Source: Chitinophagales bacterium (GTDB lineage Bacteria > Bacteroidota > Bacteroidia > Chitinophagales > Chitinophagaceae). From it: a DNA stretch of 64,000 nt. Under the pieces are notes generated by a model. That model was not told where the DNA came from. It was given only the letters and a program-made list of their open reading frames with translations, and searched no databases. The stretch is from contig JAATFV010000046.1 in assembly GCA_015655015.1 (NCBI GenBank), positions 1-64,000 of the forward strand. Reading direction: 5' to 3'. The position numbers were made by a program, and so were the translations under genes. Positions 1 to 64,000 of this stretch are shown here, piece after piece (positions within the stretch are counted from its first letter, which is position 1; every line of letters begins with the position of its first letter).

Positions 1-1551
1 GGAAGACCTTACCTTGGAAAGGCGGTCATTGCCCTGTACGGTCACGCCGAGCTTGTTCATTACCTGCAAATACACGCCCCAGCGCAGGAGATCGTATCTT
101 CTCTGGGTCTCGAATACTAATTCACGTCCTCTTTCTTCAAAGACAAAGGAGCGGAACTGATCGGCTGACATACCGGCGGGAGATGCGCTGGCATGGCTGC
201 GGAGACGGACGGAATCCAGGTATTGATAGGCGGCAGGCGTAGGCCCATTCACTTCGTTTTCCGCTTCGGCATAGGTCAGCATCACTTCGGCATAACGTAA
301 CATGGGAATGAAGTTATCCGAATTGGCGGTACCGGGATTGCTGACATAGCTGTACTTATTGGAATAGGCCCGGTCATAATACGTTCCATCAAACCTGTAT
401 GTATTACCGGCTGCATCTGTTTTGTAGATAGCGGTGTCTGCCTGGGGATAAAGGATATAATTCGTATACTGCGGCTGTCCATAATCCACGATATACTGGT
501 GAGCTACGCCTTTTAAGATGCGGTCATCGTCATGTTCGTAATCATTGTAATGGTTGTCGGTCATCCATACGGCGGAAACCCCGCTTCTGTCCGGCTGAGC
601 GGCATTGAAATAATAATACAGGTTTGTTTCGAGATTATCATTACCGGTCTGTGCCTGTATTTCCCACATGTGTTCTTTCATGTTCTTGTTGCCCTGCTGC
701 CAGATGTCCATGAAATTGGGAAATAGTGAATATTCGCCGCTATGCAGCACTTCCAGGGATTTGGCCCTGGCGGAATCGAAATAAGCTTTGCTGTTAAAAC
801 CCTCATATCCAGCCACGACGTCTTTAGCATAAGTGTATTGTGCATTGTCCTGTCCGCCGCGTACGGTAAGGGAACCTTTTGCGGAGCCGGCGGCCATCGT
901 CAGGTAGGCCTTGGCTAAAAAAGCAGAAGCCACCCCTTTGGTCACCCGGCCTTTTTCTCCGGACCTTGTGTCGCTGGCCGGGAACAGCAGGCTTTCTGCT
1001 GTCTTGAAATCGTTGATCGCGACGTTGAATACCTCTGCTACGGAAGACTTGGGCATATTGGCTTTATCACCTGATGCGACTGTTCTTAAATGCACCGGCA
1101 CGGCTCCATAGGTCCTCACCAGGTCGAAATAGGCCCAGCCTCTCAGAAAAGTCGCTTCCCCGAGGAGACGGTTTTTCAGGTCCTTGTCCATAGAGACGTT
1201 TACAATATTTTCCAGCACCGTATTTGCCCGGCTGATCATGAGGTAATGATCGGCCCATATATTATTGATGCCCCAGAAGGCGGAGGGATTGCCTGCCCCG
1301 ATATTACCGAGGAACCAATCGGCGCCCATCGCGTGGTCGCAATCCAGGTCCGTTAGCCAGTAGGGCTGCTTCATAAGGCCCCATCCCCAGAAAGTATTAT
1401 AGACGCCGCTGACGGCAGCCGTCGCATCGGCCGCATCCTTATAAAAATTTTCCGGAGTGATGAAACTATAGGGTTTTTCCTGCAAGGCCTTGTTACAGGC
1501 TGTGGTAAGTACCATAGCGGCCGGGAGGAGATAGAAAAATATCTTTCGCAT
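1..1551 (-). CDS. RagB/SusD family nutrient-uptake outer membrane lipoprotein (C-terminus cut by window edge)
   Basis: This is the surface lipoprotein partner of the SusC gene just upstream; SusD proteins cap the SusC barrel and bind the ligand outside the outer membrane. The reading frame is open from the ATG at 1551 to base 1, giving 517 codons with no stop, so only the C-terminus is missing. A short signal peptide leads to the lipobox LTTAC near residue 19, followed by KALQEKPYSFITPENFYKD, the usual SusD N-terminus. Family landmarks include YFDLVRTYGAVP and FVFEERGRELVFETQRRYDLLRWG near the cut end. It starts 26 bases after the susC stop, so the two are almost certainly one transcript. The ligand cannot be told from sequence. 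Confidence 0.93.
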   Translation of the reverse strand, partial: MRKIFFYLLPAAMVLTTACNKALQEKPYSFITPENFYKDAADATAAVSGVYNTFWGWGLMKQPYWLTDLDCDHAMGADWFLGNIGAGNPSAFWGINNIWADHYLMISRANTVLENIVNVSMDKDLKNRLLGEATFLRGWAYFDLVRTYGAVPVHLRTVASGDKANMPKSSVAEVFNVAINDFKTAESLLFPASDTRSGEKGRVTKGVASAFLAKAYLTMAAGSAKGSLTVRGGQDNAQYTYAKDVVAGYEGFNSKAYFDSARAKSLEVLHSGEYSLFPNFMDIWQQGNKNMKEHMWEIQAQTGNDNLETNLYYYFNAAQPDRSGVSAVWMTDNHYNDYEHDDDRILKGVAHQYIVDYGQPQYTNYILYPQADTAIYKTDAAGNTYRFDGTYYDRAYSNKYSYVSNPGTANSDNFIPMLRYAEVMLTYAEAENEVNGPTPAAYQYLDSVRLRSHASASPAGMSADQFRSFVFEERGRELVFETQRRYDLLRWGVYLQVMNKLGVTVQGNDRLSKVRSS

Positions 1552-1577
1552 AAAGAATAAATTAAAGTTATTAGGTC

Positions 1578-4500
1578 TTAGAAAACGCACTGTATCCCGA
1601 AATTGAAGGTTTTCGAACTGGGGTACCCGCCCATGTCCACTCCTCGGCGCGAGGGATCATCGCCATAACCGTTGATATCCGGGTCATAACCGGTGTATTT
1701 GGTAATGGTGATAAGGTTGCTGGCATTGGCAAATACGCGCAGTGACTGGATCGCCTTTGTCTTCATACGGACATTGTAGCCCAGGCTCAGGTTCTTCAAC
1801 CGGACATAGGAGCCATTCTCGATGAAACGGCGGGTGAATTTAAAGGCGCGCCAGTATTGCTGTTCCGGCTTGGGGCTTTTGGCATGTTCCCAGTTGGTGA
1901 AGGTCCAGCGGTCATCCCACATTTTCTGGGTAACATTATTGAATCCACCGATATTGGAGAGATAATAGGTGTTCATGTTGATGATGTCATTTCCGTATAC
2001 TCCCTGGATCAGGATATTCAGATCGAAATTCTTATAGGTGAAGTTGTTGGTAAAGCCGTACGTGAATTTGGGGTTCACATTTCCGATCAGAGTCTGATCA
2101 TTGGGGGTAATGGCGCCATCATGGTCTAGGTCCTTGTACCGGATCTCTCCCACCATGCGGGCGATAATGGGATCGGGCTGGCCATTCATGACAGGATCGG
2201 ACCTTACTTCTGCCTCATTCTTGTAAATATCCTGTTCGACATAGCCATAGAGCGCTCCGATCGGCTGACCTGGTTTTTGGATGAAAGGCTGATCTCCATT
2301 GGTACTGATACGGGTAGCGAATTGCTCTTTGAGGCCGGTGCCCAAACGGACGATCTTATTCCGGTTAATGGAAATATTAGCTGAAAGGTTCCACGTGAGA
2401 TCATGATTGGTTATCGGGATAGCCGTTACAGTCAATTCCAGCCCCTTATTATCCACATCCCCCGCGTTCACCTGTTGTGTGTTGAAACCGGTGGAAGGAG
2501 GAATCGTTATATTCTGTAAGAGGGCGCGGGTCTTTTTATAATAGGCATCTGCATGTAAGGTGATCCTGTTCTTCAGGAAGCCTACGTCCAATCCTGCATC
2601 ATACTGGTGGGTGACTTCCCATTGCAGATTGATATTGCCCGGACCGGCATACTGATCATCCGCATAACCACCGCTGGTGGTGCCGTTGAACGTATAAGGA
2701 TAGGAGATAAGCTTGGGGGTAGTGGAATAGGGAGGGATACCCGCATTGCCGGTAGCACCGTAACTGACACGTAGTTTGACATCATTGACCAGACCCAGCA
2801 GGCTCTGCATAAAGGGCTCGTTTGATACTTTCCAGGCAAACGCTCCGGAAGGGAATCTTGACCAGCGATTTTTGGGAGCGAACTTGCTCGTTCCATCTTC
2901 CCTGTAGGAAAGGGTGAACAGGTATCGGTCTTTCCAGTTTTCGGTGATACGTCCTAAAAAGGACGCAAAATAGGTTTCGCCCCTGTCATTGTGAACAGTA
3001 GAAGGATTCTGTCCGCCAAACATATTATTGTCCTGGAGCAGATCGTTTACAAAATTGCTTGCTGTCTGATTCTTGGTAGTGTAGGGATCGTCCTCATAAG
3101 TGAATCCGACGGTAGCGGTGAGCTGATGGTCTCCGAGAGTCTTTGCATAGTTCGCAATGCTTTCCGAGGTAATGGAATTATACCAGCCCTGCGACTGGAA
3201 TGCCAGCCCATTATAAGATAGGCCTTCGTACACCGAACGGGGATAGTATTGCTCTCTTTGGTTGTTATAAAAGCTGATGCCGACGTTCTGCCGGACGGTG
3301 AGTCCTTTTGCCAGGGTAGCTTCCACATAATTCGAAGAGAAGATCTGTGAGACCAGCACCTGATTCTTAACGGCCTTCACATATACGTAAGGATTGGAGA
3401 TCTGGGTGGCCGCCGTGAAATTATTGGTGCCCGAATCATACAGGGGAGCCGTAGGAGCAAAGGCCAGGCTGGCCTTGACCACACCTACTCCGCCGCTCAG
3501 ATCCTCATTATTCGTCTTTACCAGCTGATTGGTGGACCGGGTAAAAGAGGTGTTCGAGCCCAGGACCAGCCATTTTTTGACATTCCGGGTCACATTGGCC
3601 CTGATCCCATATTGTTTATACCTGCTATCCACAATAACGCCTTTTTGATCCAGGTAACTGCCGGAGATCAGGTAGCTGCCCTTATCGTTGGCGCCGGAGA
3701 AACTCAGGGAATAGTTGCTTGTGATGCCGGTATGGAAGATCTGATCCTGCCAGTTGGTGCTATGTCCTATGAAGTCCTTGGGACCTTTGAAATAGACCAA
3801 AGAATCGGGATTGGTGGGAGATTGCTGGGTCTCACCGGGGAAAGGCAGATTGCGTGGGGTAGGGCCCGGCTCGAAGAAGTTCGAGTTGCTGTAAGCTTCA
3901 TTCTGCATGCTGGCATACCCGTAGGCATCCAGCATTTTTATTTCCCGGATCACTTTGGCAGCGCTCACACTGGCGTTCAGTTCCACTCTATCCTCACCGG
4001 TCTTTCCTTTTTTGGTCGTGATGATCACCACCCCATTGGCGCCCCTTGACCCGTAGATGGCTGTCGCGGAGGCATCTTTCAGAATGCTGATGGATTCGAT
4101 GTCGTTGGGGTTAAGAAAGGAGAGGGCATTGACGGAAGACAGTTCGCCGCCGTTGACAGAAGCAGGAGTGGCGTCGCTGTTGCCGACGATGTAAGGAATC
4201 CCATCGACCACGTACAGGGGCTGGGTATTCAAAAAGGAATTGGACCCCCGGATGGTGATGTTCAGTCCGGCGCCCGGCGCCCCATCGCTCTGGCTGATGA
4301 CGGCTCCGGCAATTTTACCCTGCATACCGGAAACGATATTCGTAGGGTTGCCTTTCACCAGGTCTGAGCCTTTTAGCACCTCGATGGAACCGGTGAGGTC
4401 TTTCCTCTTGACCGTACCATAGGCGATAACGACTACATCTCCCATATTGTCGGAAGACTGTTTCAGAACTGCCTTCACCGGATTTGTTCCGCTGAGGACG

Positions 4501-4757
4501 TATTCCTGCGTTTGCATTCCCACATAGGAGATCTGTAAGGTTTTGGCGCCGGGAGGCACGGCAATTTTAAAATTGCCGTCCGCATCGGTGGTGGCAGTGA
4601 TCCCGGTGTTCTTCACGATTACCGTGGCGCCGGGAAGGGCATTGCCGTTTTCGTCTTTGACAGACCCGCTTGCGGATCTGGCCTGGGCAAGGGCTTTCGA
4701 GGTTACTGCTGTGGTTGTTAGCAGGGAAATAAAAAGATAAAAGATCAAATTTCTCAT
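1578..4757 (-). CDS. SusC/RagA family TonB-linked outer membrane protein
   Basis: TonB-dependent outer membrane importer of the SusC family, about 1059 residues. A signal peptide (MRNLIFYLFISLLTTTAV) is followed by a carboxypeptidase-regulatory-like beta-sandwich at about residues 30-105, the SusC signature VVVIAYGTVKRKDLTGS, and a plug domain with IYGSRGANGVVIITTKKGK. A 22-strand-type barrel ends in an aromatic residue (CVF). There is no N-terminal STN domain and no sigma/FecR gene nearby, so it is not a trans-envelope signalling type. I chose the ATG at 4757 because the longer frame would begin with TTG at 4778, inside a -7-like element. It forms an operon with the SusD downstream. Confidence 0.95.
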   Translation of the reverse strand: MRNLIFYLFISLLTTTAVTSKALAQARSASGSVKDENGNALPGATVIVKNTGITATTDADGNFKIAVPPGAKTLQISYVGMQTQEYVLSGTNPVKAVLKQSSDNMGDVVVIAYGTVKRKDLTGSIEVLKGSDLVKGNPTNIVSGMQGKIAGAVISQSDGAPGAGLNITIRGSNSFLNTQPLYVVDGIPYIVGNSDATPASVNGGELSSVNALSFLNPNDIESISILKDASATAIYGSRGANGVVIITTKKGKTGEDRVELNASVSAAKVIREIKMLDAYGYASMQNEAYSNSNFFEPGPTPRNLPFPGETQQSPTNPDSLVYFKGPKDFIGHSTNWQDQIFHTGITSNYSLSFSGANDKGSYLISGSYLDQKGVIVDSRYKQYGIRANVTRNVKKWLVLGSNTSFTRSTNQLVKTNNEDLSGGVGVVKASLAFAPTAPLYDSGTNNFTAATQISNPYVYVKAVKNQVLVSQIFSSNYVEATLAKGLTVRQNVGISFYNNQREQYYPRSVYEGLSYNGLAFQSQGWYNSITSESIANYAKTLGDHQLTATVGFTYEDDPYTTKNQTASNFVNDLLQDNNMFGGQNPSTVHNDRGETYFASFLGRITENWKDRYLFTLSYREDGTSKFAPKNRWSRFPSGAFAWKVSNEPFMQSLLGLVNDVKLRVSYGATGNAGIPPYSTTPKLISYPYTFNGTTSGGYADDQYAGPGNINLQWEVTHQYDAGLDVGFLKNRITLHADAYYKKTRALLQNITIPPSTGFNTQQVNAGDVDNKGLELTVTAIPITNHDLTWNLSANISINRNKIVRLGTGLKEQFATRISTNGDQPFIQKPGQPIGALYGYVEQDIYKNEAEVRSDPVMNGQPDPIIARMVGEIRYKDLDHDGAITPNDQTLIGNVNPKFTYGFTNNFTYKNFDLNILIQGVYGNDIINMNTYYLSNIGGFNNVTQKMWDDRWTFTNWEHAKSPKPEQQYWRAFKFTRRFIENGSYVRLKNLSLGYNVRMKTKAIQSLRVFANASNLITITKYTGYDPDINGYGDDPSRRGVDMGGYPSSKTFNFGIQCVF

Positions 4758-4775
4758 TGTCAAGCAATTTAATGT

Positions 4776-4783
4776 CAAACTTA
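4776..4783 (-). promoter_or_regulatory. Bacteroidota -7 promoter element upstream of the first susC
   Basis: Read on the minus strand this is TAAGTTTG, an exact match to the Bacteroidota -7 consensus TAnnTTTG. A TTG lies about 16 bases further upstream, which is shorter than the usual 19-21 spacing, so the -33 half is weak. It predicts a very short 5' leader before the ATG at 4757. Confidence 0.4.
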
Positions 4784-4925
4784 GCCTGTTTGCTGACTAC
4801 AATTTGATGCTTTTTTATCCTCCAATTGATCTTTATTCACCCAGTCTGTTCCGGCGAAAAATTCTGCCCGCTATTTAGCCGCTGCGATCATTTTTTGATG
4901 CTCTTTAGCCCGTGAGGGGCATGCT

Positions 4926-4951
4926 GCTGCCGGAATAAAAAAGCCGGCAGC
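4926..4951. repeat. Inverted repeat GCTGCCGG with A-rich loop
   Basis: GCTGCCGG (4926-4933) and CCGGCAGC (4944-4951) form a perfect 8-bp stem around a 10-base A-rich loop. It lies between the decayed oxidoreductase fragment and susC. No T-run follows the stem, so it is not a canonical intrinsic terminator. Confidence 0.4.
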
Positions 4952-4960
4952 TATTTCGAT

Positions 4961-5076
4961 TTAGCCGGAGGCGCCGCCGTAGACGCAGATATCGACTTGT
5001 TGTATGGATTGTGCTTTCAGCCGTCCGATAAAGAGAAGGAGCGATGCCAGGGAAAAGAGGATTGATTTTTTTTCAT
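4961..5076 (-). pseudogene. 5' remnant of a secreted FAD-dependent oxidoreductase
   Basis: An ATG at 5076 lies 11 bases after the stop of the upstream lipoprotein gene. It runs into eight A residues and then the wrong frame. If the tract is read as nine A's, the frame encodes a signal peptide (SILFSLASLLLFIG, then KAQ) followed by VDICVYGGASG and a TAA. The stretch VDICVYGG(T/A)S is the N-terminal dinucleotide-binding signature of secreted FAD-dependent oxidoreductases of the PF12831 type. The sequence beyond the stop no longer resembles the family. I read it as the surviving start of a gene mostly lost by deletion. The family assignment rests on a short motif. Confidence 0.5.
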
Positions 5077-5086
5077 AAGGAAACTA

Positions 5087-5635
5087 TCAATAAACTTTAA
5101 AGGATTGGAGCGCCTGGTCCAGCGCTGCCTGGTATTTGTCCAGCAATCCTTTAGCTACGGTGAACGTGATGATATAGGCTATTCCGTTCTTGGGTATTAT
5201 ATAAAATACGCCATCCAGATCATGTCCTGCCTGCGTATGAGAGTAATGCATCAATTTTACGCGTTGCCCGTTGATCTCTTTTTCTGCTTTTGTTCCAGCT
5301 GAAAAATTTTGCAGATACTGCCCCATCGACGAAATATTCTGGTCAAAATAGCTCTCCGGAGAACTATTTCCCATGGATTGACTGATGATATTGATATTGG
5401 CGCGGAAGGCATGATCCGCAACGGGTGCAAGCAGGAAGGTGAATTTTATCCCATTCATGCTGGTATCCAGCTTTTGCCAGCCGGCAGGAGCCTCTATGTT
5501 AAATTTGCCCGCACCGGCATTGGCGCCAGGATCCTTCGCTGCAGCTTTCAATATTTCTTCTGCCGGTAATTTTTTATTATTGAGCTGACAGGAGGTCAAT
5601 GCCCATAGGCCAGCCAATAGAAGTAGATATTTCAC
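5087..5635 (-). CDS. Putative lipoprotein (PsbP/DcrB-like fold possible)
   Basis: A 182-residue protein with a lipoprotein signal peptide: MKYLLLLAGLWALTSC places the lipidated cysteine at residue 16. The mature part has FNIEAPAGWQKLDTSMNGIKFTFLLAP, then YFDQNISSMGQYLQNF, and ends in YIITFTVAKGLLDKYQAALDQALQSFKVY. This pattern (a 'P-x-GW' strand, a central helix, and a final strand plus helix covering 'F..i..SF') resembles small PsbP/DUF1795-like lipoproteins, but I assign that only from its general layout. Function unknown. It is transcribed in the same direction as the fragment at 4961-5076 and the SusCD pair, but about 330 bases separate it from susC. Confidence 0.8.
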   Translation of the reverse strand: MKYLLLLAGLWALTSCQLNNKKLPAEEILKAAAKDPGANAGAGKFNIEAPAGWQKLDTSMNGIKFTFLLAPVADHAFRANINIISQSMGNSSPESYFDQNISSMGQYLQNFSAGTKAEKEINGQRVKLMHYSHTQAGHDLDGVFYIIPKNGIAYIITFTVAKGLLDKYQAALDQALQSFKVY

Positions 5636-5741
5636 AAGTAGGTATTGGGTGATGATTAAAGATAGCCATTTTATTTTGCTCCTATGGAGCTTGTTATAAA
5701 GTTAAAACGCGGGAATAGAATAAAAAATATAAGCCTAAAAA

Positions 5742-5772
5742 TTGTATTTATTAGAATTAAAATATAGCTTTG
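5742..5772 (+). promoter_or_regulatory. Promoter of the rtcB-prfH operon
   Basis: TTG at 5742-5744, a 20-base spacer, then TAGCTTTG at 5765-5772. This fits the Bacteroidota housekeeping promoter (TTG/TTTG at -33, 19-21 bases, TAnnTTTG at -7) in both elements and spacing. Transcription should begin near 5779, leaving a leader of about 410 bases before rtcB. Confidence 0.6.
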
Positions 5773-5814
5773 CATCCGAATTCCTTATTGATCACATTTT
5801 AAAATCAAGGAATC

Positions 5815-5859
5815 ATGACTGAACATACCTCCATATTATCCCTTTTACCCGCTGCCTGA
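5815..5859 (+). CDS. Possible 14-residue leader peptide upstream of rtcB
   Basis: ATG at 5815 follows AAGGAATC, a fair ribosome-binding site by local standards, and encodes MTEHTSILSLLPAA before a TGA. It lies about 35 bases after the predicted transcription start of the rtcB transcript. The stop sits in the context TGAC, and CCTGACAGG could form a small hairpin over it. A translated leader before a gene pair that repairs damaged ribosomes would be a logical sensor of decoding failure, but this is inference and the ORF is short enough to arise by chance. Confidence 0.28.
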   Translation: MTEHTSILSLLPAA

Positions 5860-6118
5860 CAGGTAGGCGTTACTGTTCCATTTTTTTTATTGGATGTTTA
5901 CTTTGACCCGCGTGAATGAGCTTATTATTTCATTTCGGATTCATCGTATGGTATTCGTCTGCCTGAGATTCAAATGCAGCCATTATTAATTGTTACCTGG
6001 AATTTTATGCGTATGCATGTGAGCAATGGGCCTCTTCATGTCCTGTCGTATAGGCTGAGGTATGCCTGTAATAAAAAACGACGGTGTACAGCTCAAAGAC
6101 CAGCACCCATTCAAAAAA

Positions 6119-6148
6119 GGCCATTATACGCCATTACACGCCATTTTG
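6119..6148 (+). repeat. Three tandem 10-bp repeats upstream of rtcB
   Basis: GGCCATTATA, CGCCATTACA and CGCCATTTTG follow each other without gaps, sharing GCCATT in register every 10 bases (about one helical turn). They end 40 bases before the rtcB ATG, a position suited to an activator or repressor site. Confidence 0.5.
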
Positions 6149-6188
6149 AATGCGTGTCGCAAAGAAAGTATAGAACTAATCATCAACC

Positions 6189-7589
6189 ATGAGCATTTTA
6201 AAAGCAAAAGATCTGAGCAAGATCGGCTACACGAACGACCAGGCAAGAAGCCTGGTGATAAATATCATTTCCAAACACTTTAAACATCATTCCAAAGAGG
6301 AACTGGTCGAACTGTTAACCAATATCAAGGCAAGTCCTGAAACCTATATAAAAGATGAAATAACAGGAAAAATAGCCAGGACGTTCATGGATGTAGAGGA
6401 AGGCAGCAATTTTAAGGTCTTCTCTTTATTATCCCAGCCGGGACCGCTTAAAATAGTGGGAGGAAAAGAAATAGAGGGCTCAGCTAAAAAACAAATGGAA
6501 GGAGCCATGTCATTGCCTGTCACCATACAGGGCGCATTAATGCCGGATGCACATACAGGATATGGGTTGCCGATCGGTGGAGTGCTGGCTACCGACAATG
6601 CCGTAATACCTTTTGGAGTGGGAGTGGATATTGGTTGCCGGATGGCGCTATCGATCCTGGATGAAGCGACTCCTTTTTTACGGCGTTATTCGCATCAAAT
6701 AAAGGAGGCATTAAGAGAATACACGCATTTTGGAATGGAAGGCGGTCTGGATTTTCACCAGGAGCACGAAGTGTTGGACAGCGCTGTTTTTCAGTCGACC
6801 GAATTGCTGAAGAGAATGCAGGGAAAGGCTTCCCGGCAGTTGGGCTCTTCGGGCAGCGGCAACCATTTTGTAGAATTTGGGGAGATTGAATTGTATGAAG
6901 ACAATTCATTGGGGCTTGCTCCAAAAAAGTACCTGGCCCTGCTGTCACATTCTGGCAGCCGTGGACTGGGGGCGAATATTGCGCAATACTATACCAAAAT
7001 TGCGATCGATACCTGCAAGCTTCCCCCGGAAGTGCAGCAATTAGCGTGGCTGGATTTGGACAGCGAGGCGGGCCAGGAATACTGGTTGAGCATGAACCTG
7101 GCAGGAGATTATGCGAAAGCCTGTCATGACCGGATACACGCTAATCTTTTAAAAGCATTGGGATTGCAGGCGCTGGCAACTGTGGAAAACCATCACAATT
7201 TCGCCTGGAAGGACAGGCTCGCGGATGGGAGAGAGGTTGTCATCCATCGGAAAGGTGCTACTCCGGCCCATAAGGGAGAGATGGGGATTATTCCGGGCAG
7301 CATGACAACGGCAGCCTATCTGGTGAATGGAAGAGGAATGGACCAGGCTTTGTATTCCGCTTCACATGGAGCGGGCAGGGCTATGAGCCGGAAACGGGCT
7401 AAGGAGAATATGACCGTTTCCGCCTTAAAAAAAATGTTGTCGGATGCCGGAGTGAGCCTTATCGGCGGCAGTGTGGAAGAGAATCCTTTGGCTTATAAGG
7501 ACATCGAAAGAGTGATGGATGCGCAGCGGGAGCTGGTGGATATTCAGGGGAGATTTTTGCCGAGGATTGTAAGAATGAATAGAGAGTGA
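6189..7589 (+). CDS. rtcB: RtcB family RNA ligase (RtcB2 type, paired with PrfH)
   Basis: GTP/Mn-dependent RNA ligase that joins 2',3'-cyclic phosphate or 3'-phosphate ends to 5'-OH ends; 466 residues. Landmarks in order: MPDAHTGYGLPIGG (about residues 117-130), GVGVDIGCRM with the metal-binding Cys near 150, GSGNHFVEFG, LSHSGSRGLG, NHHNFAW, HRKGATPAHKGEMGIIPGSM, and SHGAGRAMSR with the His (near 393) that carries GMP in studied RtcBs. It starts at ATG 6189 and is followed 75 bases later by prfH. In the Escherichia coli RtcB2-PrfH pair, RtcB2 religates 16S rRNA cut in the decoding centre by colicin E3-type nucleases. The same role is inferred here from the pairing. No RtcA or archease gene is adjacent. 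Confidence 0.95.
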   Translation: MSILKAKDLSKIGYTNDQARSLVINIISKHFKHHSKEELVELLTNIKASPETYIKDEITGKIARTFMDVEEGSNFKVFSLLSQPGPLKIVGGKEIEGSAKKQMEGAMSLPVTIQGALMPDAHTGYGLPIGGVLATDNAVIPFGVGVDIGCRMALSILDEATPFLRRYSHQIKEALREYTHFGMEGGLDFHQEHEVLDSAVFQSTELLKRMQGKASRQLGSSGSGNHFVEFGEIELYEDNSLGLAPKKYLALLSHSGSRGLGANIAQYYTKIAIDTCKLPPEVQQLAWLDLDSEAGQEYWLSMNLAGDYAKACHDRIHANLLKALGLQALATVENHHNFAWKDRLADGREVVIHRKGATPAHKGEMGIIPGSMTTAAYLVNGRGMDQALYSASHGAGRAMSRKRAKENMTVSALKKMLSDAGVSLIGGSVEENPLAYKDIERVMDAQRELVDIQGRFLPRIVRMNRE

Positions 7590-7664
7590 AATGAGAATGA
7601 AGAAAGAGACGATAATAAAAGGGATAAAGAGAAGAAAAGTGATCCCGAATAAAAAGTAAAACAA

Positions 7665-8333
7665 ATGGAAAAACTGATTGTACAAATAACAGCGGGTAGG
7701 GGCCCGATAGAATGTTGCAGGGTAGTAGCCAGGGTGCAGGAAAAGATGCTAATGCAGGCCAGGAAGAATGCTATCGAAATTGAAGTGCTGGAAAATAAAA
7801 AGGCGGATTTGAAGGGTACCCTGCTTTCTGCCACGATCCTGATAAAAGGTGGCAAGGGTATTACCGGCGACAGGGATGGCAGGAGTATTACCGGCGACAA
7901 AGACAGCATTTTACAAGCATTTGTAAAGGAGTGGCGGGGCACGATTCAATGGATCGCCCCAAGCCCTTACCGGAAATTTCATAAGCGGAAAAACTGGTTT
8001 GTCGGAATAGAGATATTCGACGTCAAAGAACGCTTGTTATGGAATCCTAAAGAAGTGATCTTCGAGACCTGCCGGGCTTCCGGGCCAGGTGGGCAGAATG
8101 TCAATAAAGTAGAGACGGCTGTCAGGGGGACGCATACTCCTTCTGGTATCCAGGTGCTGGCGATGGACAGCCGATCCCAGTTGCAGAATAAGAAGTTGTG
8201 CCTGGCGCGTTTAGAAGCGAAGGTACTTGCCTGGCAGACCAGCCAGTTGGTCGTACAGCAACAGACCCGATGGCAGGAGCACAATGTGCTGGAGAGAGGG
8301 AACGCGGTGAAGACGATCATGGAGGAATTATAA
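7665..8333 (+). CDS. prfH: Peptide chain release factor H (PrfH)
   Basis: Release-factor homologue of 222 residues carrying the catalytic GGQ loop in CRASGPGGQNVNKVETAVR (about residues 136-154), followed by the SRSQLQNKKLCLARLEAK helix typical of class I factors. It lacks the codon-recognition domain of RF1/RF2, as PrfH proteins do. PrfH proteins hydrolyse peptidyl-tRNA on ribosomes with a cleaved 16S decoding centre, freeing them for ligation by the RtcB encoded just upstream. An oddity is a 27-bp in-frame tandem duplication (GITGDRDGRSITGDKDS) at about residues 65-81, before the GGQ domain, which lengthens the protein over the roughly 200 residues usual for the family. A very strong terminator follows 11 bases after the stop. 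Confidence 0.93.
   Translation: MEKLIVQITAGRGPIECCRVVARVQEKMLMQARKNAIEIEVLENKKADLKGTLLSATILIKGGKGITGDRDGRSITGDKDSILQAFVKEWRGTIQWIAPSPYRKFHKRKNWFVGIEIFDVKERLLWNPKEVIFETCRASGPGGQNVNKVETAVRGTHTPSGIQVLAMDSRSQLQNKKLCLARLEAKVLAWQTSQLVVQQQTRWQEHNVLERGNAVKTIMEEL
7858..7899 (+). repeat. In-frame 27-bp tandem duplication inside prfH
   Basis: GTATTACCGGCGACA at 7858-7872 recurs at 7885-7899, 27 bases later, adding nine residues (ITGDRDGRS then ITGDKDS). The reading frame is kept. Confidence 0.75.
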
Positions 8334-8344
8334 AACTGCAAAAT

Positions 8345-8393
8345 AAAATGAGCGCACTCGTGGTGACACTGTCACCACGAGTGCGCTCATTTT
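8345..8393 (+). terminator. Near-perfect 49-base palindrome; terminator of rtcB-prfH
   Basis: Arms 8345-8368 and 8370-8393 are exact reverse complements around a single base, which folds into a 23-bp stem with a 3-base loop (ACT). The core is GAGCGCACTCGTGGTGAC and it is flanked by AAAA on the left and TTTT on the right, so it can act as an intrinsic terminator in both directions. Its perfection far exceeds a normal terminator. Confidence 0.75.
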
Positions 8394-8637
8394 CTGACAT
8401 TTTCTCCGAGTCGATTGGGATTTTTAAGAAGAGATGACCTAATTGTGTCGCCATGGGCGATACAATTTCAATATGCTGGTAATCATTTAAGTATGATTTT
8501 GAGGATTCACTGTTCTGCGGCAGAGGTCACTAGCCCTTTTATTTGCGCGCGTTCAAAGGCGTTATCAATGTGCAGAAGTTTTAAAAAAGATAAATGAGAC
8601 ATCCCCTAATTTTATTTAATAAAATTATTCTTAGTAA
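8394..8637. other. A+T-rich spacer with an operator-like palindrome
   Basis: No gene seen. Apart from the inverted repeat at 8441-8467, the stretch shows only A+T-rich sequence leading to the start codon at 8638. A 60-codon frame at 8415 has no family resemblance. Confidence 0.5.
8441..8467. promoter_or_regulatory. AATTGTRTCG palindrome upstream of the AlbA_2 gene
   Basis: AATTGTGTCGCC (8441-8452), ATG, GGCGATACAATT (8456-8467): 12-base arms with one mismatch. The AATTGTGTCG half recurs as a perfect palindrome just after the gene at 10031-10048. It lies about 170 bases before the start codon, so it is a possible operator of the gene's own product or a recombination site. Confidence 0.45.
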
Positions 8638-10002
8638 ATGCATGAAGATAATTATACGGAGTTCAAAAGTAGTTTTTCGGATGCTGTCATTGAGACATTG
8701 ACAGCCTTTGCGAATACTAAAGGAGGAGGTGTTTTAATTGGGATAGATGATAAGGGAGAACCAGTCCACGGATTTACTTTAGGTCAGGAAAGCTTACAGA
8801 AATGGGTGAATGAAGTTAAAAATAAGACACAACCCAGTATTATACCACATGCGGAGGTTATGCAAATGAAAGGGAGTACAGTTGGAAAGCTTTCCGTCAA
8901 AGAATTTCCGGTAAAGCCGGTTGCTTTCAGAGGGCGGTATTTCAGGCGGATAAAAAACTCAAATCATCAGTTAAACCCTACTGAAATCAGCGATCTGCAT
9001 CTGCAATCCCTACAGCTTTCCTGGGATTCATATCCTTTTCGGGACGCGTATTTTGAAGATTTAAATGAAGAGAAGATAAGTCGTTTCATAAAAAAAGTAA
9101 ATGATGGTGGCCGATTTCTATTACCGGAAGATGCTTATAAGGCCATGTTATTGCTAAAGTTGATTAAAAATGATACTGTAACAAATGCCGCCATGATCTT
9201 ATTTTCAAAAAAAAATTTATTTTATAACGTCCATGTGGGCAGATTCAAAACCCCTTCGCTAATCATAGATGAACGAATGATCAATGGAAATCTTTTCGAT
9301 GTGGTAGATGAAACTACCCGTTTTATTAATGGTCACTTAAAAGTAGCTTTTGAGATCACCGGAATTACCACGCAACGGACCGAGATCGTTGAATATCCTG
9401 TCGCAGCCTTAAGAGAGTTGATTTTGAATAGTCTGATCCACAGAGATTATACCAGCCCATCGGATGTGCAGATTAAAATTTTTGACCAGAAAATTTTCTT
9501 CTTTAATCCGGGTAAATTGTATGGGAATATAAGCATTGATGATCTTAAAGCAAATAATTATACCTCGGAACTACGGAACAAACTACTTGCTGAAGCTTTT
9601 TATCTTACTAAGGATATTGAGAAATATGGCACTGGTTTTTTTAGGATACGAGAGGAGATTAAAGACTATCCTACCATGGAATTTCACTACGAAGAGCAAG
9701 GTAATGGCTTTGTCACGAAACTCACTTATACACAGCAAAAAATCAGTATGGCTATTTTGAATAACACTGAGGGTGAGGGATTAAATGAGGGATTAAATGA
9801 GGGATTAAATGAGGGATTAAAATCTTTATTTGTAGCGGTAATTAAAAATCCCGGCGTACGGGCTAAAGATTTGCCCGCTTTATTAGCAAACAGACCTTTA
9901 AAAACAATTGAACGGCAAATAAAGGAATTGGTGATACAACAACTTATAGAGCGGCGGGGAAGCCGAAAAACAGGCGGCTATTGGGCTATTAAAGAGATGT
10001 AA
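8638..10002 (+). CDS. AlbA_2 / HATPase_c_4 / winged-helix putative transcriptional regulator (COG2865)
   Basis: A 454-residue protein. Residues 1-115 form the Schlafen-type AlbA_2 domain (YTEFKSSFSDAVIETLTAFANTKGGGVLIGI). About 240-345 match HATPase_c_4 (YPVAALRELILNSLIHRDY, FFNPGKLYG, KYGTGFFRIREEI). The last 60 residues look like a winged helix (VRAKDLPALLANRPLKTIER). A linker near residue 385 consists of tandem NEGL units from a 12-bp DNA repeat. Such proteins are called predicted transcriptional regulators, and some sit near phage-defence or mobile genes; the exact function is not established. The gene is visibly more A+T-rich than its neighbours, which suggests transfer. Start ATG at 8638. 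Confidence 0.85.
   Translation: MHEDNYTEFKSSFSDAVIETLTAFANTKGGGVLIGIDDKGEPVHGFTLGQESLQKWVNEVKNKTQPSIIPHAEVMQMKGSTVGKLSVKEFPVKPVAFRGRYFRRIKNSNHQLNPTEISDLHLQSLQLSWDSYPFRDAYFEDLNEEKISRFIKKVNDGGRFLLPEDAYKAMLLLKLIKNDTVTNAAMILFSKKNLFYNVHVGRFKTPSLIIDERMINGNLFDVVDETTRFINGHLKVAFEITGITTQRTEIVEYPVAALRELILNSLIHRDYTSPSDVQIKIFDQKIFFFNPGKLYGNISIDDLKANNYTSELRNKLLAEAFYLTKDIEKYGTGFFRIREEIKDYPTMEFHYEEQGNGFVTKLTYTQQKISMAILNNTEGEGLNEGLNEGLNEGLKSLFVAVIKNPGVRAKDLPALLANRPLKTIERQIKELVIQQLIERRGSRKTGGYWAIKEM
9777..9827 (+). repeat. 12-bp tandem repeat encoding (NEGL)n
   Basis: The 12-base unit GAGGGATTAAAT occurs about four times in a row and encodes EGLN units in the linker before the winged helix. Because the unit is a multiple of three, copy-number change would alter linker length without breaking the frame. 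Confidence 0.7.
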
Positions 10003-10030
10003 AATAGAGAAGATTGATTGACAAAGATTT

Positions 10031-10048
10031 AATTGTGTCGACACAATT
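10031..10048. promoter_or_regulatory. Perfect palindrome AATTGTGTCGACACAATT
   Basis: An 18-base perfect palindrome 28 bases after the stop of the AlbA_2 gene and 124 bases before the dehydrogenase start. Its half site AATTGTGTCG is shared with the palindrome at 8441-8467. Confidence 0.5.
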
Positions 10049-10171
10049 AGAAGTAAGTGAAGAGATAGATATGTCTAATGTGTAAATCTATCTTAGTCGA
10101 AATTATCGTTAACATGTTGTATCATCCTCCAAACTGTTCTTTCGTGTATCTTTATCCCTCAAAATGAATAA

Positions 10172-11113
10172 ATGAATAACACTCCCAAAATTGCCATCCT
10201 GGACGATTATCAAAATGTAGCCCTGTCCTTTGCCGATTGGTCAGCCTTGCAGGAAAAAGCAGCCATTACTGTCTTCAATGACCATATATCAGAAGAAGCC
10301 GCCATCATAGAACGGTTGAAACCCTTCCAGGTGGTGTGTGTCATGCGGGAACGAACCCCATTGACCAGGAATATCCTTTCCCGGTTACCGGAGCTGAAAT
10401 TAATCGTTTCCACCGGCTCCCGCAATGCATCGATCGATATGAAGGCGGCAGAGGAACTGGGAATTACCGTGGCGCCAACCGGTTATGAATCCCGGGCGCA
10501 GGAAATGACATGGGCGCTCATCATGGCGCTTGCCCGTCATATCGTTCCGGAAATAACTTCAGTAAGGGCGGGCGGCTGGCAAACGACTGTCGGAGCCGAT
10601 CTGAAAGGCAAGACGATCGGCATTGTCGGCCTGGGAAGAGTGGGCAGCGATGTGGCTGCATATGCCCGGGCATTCGGCATGCGGGTGATCGCCTGGAGTG
10701 AAAATCTCACCGCGGAAAAAGCGGAACAGCAGGGCGCATAGCTCGTCACCAAAGAAACCCTTTTCCGGGAATCCGACTTTGTCACCATACACCTGGTATT
10801 AAGCCATCGCACCCGGGGCATCGTTACCGAAAAGGAGCTTAGCCGGATGAAACCGACCGCTTATCTTGTCAATACCTCCCGAGGTCCCCTGGTGGACGAG
10901 CCGGCATTGATCTCCATACTACGGGAAAGGAAGATCGCCGGAGCAGGCCTGGATACTTTCGACGAAGAGCCTTTGCCGGCAGACCATCCCTTCCGCCAGT
11001 TGGATAATGTGCTTGCCACCCCTCATATCGGCTTTGTGACAGCAGACACTTACCGTACATTTTACGGGGACACGGTAAAAGTCATTACGGAGTGGCTGCA
11101 AAATCATCATTGA
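10172..11113 (+). pseudogene. D-2-hydroxyacid dehydrogenase interrupted by an in-frame TAG
   Basis: NAD(P)-dependent D-isomer 2-hydroxyacid dehydrogenase, 313 codons if read through. The frame is intact from ATG 10172 to TGA 11113 except for TAG at 10739-10741 (codon 190), between AEQQGA and LVTKETLF. The part before the stop holds the N-terminal catalytic-domain half and the Rossmann motif GIVGLGRVGSDVA. The part after it holds the catalytic residues in VNTSRGPLVDE (Arg), FDEEPLP (Glu) and TPHIGF (His). A truncated product would therefore lack the active site. One substitution (for example GAG to TAG) explains the break, so the mutation looks recent, or it is a sequencing error. The last 66 bases recur at 19781-19846. 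It converges with the TlpA gene, nine bases away. Confidence 0.85.
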
Positions 11114-11122
11114 ACTTGTATT

Positions 11123-12526
11123 TCATGATTTCCTCAGGGCCTCGTTGATCTTTCCGGGCGTGACATCCTCACTTGGCCTGGTTGCGTTATTATCAAATAT
11201 TTTCCCGTCTTTTCCGATAATGATATAATGGGGAATACCATTGATGCCAAATGCTTTGGCCACCTGGCTGTTTGTCCCGCCGGAAGACAGCAGATGTATT
11301 CCGTTTATCTTGTCCTGGGCGATAGCCTTTCTCCATTTTTCTTCGCTGTCATCGATGCTGATATAAAGGAACACCACGTCTTTATTGTCCTTGAACTGCT
11401 CATGAAGTTTAGGGCTCCCGTTCTTCATCTCCCATCTGCAGGGGCTGCACCAACTGGCCCAGAAGTCCATGTACACCACTTTGCCTGCATAATCCTTAAG
11501 GGCGACCTCTTTCCCATTTATGTCCTTCAGGGTAAAAGGAGGAGGAACCTGCCCTGCGGCAAGTGAAGAAAGTTTTTCATATTCCGCCACCACGTCTTTT
11601 GCATCTGACGGGTTAGCACATTGAGCGACATATTGATCTAACAGGGATTTATATGCTTTTACATCCTTGGCCGATACCAGTATGCTCTTCATCCAGCTAT
11701 TCATTGCCATGGCACGCATTTTCCCGGTATAAGTTTTTTCGACCGTCCTGTACCGGAGCAAGGATGTCTCCTCCCTCGTATAGGAGCTGTCAAGCCTGCC
11801 CTGATTATAAAGCTCCCTGTAGGTCAACCACATAGGATAGTTGCCAATCATAAAGGAAACGTAATTCGGATTATCCAGCAATTGATCGTCTATTTGGACA
11901 CTGTCATCTAAATGCCAGAAATTTTCGGGAAGCACATCCGACATCTTTTTATTGAACCCCAGATGATAGTAATAAGGAAGGATCATTTTATTTCCCAGTT
12001 TCTGGTATCGGAGGGTGACCGTCTGATATGTATAAAAGGCCGGCGTTACTTTTTGTTTATTAGCTTCCAGCATGTCGATCGGTAGTTGGAATACACTGTC
12101 TGCTTTTTTATAGAATTCATGCATAGGCACCATTTTAGCATCCAGTTTTCCGTAAGCATCTAAAAATGCACTCATATATTGATATTGCACCCTGGCATTT
12201 TCGGCCCCATTGCCGGAAAAAGCGGTTTTTTCAGCGAAGTCGGTTTTTACCTGCAGGTTGTTTCCAGCCTCCAGCAACAGGAATAGTTGTCCTTTTTTTG
12301 GGGAATCGATCCCCATTCGAACATCCATCGGAAAATTTCCCGTGAAGTGAAATACATATTTCCCATCCTTATCCGGCTTGATGATGTCGGTTTTGCCGGC
12401 GCCTGCGGCCCACATCTGATTGGTCTTTAAAGGTGTTATATCCACGACGACCGGGACATCCTTAACCTGGGCAGACACTATGCGTATCCCCAAACAGAAA
12501 AGCAACACTACGGGTATCTTTTTCAT
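11123..12526 (-). CDS. TlpA-like thioredoxin-fold protein, periplasmic
   Basis: A 467-residue exported thiol-disulfide protein. The signal peptide is MKKIPVVLLFCLGIRIVSAQ. Residues about 21-320 are an N-terminal region of mostly unknown role, with an early beta-rich part of the kind found in Bacteroidota TlpA proteins. From about 325 it has a thioredoxin/AhpC-TSA domain: PPPFTLKDINGKEVALKDYAGKVVYMDFWASWCSPC with the redox motif CSPC near residue 362, then the cis-proline region GIPHYIIIGKDGKI. It is the third gene of a susC-susD-tlpA set; this trio under ECF sigma/FecR control is common in Chitinophagaceae, but the substrate is unknown. 43 bases separate it from the susD stop. Confidence 0.9.
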   Translation of the reverse strand: MKKIPVVLLFCLGIRIVSAQVKDVPVVVDITPLKTNQMWAAGAGKTDIIKPDKDGKYVFHFTGNFPMDVRMGIDSPKKGQLFLLLEAGNNLQVKTDFAEKTAFSGNGAENARVQYQYMSAFLDAYGKLDAKMVPMHEFYKKADSVFQLPIDMLEANKQKVTPAFYTYQTVTLRYQKLGNKMILPYYYHLGFNKKMSDVLPENFWHLDDSVQIDDQLLDNPNYVSFMIGNYPMWLTYRELYNQGRLDSSYTREETSLLRYRTVEKTYTGKMRAMAMNSWMKSILVSAKDVKAYKSLLDQYVAQCANPSDAKDVVAEYEKLSSLAAGQVPPPFTLKDINGKEVALKDYAGKVVYMDFWASWCSPCRWEMKNGSPKLHEQFKDNKDVVFLYISIDDSEEKWRKAIAQDKINGIHLLSSGGTNSQVAKAFGINGIPHYIIIGKDGKIFDNNATRPSEDVTPGKINEALRKS

Positions 12527-12569
12527 ATCTGAATAGTTTATGATTTTTTTTGAAATTTAGTGAAGGTGT

Positions 12570-14036
12570 TTATGGGTTTTGTACCAGGTCGGGATTGGCT
12601 GCCATAATATATTGCGGGAACCTGAGCACCAGTCTTTCGGGCTTCAGCGTATAAGTGGCGGTGATATTCCCGGCGTCGTCATAAATATTATGTGTTGTTC
12701 CTACCGTGGAACTGTATTGCGGATCAACGGAAAGCCGGCGCATATCGAACCAGCGCTCGCCGTTCATGGCAAATTCCCGTATTCTTTCTTCCAGGATGAA
12801 TTTTGTCAGTGATACCTGGTCGTCAGCGATAGCAGCAGGAACAGGGGCGTCCACGGCAGGCATCCTGTTGCTCCTGAACACATTCATATCCGCGGCAGCT
12901 CCGCTCAGATCACCCATGCGTGATTTACATTCCGCACTTAATAAATAGATATCAGGAATATTTACACCTAAGTTCGAGTACCCCTTTCCATAACCTCTAA
13001 GCATACCAAGCGGATATACCGAAGCAAAGCCAAATGAAAAGGACGTAAAAAACTGCTTTCTCAGATCACTCGCCTGGTACAAGGCTGCCGCCTGCGGCGT
13101 AATGACCATCCCGGAAAACAGATAGACATAAAGATTTAAGGCCGGTTTTAAAAAAAGGATTTCCTTATCCACATCGCTATTTGTTCTTGGCGGGCCGATA
13201 ACAGGATTTACAGGATAAAAGGCGCCGCCCGGAGCAAGCTCAAGATTAAAATTATACAAACCTATCTGAGTACCGGCATTCGCCAGATCGGCAATGGACG
13301 CTTTTAAAAGCGGCAGGGCCTTATCAAACTGTCCCATATAGACATATGCCTTCCCCAGGATAGCTTCTGCTGTGGCTTTCGATACTCTTCTGCTGCTGGT
13401 CGCCTTTACCGGCAAGTTGGGCAATGCCTGTGTAATATCCCGTTCTATCTGATCATAAACCTCCTGAACGCTGGCACGGGTAAATTTCGTTTGCGTTACA
13501 TCGGCCGTCAGTACGATGGGGATCCCGGGATCGGAAGATGCCGTCGCAGCGTTATAGGGCTTGCCGTAATAATTGACCAGTAAAAAATACACCCAAGCCC
13601 TTGCCGTCAGGGCCTCGGCCTGAAGGGATTTCTTTTGGGTATCGGCGCCTCCCTGTGAATTCAATACCTCATTGATGATTTTATTATAGGCATACAATTG
13701 GCGCACCGGCAGGGTCCATTCCGAAGAATTATCGGAAGGCAGGTACAGATCATCCGCCCACATAAAGGCTTTCTGGTCAGACAACGATGCCATACCAATA
13801 CCCAGGGAAGGAAAATAAGTAGCAGAGGCCGCTACCTCATCCGACAGCACGATCTGGGATGCCGGAGAGAGCGTAGTCCCGGCCCCGTTGAACAAAAGAT
13901 CATAATCCGATGTTTGCTGCGCGATCAGTTTTCCCGCAGGATTGATCTCCAAAAAGTCTTTTTTGCAGGAGCTGAAACTTACCCCTATCAGGAACAGACA
14001 AAAAAGTAAGGTCGTATTTCTATTAGAGTATAACAT
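12570..14036 (-). CDS. RagB/SusD family outer membrane lipoprotein
   Basis: A 488-residue SusD-like lipoprotein paired with the STN-type SusC just upstream (17-base gap). The lipobox is FSSC near residue 24, followed by KKDFLEINPAGKL. SusD features include RAWVYFLLVNYYGKPYN with TPR-like helices, YVYMGQFDKALPLLKASIADL, and near the C-terminus FILEERIREFAMNGERWFDMRRLSVDP, then LRFPQYIMAANPDLVQNP. It would bind ligand at the cell surface for the SusC barrel. The ligand is not predictable from sequence; the tlpA neighbour hints at something other than a simple glycan, since no glycoside hydrolase is nearby. Confidence 0.93.
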   Translation of the reverse strand: MLYSNRNTTLLFCLFLIGVSFSSCKKDFLEINPAGKLIAQQTSDYDLLFNGAGTTLSPASQIVLSDEVAASATYFPSLGIGMASLSDQKAFMWADDLYLPSDNSSEWTLPVRQLYAYNKIINEVLNSQGGADTQKKSLQAEALTARAWVYFLLVNYYGKPYNAATASSDPGIPIVLTADVTQTKFTRASVQEVYDQIERDITQALPNLPVKATSSRRVSKATAEAILGKAYVYMGQFDKALPLLKASIADLANAGTQIGLYNFNLELAPGGAFYPVNPVIGPPRTNSDVDKEILFLKPALNLYVYLFSGMVITPQAAALYQASDLRKQFFTSFSFGFASVYPLGMLRGYGKGYSNLGVNIPDIYLLSAECKSRMGDLSGAAADMNVFRSNRMPAVDAPVPAAIADDQVSLTKFILEERIREFAMNGERWFDMRRLSVDPQYSSTVGTTHNIYDDAGNITATYTLKPERLVLRFPQYIMAANPDLVQNP

Positions 14037-14053
14037 TTTACGATTTTTATAAT

Positions 14054-17000
14054 TTATAAGGTCAGGTGAGCGCCTATCGTAATGGTTTTCTGGTTAAATG
14101 GCATCGACCTGATGCCATACCGGGCATCCTGAAACTCGGGGTCTATTCCATAATGATTGGCCTTCCACAACATCAGGTTGGATAGTTGCACCCGGAATAC
14201 CAACCTTTCCGCATTCATTTTCTTTACCACGGATGGCGGCACTGCATAAGACAACGTGATATCTCTTATTTTTGCATAGGAAGCACTTACCACGTTGAGG
14301 TTACCATAAATGTAATAGTTGGTATTACGGCGCTGCCCGTCCGTTGCTGCATTACCTACAAAAGAGGGAATATTTGTCCGGGCTTCATCCCCCGGTTGTT
14401 TCCAGCGGCCGGCGAATTCCGCATTTAAGTTCCCGGCCTGGAAATCCTGGTTCTGAATAAATCCGCCCGGACCATTATTATAGGTATATACCGTATTCGC
14501 ATCCCGGAACATTACACTGCCCAGGTTGTAAACAATGTTCACGCTCAGCGCGAAAGATTTATAGTTAAACAGATTGGAGAGCCCGCCGCTCCAGACCGGC
14601 TGATAAACTCCCATATTGAGCACATCCCCGGGTTGAGCCGCACCAATGACCTTCGTTGTCTTTCCTGCTGCCTTGATGCGGGGATCGCCCAGACTGTCCA
14701 GGCCTGCATAATTATAAGCGAATACGGAAAATGCAGGATCACCCGCCATATAAACATTGTGCAATACCTGGTAATCACCGGTAACCGGGGCGTTCAGGAA
14801 ACCCAGGCTGCTGATCTTGTTCTTGTTATAAGACAGGGTAGCGGAGGTGGTCCAGCCAAAATCCCTTTTTCGGATATTGACGGTATTGATGATCACCTCC
14901 GCTCCCTTATTCGAAAGGCTGCCTACATTACCGTAGATAGCATTAAATCCGGTAATGGGATTCACGTTAAGATTCCCCAGTAAGTTGGAGGTCTCCTTCT
15001 TATAAAAGTCTGCAGAGCCTGTTATCCGGTTGTTGAATAACCCGAAATCCACACCAAGATTATATGTTTTCGTGCTTTCCCAGGTAAGGCTCGGGTTGGC
15101 TGCTGTTGAAATGGAAAAACCCTGTCCGCCCGGCGCATAGGGCAGTGCAACAGGAGCCAGTACATCATAAGAAGAGGCGCTGCCCGGGCTGGGCGAAATG
15201 CCGGTAATGCCATAAGTGACACGGAGAGCAAGATGGTCCACCTGTTTGGCGCCTTCCATCAATGTTTCTCCGCTCAGCAGCCATTTGAGTCCTACACTCC
15301 AGACGGGTTTTCTTTGTGCGGACCTGTTCAGCCCGAACAGGTTGCTTTGATCATTCCGCCAGCTGCCATTCACAGTATATTTTCTGTCAAATGTATAGGC
15401 AGCGTTGGCATAATAGGAGGTGAACCTGCTCCTTGGGACGGATTCTGATTCTCCGAAGAAAGTGTTGCCGCTTAAGATAGAACCGGTAGGGCTTTGGGCT
15501 AGTATCGGAGTCGCGATGCCGGCGGAAGTAAGGGTCTTATAATCCAGCGTAGCATAGGTCTCTGTCTCCAGGTCATAACCGTACACGGTGCTGTTGTTGA
15601 CAACAGTTCGCTGTTCCTGCGCCTCTTGTCCGAATAAGGCGGTAAGCTGGTGAAGGTCATTTTTCCATCCGTGGTCATAGACCAGCTGATCCCTGACAAC
15701 CCAGTTCTCCAGGGTGGCGTTGGATACGGTATACATACCGCCCGTTGCAGGCAGATTGTAGGTCACTGTTCCACCCGGGTCGGCAACGGCAAAGTTCAAC
15801 ACATTGATCCGTTGCTGATAATTCGTGTGGTCATCGTATTGCTGTGTTCTGTTTGCTCCCCTTATATAACCGTACAAACCTTCAAACCGGAGCCCTTTGA
15901 GGAGGTTGACGGTAACACCGCCGTTAAACCGGCCTAAAAAAGCGTAGCTTTTTGTGAACCCTGTCGTTACATTGTCCAGCGGATCATAGTTCAGACCGAT
16001 ACCACTCAATGCCTCTATAGCCGGACGCTGCTCCTCGCTGACATGGCCCATATAAGGCATAGAGATACTGTTGCCGGCAGGATCCCTGAATAGCTGATAG
16101 GGCAGGAACCGATCGTCGATGGCAATGGAACGGTTGGAGGAAGTCGTTGTATTGCTGAGATCCGTGATCAGGTATACTTTCAGGTATCTGGAAAAATTAA
16201 AATCCTGCCGGACATTTATCTTATACATATTATTCCGGTCGCCCGGCGTATAATCCCGGGTATTTGTATAGGCAAATGAGCCATAGACGGCATATTTGTC
16301 CGAACCACCGGATAGAGAGATGGTATGGTTCATCAAGCTGGCCGGCCGGTACCAGACGTTTTTTATTTGGCTGGCATTGCTGATATTTGACAGGCTGTCC
16401 AGTTTCGCATCTCCCTGGCCCTGCGTAAGAACACCCCTGTTGACATCATATAAGATCTGCCTGTCCGGGCTAAGGCCTGTGTGGTTGCCATAGGCGCTGT
16501 TATAAGCTGTCGAGGTGTTATACGGATAGTCCACCGGATCGAAAGTCTCCTTTGACGCCTGGATATATTGCGGGCTGTTCAGCACCGGAAAATATCCGAT
16601 ATCCGGCTTTCCCTGAAAATTGATAAACCCATCATAATCCACTTTTAGTTTCTCTCCTGTCCTGCCCTTTTTGGTAACGATCACGACTACTCCATTGGAG
16701 GCCCTTGCGCCCCAGATGGAAGCGGCAGTGGCATCTTTCAGCACCACGACACTGGCGATATCCTGCGGATTGATAGATGACACATTACTCACGTCCACCG
16801 CCATGCCATCCACCACGATCAGCGGATTCCTGCTGGCATTGATGGTCGTTAGCCCACGGATCAGAAAGGGATTCCCGTCCCTCGCCGCGGATGGTGAATT
16901 ATTAACTACCAGTCCGGGGATCAGGCCATCCAGACGCTGCAAAACATTCATGGAACTGCTCCGGTTCGCAACCGTACCCATGTCTGCGATGGAAAAAGAG

Positions 17001-17716
17001 CCTGCACTTCTCTCTTTGGAGATTTTCTGGTAGCCATTGCTCACAATTACCTGGACATCTTCGCCTTCTGCAACTTTTGTTTTTGCGGTGATCAACAGAT
17101 ACGTTCTGCCGGCAACCTTTATTTCGATGGGTTCTATGTTCACTGCGGTGACCACCAGCGTGTCATTTTCTCCGACACCAGGCATAGTGAAATATCCATC
17201 GGAATTGGTGCTTGTCACCTTTGCCGAATAAGAGAAATTGCCATTGCTATTGCTCATTTTAACACTTCCCTTCACTACAATATTGGCCAGCACCGGCTCC
17301 CCTTTTTCGTTGACTACCCGGCCCTTTATTTCCAGAGGTGGTCCTGACCGCTGCTCTTCTCCTGCCGTAAGAGCAGTTTCTTTTTTTTTCACGTCTTCCT
17401 TTAAAAGGATCACCACTGTTCTTTTCAGGATACTGTATGTCAGCGGTTGGTCTTTTAAGCAGGTATCCAGTACCCGGATAAGATCCTCATCCGTGGCAGT
17501 CAGCGAGACAGGTTTTGCATGCCGCAGATCGCTCTCCGCGAAGAAGAACTGGTACCCGGATTGCCGTTCCAATTCCCGGAATAGCTTTTCCAGGGGAATG
17601 TCCTTTGTTGTAAGCGTGATTTTTTGACTGAAAGCGCGGGCGTGTACCTGGAGGGCTCCAATAAGCAGTAAGAAAGCGGTCAATTTCATAACGCGCATAG
17701 TTTTGGTAAATAGCAT
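14054..17716 (-). CDS. SusC/RagA TonB-linked receptor with STN domain (signal-transducing type)
   Basis: About 1220 residues. After the signal peptide (MKLTAFLLLIGALQVHARAFSQ) comes an STN domain at about residues 35-105 (IPLEKLFRELERQSGYQFFFAE). Next are a carboxypeptidase-regulatory-like domain, the variant SusC motif VIVSNGYQKISKERSAGSF, and a plug with IWGARASNGVVVIVTKKGR. STN-bearing SusC proteins pass ligand occupancy to FecR in the inner membrane and so to the sigma factor; both genes lie immediately upstream. Possible starts are ATG 17716, 17698 and 17689. The one at 17698 shares the context AAAACTATG with the other STN-SusC gene in this window. Confidence 0.94.
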   Translation of the reverse strand: MLFTKTMRVMKLTAFLLLIGALQVHARAFSQKITLTTKDIPLEKLFRELERQSGYQFFFAESDLRHAKPVSLTATDEDLIRVLDTCLKDQPLTYSILKRTVVILLKEDVKKKETALTAGEEQRSGPPLEIKGRVVNEKGEPVLANIVVKGSVKMSNSNGNFSYSAKVTSTNSDGYFTMPGVGENDTLVVTAVNIEPIEIKVAGRTYLLITAKTKVAEGEDVQVIVSNGYQKISKERSAGSFSIADMGTVANRSSSMNVLQRLDGLIPGLVVNNSPSAARDGNPFLIRGLTTINASRNPLIVVDGMAVDVSNVSSINPQDIASVVVLKDATAASIWGARASNGVVVIVTKKGRTGEKLKVDYDGFINFQGKPDIGYFPVLNSPQYIQASKETFDPVDYPYNTSTAYNSAYGNHTGLSPDRQILYDVNRGVLTQGQGDAKLDSLSNISNASQIKNVWYRPASLMNHTISLSGGSDKYAVYGSFAYTNTRDYTPGDRNNMYKINVRQDFNFSRYLKVYLITDLSNTTTSSNRSIAIDDRFLPYQLFRDPAGNSISMPYMGHVSEEQRPAIEALSGIGLNYDPLDNVTTGFTKSYAFLGRFNGGVTVNLLKGLRFEGLYGYIRGANRTQQYDDHTNYQQRINVLNFAVADPGGTVTYNLPATGGMYTVSNATLENWVVRDQLVYDHGWKNDLHQLTALFGQEAQEQRTVVNNSTVYGYDLETETYATLDYKTLTSAGIATPILAQSPTGSILSGNTFFGESESVPRSRFTSYYANAAYTFDRKYTVNGSWRNDQSNLFGLNRSAQRKPVWSVGLKWLLSGETLMEGAKQVDHLALRVTYGITGISPSPGSASSYDVLAPVALPYAPGGQGFSISTAANPSLTWESTKTYNLGVDFGLFNNRITGSADFYKKETSNLLGNLNVNPITGFNAIYGNVGSLSNKGAEVIINTVNIRKRDFGWTTSATLSYNKNKISSLGFLNAPVTGDYQVLHNVYMAGDPAFSVFAYNYAGLDSLGDPRIKAAGKTTKVIGAAQPGDVLNMGVYQPVWSGGLSNLFNYKSFALSVNIVYNLGSVMFRDANTVYTYNNGPGGFIQNQDFQAGNLNAEFAGRWKQPGDEARTNIPSFVGNAATDGQRRNTNYYIYGNLNVVSASYAKIRDITLSYAVPPSVVKKMNAERLVFRVQLSNLMLWKANHYGIDPEFQDARYGIRSMPFNQKTITIGAHLTL

Positions 17717-17724
17717 ACCTTTGT

Positions 17725-17821
17725 GTTGTTTGCGTTTAACAATAAGATCTTCGTCGATTTTTATTCAACGGACTCAAACGTTTGCCGCTCCAAGGTTCCA
17801 GCCTTGAGCGGCTTTTGTTTT
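17725..17821 (+). ncRNA. Candidate antisense sRNA between fecR and susC (locus 1)
   Basis: On the plus strand, opposite to both flanking genes, TACCTTTG at 17716-17723 matches the -7 motif TAnnTTTG. The hairpin GCCGCTCcAAGG-TTCCAG-CCTTGAGCGGC at 17784-17812, followed by TTTTGTTTT, is a canonical intrinsic terminator. The RNA between them would be about 90 nt and fully complementary to the susC leader. Bacteroides cis-antisense RNAs of the DonS type lie in the same place at sigma/anti-sigma controlled loci. The hairpin apex GGTTCCAGCC is repeated at locus 2 (33464-33473). The -33 half of the promoter is not evident. Confidence 0.42.
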
Positions 17822-18959
17822 AGTTCCGGTACGGTCTTACAATTATTTTTCTGCCGTCGGTTTCAAATTTTATTTTTTTGGTTAATTCAAGTGTTTGCAG
17901 AAGTTCAGACAGGTTCACATTCCTGGAAATTCCTCCTCCGAATGTCTCATTTATATTCCCTTCGTATGTCACCTCAATATTGTACCATCTTGCTACCTGC
18001 CGCATAATGCTCCGGATATCCATTGAATGAAAGCGAAACATGCCTTCCCGCCAGGCTACAATATCTTCTGTATCCACCTTTTCTATTTTTCCATCCGTAT
18101 ATTGTTCCCCTGGCCGCAGGATCACAGTATTGACTCTTGCGGATCCTTGTATCAGCGTGGTACGCATATTTGCTTCATCGTCGTAAGCATTTACATTAAA
18201 CTCCGTCCCCAGATCCTCTATGACGGCCCCTTTTGTTTCTATCCTGAACGGACTGGCGGCATCGTGTTTCACTTTAAAATAGGCTTCTCCCGTCATAGAT
18301 ATCCGTCGTTCGCCCGCGCTGAACCGAAGAGGATAACGGATGCGGGAGGCTGCATTGAGCCAGACCGTTGAAGCGTCGGGTAGTTTGATCATCAATTCCT
18401 GCCCATTGGCAGTTACCACTTCATTATACTGCTGGCCGGTGCCGGCCGGCGTTCCCTTATAGCTGATGCCGCCTTCTGCATCTTTATAGATCTCCAGGTC
18501 GCCGTCCCGGGCCACCAATCCTTCTTTTGTATTATCCAGGTCGATCAAGCTGCCATTTCCCAACTTCAGCAGAGCTCCTTTATGGCCAGGAGGTCTATTG
18601 GTTATGGCAGCCCGGGCAACCGGTCCGGATATTCGTCCGCGGTTCAAAAAAAAGAATAGGGCCGCACCTGTCACCAGCAATAATACGGCGGCGGCAACCC
18701 GTCCGTAACGGAAGCTGATACGCCGGACCCTGGCCGGTGCACTGTCGATGGAAAGGACAGCAGTCAGTATCTGTTCCGAAATTCCGGAAGGCAGTTCGAC
18801 AGGTGATAGATCCATTCCCGGGTAACGCAAAGCCAGCTCTTCCAGCGTCTGCCGGGCATCGGGATGCCGGACAAGCTCCAGGAACTCTCTTCTTTCCTCA
18901 TCGGATGCTTTACCCTCCAGGTAAAGGCGGAACAATGATTCTAAGCGTTCTCTATTCAT
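17820..18959 (-). CDS. FecR family anti-sigma factor
   Basis: Inner-membrane anti-sigma regulator that holds the cognate ECF sigma factor until signalled by the STN domain of the SusC downstream; about 379 residues from the chosen ATG at 18959 (MNRERLESLFRLYLEGKASDEE). The longer frame to 19046 overlaps the sigma gene and starts with an unlikely sequence. Layout: cytoplasmic anti-sigma helices 1-70, one membrane span (VAAAVLLLVTGAALFFFL) near 80-100, the FecR beta domain with LPDASTVWLNAASRIRYP and GEAYFKVKHDAASPFRI, and a C-terminal DUF4974 domain (MDIRSIMRQVARWYNIEVTYEG). Its stop lies in the T-tract of the antisense terminator. Confidence 0.93.
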   Translation of the reverse strand: MNRERLESLFRLYLEGKASDEERREFLELVRHPDARQTLEELALRYPGMDLSPVELPSGISEQILTAVLSIDSAPARVRRISFRYGRVAAAVLLLVTGAALFFFLNRGRISGPVARAAITNRPPGHKGALLKLGNGSLIDLDNTKEGLVARDGDLEIYKDAEGGISYKGTPAGTGQQYNEVVTANGQELMIKLPDASTVWLNAASRIRYPLRFSAGERRISMTGEAYFKVKHDAASPFRIETKGAVIEDLGTEFNVNAYDDEANMRTTLIQGSARVNTVILRPGEQYTDGKIEKVDTEDIVAWREGMFRFHSMDIRSIMRQVARWYNIEVTYEGNINETFGGGISRNVNLSELLQTLELTKKIKFETDGRKIIVRPYRN

Positions 18960-19014
18960 ACTATTATATTGACTCCGGAAAACTGTCCGGATTATTAGTC
19001 TTCTCAAAAAAATC

Positions 19015-19593
19015 TTAGTGTAATAATAGGAGGGCCCACAGGACAAGATCCAGGCGACTGACCAGGAAAGCTCTTACAACCCTCAGGGCGATAGTCAGAT
19101 GTACACTGACCGTAGCTTGTGAGATCCCTAATTTTTCGGCAATTTCTGCCCGGCTTATTCCTTGAATTCTGGATAATTGAAAGATTTTCCGCTGCTGCGG
19201 ACTGAGGCGTTCCAGGGCTTGCTTCAGCAATTCCTTTAACTGATAGTCATCCGATAGGGTTGCTCCGAATGGCGTCTCCGCCGGGTTCCAGGACAATAGT
19301 TCTTCCTTACGTTTCCCTTCAAGAGCCATTTTTTGTAAAGCCGTAAGACTTAGGTTTATCACAATCCGATACAGCCAGGCTGGAAAATTTTCTATACCGG
19401 CCAGTTTCTGCCTGTTCTTCCAGATACGAACAAAGCTGTCCTGCACTACTTCTTCCGCAATAAGTCTGTCCTGCGTATACCGAAGAGCAACCGTATTTAC
19501 CCGATCTTTATAATGATAGAACAGTTGTCTGAAAGCCTGCTGATTGCCGGCAGCCACTGCATGAATGACTGTTATTTCATCATAATAATTCAC
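19015..19593 (-). CDS. ECF-type RNA polymerase sigma-70 factor
   Basis: A 192-residue extracytoplasmic-function sigma factor that should direct transcription of the susC-susD-tlpA genes downstream. Region 2 spans about residues 10-95 (AFRQLFYHYKDRVNTVALRYTQDRLIAEEVVQDSFVRIWKN). Region 4 spans 118-175 (ALERLSPQQRKIFQLSRIQGISRAEIAEKLGISQATVSVHL) with its helix-turn-helix. It ends in a hydrophobic tail (LVLWALLLLH), common in Bacteroidota members of this family. The order sigma, fecR, STN-susC, susD is standard. The fecR ATG at 18959 lies 55 bases after its stop. Confidence 0.94.
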   Translation of the reverse strand: MNYYDEITVIHAVAAGNQQAFRQLFYHYKDRVNTVALRYTQDRLIAEEVVQDSFVRIWKNRQKLAGIENFPAWLYRIVINLSLTALQKMALEGKRKEELLSWNPAETPFGATLSDDYQLKELLKQALERLSPQQRKIFQLSRIQGISRAEIAEKLGISQATVSVHLTIALRVVRAFLVSRLDLVLWALLLLH

Positions 19594-19780
19594 AATAAGC
19601 TCGCAGTTATCTGATTAAAAGCGGAATCCTGAGCGATCCACCTGAGCGCCCGGCAATTGATCGCCAATATGTTGATCAGCCGGGCGTCCTCCTCAAATAT
19701 ATGCAATATGTTGTGACGTTTACTTAGGGGAGCGGAATCCTGCTTTTCCGATACCTGTAAAATTGATCAGCACCTCATAT

Positions 19781-19846
19781 ACGTATCGCACATTTTATGG
19801 AGACACGGTAAAAGTCATTACGGAGTGGCTGCAAAATCATAATTGA
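19781..19846 (+). pseudogene. 3'-end remnant of a second D-2-hydroxyacid dehydrogenase
   Basis: These 66 bases match 11048-11113, the last 22 codons of the broken dehydrogenase, with six differences and no gaps. Five of the six are synonymous, and the encoded tail TYRTFYGDTVKVITEWLQNH is unchanged except for the final residue (N for H). The last 47 bases differ at one position. Further upstream only a CACCTCATAT block of the active-site region can still be aligned, after a deletion of about 21 bases. It is therefore the stump of a paralogue or a recombined copy. Its stop end overlaps, antisense, the last ten codons of the GMC oxidoreductase. Confidence 0.8.
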
Positions 19847-21533
19847 ACGACCAGCCTCTTTCCCGGGCCATATAAATACAGCTGCGTTCGGCCAGCGCTG
19901 AAATGGTAAGGGAAGGATTAACAGACAAGGGCCTTGGAATAATAGCGCCATCGCTGATATAAAGTCCCGGGTAAACGGCATTACCCGTTGTGCCGGTGAA
20001 GACCTGCCCTTTGTCGTTAACGACACCCATACTGGCATCCTCTCCCATGATACACCCGCCCAGGGGATGAACGGAGACCAGGCTGCTGGAAAAAAGTTTG
20101 GTCCAGGCGGGATTTTTGGTATAGACGCCGCCCAGTGTTTTGGTAAGGGCCAATAGCTGATCATTCACCTTCCCGTAGATCGGTTGTTTTCCTGCATCGG
20201 GCCAAACTACCCGTATACGGTCGTCTTCCAGCGCCATTTTCCCATTGCCATCGTCATTCGACATGCAGAGGTAGACCAGTGTATGATTGGCAGAGCCATG
20301 ATAAGGTCCCCTGAGACCCGTATCAAGCTCTCTTTTTCTTTTTTTCACCCAGCCGCCCAGATCCGTATGGGTCGGGACACCCTCCAGCTTGGAGGCCAGC
20401 GACACCATGCCATAAAAGACTTTAGCCAGCATACCGGGCGCGGCGCCATCCGCGATCAGCATTCCCTGTCTGCTATCGGTTGGGTCGCGGAGATCGATAA
20501 CGCTGCTCATGCCGGGACCTACGGGATCATTCGCGTCAGGAAGCTTCTTACCCATTCCAATAGCATTGGCACGCACATCGCTGTTATAAGCAAAAGCCAG
20601 GAAATCGCCATTGCCGGTAAAATGAGCACCTGTCAGGTCCGAAGAGGGCAGCCCATTCTGTTTAGAGCGAAGAAGTATTTCCGTACTTCCCAAGGTGCCT
20701 CCGGCCAGCACTACCACCTCTGCCAGTATAAAGGAAGTCGGGGCATCTAATTTTTCCTGGCCGGTAGTCAGGAGGTTATAATGCACCTTCCATTGATCAT
20801 CCAGTTTCTCTACATAACGGACATTCACCTGTGTGTAGATTTCTGCACCGTGATTAGCTGCATCCGGCAGATAATTCATGATCAGGGTATTTTTTGCACT
20901 GTAGTTGCAGCCGGAACAACAATCCCCGCAGCCATTACAGGGTTGCTGTTCCACCCCGACATGATTAGGTCCGTTGATATCGAAGTTCACATAGATGGGA
21001 GCCAGTTTCCAATGGTCACCCAAGCCGGTTTTTTCCGCTGCTGTTTTCAGCGATAAGGTCTTGGCCGGTAACGGTGAGGCGGTAACCGGAAGAGTGGTCG
21101 TTCTCAACATATCATGTACCGTTGAAAAAGCTTTCTGTAAAGTAACAGCGTCATCCCGTAATGCTGCCGGCCAGCAAGGGTCCGCAAAGACATTTTCTTC
21201 CGGCTCCAGACCGACATTGGCATTGATGAGAGAGCCGCCGCCAAGCCCACAGCCCTTGATCACCGTTATGTCCGGATTCACCCTGACATCGAACATCCCG
21301 GTCTTTTTCCCCAGCTGTAATTTAGGGGTATCGATCTGCGTCTCGGCTGAAGACTCCTTGAATTCATTCGGATATTCTCCGGGCAGGATCTCCCGGCCCC
21401 GTTCGAACAGACACACCTTTTTCCCGGCACGGGCCATCCGGGAGGCGGTAATGGAGCCGCCATATCCTGATCCGATCACGACTACATCGTATGCAGGCTT
21501 TAACGCTGAAATGGGTAGCGATAATCTTTTCAT
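19818..21533 (-). CDS. GMC family FAD-dependent oxidoreductase (cholesterol-oxidase-like)
   Basis: A 571-residue flavoprotein. The N-terminal Rossmann motif is YDVVVIGSGYGGSITASRMA (residues 14-33), then CGLGGGSLINANVGLEPEE. A cysteine cluster, CNGCGDCCSGCN, lies near residues 199-210. The C-terminal substrate domain has SVHPLGGCIMGEDASMGVVND, with a likely catalytic His near 487, and YPGLYISDGAIIPRPLSVNPSLTISALAERS. The family oxidises alcohols, sterols or sugars with FAD, using O2 or another acceptor; the substrate here is unknown. No signal peptide is evident. The final codons (SFNYDFAATP) are encoded antisense to the dehydrogenase stump at 19781-19846, so the native C-terminus may have been replaced. 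Confidence 0.9.
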   Translation of the reverse strand: MKRLSLPISALKPAYDVVVIGSGYGGSITASRMARAGKKVCLFERGREILPGEYPNEFKESSAETQIDTPKLQLGKKTGMFDVRVNPDITVIKGCGLGGGSLINANVGLEPEENVFADPCWPAALRDDAVTLQKAFSTVHDMLRTTTLPVTASPLPAKTLSLKTAAEKTGLGDHWKLAPIYVNFDINGPNHVGVEQQPCNGCGDCCSGCNYSAKNTLIMNYLPDAANHGAEIYTQVNVRYVEKLDDQWKVHYNLLTTGQEKLDAPTSFILAEVVVLAGGTLGSTEILLRSKQNGLPSSDLTGAHFTGNGDFLAFAYNSDVRANAIGMGKKLPDANDPVGPGMSSVIDLRDPTDSRQGMLIADGAAPGMLAKVFYGMVSLASKLEGVPTHTDLGGWVKKRKRELDTGLRGPYHGSANHTLVYLCMSNDDGNGKMALEDDRIRVVWPDAGKQPIYGKVNDQLLALTKTLGGVYTKNPAWTKLFSSSLVSVHPLGGCIMGEDASMGVVNDKGQVFTGTTGNAVYPGLYISDGAIIPRPLSVNPSLTISALAERSCIYMARERGWSFNYDFAATP

Positions 21534-21713
21534 AAAATTAGTATAAGGATGAGTCCGTCTTTTGCGCAGGTGATGGGGCAGCCAGTCTGTTTAGTCTTTG
21601 TTATTTTCCGTGACGGGGATATAAGTTAAGACAAAAGAATGTAAAAAGATCTCCTTTTTATTTAAATTTCAGTATGAAAATGTCCTTTTTCCTGGTTTAC
21701 CGGGAGCGAATGC

Positions 21714-24269
21714 CTAAAAATCAATCTTGATCAAAGTCCTTACTCCCCATTGCGGCGCATTGGGATGTTCTAAATAGGTAAACCGCCGGACCAGGTCTAC
21801 CCGCACCAGCTTAAAAATGTTTCCAATGCCAACGCTGCCTTCGACATAGGGACCGTTGTTCAGGGAGTATGTTGTCGGTACTCCCCCGGCATTTACCGGG
21901 AAACGGAGCAAAGACGGATCATAGGCAGGGTTATTTTCATTTCTTATGCCTCCCCACAAGGCTTTTACATTTATGATCTCCCTCCATTTCAACCGTTTAA
22001 GTAAGGGGACCTTATTGAAAAGGAAACCATTAAAGTGATGATCTATATTGATCGAAGCATAGTGGTCGCTGACAAATTCAAGGAAATTCATCAGATTATA
22101 AGACTGCAATTGAAAAGAGTAAGTCTGATTGGCGCGATGGATATCCAACAAAGGATAGGGAACTTTGCCAAAAAGGTAAGCGCCCTCGACCGTCACATCC
22201 GTATAGCCGAGCTGAGACAGGTAAAACCGCTTATTGATATTGATCGCTATATGCTGATAAGTATATTCTCCCCCTAAAAGCCCCTGAATACCCTGATTGT
22301 ATCTTAACGTCATGACAGGATATTTATCTGTGATAGGAGTCCGGTACAATTTACCCTGGTAAAACTTTTCATGGGGTGCATACCGCAGTCCCAACGAAAG
22401 CTCGGTGGTCTGAATCCCGCTGACCGTTGCGGGAAGATCATTGGCAAGCTTCTGAAAATATAAGGAGCCGCCAGGGTGCTGGTCCCACCATTTTAATCCC
22501 AGCGAGTAGGAAAAATGATTTTCCCACTCGTGTATATAATCCAGCCTGAAGATGTCATTGTAGAGCAGCTGGTCATTAACTCCCCGTTTGAAAGAAAGGA
22601 GAAAATTATTCTCCTGGACAAATTGCAGCTCCAGCCCGGGAATCTTCGTATCGTGCTGGAAACTGGCTCTTACAAAATGCTGCGGGAAAGTATAAATCGA
22701 CTTATTATTAATGGAATAGGCGCCGCTTAAAAAATATTTGAATTTATCATCCCGGGTGCCATAAGCCACGTAGGTCTCAAAATAATATCTCCTGCTCAGG
22801 GCAGCGGTCGTTCTGCCTCCCAGCCGTGGCCGGAAGCCTTCCACCGGGTTAAAACTATAAAATGCATTCAATGGACCTATCTCGAAGGGGCCTGTATTCT
22901 TATATCCGACTAATAGTATGGTGGCAATATCCATCGCCCTCCTGAATGACGGCACTTTCTGAAGGCTGTCGATATTTTTATAAACGAGTGAGGTATCCTT
23001 GTCCAGGGTATCGGGCCTGTGCGAAGACCAGTAGCCGGTGTCTTTCTCCTGCGCATCCGGCAGGGTGACCAGGGCGGGGCCCTCATAAATTTCTTTTGGT
23101 CTTTGCCTTCCCACCACAAAGCTATCCAGCTTAACGAGGCGTTCGCCGAATATACCGCCGCCCCTGTTCTTATTTAAGCCAAAGTCCATTTTCGCGTCGC
23201 TCTGGCTAAGCTTATATTTATCATCGTTACTCTTATCGAAGGTGAGCCGGATCTCCAGCTGGCGGACAAAATTGAGGTTTATTTTCTTGTCGACAGACAG
23301 AACGGCGCCCTGCACGGCATAGTTGCTGTCCATGGTAATATACAACACACCTTCAAACAGCAGATCAGTATTATTGCGGGGCCAGAAACCCAGCTCGATC
23401 AGCTGAGGGGTCTGGTCTTTGATCGTATCCCGGATGAAAAATTTATAAAAGGCCGGCGCACTATTGGCGATAGGACTCAATAGCTGGTTGGTCATCAACA
23501 GGATATTGTTGTCATAAATATTGATATCCTGGTACATAAAATTCAGGTAGGCGGAGAGCCCTTTGTTGTCGATGAAGTTCTCGTCGTATTTGACTTGCTT
23601 ATCAGCCCTGATGATCTGCTTGTTGGCATAGGGCGATCGCCGGTAATAATTGTCGGACAGCTTCTCTTCCATGTACAGCGGCAGCAAGGTTTTTCCGCCT
23701 ATCGCGCTTGAATCCTGCTCACGAAAAAGGAATTGATATTTTTTGAACATCCGCTTATTCCTGAATGAATCCGAAAGGTTCCCCAGGGATACGATCATCC
23801 GTTCATATTTTCGATATTCGGTATAACTATAACTCTCCGGCCTGTTCTGCGACTTATGGGCAATCACTTGCCGGATAAGATCTACTGCCGGGTTGTTCTT
23901 ATTGGAATATTTTTTCTTCTTTCCTGATCTAACCACTACCTCGCTCAGTTTGTCGGCATCCGGTACCAATCGGATATTTATGACCTGTTCAATTCCGGGA
24001 GCTACTTCAAAACGGGCCGTCTTATACCCGATCGCCGACACAGTGATCTGCGTAAACGCATTCATTGACTTCAACGTAAAATTACCCTGGTCATTTGTAT
24101 TAACGCCTATTCCCTTCCCGGAAAAGGCAACGCTTGCCATAGGAACCGGCATCTTTGTCCTGGTATCCGTCACCGTTCCTGAAACGATCGTGCCCTGCGC
24201 AAAAAGAGAAGTCGGGTATGCTATGAGGAATATCTCTAAAAGCCATTTTATGCTGACTGGAAAATTCAT
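21714..24269 (-). CDS. DUF5686 and carboxypeptidase-regulatory-like domain protein
   Basis: An outer-membrane-associated protein of about 851 residues from ATG 24269, chosen because MNFPVSIKWLLEIFLIAYPTSLFAQ is a clean signal peptide. GTG 24332 and ATG 24320 are longer alternatives. An N-terminal carboxypeptidase-regulatory-like domain (GTVTDTRTKMPVPMASVAF ... NTNDQGNFTLKS) covers about residues 28-110, followed by VVVRSGKKKKYSNKNNPAVDLIRQVI and a long DUF5686 region with alternating beta-strands to the C-terminus. Such proteins are widespread in Bacteroidota and lack a settled function. The PAP2 gene precedes it on the same strand, its stop overlapping the GTG in GTGA, so translational coupling from that start is possible. 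Confidence 0.9.
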   Translation of the reverse strand: MNFPVSIKWLLEIFLIAYPTSLFAQGTIVSGTVTDTRTKMPVPMASVAFSGKGIGVNTNDQGNFTLKSMNAFTQITVSAIGYKTARFEVAPGIEQVINIRLVPDADKLSEVVVRSGKKKKYSNKNNPAVDLIRQVIAHKSQNRPESYSYTEYRKYERMIVSLGNLSDSFRNKRMFKKYQFLFREQDSSAIGGKTLLPLYMEEKLSDNYYRRSPYANKQIIRADKQVKYDENFIDNKGLSAYLNFMYQDINIYDNNILLMTNQLLSPIANSAPAFYKFFIRDTIKDQTPQLIELGFWPRNNTDLLFEGVLYITMDSNYAVQGAVLSVDKKINLNFVRQLEIRLTFDKSNDDKYKLSQSDAKMDFGLNKNRGGGIFGERLVKLDSFVVGRQRPKEIYEGPALVTLPDAQEKDTGYWSSHRPDTLDKDTSLVYKNIDSLQKVPSFRRAMDIATILLVGYKNTGPFEIGPLNAFYSFNPVEGFRPRLGGRTTAALSRRYYFETYVAYGTRDDKFKYFLSGAYSINNKSIYTFPQHFVRASFQHDTKIPGLELQFVQENNFLLSFKRGVNDQLLYNDIFRLDYIHEWENHFSYSLGLKWWDQHPGGSLYFQKLANDLPATVSGIQTTELSLGLRYAPHEKFYQGKLYRTPITDKYPVMTLRYNQGIQGLLGGEYTYQHIAININKRFYLSQLGYTDVTVEGAYLFGKVPYPLLDIHRANQTYSFQLQSYNLMNFLEFVSDHYASINIDHHFNGFLFNKVPLLKRLKWREIINVKALWGGIRNENNPAYDPSLLRFPVNAGGVPTTYSLNNGPYVEGSVGIGNIFKLVRVDLVRRFTYLEHPNAPQWGVRTLIKIDF

Positions 24270-24328
24270 ACCGGATTTGTCTTTATAGGGTCTAAAAATG
24301 CTTAACCTGTTCACCGACATGGTTCTGT

Positions 24329-24946
24329 TCACCCATCTTTGGGTGCATGGTCTTCATGAAAATCCGGTGTATGGCGGCAGATATATTTGAAAATGCCAAA
24401 TATCAACCGCCCCGTTAGCAACCCAAAAACAGCACCGGCCAAAATATCGGCAGGAAAGTGTTTGCCGACGTAAACCTGTGCATAACCTATGATGAGCGCC
24501 CATAACCACAGCCATTGCCACTTTCTTCCGGTCACTGTTCTTATGTAGCAAAACCAGAACATGGCCAGGCCAAAGTGGTTTGCCGCATGATTGGACGGAA
24601 ATGAATAGTTGCCGCCACAATCGATCAGAATTCTTATCCGCCCTTCTAATCCCGGGTCATAACACGGCCGGAGCCGATGAAAAAAAGGTTTTAATATGTC
24701 CGAGCAGCTCAAGTCTGTGATAGCAACGACAAGCACGCTTAAAAAAGTAAAGAAAAAAACCTTTCCCTTCATTTTAATCACACTGTATAAGAGCAAACAT
24801 GCATACAAGGGAATCCAGGTATAGGGATTCCTTAAGGTTATCATTATAGGGTCAAGTATTTTACTGTCGGAATCATGGTTGATCAACATAAAGAGGATCT
24901 TGTCCACTCTTTTCGCAACAGAAAATGTCGTTTGCAATATTGACAT
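24329..24946 (-). CDS. PAP2-family membrane phosphatase
   Basis: A 205-residue integral membrane phosphatase of the type-2 phosphatidic acid phosphatase family, which dephosphorylates lipid substrates such as phosphatidate, undecaprenyl pyrophosphate or lipid A. The three active-site motifs are visible: KPFFHRLRP (KX6RP, about residue 78), SFPSNHAANH (PSxH, about 115) and AQVYVGKHFPAD (third motif, about 160). In the last, the usual Arg before the strand is replaced by Gln, a substitution I believe also occurs in Bacteroidota lipid A phosphatases. Five to six hydrophobic segments are present. It shares a transcript with the DUF5686 gene downstream. Confidence 0.9.
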   Translation of the reverse strand: MSILQTTFSVAKRVDKILFMLINHDSDSKILDPIMITLRNPYTWIPLYACLLLYSVIKMKGKVFFFTFLSVLVVAITDLSCSDILKPFFHRLRPCYDPGLEGRIRILIDCGGNYSFPSNHAANHFGLAMFWFCYIRTVTGRKWQWLWLWALIIGYAQVYVGKHFPADILAGAVFGLLTGRLIFGIFKYICRHTPDFHEDHAPKDG

Positions 24947-25253
24947 GAAAACTTATTTATTAATAGTCAGTGTAATAAAGAATACGTGTAATGAAGAATA
25001 AAAAAGCGTTCAACGATATAATAAAGAATGAAATTATTCGAATGATGGCGTCCGATAAAGCAGATTAGAAGAAACGGCCAAATGAATCGAAGAACCGTTA
25101 TAGTTTATCGATGGCGTGTGTTGTAAGGTATTGTCAATGATTTATTGATCTAAAGGGAAATTAACGGTGATTCCGCACCAAAACTTCACCGGTCAGCTCA
25201 GGAGATGTTTTTTTATGTAGTTTTGACCAACTGATTTACTTTATCTTAACAGT
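24947..25253. other. Divergent intergenic region with a 16-bp tandem repeat
   Basis: No gene seen. GTGTAATAAAGAATAC (24970-24985) is repeated with one or two changes at 24986-25001. A -7-like TAGTTTTG lies at 25218-25225 before the kinase gene. Confidence 0.5.
25218..25225 (+). promoter_or_regulatory. -7 promoter element upstream of the LytS-type kinase gene
   Basis: TAGTTTTG matches TAnnTTTG and lies 28 bases before the ATG. A TTG at the expected -33 distance is not evident. Confidence 0.38.
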
Positions 25254-26306
25254 ATGCGGGGCATTTCTAAAATAAACATCGTAAACATTGGTATACATGT
25301 GTTCATGTGGGGTATTCTCGTATGCTTCCCATACCTGCTGATGCCTAAGTTATTCAGGGGAGATCATGACATGGGGGTAGATCATGTGCTGCTTCCTCTA
25401 ATTGAATTTATAGTCCTGTTTTACCTGAATTATTTTATCCTTATCGAGCGGTATGTTTTTAAAAAGAAAAAATACCTTCTTTTTTTGCTATTCAACGTCC
25501 TGGCAGTATTGTTTTTCCGTTTTGACGGCGCTATCCTGCGATTATTCAGGGGAGGGGTATACGGGCAGCATAATGATAGCGCCGGAAATGGAAAGTATTA
25601 CAACGAAGTTCATTTCGATTTTAAAAACATCATTTTACTGTTTCTCCCTGTTATTTTTTCTGTTGCTATAAAGTCGGTAAGAAAATGGTCCAGCTCAGAA
25701 GCAGAGAAAAAAGATATCCTGAATAAAAATCTGCAAACCGAGCTGCAGAATCTGAAATATCAGTTACAGCCTCATTTCTTTTTTAACGCTCTCAATAATA
25801 TTTATTCTTTGGTAGAGATCTCTCCTCTCAGGGCACAGGAAGCTATATATAATTTAAGTAAACTGATGCGTTATCTTCTATACGATGCCGGCAGGGAGAA
25901 GATAAAATTAAGCGATGAGATTATTTTTATTAAAAAATACATTGAATTGATGGAGCTTAGACAGACAGATAGAACGAAAGTCGCTTATAAGTTTTCTGTA
26001 CCTTCCTCTGAAACTTATGAAATAGCGCCACTTTTATTTATATCATTGATCGAGAACTCTTACAAACATGGTGTGTCAGCCGTCTATCCGTCAATGATCT
26101 TATTTGAATTGGAGGTGTATGACAATAAGGTTACTTTTAAGGCTTCCAATGACAATCATCCTAAACGCCAGGGTGATATAATCAGTTCCGGAATTGGGGT
26201 GGAAAACCTGAAAAAGCGGCTGGAGCTTATTTATCCCGGCAGGCATGAGTTTAGCTCGGAGATTGTTGAAAATGTTTTCCATGTTGTATTAAAAGTTGAT
26301 TTGTAA
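25254..26306 (+). CDS. LytS-type sensor histidine kinase
   Basis: A 350-residue membrane sensor of the LytS/YehU class. Four hydrophobic segments occupy residues about 8-140 (for example GIHVFMWGILVCFPYLLM and IEFIVLFYLNYFILI). A coiled linker leads to the His-kinase motif LQPHFFFNALNNIYSLVE (about 175-192), with the phospho-accepting His after QP. The ATP-binding part has LIENSYKHGV and SGIGVENLKKRLELIYPG. The extracytoplasmic loop is small, so the signal may be a membrane ligand or come from a partner protein. The stop TAA overlaps the ATG of the response regulator (TAATG), so the two are translationally coupled. Confidence 0.93.
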   Translation: MRGISKINIVNIGIHVFMWGILVCFPYLLMPKLFRGDHDMGVDHVLLPLIEFIVLFYLNYFILIERYVFKKKKYLLFLLFNVLAVLFFRFDGAILRLFRGGVYGQHNDSAGNGKYYNEVHFDFKNIILLFLPVIFSVAIKSVRKWSSSEAEKKDILNKNLQTELQNLKYQLQPHFFFNALNNIYSLVEISPLRAQEAIYNLSKLMRYLLYDAGREKIKLSDEIIFIKKYIELMELRQTDRTKVAYKFSVPSSETYEIAPLLFISLIENSYKHGVSAVYPSMILFELEVYDNKVTFKASNDNHPKRQGDIISSGIGVENLKKRLELIYPGRHEFSSEIVENVFHVVLKVDL

Positions 26307-27025
26307 TGGAAAAAATATCCTGTATCATTGTTGACGACGAGCCATTGGCTTTGGCCCGGCTGGAGAAGTATGTATTAATGACTCCATTTTTGAAGCTTGC
26401 CGGCCAATGTGATAGCGCTTTTCAGGCATTGAAAATCCTTCACAATACGGCAGTTCAGGTCCTGTTTCTTGATATTCAAATGCCGGAATTGAATGGGATA
26501 GAACTGTCAAGGATAGTTGATAAAAATACCAGGATAATTTTTACCACTGCTTTCGATCAATATGCTATTGAAGGATTTAAGGTGAATGCGCTCGATTACC
26601 TTCTCAAACCCTTCAATTACGAAGAGTTTTTAGCAGCTGCCAACAGAGCGAAGGAATGGGTTGAATTAACGGCTACTATGGTTAGGCCGGCATCAGAGCA
26701 ATATATTTTTATAAGGTCCGACTATAAACAGGTCAAAATCCTCCTTAATGAAGTGCTGTATTTTGAAGGGTTTAAGGATTATATCAAAATATGGCTGATC
26801 AATAGCCCCAGGCCCATACTTACTTTGATGAGTCTTAAAGCTCTGGAGAAGGAATTACCTTTAACGAACTTTATGCGGATACACCGTTCTTTCATTATTT
26901 CACTTAATAAGATACAGGCAATTGATCGTAATCATGTTATTATCAATAAGACTGTTCGGATATTGATTGCCGGGCAATACAAAGATGCTTTTCAGAATTT
27001 TGTCAGTAGCAGGTCCATCGGATGA
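26306..27025 (+). CDS. LytTR family response regulator
   Basis: A 239-residue response regulator. The receiver domain (residues 1-120) has IVDDEPLALARLEKY, the phospho-accepting Asp in FLDIQMPELNG (near residue 54), TTAFDQYAIEGF and LDYLLKPFNYEEF. The C-terminal LytTR DNA-binding domain (about 140-237) has YIFIRSDYKQVKILLNEVLYFEG and FMRIHRSFIISLNKIQAI. It is the partner of the kinase encoded immediately upstream. The DUF4405 gene 160 bases downstream on the same strand is a candidate target, by position only. Confidence 0.95.
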   Translation: MEKISCIIVDDEPLALARLEKYVLMTPFLKLAGQCDSAFQALKILHNTAVQVLFLDIQMPELNGIELSRIVDKNTRIIFTTAFDQYAIEGFKVNALDYLLKPFNYEEFLAAANRAKEWVELTATMVRPASEQYIFIRSDYKQVKILLNEVLYFEGFKDYIKIWLINSPRPILTLMSLKALEKELPLTNFMRIHRSFIISLNKIQAIDRNHVIINKTVRILIAGQYKDAFQNFVSSRSIG

Positions 27026-27186
27026 TCCGGTAGGATGTTCCCGTCTATAAACAATTGTTATTCTTCTATTCATTCCCCATCTTCTTCCAGTCTGTTTTAT
27101 CAGGTGTCTTCAATAAGATAGTTTTGAAATATTCACAAAGGGATTATCCAAAATGTATTTAGCAGGTCAGAATATGACTTAATAAC

Positions 27187-28071
27187 ATGAAAAATAGAAA
27201 TTTTGTAAGCCTTTCAATCGCCATTGCATTTGTAGCGATCTCTGCTACCGGGTTACTATTGTATTTTGGGATAAAAGCAGATGCTGTAGAGATCGTACAC
27301 GTGCTGTTCGGATTACTCTTTATAGGTTTTGTAGTCTTCCATATCCGGTATAACTTTTCGGCTTTGAAAAATTATGCAAAAGATCGTAAGACAAGAACTG
27401 TAAGGAAAGAGCTGGTGGCAGCCTGTTTTGTCAGTACAGCTCTGCTGATCACTATGTGCCAGGGTTTTTCGTTCATGGAAGATCTGGCTCATGCCGGCAG
27501 AAACCTGCTGGGAAAAAATAAAAGATATGATGGATCCCACGAGGGAGCAATTTTTAGTGAGATCTCAACAAATGATAAGGTAAACGGCGCCCGGTTTCAC
27601 CTGATAATCCGGCTTAGGGAAGGAGTAATCGCTCCTGTGATAGCTATCTGGATTGAAGATAGCGTTGAAAAATATGTACAAAATGTGTTTGTGCCGGCTA
27701 AAAAGCTGGAGCTTCCATCTTCGACCACTCGTATTGACGATAAGGGAAGGGCGGAAAATAACAACCTGCTTCATTATAGCGACTTTCAGGCAACATTGTT
27801 GCCTGAATTTAATAAGAGAAGCCCGGATCGAAACCCAAATTATGGTAAGTCCACACCGTTGAATAATTTTATTTTGGAAACAAATGTCCATGTATATAAC
27901 AATTTTACTCTTTATTTGGAAATAAGGAATAAGGATAAGACAGAATTGTATCATTCGGCAATTGATACAGCCAAGAGCGATGTCTTTTCACTTAACTCAT
28001 TGAAAAATGAGTTTATCAGGGAGGGAATTGTAAGGATTAATGCGCACCAGGCTCCTTCTTCACCGAAATAA
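27187..28071 (+). CDS. DUF4405-type membrane protein with periplasmic DUF2271-like domain
   Basis: A 294-residue protein. The N-terminal 100 residues hold three hydrophobic segments (LSIAIAFVAISATGLLLYFG; VHVLFGLLFIGFVVFHIRYN; ELVAACFVSTALLITMCQG) with histidines in the pattern seen in DUF4405/cytochrome-b-like proteins, possibly haem ligands. The C-terminal part (about 125-285: FHLIIRLREGVIAPVIAIWIED, then VFVPAKKL, LLHYSDF, NNFILETNVHVYNNFTLYLEI) resembles the DUF2271 beta-domain found with FMN-binding and redox proteins. A role in electron transfer is inference. It sits downstream of the LytS/LytTR pair, and this three-gene segment is more A+T-rich than its surroundings. Confidence 0.75.
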   Translation: MKNRNFVSLSIAIAFVAISATGLLLYFGIKADAVEIVHVLFGLLFIGFVVFHIRYNFSALKNYAKDRKTRTVRKELVAACFVSTALLITMCQGFSFMEDLAHAGRNLLGKNKRYDGSHEGAIFSEISTNDKVNGARFHLIIRLREGVIAPVIAIWIEDSVEKYVQNVFVPAKKLELPSSTTRIDDKGRAENNNLLHYSDFQATLLPEFNKRSPDRNPNYGKSTPLNNFILETNVHVYNNFTLYLEIRNKDKTELYHSAIDTAKSDVFSLNSLKNEFIREGIVRINAHQAPSSPK

Positions 28072-28236
28072 TTATCTACAAAACTCCGCGAATTGACAGG
28101 ACTCTTAATCACATATTCGATTTTCACTTCGTAAAATATGCAGGACCCAAAAATTACGAAATAAAAACCAGGAATGACAGTTGACAGGCCCATGTAACCA
28201 TGAATGATAAATGGGGCCCGCCAATTGTCAGATCCT

Positions 28237-28252
28237 GCCGGTTGTCACCGGC
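28237..28252 (+). repeat. Hairpin GCCGGT-TGTC-ACCGGC between convergent genes
   Basis: A perfect 6-bp stem with a 4-base loop, followed by TTTCCC on the plus strand. It lies in the 254-base gap between the DUF4405 gene and the convergent susD; it could end either transcript but lacks a strong T-run. Confidence 0.35.
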
Positions 28253-28325
28253 TTTCCCGTGTGGCTGTATCCGTCGGTCGCCGGGCGATCCACGTACCCG
28301 ACAGACGATCCACGGCCTCAACAGG

Positions 28326-29852
28326 CTAGAATCCCGGATTATTCGGCAACAGGTTCGGGTTCACATCTGTCTCCTGCTTTGGCACCGGAAAGAGCAGCTG
28401 GCTGCTCGTGAATGTCGCTCCCCATACCGTTTTATGTCCTACAAAGTCATCCCAGTTACCCGTTACATCATTATGGACCTTGAGGGTGCGCAACATGTCG
28501 AACCACATCTTGTTCTCAAAACACAGCTCATAATAACGCTGCAGCCAAACCTCCTGTTCGAAAGCCGACTGAGACAATGCCCCGATCGGCGCAAGGTTGG
28601 CCCTTGCCCGGATCAGGTTCACATAATTCACTGCATCGCTGTTGGGACTGCCTTCAGCACGGTTGGAAGCTTCCGCATACAGGAGGTAGACATCTGCCAG
28701 CCGGTACACGGTATAATTCAGATCGGATTTAGCGGTATTCCTTACCGCCACGGAGTCGAACCACTTGTAGATATAATGCGCTTTGAACACCACGGTGTCC
28801 GGTGTCTTGATGCCGGGATACTTTGTATAAAAGAACTGTCTTTCCTGTATCCGCTTATCGCCCGGGAGGAAAGAATGGATAAACTGATCTGTCGGGTAGA
28901 CCGACCCATATTCATCCGAATATTTCGAGATCCCCGAATAGTTAGGAATGGTCAGGGCTGTCAGCGGAAGGATGGACGTGTTGGTAGAGGTAGAAGGAAC
29001 GCTGGCCGAGTAATTCACCTGAAAGATGAACTCCCCCCGGTTCTTATTGGCAGGATCGTTCATATCCCTGTAATTCGGGAACAGGCTATAGCCCCCGTTG
29101 GTGATGACCGCCTTCGACCGTTTAGCGGATTCTGCATAATACTGATCTCCTCCTTTGATGGCAGCGCCCGCATAAGTCAGGTAGACATCCGCCAGGATCG
29201 ATTCGATGGCGCTCCTGGACACCAGTCCCGTATTATCCTGCCAGGGCAGGGTAGACGCTTCGGCCGTGAGCAGATCGGGGATGATAATGCTGTCGTAGAT
29301 ACTTTTTGCAGCAGTGCGGGCGACTTTCAGGTTCAGGTCTTTCGGCACCGTTGTGACCATGGGCACCGCCCCATACATCCGTGCCAGGTAGAAATAATAC
29401 AGGGCCCGCATGGCATGGGCCTCGGCCAGCATATTATTCTTTGTCGAGTCAGGCATTACAGCGGAGCCGACGGCAGCAAGGCTCTGCAGGGCCAGATTAC
29501 AGGCTCCGATGCCCATATATAGCTGCTGCCACCAGGTGTCTACATAAAAAGAGGTGCTATTGTAGCTCAGGTTCTGAAAATTGATAAAGCCTGTCTGGCC
29601 CAGATCGCTGTTCGACTTGCCGGTCATGAACTCCATCAGGTTCCAGGTATTGCCGCCATAAGAAGAAGGTTGGCCATAGGCGAGACCCTGCATCTTCGAA
29701 TAACACCCGTTGGCCAATGCCCGGGCTTCTTTGGTATTGCTGATCGTAAATCCGGGACTGAGAAAATTAGTCGGTTTCTCTTCCAGGAACTTTTTACAGG
29801 AGCCCAGCACCAGGATAAGAAATCCAATACTTATATATTTAATAGGTAACAT
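28326..29852 (-). CDS. RagB/SusD family outer membrane lipoprotein
   Basis: A 508-residue SusD-like lipoprotein. The signal peptide has its lipobox at VLGSC (residue 19), followed by KKFLEEKPTNFLSPGF. Characteristic segments are AHAMRALYYFYLARMYGAVPMV, the TPR-like helices after it, YRLADVYLLYAEASNRAEG and, near the end, EQEVWLQRYYELCFENKMWFDMLRTLKV followed by LLFPVPKQETDVNPNLLPNNPGF. It pairs with the STN-SusC gene 21 bases upstream. A long open frame on the opposite strand (28200-29522) is only its antisense shadow. Confidence 0.94.
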   Translation of the reverse strand: MLPIKYISIGFLILVLGSCKKFLEEKPTNFLSPGFTISNTKEARALANGCYSKMQGLAYGQPSSYGGNTWNLMEFMTGKSNSDLGQTGFINFQNLSYNSTSFYVDTWWQQLYMGIGACNLALQSLAAVGSAVMPDSTKNNMLAEAHAMRALYYFYLARMYGAVPMVTTVPKDLNLKVARTAAKSIYDSIIIPDLLTAEASTLPWQDNTGLVSRSAIESILADVYLTYAGAAIKGGDQYYAESAKRSKAVITNGGYSLFPNYRDMNDPANKNRGEFIFQVNYSASVPSTSTNTSILPLTALTIPNYSGISKYSDEYGSVYPTDQFIHSFLPGDKRIQERQFFYTKYPGIKTPDTVVFKAHYIYKWFDSVAVRNTAKSDLNYTVYRLADVYLLYAEASNRAEGSPNSDAVNYVNLIRARANLAPIGALSQSAFEQEVWLQRYYELCFENKMWFDMLRTLKVHNDVTGNWDDFVGHKTVWGATFTSSQLLFPVPKQETDVNPNLLPNNPGF

Positions 29853-29873
29853 CTGATTTGTTTTTAGGTTATA

Positions 29874-32800
29874 CTAAAATCCTGCCGTCAGGCCAAGGTT
29901 CCATACTCTGGGACGGGGGTAGGAGAAAAAATCCAGGTTCTGCGAGAACGCGGCGTTTGTCCCATATAAGGTGTTGAACGTATCCACTTCCGGATCATAT
30001 CCTGTGTACTTGGTGTGGAGGAAAAGATTCTGCACGCTGGCCGCTATCCGCAGCTTCGTCAGCTTCATTTTGCGGGCCGAAACCTCCGGCAAGGTATATC
30101 CCAATGTGAAATTCTGGCCGCGGATAAAAGATCCGTCTTCTACCCACCAGGTATCGAAATGTGAATCCTGGGCAAACTTGTAATTCCGCACTTGTGATAC
30201 CATCGTATTCTGGTGATCCGGCGTCCATCCGTTCAGTACGGTGGCCAGGCTGTTGGCGATCGTTTGCCGGTCTTCGCTGGAATGTTTGAACGTAGCAGCG
30301 GTATTCACTCCCTGAACGAAGCGGATGTCGAAGGAGAAATCCCAGCCTTTATAATTGAGGGTGCTGCTGAAGGTCCCTGTCCACTTGGGATAAGCCTGTC
30401 CGATAATGCTGTAATAGGGACTTCCATCCTTATTGTAGATATACTTCCGGTCTCCGGGTTTCAGATTATGTGTGGCGGCGTCAGCGGCCTCGTCTGTACT
30501 ATAAGTACCCAGGCGTGTCATGCCGTAGAAACTGCCGATCGGGTGTCCCACCCGCAGGACATTGGTTTGTCCCAGGAAATTAGGACCGGGGAAGATATCT
30601 GCATTGCCGTCATTCAGCTTGATGATCTTATTCTTGTTCGTGGAAAAAATGAAGCTGGTGCTCCAGGTAAGGTCCCTTGTCTTTACATTTACCGTAGTCA
30701 GGTTTACCTCCAGCCCGGTATTGCGCACACTGCCGACGTTTTCATAAACATTATTCTGCACCATTCCGGCGGACCAGGGGATCGGAGCCTGCAGAAGAAG
30801 GTCTTTGGTCGTGCGATTGTAGTAGTCTACATTCATATTGATCCGGTCCTTGAACAGGCCAAGCTCAAGCCCTACATCAGCCTGTTGGGACTTTTCCCAT
30901 TTCAGGTTCGGATTACCGATATAATTGGGCAGCAAGGTAGATTGATTGGCGCCGCCCAGGACTACATTACCCGGCGACACTTGTCCCAGGGACTGTCCGT
31001 AACCGATTTCCGTATTACCCGTAAATCCGTAACTGCCGCGGAGCTTCATGTAACTGATCGTCTCGCTGTGCTTCAGGAATTCTTCCTCTGACATACGCCA
31101 GGCGGCGCCCAGCGAAGGGAAGAATGCAAACTTGTTATTTTCTCCGAACCGGGAGCTGCCGTCATAACGACCTGTGGCCGTGAAGAGATACTTGTCATCG
31201 ATATTATAGGTGATACGGGCATAATAAGAATTCATCTGCCAGGCGGGATTAGCCAGGGACTGGGTATTCGACCGGACGGAACCAGCCTGCAGGGCCGTCC
31301 ACTGGAAATTATCGTCGATAAAATTCTGGGCTTCCGCATCTACCCATTCCTGCTTGTATTTTTGCCAGCTGGCGCCCAGCAATGCTGTCAGCTTCTGATG
31401 GTCATTGATCTTTTTGTTCCAGGTCAGATAATTCTCCGACTGCCAGAAATAGTTGTAATAGGAATTAATATGCGCCTCTCCTCCCTGATCCTGGGAAAGG
31501 TGCGGCAGATCCTGGGCTGAATAGAAATTATTCTTCTGTCCGCTCAGGTAATACCCGAAATCCGATTTGAAATCCAGGTCTTTGGTGAGATGGATGGTAA
31601 AATAGGCATCTCCCAGCGCCTGCAGGGTATTGTTCAGGGTATACCGGCTTTGGGAAATATGTACAGGATTGGGACCGCCTTCCAGACCGGCGATATCATT
31701 GTTGCCGGCCCAGCTTCCATCCGGGTATTTGATCGGCACGATGGGAACTTCTTCCGTCACCATCCGGGGTACGTTGAGAGAGCCATTTCCATCGGACACC
31801 ATTCGCTGCGTACTTTGGATAACCGAGATATATCCCCCGAACTTCAGCCAGTTATTTACGTCATTGTCCAGGGTGAGCTTGGCTGAATACCGCTTGAACC
31901 AGCTATTGACCATGATCCCATTCTGGTCGAGGTATCCCAGGGAGGCGCTATAGACGGATTTCTCGCTTCCTCGCTGGATATTGATAAAGTGATCATGGGA
32001 CCAGGCCGGCTTGTAGGTCTCTTTCTCCCAGTTGGTATTGTACAGTGGCTTATCGTTGGCATCGAACAGCTTGGGCAGGCTGGCATGGTTCAGGGCGACA
32101 GGCGGGGTCCAGATGCCGCCCAGGGGATCGAATTTCGTGCCGTTGGCAAAAGAAAGATTATAGATTTTGACAAATTCATCGGAATTGAGGGTCTTCAGGT
32201 GACGGGACAATTCACTTACATTGACATCACCGTCATAAGTCACCCGGGTGTCGCCGCGACGCCCCCGTTTGGTCGTCACCATGACGACTCCATTAGCGCC
32301 CCGGGCCCCGTAAATGGCCGTGGAAGAGGCATCCTTCAATACTTCCAGGGAAGCTATTTCATGGGGGTTCAGCGTATTGATATCCACGCCGGTCACTCCG
32401 TCTACCACATATAAGGGGTCCAGGCTGGAATTGATCGAGCCGATACCCCGGATACGGACCTTGGCCGGCTGGCCTGGCGCACTGCTGTTTACATTGACCT
32501 CTACTCCGGCGATCTTGCCTTCCAGCGCCTGGGTGACAGTGGGCACCGGTCTGTCAGTCAGCTGCTCGCCTTTGAGGCTGGCTACGGCGCCGGTAAGATC
32601 TGATTTCTTTGCTGTGCCATACCCGATCACCACCACATCGTTCAATCCCGCCGCTATTTCTTTCAGCTGGACGGTAATATTGGTCTGACTGCCGATAGAG
32701 ACGGTCTGGGTCTGATAACCGACCGAAGAGAATTCCAGCCTGACGCCCTCGTCCGGAACGCTGAGCCTGAACCTGCCGTCTCCATCCGTGGTGGTCCCGT

Positions 32801-33377
32801 TCGCACTGCCTTTGACAGTCACGGAGATACCGGCGAGGGGATCCCCTTTCTCGTTGGTAACTGTTCCGGTGATCGTATGCACCTTTATCTCGATCTCCGG
32901 TACATAAGGAGCTATATAACCGGACCAATCTTTTGTATAAGAATGACCGTACCGGCTGTCCCGGCGGTAAGAAATAACGATCGTATTGCCTACCTGCTCG
33001 TATTGCAGCATGGTATTTCTTAGGAGGGCTTCCAGGATATTATGGACAGACCGGCCTTTGAAGGCAAGGTTGAGATTGCCTACCCTCTTTAGGTCTTTCT
33101 TATTGTAGGCGAAGGAGAAGGGCGTCAGCTTTTGGATCTTTTCCAGGGCCGCCACCAATGGCTCGCCCTTTAGTTCCAGGTTTATAAAAACCTTGCTGAT
33201 ATCCTGCCCCCTGGCATCCCTGGCGCTCAGCAGCTGGATGCTGCATAGAAAGATCAGGATAATGAAAAAGCTGATACGCATAATGTTAAGCAATCGTTTT
33301 TTGGTTTGAGTGCGTCCTTCCCGGCGACCCTCCGGAGAATGGGGACGCCCAAACGCTGACAATAAAGAAAATGTCAT
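29874..33377 (-). CDS. SusC/RagA TonB-linked receptor with STN domain (signal-transducing type)
   Basis: About 1167 residues. Residues 1-32 are a basic extension before the apparent signal peptide MRISFFIILIFLCSIQLLSA; ATG 33281 is an alternative start. I keep 33377 because its context AAAACTATG matches the other STN-SusC gene. Then come the STN domain (about 65-140: LVAALEKIQKLTPFSFAYNKKDL), a carboxypeptidase-regulatory-like domain (ITGTVTNEKGDPLAGISVTVKG), the SusC motif VVVIGYGTAKKSDLTGA, a plug with IYGARGANGVVMVTTKRGR, and the barrel. The sigma and fecR genes upstream make this a self-regulated uptake locus. No catalytic gene lies next to the pair, so the substrate is unknown. Confidence 0.94.
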   Translation of the reverse strand: MTFSLLSAFGRPHSPEGRREGRTQTKKRLLNIMRISFFIILIFLCSIQLLSARDARGQDISKVFINLELKGEPLVAALEKIQKLTPFSFAYNKKDLKRVGNLNLAFKGRSVHNILEALLRNTMLQYEQVGNTIVISYRRDSRYGHSYTKDWSGYIAPYVPEIEIKVHTITGTVTNEKGDPLAGISVTVKGSANGTTTDGDGRFRLSVPDEGVRLEFSSVGYQTQTVSIGSQTNITVQLKEIAAGLNDVVVIGYGTAKKSDLTGAVASLKGEQLTDRPVPTVTQALEGKIAGVEVNVNSSAPGQPAKVRIRGIGSINSSLDPLYVVDGVTGVDINTLNPHEIASLEVLKDASSTAIYGARGANGVVMVTTKRGRRGDTRVTYDGDVNVSELSRHLKTLNSDEFVKIYNLSFANGTKFDPLGGIWTPPVALNHASLPKLFDANDKPLYNTNWEKETYKPAWSHDHFINIQRGSEKSVYSASLGYLDQNGIMVNSWFKRYSAKLTLDNDVNNWLKFGGYISVIQSTQRMVSDGNGSLNVPRMVTEEVPIVPIKYPDGSWAGNNDIAGLEGGPNPVHISQSRYTLNNTLQALGDAYFTIHLTKDLDFKSDFGYYLSGQKNNFYSAQDLPHLSQDQGGEAHINSYYNYFWQSENYLTWNKKINDHQKLTALLGASWQKYKQEWVDAEAQNFIDDNFQWTALQAGSVRSNTQSLANPAWQMNSYYARITYNIDDKYLFTATGRYDGSSRFGENNKFAFFPSLGAAWRMSEEEFLKHSETISYMKLRGSYGFTGNTEIGYGQSLGQVSPGNVVLGGANQSTLLPNYIGNPNLKWEKSQQADVGLELGLFKDRINMNVDYYNRTTKDLLLQAPIPWSAGMVQNNVYENVGSVRNTGLEVNLTTVNVKTRDLTWSTSFIFSTNKNKIIKLNDGNADIFPGPNFLGQTNVLRVGHPIGSFYGMTRLGTYSTDEAADAATHNLKPGDRKYIYNKDGSPYYSIIGQAYPKWTGTFSSTLNYKGWDFSFDIRFVQGVNTAATFKHSSEDRQTIANSLATVLNGWTPDHQNTMVSQVRNYKFAQDSHFDTWWVEDGSFIRGQNFTLGYTLPEVSARKMKLTKLRIAASVQNLFLHTKYTGYDPEVDTFNTLYGTNAAFSQNLDFFSYPRPRVWNLGLTAGF

Positions 33378-33399
33378 AGTTTTGATTGTTTTAAATGAT

Positions 33400-33491
33400 G
33401 AGAACTTGTTTAAGACAGGATACCTTCTTTTTAACCGAAAAGGTATTTTTACAACCTGCTCCGGGTTCCAGCCGGAGTAGGTTTTTTATTT
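33400..33491 (+). ncRNA. Candidate antisense sRNA between fecR and susC (locus 2)
   Basis: The plus strand carries the hairpin AACCTGCTCCGG-GTTCCAG-CCGGAGTAGGTT at 33453-33483 (one G-U pair in the stem) running into TTTTTTATTT, a standard intrinsic terminator pointing away from susC and against both genes. Its apex GGTTCCAGCC is identical to locus 1 while the stem pairs differ and still pair, a covariation pattern. Upstream, TACCTTC near 33421 only partly matches a -7 motif, and ATACCTT/AAGGTAT form another inverted repeat at 33420-33446. The RNA start is therefore uncertain. Confidence 0.4.
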
Positions 33492-33505
33492 AAAAGAATT
33501 CGTTT

Positions 33506-34501
33506 TTATTTGCATCCTTCCCCGTTCAATTCGACATGATTGCCAATCAGCCGGTAATCCATATTATTGATTTTCGACAATACCTTAATGATCTGTTCCA
33601 GCGGCTCACCGCTGGTGAAAGTGGCTGTCACATTGCAGTTTTCCAGGGCAGGATTCACCAGGACGATCGTCTGGTGGAATCGTAACTCCAGCTCCTGCAC
33701 CGCCTCTTTCATGCTGACATCGTTGAACAGGAGATACGGTTTTTTCCAGGCGATGACCTCACCCGCATCCACCCGGATCTTTCTGAGCCTGTTATGGACC
33801 TTATCCACGATGAGCTGTTCATTGCCCCGGAGAATACCGAAATCCCCTGCGCCATTTTCCACCCGCACCTTGCCCCTGGTCACCGTGACGATAATATTCC
33901 TATCATGTTCATTGATATCGAAAGCTGTGCCCAGCACGGTTGTTTTCACATTGCCCGTATGGACGATAAAAGGCCTCTTATCATGTCTTATATCGAAATA
34001 CGCTTCGCCGGAGAGCCTTACTTCCCTTGTTGGTCCGGTAAATACGGAGTCGAAATCAATATGAGCGCCCTGGTGCAGCAATACCTTACTGCCATCGGAC
34101 AAGGTGATACACTGGTCTGTGACCGGTTGGGGAGAAACAGCTAATGGGACAAACGTGCGGGAGACTGGCCTGCGCCAATAGTAGCGTCCGATAAAAAAGG
34201 AGGAGATCGCTATAATGATCAGGGCTGCTGTATAGCGTAAATAAGATCTGTAAGCTGGTATTTTGTGAATAACAGGGGGCTGCCTGCTGATAATATATTC
34301 GAGGATCTTGTTGGCGGTCTGGCCGTCCTGGCTGTATACGGGAAGATCCTCATTCCAGGTCTCTTCGATCAGCTGTTTTACCGTATCATCATATTCACCA
34401 CGGCGCAGCAGGTCGAACAATTCATCTTTTTCCTGTTGTGTAGAGGTCTTTTCATAATACCTGTAAAACAGGTAAGCCAATCGTTTTGAATGGTCCATCA
34501 T
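33506..34501 (-). CDS. FecR family anti-sigma factor
   Basis: A 331-residue inner-membrane regulator. The cytoplasmic N-terminus (MMDHSKRLAYLFYRYYEKTSTQQEKDELFDLL) binds the sigma factor. One membrane span (YLRYTAALIIIAISSFFIG) lies near residues 85-105. The FecR domain has LSDGSKVLLHQGAHIDFDSVF and GEAYFDIRHDKRPFIVHTG, and a C-terminal DUF4974 domain (SMKEAVQELELRFHQTIVLVNPAL) would contact the STN domain of the SusC. It lies between the sigma gene (90-base gap) and susC (128-base gap holding the antisense terminator). Confidence 0.94.
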   Translation of the reverse strand: MMDHSKRLAYLFYRYYEKTSTQQEKDELFDLLRRGEYDDTVKQLIEETWNEDLPVYSQDGQTANKILEYIISRQPPVIHKIPAYRSYLRYTAALIIIAISSFFIGRYYWRRPVSRTFVPLAVSPQPVTDQCITLSDGSKVLLHQGAHIDFDSVFTGPTREVRLSGEAYFDIRHDKRPFIVHTGNVKTTVLGTAFDINEHDRNIIVTVTRGKVRVENGAGDFGILRGNEQLIVDKVHNRLRKIRVDAGEVIAWKKPYLLFNDVSMKEAVQELELRFHQTIVLVNPALENCNVTATFTSGEPLEQIIKVLSKINNMDYRLIGNHVELNGEGCK

Positions 34502-34591
34502 GGTAGTAGTCGTTATATCCTGGTAAAAATACAGGCCTCATTTATAAAGACTGAAAAATGCAGCAGCAGGAGTATACCTGATAAAAAAATA

Positions 34592-35224
34592 TCAGTGATG
34601 AAGTAAGTAGTGCAGGAAGAGGAGGATGGGCAGGAGCGTGTCTGCATGAAAATGCAGGATGCCTCTCAGGGTCTTGAGTGCGTGCACCAAATGCGTCTTT
34701 ACGGTGTTGCGCGAGATATTCAGCCGGGAGGCTATTTCTTCGTGTTTCATCCCCTGGTGACGGCTTAGGGTAAATATGAGTTTTTGCTGGGGAGAGAGCC
34801 GGCTCAGCGCCTCTTGAAGTCTAAGCTCATTTTCTTTAGTAAGGAGTTGATCTTCAACCGTATCGGTGTCCTGATCCAGGAGACTCGCCATTTGTTTGCG
34901 GGCTGAATCCTCTTTTGCTAAGAGTTTAAGCGTGTCGAATACCTGGTTGCGGGCGATAATAAACAGCCAGGAATCAAATCGCAGGACATGCCGTACTTTA
35001 TCACGGCTCAGCCATACTTTCAAAAAAACGTCCTGCACTAATTCATCTGCCAGGTTACTGCTCCCGAATAAATGCAAGGCATAGGAATAGATCCTCTCCC
35101 GGTAATGATGGAACAGGATTCCAAAAGCCTTTTCATTACCTTCAGCCACACGGACAAGCAAATCGGTCTCGTTGGATAAAGGTTGTACTCTTATGGCAAT
35201 TTTTCGTGTAGTAGGTTCAACCAT
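34592..35224 (-). CDS. ECF-type RNA polymerase sigma-70 factor
   Basis: A 210-residue ECF sigma factor for the SusCD genes downstream. Region 2 (about residues 25-95) is AFGILFHHYRERIYSYALHLFGSSNLADELVQDVFLKVW. Region 4 (about 135-190) is ALSRLSPQQKLIFTLSRHQGMKHEEIASRLNISRNTVKTHL with its helix-turn-helix. The C-terminal tail is hydrophobic and histidine-rich (LLPILLFLHYLLHH), a hydrophobic tail like that of the other sigma factor at 19015. Start at ATG 35224. Some 290 bases separate it from the divergent S9 oligopeptidase gene. Confidence 0.94.
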   Translation of the reverse strand: MVEPTTRKIAIRVQPLSNETDLLVRVAEGNEKAFGILFHHYRERIYSYALHLFGSSNLADELVQDVFLKVWLSRDKVRHVLRFDSWLFIIARNQVFDTLKLLAKEDSARKQMASLLDQDTDTVEDQLLTKENELRLQEALSRLSPQQKLIFTLSRHQGMKHEEIASRLNISRNTVKTHLVHALKTLRGILHFHADTLLPILLFLHYLLHH

Positions 35225-35517
35225 TACTTGGCAGGTTGTTTGTAAGCTCTTATCAAAATTATTTCAATTTCGGCACCCGCCAAATTTATTTGGCATATTA
35301 TCCGCAGCAGTCTATTGGTTTACCCGTAGTCTTTTAAAATACAGGTTCCCGGGAGATAACAGGTTTAATAACACTGCAAGGATTAAAAAATTATTTTGTA
35401 GCCTCCATGACACACTAACTGCCGGTTAGCTTATTTTTTAAGGGTCCGCCGGCCTATATCCTAAAATAGTAGTAGCTTCCCCGCTCAATTTTTAAACATT
35501 TTCTGATTTACCCAATA

Positions 35518-37668
35518 ATGACTACTATTTCCCAATCAAACGCCGGCAAATGGCCCCGTACTATTGATCCTCCCCTGGCAGACATCCATCCTCATGAACG
35601 GACCATCCATGGAGATACCGTAATCGATAACTATTACTGGATGATCGATTATTTCAAGAAGGGCCCCGAGAGCGCAGCCGTCATCGGTTACCTGGAGAAA
35701 GAGAACGCTTACGTGGAGACTATGATGAGCGGGACAAAGGAGTTCCGGGAAAAATTGTTCCGGGAGATGAAGGCCCGGATCAAGGAGAAAGACGAATCCG
35801 TGCCTGTGTTCAGGAACGGTTATTTTTATTACACCCGCAGTGAAGAGGGGCAGCAATACTATAAATATTGCCGGAAAAAACAGACCCTTGAAGCTCCGGA
35901 AGAAATGTTGCTGGATGTGGATGAGATGGCCAAAGGCCATCCTTATTATTCTGTCACGGGCTTTAAGATCAGCGAGGATAATAACTTACTGGCTTTTGGG
36001 GTCGATACGGTCTCACGCAGGCAATATATCATTCATATAAAGGATCTTACCACCGGGGAGATCTTTAAAGAGACGATCCCTTCCACGAGCGGCAACCTCG
36101 TATGGGCCAATGATAACAGGACGATCTTTTATACACAGAACAATCCTGTCACCCTGCTGACGGAAAAGATACGGCGGCATCGTCTGGGTACAGATGTTGG
36201 AGAGGATATTACCGTCTATGAAGAGACGGATAATACCAATTATATCGGGGTGAGGAAGTCCAAGTCGGGGAAGGTCATTTTTATTTCCTCTTCCGGGACG
36301 TTGTCCTCCGAGACACGGTGGATAGATGCCGGCCAGCCGGAGGCTGAATTTGCGATATTTCAGTCCCGGGGGAAAGAAATATTGTACCAGGTCGACCACC
36401 AAAAAGATAAATTCTATATTGTCACCAACTGGGAGGCTAAGAACTTCCGGCTGATGGAAAGTCCCCTGGATAAGACGGGACGGGATGACTGGAAAGAAGT
36501 GATCCCTCACCGGACTGACGTATTGCTGGAAGACCTGGAAGTTTTCGCGGACTGGCTGGTCATTACGGAGCGGAAAAATGGGCTGATCCATTTACGTATC
36601 CGGAATGTCGGCGGGGGGGCTGCCTCCGCGAATGTTCCTGAACAGGGAGGTCAGCCTGCATCTTTTGAAGAACATTACCTCGATTTCGGAGAGCCCGCCT
36701 ATATGGCTTCCACCGGCGCCAATCCGGACTATAACAGCCAGACCCTGCGATATGGATATACCTCCCTCACTACCCCCAGCTCCACCTATGACTATGGTAT
36801 GGAGACGAAAGAGAAGAAATTGCTCAAGCAACAGGAGGTTGTCGGAGGATATGACCCGCAGGATTATACGTCAGAAAGGCTCTACGCTACGGCTAAAGAT
36901 GGCGTCAGCGTCCCCATCTCCCTGGTATACCGGAAAGGGTTCAAAAAAGACGGAGCATCTCCTTTATTACTATATGCTTACGGCTCCTATGGCCATAGCA
37001 TGGATGCCACTTTCAGCAGCAGCCGGCTGAGCCTGCTGGACAGAGGTTTCGTTTTTGCCATTGCCCATATCCGGGGTGGCCAGGAAATGGGCAGGACCTG
37101 GTATGAAGACGGTAAGATGCTGAAGAAGAAGAATACTTTCCAGGACTTTATCGATTGCGGAGAGTATCTTTTAGCGCAGGGATATACCGGGAAAGGGCAT
37201 CTATATGCCCAGGGGGGGAGCGCCGGCGGGTTATTGATGGGCGCCGTGGCGAATATGCGTCCGGACCTCTGGCAGGGCCTGGTAGCCCAGGTTCCCTTTG
37301 TGGATGTGGTCAACACCATGCTGGATGAGAGCATTCCTCTTACCACGAATGAATATGACGAATGGGGGAACCCCCAAAATGCGGATGCTTACGCTTACAT
37401 GAAATCTTATTCTCCTTACGAAAATGTAGAGGTAAAGGATTATCCCAATATACTGGTCACTACGGGTCTGCACGATAGCCAGGTCCAGTATTTCGAGCCC
37501 GCCAAATGGGTAGCCAAACTAAGGGCCCTGAAGACGGATCAAAATGTCGTGCTGCTGCAGACTGAAATGAATTATGGACATGGGGGAGCTTCCGGCCGGT
37601 TCGACTATTTAAAAGATATCGCTTTGGTGTATGCCTTCCTCTTTCTATTGGAAGGGATAAACGAATAG
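35518..37668 (+). CDS. ptrB: S9 family oligopeptidase (oligopeptidase B type)
   Basis: A 716-residue serine peptidase of the prolyl oligopeptidase family, closest in layout to oligopeptidase B, which cuts short peptides after basic residues. The N-terminal beta-propeller covers about residues 25-430, opening with DIHPHERTIHGDTVIDNYYWM. The catalytic alpha/beta-hydrolase domain follows, with ARAHIRGG-like AIAHIRGGQEMGRTWYEDG, the nucleophile in QGGSAGGLLMGA (Ser near 566), the Asp in GLHDSQVQYFEP (near 652) and the His in NYGHGGASGR (near 687). No signal peptide, so cytoplasmic. A TATTTTG about 125 bases before the start is a weak promoter candidate. The gene stands alone on its strand. Confidence 0.92.
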   Translation: MTTISQSNAGKWPRTIDPPLADIHPHERTIHGDTVIDNYYWMIDYFKKGPESAAVIGYLEKENAYVETMMSGTKEFREKLFREMKARIKEKDESVPVFRNGYFYYTRSEEGQQYYKYCRKKQTLEAPEEMLLDVDEMAKGHPYYSVTGFKISEDNNLLAFGVDTVSRRQYIIHIKDLTTGEIFKETIPSTSGNLVWANDNRTIFYTQNNPVTLLTEKIRRHRLGTDVGEDITVYEETDNTNYIGVRKSKSGKVIFISSSGTLSSETRWIDAGQPEAEFAIFQSRGKEILYQVDHQKDKFYIVTNWEAKNFRLMESPLDKTGRDDWKEVIPHRTDVLLEDLEVFADWLVITERKNGLIHLRIRNVGGGAASANVPEQGGQPASFEEHYLDFGEPAYMASTGANPDYNSQTLRYGYTSLTTPSSTYDYGMETKEKKLLKQQEVVGGYDPQDYTSERLYATAKDGVSVPISLVYRKGFKKDGASPLLLYAYGSYGHSMDATFSSSRLSLLDRGFVFAIAHIRGGQEMGRTWYEDGKMLKKKNTFQDFIDCGEYLLAQGYTGKGHLYAQGGSAGGLLMGAVANMRPDLWQGLVAQVPFVDVVNTMLDESIPLTTNEYDEWGNPQNADAYAYMKSYSPYENVEVKDYPNILVTTGLHDSQVQYFEPAKWVAKLRALKTDQNVVLLQTEMNYGHGGASGRFDYLKDIALVYAFLFLLEGINE

Positions 37669-37718
37669 GAAGATCATTGTAGCGCACTACAGCGATGGTG
37701 TTTGCGGCGGTGGATTCT

Positions 37719-39095
37719 TCACTTAACGGCCCTTGCTTTGGCTGTCACATCCCTCCACTGAAGGAGCTCAGGGTATTTCTCTCCTGTTTCTGCGGGACGG
37801 GCGGCAAGCATATTCAGGGCGGCAGTTTCGAAGGATTGCCGCATGGGCTCGGTATCCGGTGCAATAGCGATTGTATCGCCCAGGGCACCGCTCACCGTTA
37901 TTTTCTGCTGGGGTGGGGAAGGGGCGGTCCTGGAGATGTCCGCGCCTGCTTTTCCTGTTGTGTCCAGCGCCGCAGAGATGCTGGTAATGCCTTTACTTCG
38001 TCTGTCTTCCACCGTTGCCGAATAAGGGGCGCCCGGAGTGAACTTCTCCGCCAGCAATTGCAATACGGAAGTATGATCCAGCAGCTGGTGGCAGACTGAT
38101 CCTTTTTTAACGAATGGGGAAATGATCAGGCCCGGAATACGGGGCCCCAGGCTGTTAAAGGTATGAGGCAGATTTCCCCGTGTGGTATACCCGATCGGGG
38201 GAGGGGGAACATGGTCATAGAATCCGCCATGCTCATCACTATAGACCAGCATCAGGGTATTGCCCCACCGGGCGGGATTGCTGCTCACCGCTTCATAGGT
38301 CCTTCTCAGGAAGTCTTCTCCCCAGCCGATCGCCAGGGGCGCATGATTGTCATTGGGATGATCCGGGCCCAGGTGGGGGCTGTCATTATAAGAGGGTTCC
38401 ACCAGGATCACCTGCGGAAAGGTCTCGTCCGGCTCCTGCTGAAAGTCCTTATAGCAATTTTCGTAATCCCTGAAATTATTGCCCAGCACATGCCCCCAGA
38501 GAGAAGGGTATAAAATGAAGAAAGACAAACCGTCATGATAGACACGCCAGCGTACTTTCGCCTTATCCATCCAATCAAAGATATTTCCGGTGGCGCTGAT
38601 CAATTGGGTTTTGGTATTAAAGATCGAGCTATCCCCGCAAAGGGCCATTGTCCGGTTGGGCTGCGTGCTGGAAGGGAGCGGGCAGTGCCACCGGTCACAT
38701 ACGCAAAAAGTGTTGGCCAGCCAGCTGGTGATGGGGACCAGCTCCGCCCCAAAAAAGCCCAGCGCATCATTTTGGGGATTGGGGGGGCGGCCTGTTTTGC
38801 CGGCATAGGCTTCTACAAAACCTGTCATGTCGAACTTCTTTCGGATATCCGACCAGGCGAGCTGGGTGGCCACATCGGTATACTCATGCGGCAGGTCATC
38901 TGTCAGGTCCGTGTCTACGGTAAATCTGTGGGGCGTATAGGCATCTCCTTTGTAAAAATTCTGGTAGCGGCTGAGGTCCTGCTGCAGGCCATCTACTGCC
39001 GGGTTGATATTATCAAAGCGTAAATGCCCCAGCATATGATCGAAGGAGCGATTTTCGAATTGCAGAATGACGATCGTTTTTATGGCGTCTAACAT
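37719..39095 (-). CDS. PF04185 phosphoesterase (phospholipase C / acid phosphatase type)
   Basis: A 458-residue member of the phosphoesterase family that includes bacterial phospholipase C and AcpA acid phosphatase. The signature ENRSFDHMLGHLRFDN (residues 14-29) supplies metal ligands. Further motifs are PSSTQPNRTMALCGDSS, ILVEPSYNDSPHLGPDHPNDNHAPLAIGWGE, and MLVYSDEHGGFYDHVPPPP, with GPRIPGLIISPFVKKGSVCHQLLDHTSVLQLLAEKF near the C-terminus. There is no clear N-terminal signal peptide, so export is uncertain. It ends 50 bases from the convergent S9 gene and follows the lipoprotein gene by 10 bases, so these two are co-transcribed. Confidence 0.9.
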   Translation of the reverse strand: MLDAIKTIVILQFENRSFDHMLGHLRFDNINPAVDGLQQDLSRYQNFYKGDAYTPHRFTVDTDLTDDLPHEYTDVATQLAWSDIRKKFDMTGFVEAYAGKTGRPPNPQNDALGFFGAELVPITSWLANTFCVCDRWHCPLPSSTQPNRTMALCGDSSIFNTKTQLISATGNIFDWMDKAKVRWRVYHDGLSFFILYPSLWGHVLGNNFRDYENCYKDFQQEPDETFPQVILVEPSYNDSPHLGPDHPNDNHAPLAIGWGEDFLRRTYEAVSSNPARWGNTLMLVYSDEHGGFYDHVPPPPIGYTTRGNLPHTFNSLGPRIPGLIISPFVKKGSVCHQLLDHTSVLQLLAEKFTPGAPYSATVEDRRSKGITSISAALDTTGKAGADISRTAPSPPQQKITVSGALGDTIAIAPDTEPMRQSFETAALNMLAARPAETGEKYPELLQWRDVTAKARAVK

Positions 39096-39105
39096 GCGAA
39101 GCTAT

Positions 39106-39831
39106 TTACTGTTTTTGGTAAAGAAGATTGGTTAGCAGGCGAAGGGCAGCCGGAGTCGTGGCGGGATCTCTTTTTTCCGCATCGGTCTGCAGGCTCCGGA
39201 TCTCCCAGGGACCGCTATTGGCCATTCCCCGGAAGGTAATCGTATCCGGCTTCTGCCCGTCCAGCACAGCTATTTTTCCGCCGTGAGATACCAGCAAAGG
39301 TCTGCCGGAAGCGGAGGTCACGGAGGTTAGGGCGAAGTGATCGCCCCATCTTGCCTTATTTTTCTCTCCGGCGGCTATCAACGTATCGCCGTGGAGGGCA
39401 GTAATGGGGAAAACAATGGTATCCATGGATTCCCGGGGAAGAACGATCACCTGTATGAATTGTCTTTTTTCTTTACCATTTTTTTGCGCGACCAGGGTTA
39501 ACTCCATAAATTTTGAATGGATCGTACCGGCTTGTCCCTGTCCGTTTCCCCCGCCGGCGACCTGGATGCCTCCTGCTGCATTTTCCTCATTCGAAACGTT
39601 ATTCTCATGGATCAGCAGCGTCGGTTTTCCGGATACATCCCAATTCGCTTTGATGGAATCTGCCGCGGTAATGGTCTGCTGATCGACCTGGAAAGAATGA
39701 ATGGCAGGGCCGCAGGAGATAAAAAACAGCGGGAATAACAGGAGGAAGGAGATCGATAATAATGGATAACGGGCTGTCAGAATAAAGCTGGCCTTTAAAT
39801 AATGCACATTGCAAGATCGTCGATTGAACAT
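39106..39831 (-). CDS. Putative lipoprotein with Ig-like regions, unknown function
   Basis: A 241-residue protein with a long basic N-terminus, then a hydrophobic stretch PLLSISFLLLFPLFFISC ending in a lipobox Cys near residue 40. The true start may be further in. The mature part begins IHSFQVDQQTITAADSIKANWDVSGKPTLLIHE, which resembles an Ig-like strand pattern (ordering element, then W, then a strand), and a second similar unit seems to follow (DTIVFPITALHGDTLIAAGEKNKARWGD). A Gly-rich segment (GGIQVAGGGNGQGQ) separates them. I do not recognise a named family. It is directly upstream of and probably co-transcribed with the phosphoesterase. Confidence 0.75.
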   Translation of the reverse strand: MFNRRSCNVHYLKASFILTARYPLLSISFLLLFPLFFISCGPAIHSFQVDQQTITAADSIKANWDVSGKPTLLIHENNVSNEENAAGGIQVAGGGNGQGQAGTIHSKFMELTLVAQKNGKEKRQFIQVIVLPRESMDTIVFPITALHGDTLIAAGEKNKARWGDHFALTSVTSASGRPLLVSHGGKIAVLDGQKPDTITFRGMANSGPWEIRSLQTDAEKRDPATTPAALRLLTNLLYQKQ

Positions 39832-39943
39832 AGGAAGTTTTTGTAGTTAGGGAATGGGCGATACGGGAGATATATAAAAATATCAATAAGTATCCGTTAT
39901 TCATAATCCGGTATTCCAAAGAACCGGAAAGAATTTTTTAAAA

Positions 39944-39978
39944 AACTAATGAATTAGTTGTAAAACTAATCAATTAGT
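39944..39978. promoter_or_regulatory. Two BlaI-type operators
   Basis: AACTAATGAATTAGTT (39944-39959) and ACTAATCAATTAGT (39965-39978) are dyads with a 2-base centre, spaced 20 bases apart centre to centre (about two helical turns). They lie 30-64 bases before the blaI start. Dyads of this kind are typical targets of BlaI/MecI repressors, which bind as dimers, so autoregulation of blaI-blaR1 is likely. Confidence 0.65.
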
Positions 39979-40007
39979 AGTAGCTTCATTTTAAAATATA
40001 ATTTACC

Positions 40008-40370
40008 ATGCAGAAACTAGCCAAACGGGAAGAGCAGATCATGCAGGCCTGCTGGCATTTGGAAAGGGCATTTATTAAAGACATCATCGCGGAAATGCCT
40101 GAACCCAAGCCTCATTATAATTCGGTGGCCACCATGGTGCGTATCCTGGAAGAAAAGGGTTTTCTCGATCATGAGACTTTCGGGAATACTTTCCGTTACT
40201 ATCCTGTTATTTCCAAGGACCAGTATCAGAACCATGCGTTTGACGACATGGTCAAACAGTATTTTAATAATTCCTATCCCCGCATGCTGGCCTATTTCGC
40301 CAAAGAGCAAAAAATATCAAAGGAAGAGATCGATGAAATATTGGAGATCATTAAATCCCAAAAGAAATGA
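40008..40370 (+). CDS. BlaI/MecI/CopY family transcriptional repressor
   Basis: A 120-residue winged-helix repressor of the penicillinase-repressor family. The helix-turn-helix is in REEQIMQACWHLERAFIKDIIAEMPEPKPHYNSVATMVRILEEKGFLDHE (about residues 7-56), followed by a dimerisation helix with PRMLAYFAKEQKISKEEIDEILEIIK. In the family, the paired M56 sensor protease causes cleavage or release of the repressor. Its stop overlaps the start of the protease gene (ATGA at 40367-40370), so the two are coupled. The twin dyads upstream are its probable operators. No beta-lactamase gene lies next to it, so the regulated function may be elsewhere. Confidence 0.93.
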   Translation: MQKLAKREEQIMQACWHLERAFIKDIIAEMPEPKPHYNSVATMVRILEEKGFLDHETFGNTFRYYPVISKDQYQNHAFDDMVKQYFNNSYPRMLAYFAKEQKISKEEIDEILEIIKSQKK

Positions 40371-42976
40371 TACCTTATATCCTCCATGTTACCGTGCTGA
40401 TCACAGCGTGTTTCTTATTTTATAAGCTTCTCCTGCAAAAGGAAACCTTTTTTTGGCTCAACCGGTGGACCTTGCTGGCTTGTGTGGTAATTTCCTTTGC
40501 CCTGCCTTTGGTTCCTGTTCCGCAGCAATGGAGCTGGCGCAGCGCTGACCGGGTGATTGCCGCCGGCGTATTAATGAGTCCGTCAGCCAATGCATCTGCC
40601 GCCGCGGTGGCCGATACGCAGGTATCCGCTTCAGTCAATCCCTCAGCAAGTATATCAGCTAATCCGTCAGCAGGCCGGGCAGCTAATCCATTAACAGGTG
40701 AGCCAGCCAGTTTGTCAACCAATACGGCTGCCAGCATACCTGTTGCTGCAACTTCCGATGCTTCTCACCAGCCATCTGATTCCCGCGAGGCGCCGACTTT
40801 TCACCAGGCATCCGGAGATCGTCCGCTCCTGTCCAAATTAATGCAGGGGCTGTACCGGGTTTACCTGTTCGGAGTCATTGTCTTCGGCGCCAACTTCCTT
40901 TTGCAGATCATCATTCTTTTATATCGGGCCTATGCCAGGCCGGTAGTACGGGATGGCCGCTTCCGCATTGTAGAGACCACGGGCAACCGGGCCCCCTGCT
41001 CCTTTGGAAACAACATTTTTATCAATCCTTCCCAATACGACTGGGATACCTACAACCAGATCCTGCTGCATGAAAAGATCCATGCCAGCGGACGGCATAC
41101 GATAGATATCCTGCTGGCGGAAATATTGATTGCAGGACAATGGTTCAACCCTTTTGCCTGGCTCTACCGGAAAGAGGTGGAGAACAACCTTGAATTTCTG
41201 ACGGACGAATCTGTTCTTCGGTACTATGACGTAGAAAGGTCAGCTTACCAGCTGAGCCTGCTGAAAGTGGCTGCACCCAATGTGCCTTTCAGCATTACTA
41301 CCAATTATAATCAATCACTTTTAAAACGACGTATTATCATGATGAACAGCAAAAAATCATCCCTGCATACCATCTGGAAATATTTCTTTTTATTGCCCAT
41401 GCTCACCTGCCTGGTATGCGCGCTCAATAAGCCGGCGGTTTTCGGCCAGTCAATGGTTGCCGGCACAGCAACGGCTTCGGTTTACCCGGTCGCTTCCGTC
41501 GACACCCTGGGCCGGCCTGACAGAAGTGAAGGTTCGTGGTTCGCGACCACCAAAGGAGACCGGCTCTGCTTCGAATTCAAGGGAGTCAAAGACGAGCATA
41601 TCTGGTCTGACAATTCCTGTTTTCTGAAAAGCGAATTTGCTTCCCTCCCTGGTACCGGCAAGGTTGAATTCCGGCTGATCCGCGAGGCCGGCATTATCTT
41701 CTTCAACGGTCAGTTCGATGGCGAACAGGGTTTTGGCCATTATTCTTTCAAGGCGGACGGGAACTATGTGTATACGCTCGGGCAAAAGGGGATCGATCAG
41801 ATAACGGAGGATGACCTGCTCACCTTTTTCCTGGTCAATCTTAAGAACGATTATGTGGACATGTTGCAGCACAATGGATTTCCTCACATTGGCAAAAACA
41901 ACCTCATTGCCCTGTCATCCATGGGCGTCGATCAGGCCTATATCCAATCCTGGAGAGAAATGGGGTACGGGGATATTTCCGGGAATGACCTGATCGCTGT
42001 CAAATCCATGGGGATCGATAAAACCTATATCGGGGAGCTGCGGGCTGCGGGATATCAGCATCTGGAAATTAATCAGCTCATCGCCTTCAAGTCTCAGGGG
42101 ATCGATGGTCGTTATATCAATCAATTGAGCCAGTCGCAGATTCGGCCGGCTGCTCCCAATACGGTTGTTACCCAGCAGGCGCAGATCTTAAGGACAACGG
42201 AGGTTCCGGATTATCCTCAACGTACAGTCTCTCCTGATGGCACTGTCACTACTGTTCAACAGGCGCAGATCTCAATAATTTCCGAGGAGCACGATTCTCC
42301 TCCGGCAATGGTATCTTCTCCGGTTACAGTATATGACCAGGCAACCGCATCCTACCCGGCTGTTGTTTCTTCCCGGGTAGCTCTTTCGCCCGGGGCTCGA
42401 CCCTCTACGGTATATATGTCCGCTCCCGGATCTGCGGTAGTTTCGCTTGTGGCTCCGGTCTCTGCAGTCCGGGCAGAACCATTTCCTGCGGGGGATATCA
42501 TAACCTTTAAATCTCTTAACATCGATTCCGCCTATATCGCTTCTCTGAAAGCTGCCGGATATGATCATCTTACCATGAATGATCTTATCGCCCTGCATTC
42601 TCTGAATATTGATGCGGCCTATATAAAAAGTTTCCAGGCTGCCGGCTGCAAAAGTATTCCGGTGCAACAGCTGCCCGCACTGAAATCATTGGGAATAACG
42701 CCTGAATATGTCAATGGGTTCCGCAGGATCGGATTCAAGGATATTTCAGCGGAACAGCTCCCGACTCTCAAATCCATGGGGATTACTCCTGAGTACATCA
42801 AAGGCTTTCGTGATGTCGGTTATACGAATATCTCTTTGGAACAGCTGCCGGCCCTGAAGTCATCGGGCATTACCCCGGAGTTTATTAAGGCGCTTCGGAA
42901 GATTGGGTTCAAGGATATTCCCCTGGATCATCTGCCTGCGCTTAAATTCGTGGAGTCACCACTCCCGCCTATGTAA
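40367..42976 (+). CDS. BlaR1-like M56 family metalloprotease with C-terminal repeat array (3' frameshift)
   Basis: Membrane-bound zinc protease of the BlaR1/MecR1 type, 869 residues. Two hydrophobic segments open the protein, followed by a Ser/Ala/Asn-rich insert (about 75-145) and another span (LFGVIVFGANFLLQIIILLY). The zinc site is LLHEKIHASGRHT (HEKIH near residue 235) with NPFAWLYRKEVENNLEFLTDE. A further membrane span lies near 345. The C-terminal half holds two blocks (about 475-590 and 710-869) of units of about 24 residues of the form LxxLKSMGITPEYIKGFRDVGY. The frame ends at 42976, but shifting at about 42947 continues the last repeat as RGVTTPAYVSEMKGRGFVSN for 33 residues to TAG 43050. 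The annotated end is therefore probably a frameshift product. Confidence 0.88.
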   Translation: MIPYILHVTVLITACFLFYKLLLQKETFFWLNRWTLLACVVISFALPLVPVPQQWSWRSADRVIAAGVLMSPSANASAAAVADTQVSASVNPSASISANPSAGRAANPLTGEPASLSTNTAASIPVAATSDASHQPSDSREAPTFHQASGDRPLLSKLMQGLYRVYLFGVIVFGANFLLQIIILLYRAYARPVVRDGRFRIVETTGNRAPCSFGNNIFINPSQYDWDTYNQILLHEKIHASGRHTIDILLAEILIAGQWFNPFAWLYRKEVENNLEFLTDESVLRYYDVERSAYQLSLLKVAAPNVPFSITTNYNQSLLKRRIIMMNSKKSSLHTIWKYFFLLPMLTCLVCALNKPAVFGQSMVAGTATASVYPVASVDTLGRPDRSEGSWFATTKGDRLCFEFKGVKDEHIWSDNSCFLKSEFASLPGTGKVEFRLIREAGIIFFNGQFDGEQGFGHYSFKADGNYVYTLGQKGIDQITEDDLLTFFLVNLKNDYVDMLQHNGFPHIGKNNLIALSSMGVDQAYIQSWREMGYGDISGNDLIAVKSMGIDKTYIGELRAAGYQHLEINQLIAFKSQGIDGRYINQLSQSQIRPAAPNTVVTQQAQILRTTEVPDYPQRTVSPDGTVTTVQQAQISIISEEHDSPPAMVSSPVTVYDQATASYPAVVSSRVALSPGARPSTVYMSAPGSAVVSLVAPVSAVRAEPFPAGDIITFKSLNIDSAYIASLKAAGYDHLTMNDLIALHSLNIDAAYIKSFQAAGCKSIPVQQLPALKSLGITPEYVNGFRRIGFKDISAEQLPTLKSMGITPEYIKGFRDVGYTNISLEQLPALKSSGITPEFIKALRKIGFKDIPLDHLPALKFVESPLPPM

Positions 42977-43050
42977 GTGAAATGAAGGGAAGAGGTTTTG
43001 TTTCCAATGATCTGAATAAATACATACAGTTAAAAAACGCTTTTCAATAG
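42949..43050 (+). pseudogene. Out-of-frame last 33 codons of the BlaR1-like gene
   Basis: This frame continues the repeat pattern lost in the upstream frame (GVTTPAYVSEMKGRGF corresponds to GITPEYIKGFRDVGY). It then ends with NDLNKYIQLKNAFQ and a stop, a natural-looking terminus. A single-base deletion near 42947 (CTTAAATTCGTGG) separates it from the main frame. Confidence 0.6.
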
Positions 43051-43082
43051 ACAGGGACAATGGTCCGGTGCGTATATATGCC

Positions 43083-43090
43083 TATTTTTG
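43083..43090 (+). promoter_or_regulatory. -7 promoter element upstream of the MFS gene
   Basis: TATTTTTG matches TAnnTTTG, 29 bases before the ATG at 43119. It argues for that start over the in-frame ATG at 43068, which lies upstream of it. Confidence 0.4.
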
Positions 43091-43118
43091 CGTTCTCCTA
43101 TCTAAAGGATTAGCAATT

Positions 43119-44369
43119 ATGGCAGTCGAGCTTGATAAAAAGCAGTTATCTCCCGCAAGGGTCAGGATTATGGTGGCGATCTTTTTCTTTGTTTCAGGTT
43201 TTGGGTTTTCCACCTGGGCGTCAAGAATTCCTACGATCCAGCAGCAATTACACCTTAATGAAGCGCAGCTGGGCGCCGTTTTGTTTGCATTGCCGATCGG
43301 TCTTCTGCTCACCCTGCCGGTCACCGGCCTTCTGCTGAGCCGTTTTGACAGTCGCCGGATCATGATGATCGGTGCGTTGGCGTTCAATATCATGTTGTGC
43401 GGGATTGGGTTTGCTGCGCGTACCTGGGAGCTGGTATTGGCCTTGTTCTGCTTTGGGGCTTCCCGCAACCTGCTGAATATTTCTGCCAATGCGCAATCGA
43501 TAGGAGTGCAGGCCTTATATGACCGGTCGATCATTGCGCGTTTCCATGGAATATGGAGCCTGGCTGGTTTTGGTGGAGCGGCATTGGGGTCGCTGATGGT
43601 TTCCTTTGCTATTTCACCCGGCTGGCATTTTTTTATAGTGGGTATTTTATTGCTTGGCGGCTGCCTCTATGCCTATCCCGGCAGTTTGCCTCAGCAGCCG
43701 CATGCGCGGGAACGCAGACCCTTATTTGCTCTGCCGGACAAGGCTTTGGCGAAATACGGGCTGATCTCTTTTGCTTCCATGGCCTGTGAAGGCACCATGT
43801 ATGACTGGAGCGGGATCTATTTCCGTAAAGCGGTACATACTTCCGGGAAGGTCGCCACTCTGGGGTTCGTGGTTTATATGATCGCCATGACCCTGGGTCG
43901 GTTGACGGGCGACCGGTTGGCTAATCGGTTTGGTATAAAGAACATGCTTACCTATAGTGGCCTGCTGATCTGTTCGGGGTTGCTGCTGGCTACCCTGCTA
44001 CCGTATCCGCTACCCGCGGGTCTGGGTTTTATGCTTACCGGTTTCGGGGTTTCCTGCGTGATACCGATGGTCTTCAGCATGGCCGGACGTTCTGCCGGCA
44101 TGAGCAGCGGGTCGGCTATTGCCGCTGTTTCAACGGTAGGTTATTTGGGTTTCCTGATTGTCCCTCCGCTCGTGGGCACTGTGGCGGAAGTGGCGGGATT
44201 GCGCTGGTCCTTCGGGCTGATAGCTATTTTTGGCGCTGCTATTACGGGGCTGGTGCAGCGGTTGCTCACCGATGAAAAACCATTGGGTCAGCCTGCTGTG
44301 TCCCCGGATCCGCCAGCGTCCCTGAATCAGCCTGCGTCCCTGGATCCATCCATTGAGCCTCTGGGATAA
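43119..44369 (+). CDS. MFS transporter
   Basis: A major facilitator superfamily transporter of about 416 residues with some twelve hydrophobic segments. It starts MAVELDKKQLSPARVRIMVAIFFFVSGFGFSTWASRIP, a form seen in the FucP/YbjJ-like branch of small-solute exporters and importers. A conserved loop (LPVTGLLLSRFDSRRIMMIG) lies between helices 2 and 3, and MTLGRLTGDRLANRFGIKNML marks the second half. The C-terminal tail is proline-rich. I prefer ATG 43119 over 43068 because of the -7 element between them. The solute is not predictable. Confidence 0.88.
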   Translation: MAVELDKKQLSPARVRIMVAIFFFVSGFGFSTWASRIPTIQQQLHLNEAQLGAVLFALPIGLLLTLPVTGLLLSRFDSRRIMMIGALAFNIMLCGIGFAARTWELVLALFCFGASRNLLNISANAQSIGVQALYDRSIIARFHGIWSLAGFGGAALGSLMVSFAISPGWHFFIVGILLLGGCLYAYPGSLPQQPHARERRPLFALPDKALAKYGLISFASMACEGTMYDWSGIYFRKAVHTSGKVATLGFVVYMIAMTLGRLTGDRLANRFGIKNMLTYSGLLICSGLLLATLLPYPLPAGLGFMLTGFGVSCVIPMVFSMAGRSAGMSSGSAIAAVSTVGYLGFLIVPPLVGTVAEVAGLRWSFGLIAIFGAAITGLVQRLLTDEKPLGQPAVSPDPPASLNQPASLDPSIEPLG

Positions 44370-44460
44370 CCTTCAACCTTCCGTTTCTTCCATTTTTACC
44401 TCATAGGTTTTGTCTATCAGTTTATAGAAAATGATGATCATATCCTATGAGCAAGTGATG

Positions 44461-44468
44461 TACATTTG
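44461..44468 (+). promoter_or_regulatory. -7 promoter element upstream of the peroxiredoxin gene
   Basis: TACATTTG matches TAnnTTTG about 104 bases before the chosen ATG at 44572. It lies inside the longer open frame from 44431, which supports the downstream start. Confidence 0.4.
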
Positions 44469-44571
44469 CGTATCTGGTTGCATCATTACCGGGTGCAGCT
44501 CCTTAAAAAGCGACGGTTGCCTGCCTGAGAAGAAGAGTTTCTTTTATTTGTTAAAAATCAATTTAAATAGT

Positions 44572-45141
44572 ATGTCCAACAGAATTTTATCAATTGGCGA
44601 AAAGTTTCCTGCATTCAGGAAAAAAGCAGTAGTATCTATCGAAAAAGGGAAGGAATTCACGGAATTAACGGAGGAATATGGCAGCGCAGAAGGTAAATGG
44701 ACTGTTATGTTCTGGTGGCCCAAGGATTTTACCTTTGTTTGTCCTACGGAGATCGCCGAATTCAATAAGAAGAACAGTGAATTCAGCGACAGGGACACGG
44801 TTGTAATTGGTGCTTCCACTGATTCTGAATTTGTGCATGCGGCCTGGAGAAGGGATCACAGCGATCTGCGTGATCTGAAGTTCCCTATGCTGGCAGATAC
44901 TTCCAAATCCCTGGCGGAAGAATTAGGTATCCTGGATAAGGAAGAGAAGATCGCGTACCGCGCTACTTTTATTATTGACCCGCAGGGTATTGTACGCTGG
45001 GTAAGTGTATATGACCTGAATGTTGGCCGTAGCGTACAGGAAGTGATCCGTGTATTGGATGCTTTGCAGACGGACGAATTATGTCCTTGCAACTGGAAGA
45101 AGGGCGAAGAGACCCTGACTGAACAGTTAAGCCTGAACTAA
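44572..45141 (+). CDS. ahpC: AhpC/TSA family peroxiredoxin
   Basis: Thiol peroxidase of about 189 residues from ATG 44572 (MSNRILSIGEKFPAFRKKAV). The frame is open 47 codons further up, but that extension has no family match and contains a promoter-like element. The peroxidatic Cys is in DFTFVCPTEIAEFNKKN (near residue 56) and the resolving Cys in LQTDELCPCNWKKGEETL (near 175), so it is a 2-Cys enzyme reducing H2O2 and organic hydroperoxides. The active-site Arg is probably in the IAYRATFIIDPQGIVRW region. A terminator follows, then the AhpD-like gene, so the pair forms a peroxide-defence module. Confidence 0.9.
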   Translation: MSNRILSIGEKFPAFRKKAVVSIEKGKEFTELTEEYGSAEGKWTVMFWWPKDFTFVCPTEIAEFNKKNSEFSDRDTVVIGASTDSEFVHAAWRRDHSDLRDLKFPMLADTSKSLAEELGILDKEEKIAYRATFIIDPQGIVRWVSVYDLNVGRSVQEVIRVLDALQTDELCPCNWKKGEETLTEQLSLN

Positions 45142-45166
45142 GGGTAAGATTAAAACATCATAAAGG

Positions 45167-45206
45167 AATGAGGCCGGCTACTTTTTGTGGGGCGGCCTCA
45201 TTTTTT
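45167..45206 (+). terminator. Intrinsic terminator after the peroxiredoxin gene
   Basis: AATGAGGCCG (45167-45176) pairs with CGGCCTCATT (45193-45202) over a 16-base loop and is followed by more T's. It separates ahpC from the AhpD-like gene 15 bases later, so it may act as a partial terminator within the module. Confidence 0.75.
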
Positions 45207-45220
45207 AAAATCGGAATAAT

Positions 45221-45820
45221 ATGAGTGCAACAGCAACTATACAGAATGAAACTTTTCAGAATTTATTGAATGAGCTGAATATTGCCGGTTATGAACCTTC
45301 TGCCAATGTGCAGGCATTAGTAGCGGTAGAATCCCGGTTTATTAAGGATCTGAAGATCAATGTGGGTAATGTGCTTAACAATGCCCAGTACCTGGATAAA
45401 AAGGAAGCCGTGTTATTGGCGTTGGCGGTAGCGGTGAATGAGAAATATATTCTTTTGCAGGATGCTTTCACCGGCCTGGCGAAATCGGCAGGTGCGACTG
45501 ACGCAGAGATTGCTGAGATCATTGCCTGTACTTCCCTGATGAATACGAATAATGTATTCTACCGTTTCCGCCATTTTATGCAAAAGGATTTTTATAACAA
45601 TCAGCCTGCCGGCATCAAGATGAGCATCATGGCTAATCCTGTACTGGGCAAGGAGTTTTTTGAGCTGGTGAGCCTGGTTGTGTCCTCTATTAATGGATGT
45701 GAAATGTGCGTGACCTCTCATGAAAAGTCGGTATTGCAGCATGGCAGCTCTGAGTCCAGGGTCTTTGAAGGCGTGAAGCTGGGCGCTATTATTAAAGGGT
45801 TGATCACTGTACTTGCCTGA
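45221..45820 (+). CDS. Carboxymuconolactone decarboxylase family / AhpD-like protein
   Basis: A 199-residue all-helical protein of the AhpD/carboxymuconolactone decarboxylase family. The redox motif CEMCVTSHEKSVLQHG (near residues 163-178, Cys-x-x-Cys with a nearby His) identifies it as a peroxidase-reductase type that can reduce AhpC. Other segments are ALAVAVNEKYILLQDAF and VFYRFRHFM. It lies directly downstream of the peroxiredoxin gene on the same strand. A strong terminator follows seven bases after its stop. Confidence 0.9.
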   Translation: MSATATIQNETFQNLLNELNIAGYEPSANVQALVAVESRFIKDLKINVGNVLNNAQYLDKKEAVLLALAVAVNEKYILLQDAFTGLAKSAGATDAEIAEIIACTSLMNTNNVFYRFRHFMQKDFYNNQPAGIKMSIMANPVLGKEFFELVSLVVSSINGCEMCVTSHEKSVLQHGSSESRVFEGVKLGAIIKGLITVLA

Positions 45821-45827
45821 TACCTTT

Positions 45828-45868
45828 CCATTAAAAAAGCCACCGCTCACCGGTGGCTTTTTTAATGG
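45828..45868 (+). terminator. Intrinsic terminator after the AhpD-like gene
   Basis: CCATTAAAAAAGCCACCG (45828-45845), loop CTCAC, CGGTGGCTTTTTTAATGG (45851-45868): an 18-bp perfect stem with T-runs on both sides, so it works in either direction. Confidence 0.85.
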
Positions 45869-46138
45869 ATGAATGGATACGTGTTTCAGGAACTCATTTC
45901 CTGCTTACAGTCCTGCTCTGTACTCTTTTCCGTATTCTTTCCCGGGTGTTTTTTCATTTTCCTTTTCAGGAGGGACGGGCCCTTCGGTAAGGGGGAAATG
46001 ATTCATAACGATTACAACATAGTGAATTCCCTTTTTCTTTTTTTTGCTGGCAATGACAAATTTTCTGGCAGAATACATAGTTCAAAATTTATAAGTTAAA
46101 AAATGCAGGGTACGGGCTTTTAGTGTAATGATTCTTTA
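45869..46138. other. Intergenic region with no clear feature
   Basis: Lies between the AhpD-like gene and the convergent gene ending at 46139. A 76-codon frame at 45869 has no family resemblance, and I see nothing else. Confidence 0.5.
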
Positions 46139-46972
46139 TTATTGGATCTTATTTACGGCTCCTTTTTTTCTGACCGTCGGCTTGTTCAGGGGTGTTTCTA
46201 TTCCTTCTTCCTTTCCTTCTTCTATTGTTGTAGTTTCCTCCTCCGCACCCTCTGACGTGCCGGGTTTAGGCTTGATACCCTCATTCGGGATCCGGTCTGG
46301 TTTTTTGAACGTTTTTTGTGCAGCCCGGGTGGACGGGTATATGTTTATCGTTTTATTTTGCGGGCTTGCTTCGATGAACATTTTCTCTGTCTTATTATCG
46401 GATTTCAGGAAGTCGACTGGTTGCAGGTTGCCTCTTTTAAGCGCCTTGATCAGCCAGGTTTTCGATTCTTCATTTTTCAGCTCCCTTATAGGATACTTTT
46501 CCAGTATTTTTTCCAGGTCATACCCGTATTGTGAACGATATTGCTTCATCCTGTAGTTATGGTTCAGGTCTACATCATCGAAGTTCAGGTGTATCCAGGC
46601 ATTATATTTTTCCCCTTCAATATTGATCAGGTCTTTATTCACGGCCCTTCCTTGTAACAGATTGAAACATTCCTTCATGGTGACACCGGTACCTTTACTG
46701 ATATAGAAGGTTTGTCTCCTGTCCATTTCGGGGTCATCTCCTTTTCGCAATAGCGCATCGTATTTATTGAAGAAATACAGATCGTTCCATTTCCGGAAAT
46801 GGAGAACAGCTTCCAGCTTATAGTCGTCATCATAGTAAGCTTCCGCATACAATTCGAAATCTTTAGGCGCTTTTGCCAGTTCTTGCTCCAGTTGGTCCGG
46901 GGGTACTATTTTATCTCCAAAACCCAGGTATTTCAGGTTTTCCTGGATGAAGTCAAGGGTCTCGTTATCCAT
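46139..46972 (-). CDS. Conjugative-element-associated protein (DUF3945 context), unknown function
   Basis: A 277-residue cytoplasmic protein. It starts MDNETLDFIQENLKYLGFGDKI and contains AVLHFRKWNDLYFFNKYDALLRK, FYISKGTGVTMKECFNLLQGRAVNKDL and KMFIEASPQNKTINIYPSTRA, then a charged tail ending in KPTVRKKGAVNKIQ. This sequence pattern belongs to proteins carried by Bacteroidota conjugative transposons, next to DUF3945/DUF4099 proteins and toprim primases. I know of no experimental function. The neighbouring TraN-like gene supports a mobile origin. No relaxase, integrase or other transfer genes are in the window, so this is a fragment of an element or a stand-alone carry-over. Confidence 0.8.
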   Translation of the reverse strand: MDNETLDFIQENLKYLGFGDKIVPPDQLEQELAKAPKDFELYAEAYYDDDYKLEAVLHFRKWNDLYFFNKYDALLRKGDDPEMDRRQTFYISKGTGVTMKECFNLLQGRAVNKDLINIEGEKYNAWIHLNFDDVDLNHNYRMKQYRSQYGYDLEKILEKYPIRELKNEESKTWLIKALKRGNLQPVDFLKSDNKTEKMFIEASPQNKTINIYPSTRAAQKTFKKPDRIPNEGIKPKPGTSEGAEEETTTIEEGKEEGIETPLNKPTVRKKGAVNKIQ

Positions 46973-47008
46973 AATGGTAAATTTAAAATGGTGAATAATG
47001 TTGGCATC

Positions 47009-47623
47009 CTATATCAGCCTGGATCGTAACAGGGTATAATTATACGCCTGTAATTGCAGGTGTCTGTTCCCGTTCCTCTCCAATAGTTCAATGACCAGGT
47101 GTTTGCCTGAGGGGAGCGTGAACTGCGGAAGAACGATAATGGGAAACTCCCGGCTTTTTCCCCGGACTGTCCGGGCATTCCCATAGATATAGACTGGTGG
47201 CAGCCCGGTGATCTGTACCGGAGTATTTTTCAGCCAGTGGTTGTCCGTTACATAAAAACGGATACTGTCGATCTCGTAATCGAGATGGGAATGATTGCAT
47301 AACGAAAGCCGGAAAAAGATCAATCCATCCCGGGTGTAGATGCCTTTTAATTGCATGGCCATCCGGGAATCACGGGTGTTTAAATAATAGATCCTTCGTT
47401 TGTCGTTTTCCAGTTTCCTGCAATAGTCTTTCAGCGTCTCTTCATTAACAGAGAGATGTTTCCACCGGGGAGCGGGAGGCCTGCCCGAAGTTGATGAAGA
47501 AATTGTCAGGGCAGGAGAGGGATTGATAAATGTCTGGTTGGGAGGGCCCACTGATTGAGCCGATACAGTAGCCGCCAGGCTTAGGAATAAGCTTCCTGTC
47601 AGAATAGCAAATTCACGCTTCAT
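47009..47623 (-). CDS. TraN-like conjugative transposon protein (DUF4138), shortened
   Basis: A 204-residue exported protein whose C-terminal 120 residues match the DUF4138/TraN pattern: RIYYLNTRDSRMAMQLKGIYTRDGLIFFRLSLCNHSHLDYEIDSIRFYV, then VYIYGNARTVRGKSREFPIIVL and KHLVIELLERNGNRHL. The signal peptide MKREFAILTGSLFLSLAATVSAQ is intact, but only about 45 residues, rich in Pro/Ser/Thr, separate it from the conserved part, whereas TraN proteins of Bacteroidota conjugative transposons are usually nearer 300. TraN is part of the transfer apparatus at the outer membrane. Without the other tra genes it cannot support transfer; it may have been co-opted or be a relic. Confidence 0.8.
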   Translation of the reverse strand: MKREFAILTGSLFLSLAATVSAQSVGPPNQTFINPSPALTISSSTSGRPPAPRWKHLSVNEETLKDYCRKLENDKRRIYYLNTRDSRMAMQLKGIYTRDGLIFFRLSLCNHSHLDYEIDSIRFYVTDNHWLKNTPVQITGLPPVYIYGNARTVRGKSREFPIIVLPQFTLPSGKHLVIELLERNGNRHLQLQAYNYTLLRSRLI

Positions 47624-47675
47624 ACATGTCCGTTTTAAAGGTTAAGAAATAATGATTGAAAAGAATGGGAACATA

Positions 47676-48146
47676 CTAGTTCTGTGCCGCCCCGGATCCG
47701 ACATTCCGCCATATGCCTGATAATTCTTCACTGCTTAGCTCAATGGAGCAATACCTGGCTGTTTCCGCCATTATTGTATTGTTGATAGCGACCCGGAAGG
47801 GATACGCCTGTGATGCTGCCAATGCCGTGTAAGGAGCTAACAGGCGACGCATGGATAATAGTAATTCCCATTTTTCCTCTTTTTTAATACCTGATTTTCG
47901 TATGCAAAGTTTTAATTCGATTTTCACTTCATGAGCAAGATGAAAAAGATCTTTGTCCGGTCTGAATTTGTCAAAAGTCCGGCACTTAGTTGCTCCGTAC
48001 TTATCAAAAGGTCTTGATTGGTCGGAACAACCGAACCTGCCAGACTGAGTGGTCTTATCAGTCTCCGGGATAGCAGCAGTGTTGACTCCCTTTTTCAGAA
48101 AGCCAATAACAACTGAATATTTATACCAGTTTAATGATACTACCAT
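47676..48146 (-). CDS. Hypothetical protein
   Basis: A 156-residue frame starting at ATG 48146. No signal peptide or membrane span is clear, and I recognise no family. The N-terminal half is polar with scattered cysteines (GCSDQ, TKCRTF). The C-terminal half (FHLAHEVKIELKLCIRKSG, WELLLSMRRLLAPYTALAASQAYPFRVAINNTIMAETARYCSIELSSEELSGIWRNV) looks helical and protein-like, so the gene could begin further in. It follows the array of CGATTA motifs and precedes the TraN-like gene by 52 bases, so it is plausibly in one transcript with it. Confidence 0.45.
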   Translation of the reverse strand: MVVSLNWYKYSVVIGFLKKGVNTAAIPETDKTTQSGRFGCSDQSRPFDKYGATKCRTFDKFRPDKDLFHLAHEVKIELKLCIRKSGIKKEEKWELLLSMRRLLAPYTALAASQAYPFRVAINNTIMAETARYCSIELSSEELSGIWRNVGSGAAQN

Positions 48147-48242
48147 AACTTGATTTTTTCTTCCCTTTCACCTTTCTTCTCTACCGGAGGAACTACTGTC
48201 TTCCGTCAAAACAAAACTACGATGCACATAGGATGCTTCAGA

Positions 48243-48383
48243 TCGATTATAGTCGATTACAATCGATTTTGAAAAGTATCTGTCGGTTACATGCGGCAAT
48301 GCGCATGATTGCGATCGGAATCATGTGTGCTCACGATTAGGATCAAGTATGCTCTCGATTAGCATAAATGGAGACTACGATTG
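48243..48383. promoter_or_regulatory. Phased array of CGATTA motifs upstream of the 48146 gene
   Basis: TCGATTATAG, TCGATTACAA and TCGATTTTGA stand head to tail at 48243-48272 with an exact 10-base period. CGATTA, CGATTA and CGATTG follow at 48334, 48356 and 48378, each 22 bases apart. Between the two sets CATGATT and AATCATG (48304-48325) form a perfect inverted repeat. The region lies between the crp/fnr-type gene and the start of the hypothetical gene. Confidence 0.5.
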
Positions 48384-48434
48384 GAGACATCTTTGGAAGT
48401 TTCACCGGCTCATTTCCGGGAACTTTCACTGCAA

Positions 48435-49064
48435 TCATTCCGGGGAAGGCGTAGTGGCATCATCGTCGCTTAGTCCTGCCGTTTCAGCATTTGACAGTCT
48501 CTTTTGCCATTTTTTAATGCGGCTAAGTGTATCGGGGCTGATGCGAAGGAAAGATGCCAGATCTTTTTGAGGAACACGGTCAACGATATCAGACCGTTGT
48601 TTTTTTAAATAATTATAACGGTCTGCCGGATCCCTGGATTCCAGCACGTCAGCTTTGAGGTCGCTGCGCATATGATAGTCCTCTGTTATCTTCAGCGTCA
48701 GCAGCGCAAAAGAGTGATGCATTTCGCAAAGCCGCTTCATATCTGCATAGGTAATTGAAAATACCCGTGTATCTTCCAATGCGACAATATTCGCCTCGCT
48801 GGCTTTGCGACCATAAAAACTGCTTTTGAACAGCGCTATTTCACCTTCCAGCATGAACCACAACGTCTGCTTTTTAGCCTTGATCCCCTTATAACACTGT
48901 ACGGCCCCTTTTTCAATAAAATAGATGCGATCGGAGATCTTTCCTGCCTTCAGCAAATATTCTCCTCTTTCGAACTCTTCGAATTTCACCACTGCTTCAA
49001 AATCTCTGTTGCAAACTTCTGTCAGGGGACGGACAGCCGTAATAAACTGTTTTAACTGGAACAT
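48435..49064 (-). CDS. Crp/Fnr family transcriptional regulator
   Basis: A 209-residue protein with an N-terminal cyclic-nucleotide-binding beta-barrel (about 20-115: FEAVVKFEEFERGEYLLKAGKISDRIYFIEKGAVQCY, then MLEGEIALFKSSFYGRKASEANIVALEDTRVFSI). A C-terminal helix-turn-helix follows (about 170-190: VPQKDLASFLRISPDTLSRIKKW). The pattern PQKDLASFLRISPDTLSRIR is typical of Bacteroidota Crp-like regulators that often lack true cAMP-binding residues. The C-terminal tail is acidic. The phased CGATTA array downstream is a possible target, by position only. Confidence 0.92.
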   Translation of the reverse strand: MFQLKQFITAVRPLTEVCNRDFEAVVKFEEFERGEYLLKAGKISDRIYFIEKGAVQCYKGIKAKKQTLWFMLEGEIALFKSSFYGRKASEANIVALEDTRVFSITYADMKRLCEMHHSFALLTLKITEDYHMRSDLKADVLESRDPADRYNYLKKQRSDIVDRVPQKDLASFLRISPDTLSRIKKWQKRLSNAETAGLSDDDATTPSPE

Positions 49065-49593
49065 GAATTTGTTGTTTTAAGGATTAAAAATTTCAAAAAC
49101 ATACGGATCTGACCTGTTCCTGTCAATCGGTAGCTCTTCCGGCCAGGCATGCCTTCGGCCAACAGGCACATCTGCCTGTCAGTTTGCCCTTAGAGGCCGT
49201 TGCTGAGGCTCTTGAGGATGAGTCGGTCTCCCTTCGTCTCCGTGGAGAATAGTTCCTATTCATTGCGCCGGCCTGCAAGGAATAAATTCTATTTTCCAAT
49301 AGAAATGGTAATGTTCTTCTTCAACATGTGGAGGACTTCTGCGGACGGCTTGCCCGGGAAGGACTATCTACATTCAAAGGACTATCTACATTCATTAGAT
49401 GAGGAGATTCCCGGTCATGATCCGATTGATTTTGTTGACGCTTGCAAAATAGTGATTTGGAGAATAAAAATATTTGCGCTGGAGCAAAAAATGCATTTAG
49501 CGCAATTTTGCGGAATCTCATTCCGTCTTTGCGTTATCCCGATCCGTCTTTGACAGGCCGGAATACCGCGTTCCATCTTTAGTTACAGGAACC
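49065..49593. other. Intergenic region with hairpins and an 18-bp tandem repeat
   Basis: No convincing gene; a 117-codon frame at 49200 has no family match. The stretch holds the hairpin ACAGGCA-CATC-TGCCTGT (49162-49179), the small inverted repeat GAATAG-TTC-CTATTC near 49247, and two copies of an 18-bp unit at 49359-49394. Confidence 0.5.
49359..49394 (+). repeat. 18-bp direct tandem repeat
   Basis: AAGGACTATCTACATTCA occurs at 49359-49376 and again, unchanged, at 49377-49394. No gene is visible around it. Confidence 0.7.
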
Positions 49594-50616
49594 CTACAGA
49601 CCTGGCAGATCCGTTAAATTGCAGCAGCTGGGAGTTATTATGATATGATCGGTGGCCTGTTTCCAATAGCTCATCACCATCGCCTCTTCCGTGAGAGACG
49701 TGTATCGCTTGCTAAACGGGATTTCCATCTCCTGTATGTTGTCAAAGCCCGGATCTTTGCCCGGCTGCTTGACCAGGATATTCTTCAACGCCACCGCCCG
49801 CCGGTCTTTCACACTTACTGTATTGGATACCCCAAACAATACCTGGGGCTTTGTCTCCAGCCCGATATTGAATACATATTGTTCCATCTCCTCGAAATCG
49901 AGGTTCTGACAATTAATATAAAGACATCCATCCCGGATCCCCAACACTTTTCCGCTGTAACGATGTCCCTCTGAAACGGACTTCACCAACACCTGCCCGT
50001 TATCCGACTCCCGCAGGATAAAAGGAGTTTTAATAATGATCTTACTGCCATCCGTTTTCTGATAATATAAAAAATAATTTCCCAGATAATAAGCCTTAAT
50101 AATAGACAAAGAAGATTTTGCTCCGGCTATTCCCGTTCCCGGCAAAGGCATCTTCGAAAGACTATAACCGTATTCCTCTCCCTGTCGTCCCCGCTCTCTT
50201 TGCCAGGCATCCCAATCCGTAAAGGGCACCTGTAAAAAGACAAGCAATACATTGATCTTAATATATTTCGCTTCTCCTCCATTCCAATAGCTCTGCAGGG
50301 TCTTGCCGCTGATCCAGCTGAAGACCTGGTACTCCCTCAGATTACCCAGCCATCGTGTAAAATCATAGACCTGCTGGAATTGCTTGCCGAACAATTGTTT
50401 CTCCAATTGCTGCTTACCAATAATAAGATGCATTTCCACAAGATCCGTATTCACCATCACCTCTTTGCTGACCTGTTTATTGATCACCCGCGCCACCAGG
50501 TTGAACTGGGTTCGGGTAAACCGGTTCCAGTTCATCTCCTTACTCTTGCTTTTTAAGGCCGACACAATAGCCGGATGGCTTTCCAGCGCTTTCTTTATTT
50601 TGTCGGATAAATACAT
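49594..50616 (-). CDS. Putative DNA-binding regulator, divergent from the amine SusCD locus
   Basis: A 340-residue cytoplasmic protein. The first 140 residues (YDFTRWLGNLREYQVFSWISGKTLQSYWNGGEAKYIKINVLLVFLQVPFTDWDAWQ) resemble the Bacteroidota N-terminal module of the form 'ISxxTLxRxWG...STLNxLAxFLGYxDWxxF', which looks like a DNA-binding helix-turn-helix. The C-terminal 180 residues (YYLGNYFLYYQKTDGSKIIIKTPFILRES; KVLGIRDGCLYINCQNLDFEEMEQYVFNIGLETKPQVLFGVSNTVSV) look beta-rich and may bind a ligand. No named family is recognised with confidence. Its divergent position 343 bases from susC, over operator-like repeats, suggests it controls that operon. Confidence 0.7.
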   Translation of the reverse strand: MYLSDKIKKALESHPAIVSALKSKSKEMNWNRFTRTQFNLVARVINKQVSKEVMVNTDLVEMHLIIGKQQLEKQLFGKQFQQVYDFTRWLGNLREYQVFSWISGKTLQSYWNGGEAKYIKINVLLVFLQVPFTDWDAWQRERGRQGEEYGYSLSKMPLPGTGIAGAKSSLSIIKAYYLGNYFLYYQKTDGSKIIIKTPFILRESDNGQVLVKSVSEGHRYSGKVLGIRDGCLYINCQNLDFEEMEQYVFNIGLETKPQVLFGVSNTVSVKDRRAVALKNILVKQPGKDPGFDNIQEMEIPFSKRYTSLTEEAMVMSYWKQATDHIIITPSCCNLTDLPGL

Positions 50617-50959
50617 ATATTCGTATTAGTAATTATATGAATGTGTCTCGTTTCGGGCATTTTTCTCATTTCTTAAAAGCGTGGTCATAATCTGACCAAT
50701 GAATCTACTAAAATCTGACCAGATTAACACTACTGATAATCACTTAATAGACACATTTTAAAAAAAATTATTCGACTTATATTCTGACTCATTTGACTTA
50801 TTGATATTTATTATCTGATTAGCGTTTGCCTGCATATTCTAATGGTAACCTGCCAGTTTTCAAGACTTGTCTGTCAGTTTTTTTAGGATTGCCGGCCTTA
50901 TTAAGGATTGCTTGCCATTATTAACACTAATCTGCATTTAACAACCAAATCATCTGCTT
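50617..50959. promoter_or_regulatory. Divergent regulatory region with repeated TCTGACCA sites
   Basis: TGGTCA-TAATC-TGACCA (50682-50698) and AATCT-GACC-AGATT (50712-50725) are two dyads that share AATCTGACCA at a spacing of 23 bases. The rest is A+T-rich, and I did not find a perfect TAnnTTTG before susC. The sites are candidate operators for the divergently encoded regulator. Confidence 0.45.
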
Positions 50960-53900
50960 ATGAACCGTAAACTTCTTTTATGGCTATGGGTACTATCCAT
51001 GGGGGTTTTCCAATTCTTACCGGGACTCAGTCAGGCGCCTGCCAGCTTCCTGAAAGGAAAGATCACCGGAAAAGACGGCCTTCCCATTGCAGGAGCCTCT
51101 GTCCAGGTGAAAGGGCGGCCAAGGGAGCTCACCCAGACAGACGGAGAAGGGAATTTTATCCTGCACACCACCGCCGCCTCCGGATCCCTTATAACCAGCT
51201 TCATTGGTTATTCCAATAAAGAAACCTCTTTTTCCGAATCCTCCTCCAGCCTTTCCATTCACCTGGAAGAGTCTGTCAGTCTTCTAAGTGATGTGGTCCT
51301 TACCGGTTATCTCAAACAAAAAAAGAGTGACATTACAGGAGCCATCTCCTCCATCCGGAATAAAGAATTCAAAGACCAGCCCGTTTCCAATATCGCACAA
51401 AGCTTACAAGGCAAAGTAGCCGGCATCCTGGTCACCACTCCTTCCGGTACTCCCGGCGCCGGGCTCCTGGTCAGCGTTCGGGGAGCCAACAATCCCCTGT
51501 ATGTAGTTGACGGAGTGCCCATGCTCAGCGAAAGCAACTCTGCCCTGTCCACTTCCTATAATACCGACGGGGATGAAATGGGCAGCGGGCAGAACGTCAG
51601 CTCCATCAGCGATATCAATCCCGACGATATCGAGTCCATCGAGATCTTAAAGGATGCCTCTGCCGCTTCCATCTATGGGGCCCGCGCCGCCAATGGCGTC
51701 GTCCTCATCACCACGAAAAGAGGAAAGAATGGCAAAACGGAATTCAGCCTCAACAGTTACGCCGGCACGCAAACAGTTGCCCGTAAAATACCCTTCCTGG
51801 ATAGTAAAGGTTTTGTAGCATTGGAAGAGGATGCCCGCAAGCAGGACCTGGCCTTATACCAGCAGGACCCCACTCAATTCCCGTCGGATTTCGACCCGGC
51901 GGTACTCACCAATCCGCTTCCTGATTCCTGGAACACAGGCGTTAATACCAATTGGCTCGACCAGATCTTCCATACGGCCCCCATCGCCAACCTTCAATTA
52001 TCCGCCCGGGGCGGTAATGACAAGACCCGCTTCTTTATGGCCGGTAATTATTTCGATCAACAGGGTATCGTCATCGATAACTATTACAAACGGGCTTCGT
52101 TCCGATTCAACCTGGACAATAAGGTCAACGATCGTGTCAGTATCGGTACCAATGCCGCTTTTACCTATGGACGTAACCGCCGCAGCTTTAACGATGACAC
52201 CTATACCGGCATTGTCACCAATGCTATCGGCGCCTCCCCGCTGATGCCCGTCTACAATCCGGATGGCAGTTACGCCGACTTCACCGAATATCAGGCCAGC
52301 TGGTTAAGCGACAACCCCGTAAAATCCGCCAAATTAATAAAGGCTTTTACGACGAACTATCGTTTTATCGGCACTGTCTTCGCGGACATCGACCTGTTAA
52401 AGCAATTGAAATTCCGAAGCTCTTTCACCACCGATTATACCAGCCTGATCGATGACCAGTTCTTCGATCCCCTTACCACCGATGGCGAGACCGTAGGCGG
52501 AAAAGCTACCAAAGGCACCTACCGCGACCTTACCTGGCTCAATGAGAATACCCTGACCTACCAGGGGAGCTTCGGTGAAAAAAATCACCTCACGGCCCTG
52601 GGCGGTTTTACCGTGCAGTCGTCCCGCTACGAAAAAACGTCTATCCGGGCACAGGGTTTCCCCGAAGGCAGCGGACTGGAAAACATCGGCAGCGCCACCA
52701 CCATTATTTCTGCTCCCGTGACCAACTACGGCTGGGGTCTGGTCTCCTTGCTGGGACGCGCCAATTATGACTACGATGAAAAATACCTCTTATCCCTCAG
52801 CGCCCGTTATGATGGTTCCTCCCGTTTTGATCCTTCCGATCGCTGGGGCCTGTTCCCCGCCTTCTCGGCAGGGTGGGTGCTGACAAAAGAAAAATTCCTG
52901 GATCGTTCCTCCTGGCTTTCCAACCTCAAGATCCGTGTGAGCTATGGCCTCACCGGCGACCAGGAGATCGGCGACTTCCAATACCAAAGCTACTGGAGCC
53001 CGGGAAGATATGACGGGAATGCGGGCTTGCGTCCCACGAATATCGGCAACTCCGGCCTCACCTGGCAGCGAAACAAAATGTTCAATATCGGTACCGACTT
53101 CGAAATACTGGGCGGCAAGCTCAGCGGCTCGGTAGAATTCTTTAAAGGGGATCGTACCAAGCTGCTCTCTCAGGCCGTATTGCCCGGAACCTCCGGTTTC
53201 TCTTCCATTACTATCAATGCGGGGGATATAGAGAATAAAGGCGTTGAGCTGTCCCTGACGGCTTATCCCATCAAAACAAAAGATTTTACCTGGAGCTCCA
53301 GCCTGAATATCAGTTACCTGAAGAACAGGATCAAATCCCTCTATACCAATAACGAATTGCTTAGCGCTTACACCGATCTTTTTCCTACCCATATCCTGAA
53401 AGTGGGGCAATCGGAAGGAACGTTCTGGGGTATCAAATACCAGGGTGTCGATCCGCAGACGGGCAATCCCAAATATGAAGACCTGAATAAGGACGGTGTC
53501 ATTGATGACAATGATCAGCAGACCCTGGGTAAAGCCACTCCGGATTATTTCGGCGGCTGGACCAACGACTTTAAATACCGGCATTGGGACTTGTCCGTCT
53601 CCACACAATTCAGCATCGGTAATAAAGTATACAATCTGATCCGCACCACCTACCAGACCCTGGGATGGAGCGATGGCGGATGGGATGACAATAATGTCCT
53701 CTACCAGGTCTATGCCAATAACGCTACGATCGTCAATCGCCGCTGGGAAAAACCCGGGGACAAGACGGATATCCCAAGGGCTTCCCTCATCTTTCAGAAC
53801 TATATGCAGAATTCCTCCCAGTTCATTGAGAACGCCTCCTTTTTCCGTATCCGGACCCTCAACCTGGGATATACGCTCAGGCCCAAGAAAGCAGGTGTCT

Positions 53901-54076
53901 ATAGTTCGCTCCGGATTTATCTTCAGGCGCAAAACCTCTGGGTATCGACAAAGTATTATGGCTTTGATCCGGAAGTCAGCTCCAATGGCGGAAGCTCGCC
54001 TCAGACTGCGGGCGTCGATTATGCGGCCTATCCCCAGGCGAGAACCATCACCGCAGGCGTAAACTTTAATTTTTAA
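50960..54076 (+). CDS. SusC/RagA family TonB-linked outer membrane protein
   Basis: A 1038-residue outer-membrane importer without an STN domain. A signal peptide (MNRKLLLWLWVLSMGVFQFLPGLSQ) leads to a carboxypeptidase-regulatory-like domain (LKGKITGKDGLPIAGASVQVKG; about 30-100), the SusC motif VVLTGYLKQKKSDITGA, a plug with IYGARAANGVVLITTKRGK, and the barrel ending in VNFNF. It is the first gene of a plus-strand run that continues with susD, amine oxidase and the aminotransferase/dehydrogenase genes. Its cargo is therefore more likely an amine-containing compound or conjugate than a plain glycan. This is inference from gene order. Confidence 0.95.
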   Translation: MNRKLLLWLWVLSMGVFQFLPGLSQAPASFLKGKITGKDGLPIAGASVQVKGRPRELTQTDGEGNFILHTTAASGSLITSFIGYSNKETSFSESSSSLSIHLEESVSLLSDVVLTGYLKQKKSDITGAISSIRNKEFKDQPVSNIAQSLQGKVAGILVTTPSGTPGAGLLVSVRGANNPLYVVDGVPMLSESNSALSTSYNTDGDEMGSGQNVSSISDINPDDIESIEILKDASAASIYGARAANGVVLITTKRGKNGKTEFSLNSYAGTQTVARKIPFLDSKGFVALEEDARKQDLALYQQDPTQFPSDFDPAVLTNPLPDSWNTGVNTNWLDQIFHTAPIANLQLSARGGNDKTRFFMAGNYFDQQGIVIDNYYKRASFRFNLDNKVNDRVSIGTNAAFTYGRNRRSFNDDTYTGIVTNAIGASPLMPVYNPDGSYADFTEYQASWLSDNPVKSAKLIKAFTTNYRFIGTVFADIDLLKQLKFRSSFTTDYTSLIDDQFFDPLTTDGETVGGKATKGTYRDLTWLNENTLTYQGSFGEKNHLTALGGFTVQSSRYEKTSIRAQGFPEGSGLENIGSATTIISAPVTNYGWGLVSLLGRANYDYDEKYLLSLSARYDGSSRFDPSDRWGLFPAFSAGWVLTKEKFLDRSSWLSNLKIRVSYGLTGDQEIGDFQYQSYWSPGRYDGNAGLRPTNIGNSGLTWQRNKMFNIGTDFEILGGKLSGSVEFFKGDRTKLLSQAVLPGTSGFSSITINAGDIENKGVELSLTAYPIKTKDFTWSSSLNISYLKNRIKSLYTNNELLSAYTDLFPTHILKVGQSEGTFWGIKYQGVDPQTGNPKYEDLNKDGVIDDNDQQTLGKATPDYFGGWTNDFKYRHWDLSVSTQFSIGNKVYNLIRTTYQTLGWSDGGWDDNNVLYQVYANNATIVNRRWEKPGDKTDIPRASLIFQNYMQNSSQFIENASFFRIRTLNLGYTLRPKKAGVYSSLRIYLQAQNLWVSTKYYGFDPEVSSNGGSSPQTAGVDYAAYPQARTITAGVNFNF

Positions 54077-54121
54077 GAAATTCAGCGTGAATAGAACATT
54101 CACGTGGTATAAAAGATAAAT

Positions 54122-55606
54122 ATGAATCAAATTAAAAAATACAATTTCCCCGTTTGCTCCCCCAACAAGGGATTCCGGGCTTATCACATTCCGCCGGTCA
54201 GGACATTCCGGTCATTTTCAATCCTGCTGACTCAAAGCATTCGTCCTATTTCATTAATCCTCCTGCTCCTGATGACAGCGGTCCTCCCTTCCTGCAAAAA
54301 GGTACTGGATGTCGTCTCGCCCAACCAGGTAGCAGACGCCGATGTCTTCTCCAGCGTAGCAGGCCTGCGCAATGCCAGGATCGGCATGTACAGCACCTTG
54401 CAGAATAAGAATTATTATGGGGCGTATTTCCCTTTGCTGGTAGATGCTTATACGGACAACGGGACCACCGGCGGTTATGACGTGATCGACCTGAATGATA
54501 TTGCGTCAAGGACCGTCAACCCTTCCAATCTATATGTGACGAATACTTATGCCGCCATTTATAACAGCATTTACACTGCCAACAAGATCATTGGCAATAT
54601 TGACAAAGTGCCTGGCCTGGATGCTGATGAAAAAAGCAATACCCTGTCTGAGGCCTTGTTTGTCCGGGCGCTGGGCCATTTTGACCTGCTGCGGTTATTC
54701 GGGGAACACTGGGATCTGTCTTCCAAATACGGCATCCCCCTCGTCACTTCTCCGGATTCTCCGAAGGTGGCCATACCCCGCAGTACGGTAACCGCCAGCT
54801 ATCAACAGATCTTTACGGACCTTACGGCGGCCGTCAGCGGTTTCAATGTTTATAATGGAAATCAATATGCCTCTCTCTCCGCTGCGAAAGCCCTGCTGGC
54901 AAGAGTGTATCTTTATTACGGAGACAATACGAATGCAGCGGTCATGGCGACGGATGTGATCAACGATAGCAATTTCGGTTTGTTTGGACCGGGTGACTTC
55001 ACGAAGATCTATTCTGAAAAAGAGACGTCCGAAAGTATTTTTGAGCTGGTATTCGACCAGCAGAACCAGAGCGCTTATAATACAGCTACCTATGCCCGCC
55101 CGGATGCTCTTCGTTCGGAAGTCTTTTTCCTGGCTGCTGCCGATCTCAACACGTTTTTCCAGGGACGGCCCGATGATGGCAGAAGTGCCCTGGTGGACTT
55201 TGTCAACGTGGACGTCAGCATTCAGCCTGATGGCCGCACACAAAAATATCGCGGAGAGACTACGAAGGATAATTCTGCTTATATCATCCGTTTGGCGGAG
55301 ATCTATCTTATCCGGGCGGAAGCCTCCGGCAAAGCAACAGGACTGACCGATCTGAATACACTGCGAACCAGCCGGGGGATGAGCGCTCTGTCTCCTTCGG
55401 ATGTTCCCGATGAAAATACCTGGCAGCAAACGCTGTCGGACGAGCGCCGGGCAGAATTGAATTTCGAGGGGCATCGTTTATTCGACCTGGCCCGAAAAGG
55501 GATGGTGGACGGGGTATTGGGGGCCGGAGTACCGCCGGTGATGCCGATCCCTCAACGGGAAGTGGCAGCTACTAACGGCATTGTGCAGCAGAACCCGGAG
55601 TATTGA
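54122..55606 (+). CDS. RagB/SusD family outer membrane lipoprotein
   Basis: A SusD-like lipoprotein, 494 residues from ATG 54122. About 40 residues precede the signal peptide ISLILLLLMTAVLPSC, whose Cys lies near residue 58. The real start may be internal, but no good alternative ATG is present except the one inside the signal peptide. SusD landmarks: FVRALGHFDLLRLFGEHWDL, YIIRLAEIYLIRAEASGKATG, LSDERRAELNFEGHRLFDLARKG and the end PIPQREVAATNGIVQQNPEY. It is 45 bases downstream of its SusC partner. Confidence 0.93.
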   Translation: MNQIKKYNFPVCSPNKGFRAYHIPPVRTFRSFSILLTQSIRPISLILLLLMTAVLPSCKKVLDVVSPNQVADADVFSSVAGLRNARIGMYSTLQNKNYYGAYFPLLVDAYTDNGTTGGYDVIDLNDIASRTVNPSNLYVTNTYAAIYNSIYTANKIIGNIDKVPGLDADEKSNTLSEALFVRALGHFDLLRLFGEHWDLSSKYGIPLVTSPDSPKVAIPRSTVTASYQQIFTDLTAAVSGFNVYNGNQYASLSAAKALLARVYLYYGDNTNAAVMATDVINDSNFGLFGPGDFTKIYSEKETSESIFELVFDQQNQSAYNTATYARPDALRSEVFFLAAADLNTFFQGRPDDGRSALVDFVNVDVSIQPDGRTQKYRGETTKDNSAYIIRLAEIYLIRAEASGKATGLTDLNTLRTSRGMSALSPSDVPDENTWQQTLSDERRAELNFEGHRLFDLARKGMVDGVLGAGVPPVMPIPQREVAATNGIVQQNPEY

Positions 55607-55691
55607 CGGCTCCATGCCGGCTTCAATATACTAATGTGGTGCGACCGGAAGTGTGGTGGAGGAATTGGATCAGCTTGAATGAATTAAATAT

Positions 55692-57320
55692 ATGGCTCAT
55701 CATCCATTGACCTTTTTATTGCAGAAAGCCTTTGCAGATGCTGCCGGGGAAAGCCGTCCTCAGGGCCGGCCTTCGGGAGAAGATCGGGCGGCCGTATCGG
55801 ATAGCCGTCGCCGGTTTTTAAAAAATTCGGCGCTGGCTGCAACCTCCCTGTTCATTCCTCCGGTCCTGAAGGCCGGACCTTTCAGTGCCGGAGGCAAAGA
55901 TGATCCGGTTAATCCCGGCGACCAGGTCTTCAGGCGATATCCGGGTCCTGTCAACGTAGCGATCGTAGGTGCTGGAATGGCGGGCCTCAATGCGGCTTAC
56001 CAGCTAAAACGGCAGGGGATCTCCTCCATGGTGTATGAAGCGTCGGATCGGGCAGGGGGAAGGATGTTCACCCTGAAAGACAAATTCGGCCGCGGTCTTA
56101 CTACTGATATCGGAGGTGAATTTGTGGACACCAGCCATACGGATATCCTGCAGCTGGTAAAAGAGCTGGGGCTTGAATTGTATGATCTGAGCGGAGATAC
56201 CCTGGCGCACAAGACCTTTTGGTTTGAGGGCCGGCTCCTGGGAGAAAAAGAACTGCGGGAAGCTATTCAGCCTTATACGGACCGGTTGCTGAAAGATATT
56301 CATTCCCTGCCGCCGGTTATCAGCCATCTTACGGCCGATACCTTCCGGCAGCTGGATCAGCTCTCTGTCCTCGATTATCTCCGGAGCATCGGGATGACCG
56401 GCTGGTTATTCAAATTCCTCGATATGGTCCTTACCCGGGAATATGGCATGGAAGCGGCGCAGCAGTCCGCCATCAATTTCCTCATTATGTTCGAACCGCC
56501 GCTACCGGCAGAGAAGGATTACGAATTATTTGGGCAGGAGCATGAAGTATTCAAGATCAAAGGCGGCAGCCAGCGCCTGTCCGACAAATTATATGAACAG
56601 GTAAAAGAACAGGTGGTCTTGCAGCGAAAGCTGGTCGCAATCGGAACGAATCCAGGAGGAGGGTATGATCTTCATTTTGAGAAGGAGGGGGGGAGGTGGA
56701 CGGTTCAGGCCGATCAGGTGATCCTTACCCTCCCGTTTACCATTCTCCGTTCGGTCAGCCTGGATATCCCCATGCCTGCCGCCAAAAGGAAATGTATCGA
56801 CGAGATCGGTTATGGCAACAGTTGTAAATTTATCATGGGAATGGATGACAAACCCTGGCGTAGATTGGGGAAACAGGGGTATACTTTTACGGATCTTTCA
56901 GTTGGCTGCGGATGGGACAGCAGCCAGCTGCAATCGGAAGAGACCGGTAGTTTCACGGTCTTCGGCGGGGGCAATTTCGCAGACTGGGTAAAGATGAATA
57001 AAGAAGAGGTTTTGATCGGGCAATTCCTTCCGGCTCTCGATACTATTTATAAAGGAATGAAAAGGTCGTATAACGGCCGCAGCACAAAGTTTTGCTGGGC
57101 GGGTTATCCATACAGCAAGGCCGGATACAGCTCCTTCAGGAAAGGGCAATGGTCCACCCTGGCTGGCTGGGAAGCTGTGCCTGTGGGAAGCGTCTATTTC
57201 GCGGGAGAGCATGTGAGCAGGGAATACCAGGGATATATGAATGGGGCCGCACAGACGGGGAGGATGGCCGCGGATGCCGTGGCGGCAGACATAAAGAGCC
57301 GGAAGGAGCTACCCGTCTGA
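55692..57320 (+). CDS. Tat-exported flavin-containing amine oxidase
   Basis: A 542-residue flavoprotein of the monoamine/polyamine oxidase family. A twin-arginine signal, RRRFLKNSALAATSLFIPP (from about residue 36), indicates export to the periplasm in folded form; about 35 residues precede it. FAD binding is in NVAIVGAGMAGLNAAYQLKRQG (about 88-109), EASDRAGGRMFTL and TDIGGEFVDTSH, with the C-terminal FAD motif GSVYFAGEHVSREYQGYMNGAAQTG. The family oxidises primary or secondary amines to aldehydes with release of ammonia and H2O2. Following genes process amino acids of the 4-aminobutyrate type, so a polyamine-like substrate is a reasonable guess. Confidence 0.9.
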   Translation: MAHHPLTFLLQKAFADAAGESRPQGRPSGEDRAAVSDSRRRFLKNSALAATSLFIPPVLKAGPFSAGGKDDPVNPGDQVFRRYPGPVNVAIVGAGMAGLNAAYQLKRQGISSMVYEASDRAGGRMFTLKDKFGRGLTTDIGGEFVDTSHTDILQLVKELGLELYDLSGDTLAHKTFWFEGRLLGEKELREAIQPYTDRLLKDIHSLPPVISHLTADTFRQLDQLSVLDYLRSIGMTGWLFKFLDMVLTREYGMEAAQQSAINFLIMFEPPLPAEKDYELFGQEHEVFKIKGGSQRLSDKLYEQVKEQVVLQRKLVAIGTNPGGGYDLHFEKEGGRWTVQADQVILTLPFTILRSVSLDIPMPAAKRKCIDEIGYGNSCKFIMGMDDKPWRRLGKQGYTFTDLSVGCGWDSSQLQSEETGSFTVFGGGNFADWVKMNKEEVLIGQFLPALDTIYKGMKRSYNGRSTKFCWAGYPYSKAGYSSFRKGQWSTLAGWEAVPVGSVYFAGEHVSREYQGYMNGAAQTGRMAADAVAADIKSRKELPV

Positions 57321-57371
57321 AACCAATGACAAATTCAACAAAAACCGATTATAAACTGACAATTGCTAACC

Positions 57372-58676
57372 ATGCAGCATTCAACAGAGATCCTAAACAG
57401 AAGAAAAAAATTCGTACCGGATGCCATCGGGATCTTTAATCCCTCGACAGCTGCCAGCGCCAGCGGCAGCCTGATCACTGATGCAGACGGAAGAGAGATG
57501 ATAGACTTTGCCGGAGGGATCGGTGTGGTCAACGCGGGACATTGTCCGCCGCCCGTAGTGGAGGCGATCGCCCGTCAGGCTGCCAGTCTTATCCACTGCA
57601 GCTTTAATGTAGCCACTTACGATCTGTACATGCAGCTGGCAGAGAAGCTGGTAAGCCTCTTTCCCCATGGCGAATATACCAAAGTTATGCTGACGAACTC
57701 GGGGGCGGAGAGCGTGGAGAACGCCGTCAAGATCGCCCGTCAGGCGACAGGCCGTCCGGCTGTTATCGCTTTCAACAATGCTTTCCACGGCCGCACGATG
57801 ATGGCAATGACGCTTACTTCCAAAGTGGGATACAAACTAGGCTGCGGCCCTTTTGCCCCGGAAGTTTATCGCATTCCTTTCCCGGATTATTATCGTTATG
57901 GCGGGGGCTTCAACCTGGATGAATTTTCCGACTACCATTTACGGGAACTGGAAGATTTCTTTCACGTACAGGTACCGGCGGAGCAGGTTGCGGCCATTAT
58001 CATCGAACCCGTACAGGGGGAGGGAGGCTTTAATGTCGTGCCACAAAAATATTTAACCGGCCTCCGGCAGATCTGTGATAAAAAGGGGATCCTGCTGATA
58101 CTCGATGAGGTGCAAAGCGGTTTTGGGAGGACCGGTAAATGGGCAGCCTACCAGCACTATGATATTGTCCCTGACTTGTCGGTCTGGGCAAAATCCCTGG
58201 GAAGCGGTATGCCTATCGGCGCCGTCCTGGGGCGGGCAGCGATCATGGATGCCTGCATGCCTTCCACGATCGGAGGCACCTATCCCGGCAACCCCGTCTG
58301 TTGTGCCGCCGCACTGGCGACCCTTCGTTATATGGAGGAGATCGATATTAATGCCCTGGGCCGGCAGGTGGGCGCTATCGTACGCGAACGCTTCGAAATG
58401 TTCAAACAAAAATTCCCGGTTATTGGTGACGTGCGGGGACTTGGCGCCATGATGGCTTTTGAGCTGGTCAAAGAGAAAGATCCCTTTAAACCGGATGCTG
58501 ACCTCTGTAAAAGGCTTATCGCTTACTGCGCCGGTCAGGGGCTCATCCTTATCAGCGCCGGGGTGAATGGAAATGTGATCCGGATATTAAGTCCGCTGGT
58601 CATTGAGCCGGCCCTGCTCAATAAAGGGCTGGACATCATTGAAAAAGGGCTGGAAATTTTACCTACCAGTAGGTAA
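57372..58676 (+). CDS. gabT: Class III aminotransferase, 4-aminobutyrate-aminotransferase-like
   Basis: A PLP-dependent aminotransferase of 434 residues from ATG 57372 (MQHSTEILNRRKKFVPDAIG); the frame extends to a TTG three codons earlier. Class III motifs: LTNSGAESVENAVKIARQATGR, IIEPVQGEGGF, LILDEVQSGFGRTGKWAA and the cofactor Lys in VWAKSLGSGMPIGA (near 275). The N-terminal VINAGHCPP-like loop (GGIGVVNAGHCPPPVVEAIA) is intact. By family it moves the amino group of 4-aminobutyrate or a related omega-amino acid to 2-oxoglutarate; the aldehyde dehydrogenase next door would complete the pathway. The exact substrate is uncertain. Confidence 0.9.
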   Translation: MQHSTEILNRRKKFVPDAIGIFNPSTAASASGSLITDADGREMIDFAGGIGVVNAGHCPPPVVEAIARQAASLIHCSFNVATYDLYMQLAEKLVSLFPHGEYTKVMLTNSGAESVENAVKIARQATGRPAVIAFNNAFHGRTMMAMTLTSKVGYKLGCGPFAPEVYRIPFPDYYRYGGGFNLDEFSDYHLRELEDFFHVQVPAEQVAAIIIEPVQGEGGFNVVPQKYLTGLRQICDKKGILLILDEVQSGFGRTGKWAAYQHYDIVPDLSVWAKSLGSGMPIGAVLGRAAIMDACMPSTIGGTYPGNPVCCAAALATLRYMEEIDINALGRQVGAIVRERFEMFKQKFPVIGDVRGLGAMMAFELVKEKDPFKPDADLCKRLIAYCAGQGLILISAGVNGNVIRILSPLVIEPALLNKGLDIIEKGLEILPTSR

Positions 58677-58771
58677 GTTTTTTCTTCCGGAAAAAGAACC
58701 CCTTCTCCAATCAAAAAATTGATCGTAGTCAGCAGGGCTTATTCGGAACCAATGAATTGTGAATCGAAGAA

Positions 58772-60217
58772 ATGCATATCATGAACAAACTATATATCAA
58801 CGGAGAATGGACCGAAGCTCACGACGGACAAACGATGGAGCTTATCAACCCGGCAACGGAAGAGCTTCTTGCCACCCTCCCCTCCGCCGGCCCAAAAGAT
58901 ACCCATGTTGCCATCGAAGCAGCGGGACAGGCCTTTCATTCCTGGAGCAGGACGACCGCTTATGTCCGGGCGGCCATTCTGAAAAAGGCAGCTGATCATA
59001 TCCGGGAAAACCTGCCTAACCTCGCGGAAGACATGGTGCTGGAAAGCGGCAAACCCCTTGCTGAAGCCAAAGGAGAATGGACCGTAGCCGCCAACCTCTT
59101 CGAATGGTATGCAGAAGAGGCAAAAAGAGCTTATGGCCGTGTCATTCCCACCAATCGGCCGGACAAAAGAAGCTCCGTGATCTGGCAGCCGATGGGTGTC
59201 ATCGGCGTGATTACCGCCTGGAATTTTCCGGCTTACAATCCTGCCCGGGCCTGGGCTGCCGCCCTGGCTGCCGGCTGCACCGTGGTAGCCAAACCAGCAG
59301 AGACTACTCCCTTATCCGCCTTTCATATGGTTAATGCGCTCATTCAGGCTGGTCTCCCGAAAGGAGTCATCAACCTGGTGATCGGTGATCCGGCTGCTAT
59401 CGGAGACGCCATGCTGGACAATCCGATCCTCAAAAAAATCAGCTTCACCGGCAGCACCCGGGTAGGCAAACTATTAATGGATGGCGCTTCCCGGACCCAC
59501 ACTAAATTATCTCTCGAACTGGGAGGTAATGCGCCCGTGCTCATCTTCGGGGATGTCGATGTGGAAGCGATCGCCAAAGCCGCCGCCATCGCCCGTTTCC
59601 GGAATAACGGACAGGTATGCATCGCTCCGCAGCGGTTCTATGTGGAAAAATCCATTTATCAGCGTTTTGCAGAAAGGCTCACCTACTATGTCTCTCAGCT
59701 GAAGATTGGAAGCGGCTTTGATGAAGGCGTCAACGTAGGTCCCCTCATCACCGAAAGGCAACGGGACAGTGTGGTTGCCCTTTTGGAAAGGGCCAGGTCG
59801 CAGCAGGCGCAGATCCTTACCGGCGGGGACATTCCGCCTGCGTTGACAAAAGGCTATTTCCTGCAGCCCGCTGTAGTGGCAGGCCTTGACCAGTCTTCCG
59901 TCCTGGCCCGTAATGAAATATTCGGCCCGGTGCTGCCCCTGTTCTCTTTCGACGGATTGGACGATGCCCTGGCAAAAGCCAATGACACTGAATATGGATT
60001 GGCAGCTTATGTGTTTACCAACCACCTCCCGACAGCCATACGGGCAGCGGAAGGGTTGGAATTCGGCATCATAGGGATCAATGAATGGGCGCCCCATGGA
60101 ACAGAAGCTCCCTTCGGCGGATGGAAACACAGTGGACAGGGCCATGAAAGCGGTTCGGAAGGATTGTACGAATACATGGAAAAGAAATTGATCAGCATTG
60201 GAGGTTTGGCCGGTTGA
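58772..60217 (+). CDS. gabD: NAD(P)-dependent succinate-semialdehyde-type aldehyde dehydrogenase
   Basis: A 481-residue aldehyde dehydrogenase. Two starts are possible nine bases apart (ATG 58772 and ATG 58781); either has GAAGAA upstream. Cofactor- and substrate-binding motifs: VITAWNFPAYNPARAWAAALAAGC, KISFTGSTRVGKLLM, the catalytic Glu in LELGGNAPVLIF (near 250) and the catalytic Cys in NNGQVCIAPQRFYVEKS (near 284). Its C-terminus reads GGWKHSGQGHESGSEGLYEYMEKK. Next to a gabT-like gene, oxidation of succinate semialdehyde to succinate is the obvious role, but the family also takes 4-aminobutanal and related aldehydes. Confidence 0.92.
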   Translation: MHIMNKLYINGEWTEAHDGQTMELINPATEELLATLPSAGPKDTHVAIEAAGQAFHSWSRTTAYVRAAILKKAADHIRENLPNLAEDMVLESGKPLAEAKGEWTVAANLFEWYAEEAKRAYGRVIPTNRPDKRSSVIWQPMGVIGVITAWNFPAYNPARAWAAALAAGCTVVAKPAETTPLSAFHMVNALIQAGLPKGVINLVIGDPAAIGDAMLDNPILKKISFTGSTRVGKLLMDGASRTHTKLSLELGGNAPVLIFGDVDVEAIAKAAAIARFRNNGQVCIAPQRFYVEKSIYQRFAERLTYYVSQLKIGSGFDEGVNVGPLITERQRDSVVALLERARSQQAQILTGGDIPPALTKGYFLQPAVVAGLDQSSVLARNEIFGPVLPLFSFDGLDDALAKANDTEYGLAAYVFTNHLPTAIRAAEGLEFGIIGINEWAPHGTEAPFGGWKHSGQGHESGSEGLYEYMEKKLISIGGLAG

Positions 60218-60263
60218 AAAGGCGGAACTAACTGAAACTCTACATAACAATAAACCCAACTGA

Positions 60264-61637
60264 ATGGATTACGGCGTTCTATCTGTCATTCCGCCCCTGG
60301 TCGTAGTTGTCCTGGCTATCCTTTTCCGGACATCTTTCGAACCGCTGCTGATCGGCTGCCTGGCGGGTTTCCTGCTTATCGGGTACCACGAGCATACGAA
60401 TGTTTTCAGTGACTTCATCGCCTCCCTTTACAAAGTGCTGGAAGATGAAAGTACCGTTTGGGTCATCCTGGTTTGCGGTCTCTACGGATCCCTGATCGGC
60501 CTGATGGTTCGCAGTGGAGGCACCGTTCGGTTCGGGGAATGGGCTTTGCAGAAACTTACTTCCAAGCGCCAGTCCTTAATGGGAGCCTGGGGACTGGGAC
60601 TGGTTATTTTTTTAGATGATTACCTGAGCGCCCTTACCGTAGGCCTTTCGATGCGGAAGATCACGGATGCCTTTAAGGTGCCCAGGCCGATGCTGGCCTA
60701 TATTGTCAACACGACGGCGGCGCCCTGGTGCGTTATCGTTCCCATCTCCACCTGGACGATCTTTGTGGGGAAGATCCTGGAGACTTCGCATGTGGCGCCC
60801 AAAGGGGGTGGACTGGCTACTTACTGGAAAATGATCCCGTTTATTTCCTATGGATATATCTCCGTTCTGATCATTCCCTTGTTCATTTATGGTATCCTGC
60901 CCTGGTGGGGCCGGATGAAGAAGGCTGATCAACATGCTGCGGACACAGGAGAGCTGACACGGACGGAATTTAATATGAGCGGCACGCTGGACATTTCACC
61001 CATGAATTTGCAGCATCCCCCGAAACTGATCTATTTCCTGTTGCCGGTGATCATACTGCTGGCCGCAACCATTTTCTTTGATATCGATGCGCTGAAAGGT
61101 GTCATGATTGCCGTCACCTTTACCTTCCTTTATTACCTGGTGATCCGGCTGGGCACTTTCCGCCAATTGTCCGAAACCATTTTCAGCGGTTTCAACAGCA
61201 TGGTATATGCCCTGGCCATTTTAGTGATGAGTTATGTATTAAAAGATGTGAATGACAAGATGGGATTGACACAATATGTTTTGCGGGGAGTATCGCCTTA
61301 TGTTACTAAGCAGGTATTGCCGCTGATCGTGTTTGCTGCTCTTTCTGTCATTGCGGTCACCACCGGCTCTTCCTGGGGATTGTATGCGGTGGCCATTCCG
61401 CTGGTAGTGCCCCTGGCGCACCAGCTTGGCTCCAATCCCCTGCTCAATTGCGGAGCGGTTGTCAGCGCAGGAGTGTTTGGTTCCAATGCCTGCCTGTACT
61501 CGGATGCTACCATTCTGACAGCGCAGAGTACGCAGTGCAATAACCTGGAGAACGGATTGATACAATTACCTTATGCCTTACTCTCATTTGCCTTAGCCTG
61601 TGTAACCTATCTTATATTAGGATTTACAGTAGCTTAA
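60264..61637 (+). CDS. NhaC-family Na+/H+ antiporter-like transporter
   Basis: A 457-residue inner-membrane protein with about eleven hydrophobic segments (for example VIPPLVVVVLAILF, VWVILVCGLYGSLIGLMVR, LLPVIILLAATIFF, VLPLIVFAALSVIAVTTGSSWGLYAVAIPLVVPLA). Signatures of the NhaC/arginine-ornithine-like antiporter family include LGLVIFLDDYLSALTVGLSMRKITD and NTTAAPWCVIVPISTWTIFVGKIL. Members exchange Na+/H+ or amino-acid-like substrates, so within this amine locus it may import an amine or amino acid, though this is inference. It begins 46 bases after the dehydrogenase stop. Confidence 0.9.
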   Translation: MDYGVLSVIPPLVVVVLAILFRTSFEPLLIGCLAGFLLIGYHEHTNVFSDFIASLYKVLEDESTVWVILVCGLYGSLIGLMVRSGGTVRFGEWALQKLTSKRQSLMGAWGLGLVIFLDDYLSALTVGLSMRKITDAFKVPRPMLAYIVNTTAAPWCVIVPISTWTIFVGKILETSHVAPKGGGLATYWKMIPFISYGYISVLIIPLFIYGILPWWGRMKKADQHAADTGELTRTEFNMSGTLDISPMNLQHPPKLIYFLLPVIILLAATIFFDIDALKGVMIAVTFTFLYYLVIRLGTFRQLSETIFSGFNSMVYALAILVMSYVLKDVNDKMGLTQYVLRGVSPYVTKQVLPLIVFAALSVIAVTTGSSWGLYAVAIPLVVPLAHQLGSNPLLNCGAVVSAGVFGSNACLYSDATILTAQSTQCNNLENGLIQLPYALLSFALACVTYLILGFTVA

Positions 61638-61647
61638 ATATGAAATT

Positions 61648-62307
61648 ATGACAACGGAGAAAATAGAATATTATGAGGAGCTTGCCGGCGGACTTATAGT
61701 GAGGAATACGCAGACTGCTCATGCATTGCAGCTGGAAGAATTACAAAAGATAGTATTCCCTACCCTGGCCGATGACGAATTGATCAGGGCCGTTCATTAC
61801 CTGCGTCATCTCGAAGTTTTCCCGGAAGGGCAATTCGTCATTACGGATAAAGATAAAGTGATCGGAATGACAACGACGATGCGTACGAATTTCGACTTTG
61901 AAAATCATCACCATACCTTCAAAGAGACCATTGCCGGAGGATGGCTCAGCAATCATGATCCCAATGGCGACTGGCTCTATGGACTGGATATGGGAGTGTT
62001 GCCGGCCTACCGCGGCCGGGGGCTGGGGCGGGCATTGTATCGGGCAAGACATGCGGTAGCCAGGACCCTGGGGCTGAAAGGCCAGCTGACGGTCGGTATG
62101 ATGAGCGGATACGGCGCCGTTAGCGGAGAGGTGAGTGGCGTGCAATATTATGAGGAGCTGCGACAGGGGCTCCGCAAAGACCCTACGCTGACCCCGCAGA
62201 TGAAGATCGGTTTTGTCCCGGTGGCATTGATGCCTGAACACCTCAACGATCCTGTTTGCGGCAATTATGGAGTGCTGATAAAACTGGATATCGATAAGGA
62301 GGTTTAA
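61648..62307 (+). CDS. GNAT family N-acetyltransferase
   Basis: A 219-residue acetyl-CoA-dependent acetyltransferase. The acetyl-CoA site is in YGLDMGVLPAYRGRGLGRALYRARHAVARTLGLKG (about 111-145; RGRGLG is the pyrophosphate loop). Upstream is FPEGQFVITDKDKVIGMTTTMRTNFDF, with HHHTF and GGWLSNHDPNGDW nearby. The C-terminal half (QYYEELRQGLRKDPTLTPQMKIGF) resembles the GNAT part of proteins that fuse this domain to a carbon-nitrogen hydrolase; here the hydrolase part is absent. It starts 11 bases after the transporter stop. Acetylation of the amine substrate or a pathway intermediate is a plausible role. Confidence 0.87.
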   Translation: MTTEKIEYYEELAGGLIVRNTQTAHALQLEELQKIVFPTLADDELIRAVHYLRHLEVFPEGQFVITDKDKVIGMTTTMRTNFDFENHHHTFKETIAGGWLSNHDPNGDWLYGLDMGVLPAYRGRGLGRALYRARHAVARTLGLKGQLTVGMMSGYGAVSGEVSGVQYYEELRQGLRKDPTLTPQMKIGFVPVALMPEHLNDPVCGNYGVLIKLDIDKEV

Positions 62308-62416
62308 GCTTCCGGTCGCAATAATTTAAAATCTATCATTCGGTATCCCAAAGTAATCAATAACGTCAACCCGATAGATCAAAATTTATAATTCAACATT
62401 CAAAATAATAAACAAC

Positions 62417-63751
62417 ATGACTCATATACAGTTACGAACTGCCTTACCAGGACCTAAAAGTCTGGCGGCCCTGGAAAGAAGAAAAAATGCCCTGCCCAGC
62501 GGGCTGGCAAAGTCTACTGATATCGGGGTAGAAAAAGCCGAAGGCGCCCTCGTGTGGGACCTGGATGGCAACCAGCTCCTGGACTTTGCCGGAGGCATCG
62601 GCATGATCAATGTCGGTCACCGCAATGAGAAAGTGGTGGATGCCATCCGGCAGCAATTGGATAAATATCTCCATACCTGCTCCCTCGTCACTACGATGGA
62701 ACCCTACCTGGACCTGGCGGAATTACTGAACAGCCTGACACCGGGGGATTTTCCGAAAAAAACGTTGCTGGCCAACTCCGGCTCCGAAGCGGTGGAAAAT
62801 GCCGTGAACATCGCCAAATATTATACTAAGCGCAATGCCGTATTGTGCTTTGAAGGAGCTTACCACGGCAGGACACTGCTGACCCTCAGCCTCACCAGCA
62901 AATACAGCCTGTTTAAAAAAGGGTTCGGCTCCTATGTGTCCGATATCTACCGCATACCTGCCCCGAATATGTACCGCAAGACGTCAGGGCTCTCCGATGA
63001 ACAATATATCCAGTCCTGCATACAGCAGCTGGAGCATGCTTTCGTCTCGCAGGTCGATCCGGAATCCCTTGCCGCCATTATCATCGAGCCCGTGCAGGGA
63101 GAAGGTGGATTTCTGCCTATTCCTGCACCTTACCTGCACAAGCTGCGGGAAGCATGCGATAAATATGGCATCGTATTCATTGCCGATGAGATTCAATGCG
63201 GGGCGGCGAGAACAGGGAAACTATTTGCCGTTGAACATAGCGGAGTCGTTCCGGATATGATCGTCAGCGCCAAATCCATCGGGGCTGGTTTGCCTATCAG
63301 CGCCGTCACCGGACGCGCCGTCATCATGGATGCTCCGCACTTAGGAGGAGTAGGGGGGACCTATGGAGGCAGCCCTGTAGCCTGTGTTGCGGCCATCGAA
63401 GCGCTGAAGATCCTCAGCTCTCCGGCTTTCTTACAGCGATCTGTAGAAGTAGGAGAGATCATCCGCATTACCCTGGATAAATGGAAGGAGAAATACCCGG
63501 TTGTGGGCGACGTGAGAGGGCTGGGCGCCATGCGGCTGGTGGAATTTGTAAAAGATCGCAATACCCGCGAACCGGACGCAGACCTGACGCTGAAAGTGAT
63601 CAGGGATGCGGTAGCCCATGGGCTGATCCTGATCCGGGCGGGACTTTACAGCAATTGCATACGATTGCTGCCACCTATAGTCATCACCAACGAACAGCTG
63701 GCGGAAGGGCTGGAAGTGCTGGAAGGGGCCATTGCAAGGGCGCAGCCATAA
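62417..63751 (+). CDS. Class III aminotransferase (second copy in the locus)
   Basis: A PLP-dependent aminotransferase of 444 residues. Motifs: LWDLDG-type opening (ALVWDLDGNQLLDFAGGIGMINVGH), ANSGSEAVENAVNIAKYYTKRNAV, IIEPVQGEGGFLPIP, FIADEIQCGAARTGKLFAVE and the cofactor Lys in VSAKSIGAGLPISA (near 285). It has the same fold and layout as the gabT-like protein at 57372 but is clearly divergent in sequence, so the two probably act on different amines or at different steps. The 109-base gap before it contains no clear promoter. Confidence 0.9.
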   Translation: MTHIQLRTALPGPKSLAALERRKNALPSGLAKSTDIGVEKAEGALVWDLDGNQLLDFAGGIGMINVGHRNEKVVDAIRQQLDKYLHTCSLVTTMEPYLDLAELLNSLTPGDFPKKTLLANSGSEAVENAVNIAKYYTKRNAVLCFEGAYHGRTLLTLSLTSKYSLFKKGFGSYVSDIYRIPAPNMYRKTSGLSDEQYIQSCIQQLEHAFVSQVDPESLAAIIIEPVQGEGGFLPIPAPYLHKLREACDKYGIVFIADEIQCGAARTGKLFAVEHSGVVPDMIVSAKSIGAGLPISAVTGRAVIMDAPHLGGVGGTYGGSPVACVAAIEALKILSSPAFLQRSVEVGEIIRITLDKWKEKYPVVGDVRGLGAMRLVEFVKDRNTREPDADLTLKVIRDAVAHGLILIRAGLYSNCIRLLPPIVITNEQLAEGLEVLEGAIARAQP

Positions 63752-63817
63752 AGCCAGGACAATTATCATTTGAAATTTCATCGTTTATAGCTCATTTCTG
63801 CTTATAATTTTCTAACA

Positions 63818-64000
63818 ATGGAAGGCCAACTTCTTATATACAACGCGAATATCCTTTCTTCCCATGACGGATTCACTCCAGGTAATGCTGATGCTATGGT
63901 GGTGACCGGCAACCATATCGAAGCGGTAGGCAAACTGGAAGATATAGAGACTCTGGCCGGAGCGCATTCGCAGCTCATAGATGCAAGAGGCAGGACCCTG
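63818..64000 (+). CDS. YtcJ-like amidohydrolase (N-terminus only)
   Basis: The frame is open from ATG 63818 to the end of the window (61 codons). It reads MEGQLLIYNANILSSHDGF, then NADAMVVTGNHIEAVGKLEDIE and SQLIDARGRTL. This 'x-L-I-x-N-A-x-I ... A-M-x-V-x-x-x-x-I-x-x-V-G ... I-D-A-x-G-R-T-L' pattern is the beta-sandwich start of metal-dependent amidohydrolases of the YtcJ type. The metal-binding HxH would follow just outside the window. It is 66 bases downstream of the second aminotransferase, so it belongs to the same operon and may free an amine from an N-acyl precursor. Confidence 0.75.
   Translation, partial: MEGQLLIYNANILSSHDGFTPGNADAMVVTGNHIEAVGKLEDIETLAGAHSQLIDARGRTL

Follow-up and report, generated by a model that had tools for sequence, protein, structure and literature searches.

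Does the short gap between a fecR gene and the susC-like gene next to it encode an RNA of its own on the opposite strand, and what could such an RNA do to the transporter gene that it faces? The question is raised by the window (the whole stretch of 64,000 nucleotides from a Chitinophagales bacterium that was analysed here), in which Pfam identifies two ECF sigma - FecR - SusC - SusD cassettes, both on the minus strand.

The focal cassette and its predicted antisense RNA

In the focal cassette, the genes of an ECF sigma factor (19015..19593), a FecR anti-sigma factor (17820..19046), a susC-like TonB-dependent transporter (14054..17716) and, downstream of susC, a susD-like protein (12570..14036) all lie on the minus strand and were assigned with Pfam, which finds Plug and barrel domains in the transporter and an STN domain below the cut-off; the STN scores of the SusC proteins of the two cassettes are 26.0 and 24.9 bits, the Pfam cut-off being 28.4. 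The susC-like gene is the presumed target. The gap between fecR and susC measures 103 nt, and the first-pass annotation had suggested that its plus strand gives rise to an RNA of about 90 nt opposite the susC leader. The required elements are indeed all present, i.e. a -7 promoter element, a terminator hairpin and a T-run, and together with the match of covariance model (CM) R1 and the fold they predict an antisense RNA of ~93 nt at 17729..17821 (+), the start being set by the spacing from the -7 box and both ends being read from the sequence.

The -7 element TACCTTTG (17716..17723, +), assigned by its sequence and by the offset typical of the family, overlaps the start codon of the transporter gene, as its first T pairs with the A of the susC ATG (17714-17716) on the other strand. 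It is followed by a helix P1, whose 5' arm GTTTGCGTTT (17728..17737, +; supported also by family covariation) and 3' arm GGACTCAAAC (17770..17779, +) are placed by the R1 and R2 alignments, with one C-U mismatch at this locus. The terminator hairpin GCCGCTC(C)AAGG-TTCCAG-CCTTGAGCGGC with its loop TTCCAG can be recognized directly in the sequence at 17784..17812 (+); it begins 68 nt from the start of TACCTTTG, with 60 nt between the two elements, and runs into the T-run TTTTGTTTT (17813..17821, +), which overlaps the positions (17820-17822) where the fecR stop codon lies on the other strand. The fold of the focal RNA has a z of -3.6, and model R1, which was not trained on this site, matches it at 17716-17817 with 52.0 bits and an E of 7.8e-6 in the 8.1-Mb genome.

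Gaps between fecR and the next gene across the genome

The genome contains at least 150 FecR matches in its 8.1 Mb and thus a very large set of ECF/anti-sigma cassettes. The best 150 of 174 FecR candidates were scored and their downstream regions taken; 141 of these regions contain a long ORF downstream, and 139 have a gap of 1-420 nt. These gaps run from fecR to the next long ORF, which was taken without a check of its SusC identity. Strong terminators, defined by a T-run preceded by a hairpin of dG <= -14, are found in antisense direction in 90/139 gaps and in sense direction in 3/139, and two dinucleotide shuffles of the antisense strand gave 3/139 and 4/139. At the loose threshold of dG <= -9, the counts among the 139 gaps are 97 for antisense, 20 for sense and 29-35 for the shuffles. 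The antisense unit thus exceeds chance. Of the 70 strong repeats whose 3' side is rich in T, 49 have a hairpin start at 60-79 nt from the susC start codon, while the distance between hairpin and fecR varies from ~0 to >200 nt in the gaps of this genome; the hairpin thus keeps its distance from susC and not from fecR.

Where the gap measures at least 60 nt (122 loci), a CM match or an antisense terminator at the usual distance is present in 92 cases, and 30 loci have neither. With respect to the downstream protein, CM matches occur at 76/124 STN-bearing and 1/17 other loci (Fisher p 1.1e-5), a classification that is rough because the STN profile HMM was grown from just the two SusC proteins of the window. 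This association indicates that the RNA accompanies signalling-type transporters. STN-bearing loci without a CM match number 48/124, and 31/124 lack both a match and a normally spaced antisense terminator.

Fold, covariation and covariance models

In an alignment of 30 paralogs (MAFFT alignment A2, picked by the author as typical), RNAalifold found helix P1, formed by GUUUGGGUU with AACCCGAAC and separate from the terminator. As a source of the whole fold, A2 had to be abandoned, since RNAalifold missed the terminator due to the differing loop lengths. Both helices were therefore evaluated in alignment A4, which holds 16 paralogs in clean register (the 18 of A3 minus L084 and L062). In these 16 sequences, 95.0% of the cells of P1 and terminator are paired, both sides have changed in 11/19 pairs, and the covariation score is 0.579, compared with 0.243 after shuffling (reached in 0/500 shuffles) and with 0.12-0.22 when the structure is slid by 1-3 columns. 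In the 77 CM-fitted copies, changes on both sides are seen in all 19 pairs, in an alignment that leans towards the structure. Compensatory changes are hence found in two helices, P1 and the terminator. What is conserved in the family is the overlap of promoter and start codon, P1, the terminator stem and, in some of the copies, the sequence AAUAAGCAGUY within the P1 loop.

Two models were used for the searches, R1, which was built from the 16 paralogs with the focal locus left out, and R2, which was trained with the focal locus. In the genome itself, R1 gave at least 78 matches at E <= 1 (150/1965 candidates scored) and R2 at least 83 (150/1931 candidates scored). In 75 of the 78 cases, the R1 match is antisense and just downstream of a listed FecR, and 59 of these 75 are outside the training set; the remaining three are C140:44776, which is flanked by FecR and SusC, C49 and C15. 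R2 found no match at E <= 10 on 28 other loci of the genome (83 kb). The motif AATAAGCAGTY occurs at 33 genome sites, compared with 8 for the reversed control, and according to a coordinate comparison by the author, 24/33 sites are inside listed CM matches. The model-based search of fecR-susC gaps that had been proposed at the outset thus returned many matches with compensatory changes, and the predicted RNA is a member of a large paralogous family of structured antisense RNAs, with ~80 putative copies in this genome.

The strand of the RNA

Inverted repeats can fold on both strands, but a G-C to G-U change is tolerated in an RNA helix and reads as an A-C mismatch on the opposite strand. When inverted repeats were collected by Watson-Crick pairs only (score >=7, n=94), which makes the count strand-blind, their mismatches amounted to 55 GT and 12 AC as read on the antisense strand, and a T-run follows the hairpin in 63/94 cases in antisense direction and in 0/94 in sense direction. 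The P1 helices of the 30 paralogs have 40 GT mismatches and 1 AC, a ratio that is not strand-blind because the columns were picked by RNAalifold, which accepts G-U and not A-C. The 38 loci from other genomes, which leave out L215 (model positions 15-104 only) and the weak second match of L211, contain 32 qualifying repeats with 22 GT and 2 AC, and the T-run is antisense in 28 and sense in 1. Wobble pairs and T-runs on the antisense strand both identify this strand as the predicted RNA, and the asymmetry argues against both a DNA operator and a leader element on the sense strand.

The predicted promoter box on the susC start codon

In 54 of the 139 gaps, the box TANNTTTG is located exactly at the start-codon offset, and the next commonest offset accounts for 4; the sense strand of the same 139 gap stretches has 2 matches at any offset. 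Model position 1 corresponds to the complement of the A of an ATG in 72 of 77 CM matches, and each of these 72 ATGs continues in frame for 200 codons or more without a stop. Since the left end of the model had been placed on the ATG of the 16 training sequences, this start-codon test is independent only outside the training set. At the loci of other genomes, the ATG is present in 37/38, and in 36 of these 37 no stop codon interrupts the frame for 200 codons or before the locus ends.

The promoter may extend further into the coding region. Codon 5 is Ala in 48/72 susC genes, and the Leu of codon 6 is CTT in 14/15, a count given without a background value. It is probable from these sequences that codons 5-7 of susC embed the upstream promoter element of the antisense RNA, which we infer to be its -33 element, and the start and early codons of the transporter gene appear constrained by the antisense promoter. 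The Ala codon at position 5 is GCT in 36/48 genes, compared with 17% GCT among the Ala codons further inside the same genes, and there are N-terminal peptides like MQxxALC with GCT for Ala5, e.g. at L075, L121 and L096 of this genome.

The shared hairpin apex and the second cassette

The hairpin apex GGTTCCAGCC occurs twice in the window, at 17794-17803 and at 33464-33473. It had been pointed out that the apex is identical at the two loci while the stems differ and still pair, and it was found at both hairpin tips. The further idea that the apex is a conserved feature of the family, read by a common protein or RNA partner, was not borne out. GGTTCCAGCC occurs 32 times in the genome, and among the 30 matches that were examined by eye and by fold energy, only the two loci of the window are terminator hairpins. 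Of 74 antisense hairpins with a T-run, 71 have distinct loops, and the loop GTTCCAG is common to the focal locus and locus 2 alone. TTCCA is found in 4/74 loops, which just equals the 95th percentile that the most frequent 5-mer reaches in shuffled loops, and GTTCCA in 3/74, compared with a 95th percentile of 2 for the commonest 6-mer, i.e. there is a slight excess at most. As the terminal loop is highly variable, a shared partner at the apex is not supported, and the genome-wide matches of GGTTCCAGCC together with the diversity of the loops led to the rejection of the apex as a conserved binding site. A U-turn motif (YUNR), which was considered as well, is present in 21/74 loops and in 16.4 shuffled loops, which is not convincing. 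A partner that reads P1 or the P1 loop is possible.

Locus 2 comprises genes of an ECF sigma factor (34592..35224), FecR (33506..34501), a susC-like protein (29874..33377) and a susD-like protein (28326..29852), all on the minus strand and assigned by Pfam. By sequence and CM, its -7 element TAGTTTTG (33377..33384, +) is positioned on the susC start codon just as at the focal locus. The match of R1 and the fold predict a divergent antisense RNA of ~99 nt at 33389..33487 (+), with a start that is predicted as well, and sequence and fold place the terminator hairpin with the loop GTTCCAG at 33453..33483 (+), with a T-run to 33487. The R1 match has 21.6 bits and an E of 0.046 within the window, and locus 2 is absent from the genome-wide list of R1 matches (E <= 1). 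The fold of 33389-33490 has a z of -4.0, and a clear helix P1 was not found, as P1 positions are mismatched in the R1 and R2 alignments; two other stable hairpins take its place at 33389-33450 (+). Locus 2 is a divergent family member. Further structural subtypes may exist among those gaps of this genome with an antisense terminator in which R1 matches weakly or not at all; they include L032, L044, L047 and L058.

In the scanned parts of the window, CM matches at E <= 10 are confined to the two cassette sites. Two more SusC-like genes, at 1578-4778 (-) and 50960-54076 (+), are without a Pfam STN domain, an adjoining FecR or an antisense RNA match, and there is a weaker third SusC-like match at 23931-24185.

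Comparison with known systems

DonS and other cis-antisense RNAs of PULs are known from Bacteroides (Cao et al. 2016, as cited in PMC7366714, PMC10994844, PMC9723704 and PMC11697453). In PMC7366714, DonS is described as representative of cis-antisense RNAs of 78-128 nt that are divergent to susC homologs and affect them negatively, and a sigma-ABfr promoter is given for 52% of the cis-antisense RNAs of B. thetaiotaomicron. Repression of its PUL by DonS is reported in PMC11697453 and PMC7366714, with a mechanism that is called unknown in PMC11697453, where DonS is also said to oppose a host-glycan PUL of the kind that is typically under ECF sigma/anti-sigma control. PMC10994844 mentions 32 PUL-associated asRNAs in B. 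thetaiotaomicron, and PMC9723704 mentions asRNAs for 15 PULs in B. fragilis. The first-pass annotation had noted the DonS-type position, and this holds: the predicted RNA is short, lies on the opposite strand and divergent to a susC homolog, and has a -7 element of the Bacteroidota type and an intrinsic terminator. With their predicted ends, the ~93 nt of the focal RNA and the ~99 nt of locus 2 are within the DonS length range of 78-128 nt. What differs is the number, with 78-83 CM matches in this genome compared with 15 or 32 PULs in Bacteroides, and, as far as a comparison with DonS by its description goes, the shared covarying fold and the -7 box that is locked to the start codon. We file the family as a structured variant of the DonS kind, on the basis of that description of DonS.

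In Bacteroides, the multicopy sRNAs FopS/GibS target the translation initiation regions of susC genes, and FopS is described as an RNA of ~65-70 nt whose 5' seed is single-stranded, which has one terminator hairpin and which binds several mRNAs in trans (PMC11697453). The present family resembles them as multicopy sRNAs at susC, but FopS RNAs have several target mRNAs in trans. Structured cis-antisense RNAs that are complementary to a leader are also known from plasmids, such as CopA, whose hairpin loops could start the pairing; the likeness lies in the structured cis-antisense RNA facing a leader, whereas the loops of the present family lack a convincing YUNR excess. No Rfam family reached its gathering cut-off in the window or on the loci tested, and at loose thresholds the RNA is touched by weak matches of two miRNA models and of ncS54, which overlaps one copy with 22.5 bits at a cut-off of 43. 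In the open-licence literature, we found no paper on such antisense RNAs in Chitinophagaceae.

Proposed action and alternatives

What could be the function of such an RNA? Comparison of the copies demonstrates, at the level of predicted transcripts, that the unit exists, on which strand and in which fold, that it is tied to the susC start codon, and how many copies there are. Judged from the sequences, the focal site very probably encodes a cis-antisense RNA of ~93 nt that belongs to a paralogous family of ECF sigma/FecR/STN-type SusC cassettes and that would keep its own susC off until a signal arrives. By analogy to DonS, repression of its own susC is the most likely effect. A promoter of the housekeeping type, with its -7 box over the susC start codon, would initiate an antisense transcription that heads away from susC and stops at the intrinsic terminator, either short of the fecR stop codon or right at it. 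This RNA would form P1, the loop of which reads AAUAAGCAGUY in some copies, followed by the terminator hairpin, and its complementarity to the leader of the susC mRNA would extend from about -12 to about -105. Pairing with its own susC leader could act by occluding ribosome loading, by nuclease cleavage of the duplex or by a collision of RNA polymerases, and susC would stay off until a substrate signal releases the ECF sigma factor. Hypothetically, a brake that is set by the housekeeping polymerase on an ECF-driven mRNA could sharpen the threshold between on and off. As the copies each face the start of their own transporter gene, there appears to be a built-in antisense brake on many signal-controlled uptake systems.

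What alternatives exist for this proposed antisense repression? The inverted repeats fold on both strands and are located in the susC leader, and one could therefore regard them as a structured 5' leader element of the sense-strand susC mRNA that is seen mirrored, but this is highly improbable in view of the wobble mismatches on the antisense strand (55 GT/12 AC in the hairpins, 40/1 in P1), the T-runs that are antisense only (63 vs 0 of 94), and the 2 sense occurrences of TANNTTTG at any offset vs 54 antisense at one. That the hairpin simply terminates the ECF-fecR operon, in one or both directions and without any antisense RNA function, is suggested by the focal T-run touching the fecR stop codon; yet such a role can hardly be expected when strong terminators face against fecR transcription in 90/139 gaps and with it in 3/139, when the hairpin keeps its distance to susC and not to fecR, and when P1 and the -7 box would be left unexplained. 

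An inert RNA, made by a promoter and a terminator that serve only for transcriptional interference or for blocking fecR read-through, is unlikely as well. Promoter and terminator alone would suffice for such a purpose, and the terminal loop with its little sign of constraint would fit, but P1, which is outside the terminator, covaries and has its wobble pairs on the RNA strand. We also consider it quite unlikely that the copies are a FopS-like family of trans-acting sRNAs with overlapping targets. Paralogs do have the arms of P1 in common and some of them also the AAUAAGCAGUY loop, and the best trans duplexes, with a median of -77 kcal/mol per RNA, exceed the median of -30 obtained with mononucleotide-shuffled targets. 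Every copy, however, is opposite its own full complement, among 57 copies the median duplex energy is -175 kcal/mol in cis vs -47 in trans, and AATAAGCAGTY is inside CM matches at 24/33 genome sites. The strongest trans pair has -125 kcal/mol, and cross-talk between close paralogs is thus possible. In this family, a defined fold, strand and promoter position and ~80 natural variants in a single genome make structure, function and specificity directly testable. The sigma/anti-sigma pair would then not be the whole switch, as most such cassettes of this genome (92/122 with a gap >=60 nt) appear to have an RNA component.

Spread in other genomes

A 23-nt pattern from the 5' part of the RNA was found at 39 loci of other genomes, all of which match the CM (44-92 bits), 38/39 over the whole length and L215 over positions 15-104. 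The titles of the entries include Chitinophagaceae bacterium, Puia, Flavitalea, Niastella, Terrimonas, Pinibacter, Flavihumibacter, Ferruginibacter, Pseudobacter and similar names, and in some cases Bacteroidetes or Sphingobacteriales bacterium; as some loci (5 identified) share the genus label of the window, they represent other genomes, and not in all cases other genera. The identity of L188 and L244 shows that Puia dinghuensis is among the genomes with this label. FecR is on the right side in 37/39 and SusC in 36/39, and the loci without FecR (2) or SusC (3) have at most 106 nt of sequence on that side. In L211, there is a second, shortened CM match at 129-195 (+) with 23.4 bits and an E of 0.095, beside which FecR and SusC were not found, and which may be due to chance.

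For the spread in sampled genomes, R2 matches at E <= 0.001 were counted. They occur in at least 65/147 genomes and at least 43/92 genera of the same family, in at least 21/396 genomes of the class and in at least 15/296 of the phylum, all 15 being within the class; these are lower bounds, since 26 (family), 10 (class) and 13 (phylum) candidates were scored per genome and stricter filters applied. R1 matched 20/24 genomes with the genus label of the window, its own genome included, and 0/15 genomes that belong to the same order but to other families. In the searches of class and phylum, 29 loci were fetched, 10 from the same family and 19 from four other families, and 28 of them are between FecR and SusC; the 29th is truncated where its contig ends, with FecR on the expected side.

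There is a further, rather speculative thought, which we regard as possible but doubtful: many Chitinophagaceae and some other families of the class might possess four-part modules of sigma factor, anti-sigma factor, transporter and a dedicated structured antisense RNA with its promoter in the first codons of the transporter gene (-7 box on the ATG, upstream element in codons 5-7), and a single RNA-binding factor might recognize the conserved P1 domain with its AAUAAGCAGUY loop. If this were true, ~80 cassettes with different inducers would come under one global post-transcriptional control.

A model-free spot check covered 67 fecR-ORF gaps of other genomes, with the own-genome locus L252 left out (69/70 loci used, 67 of them with an ORF downstream). 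Antisense terminators were seen in 6/9 gaps from the same family, 1/4 from the same order, 12/24 from the same class and 4/30 from the same phylum at dG <= -9, a threshold at which the shuffles of the own genome reach 29-35/139. The box TANNTTTG is exactly at the ATG in just 4 of these 67 gaps, and the exact promoter overlap is therefore a trait of the RNA family and not of fecR-susC gaps throughout the phylum.
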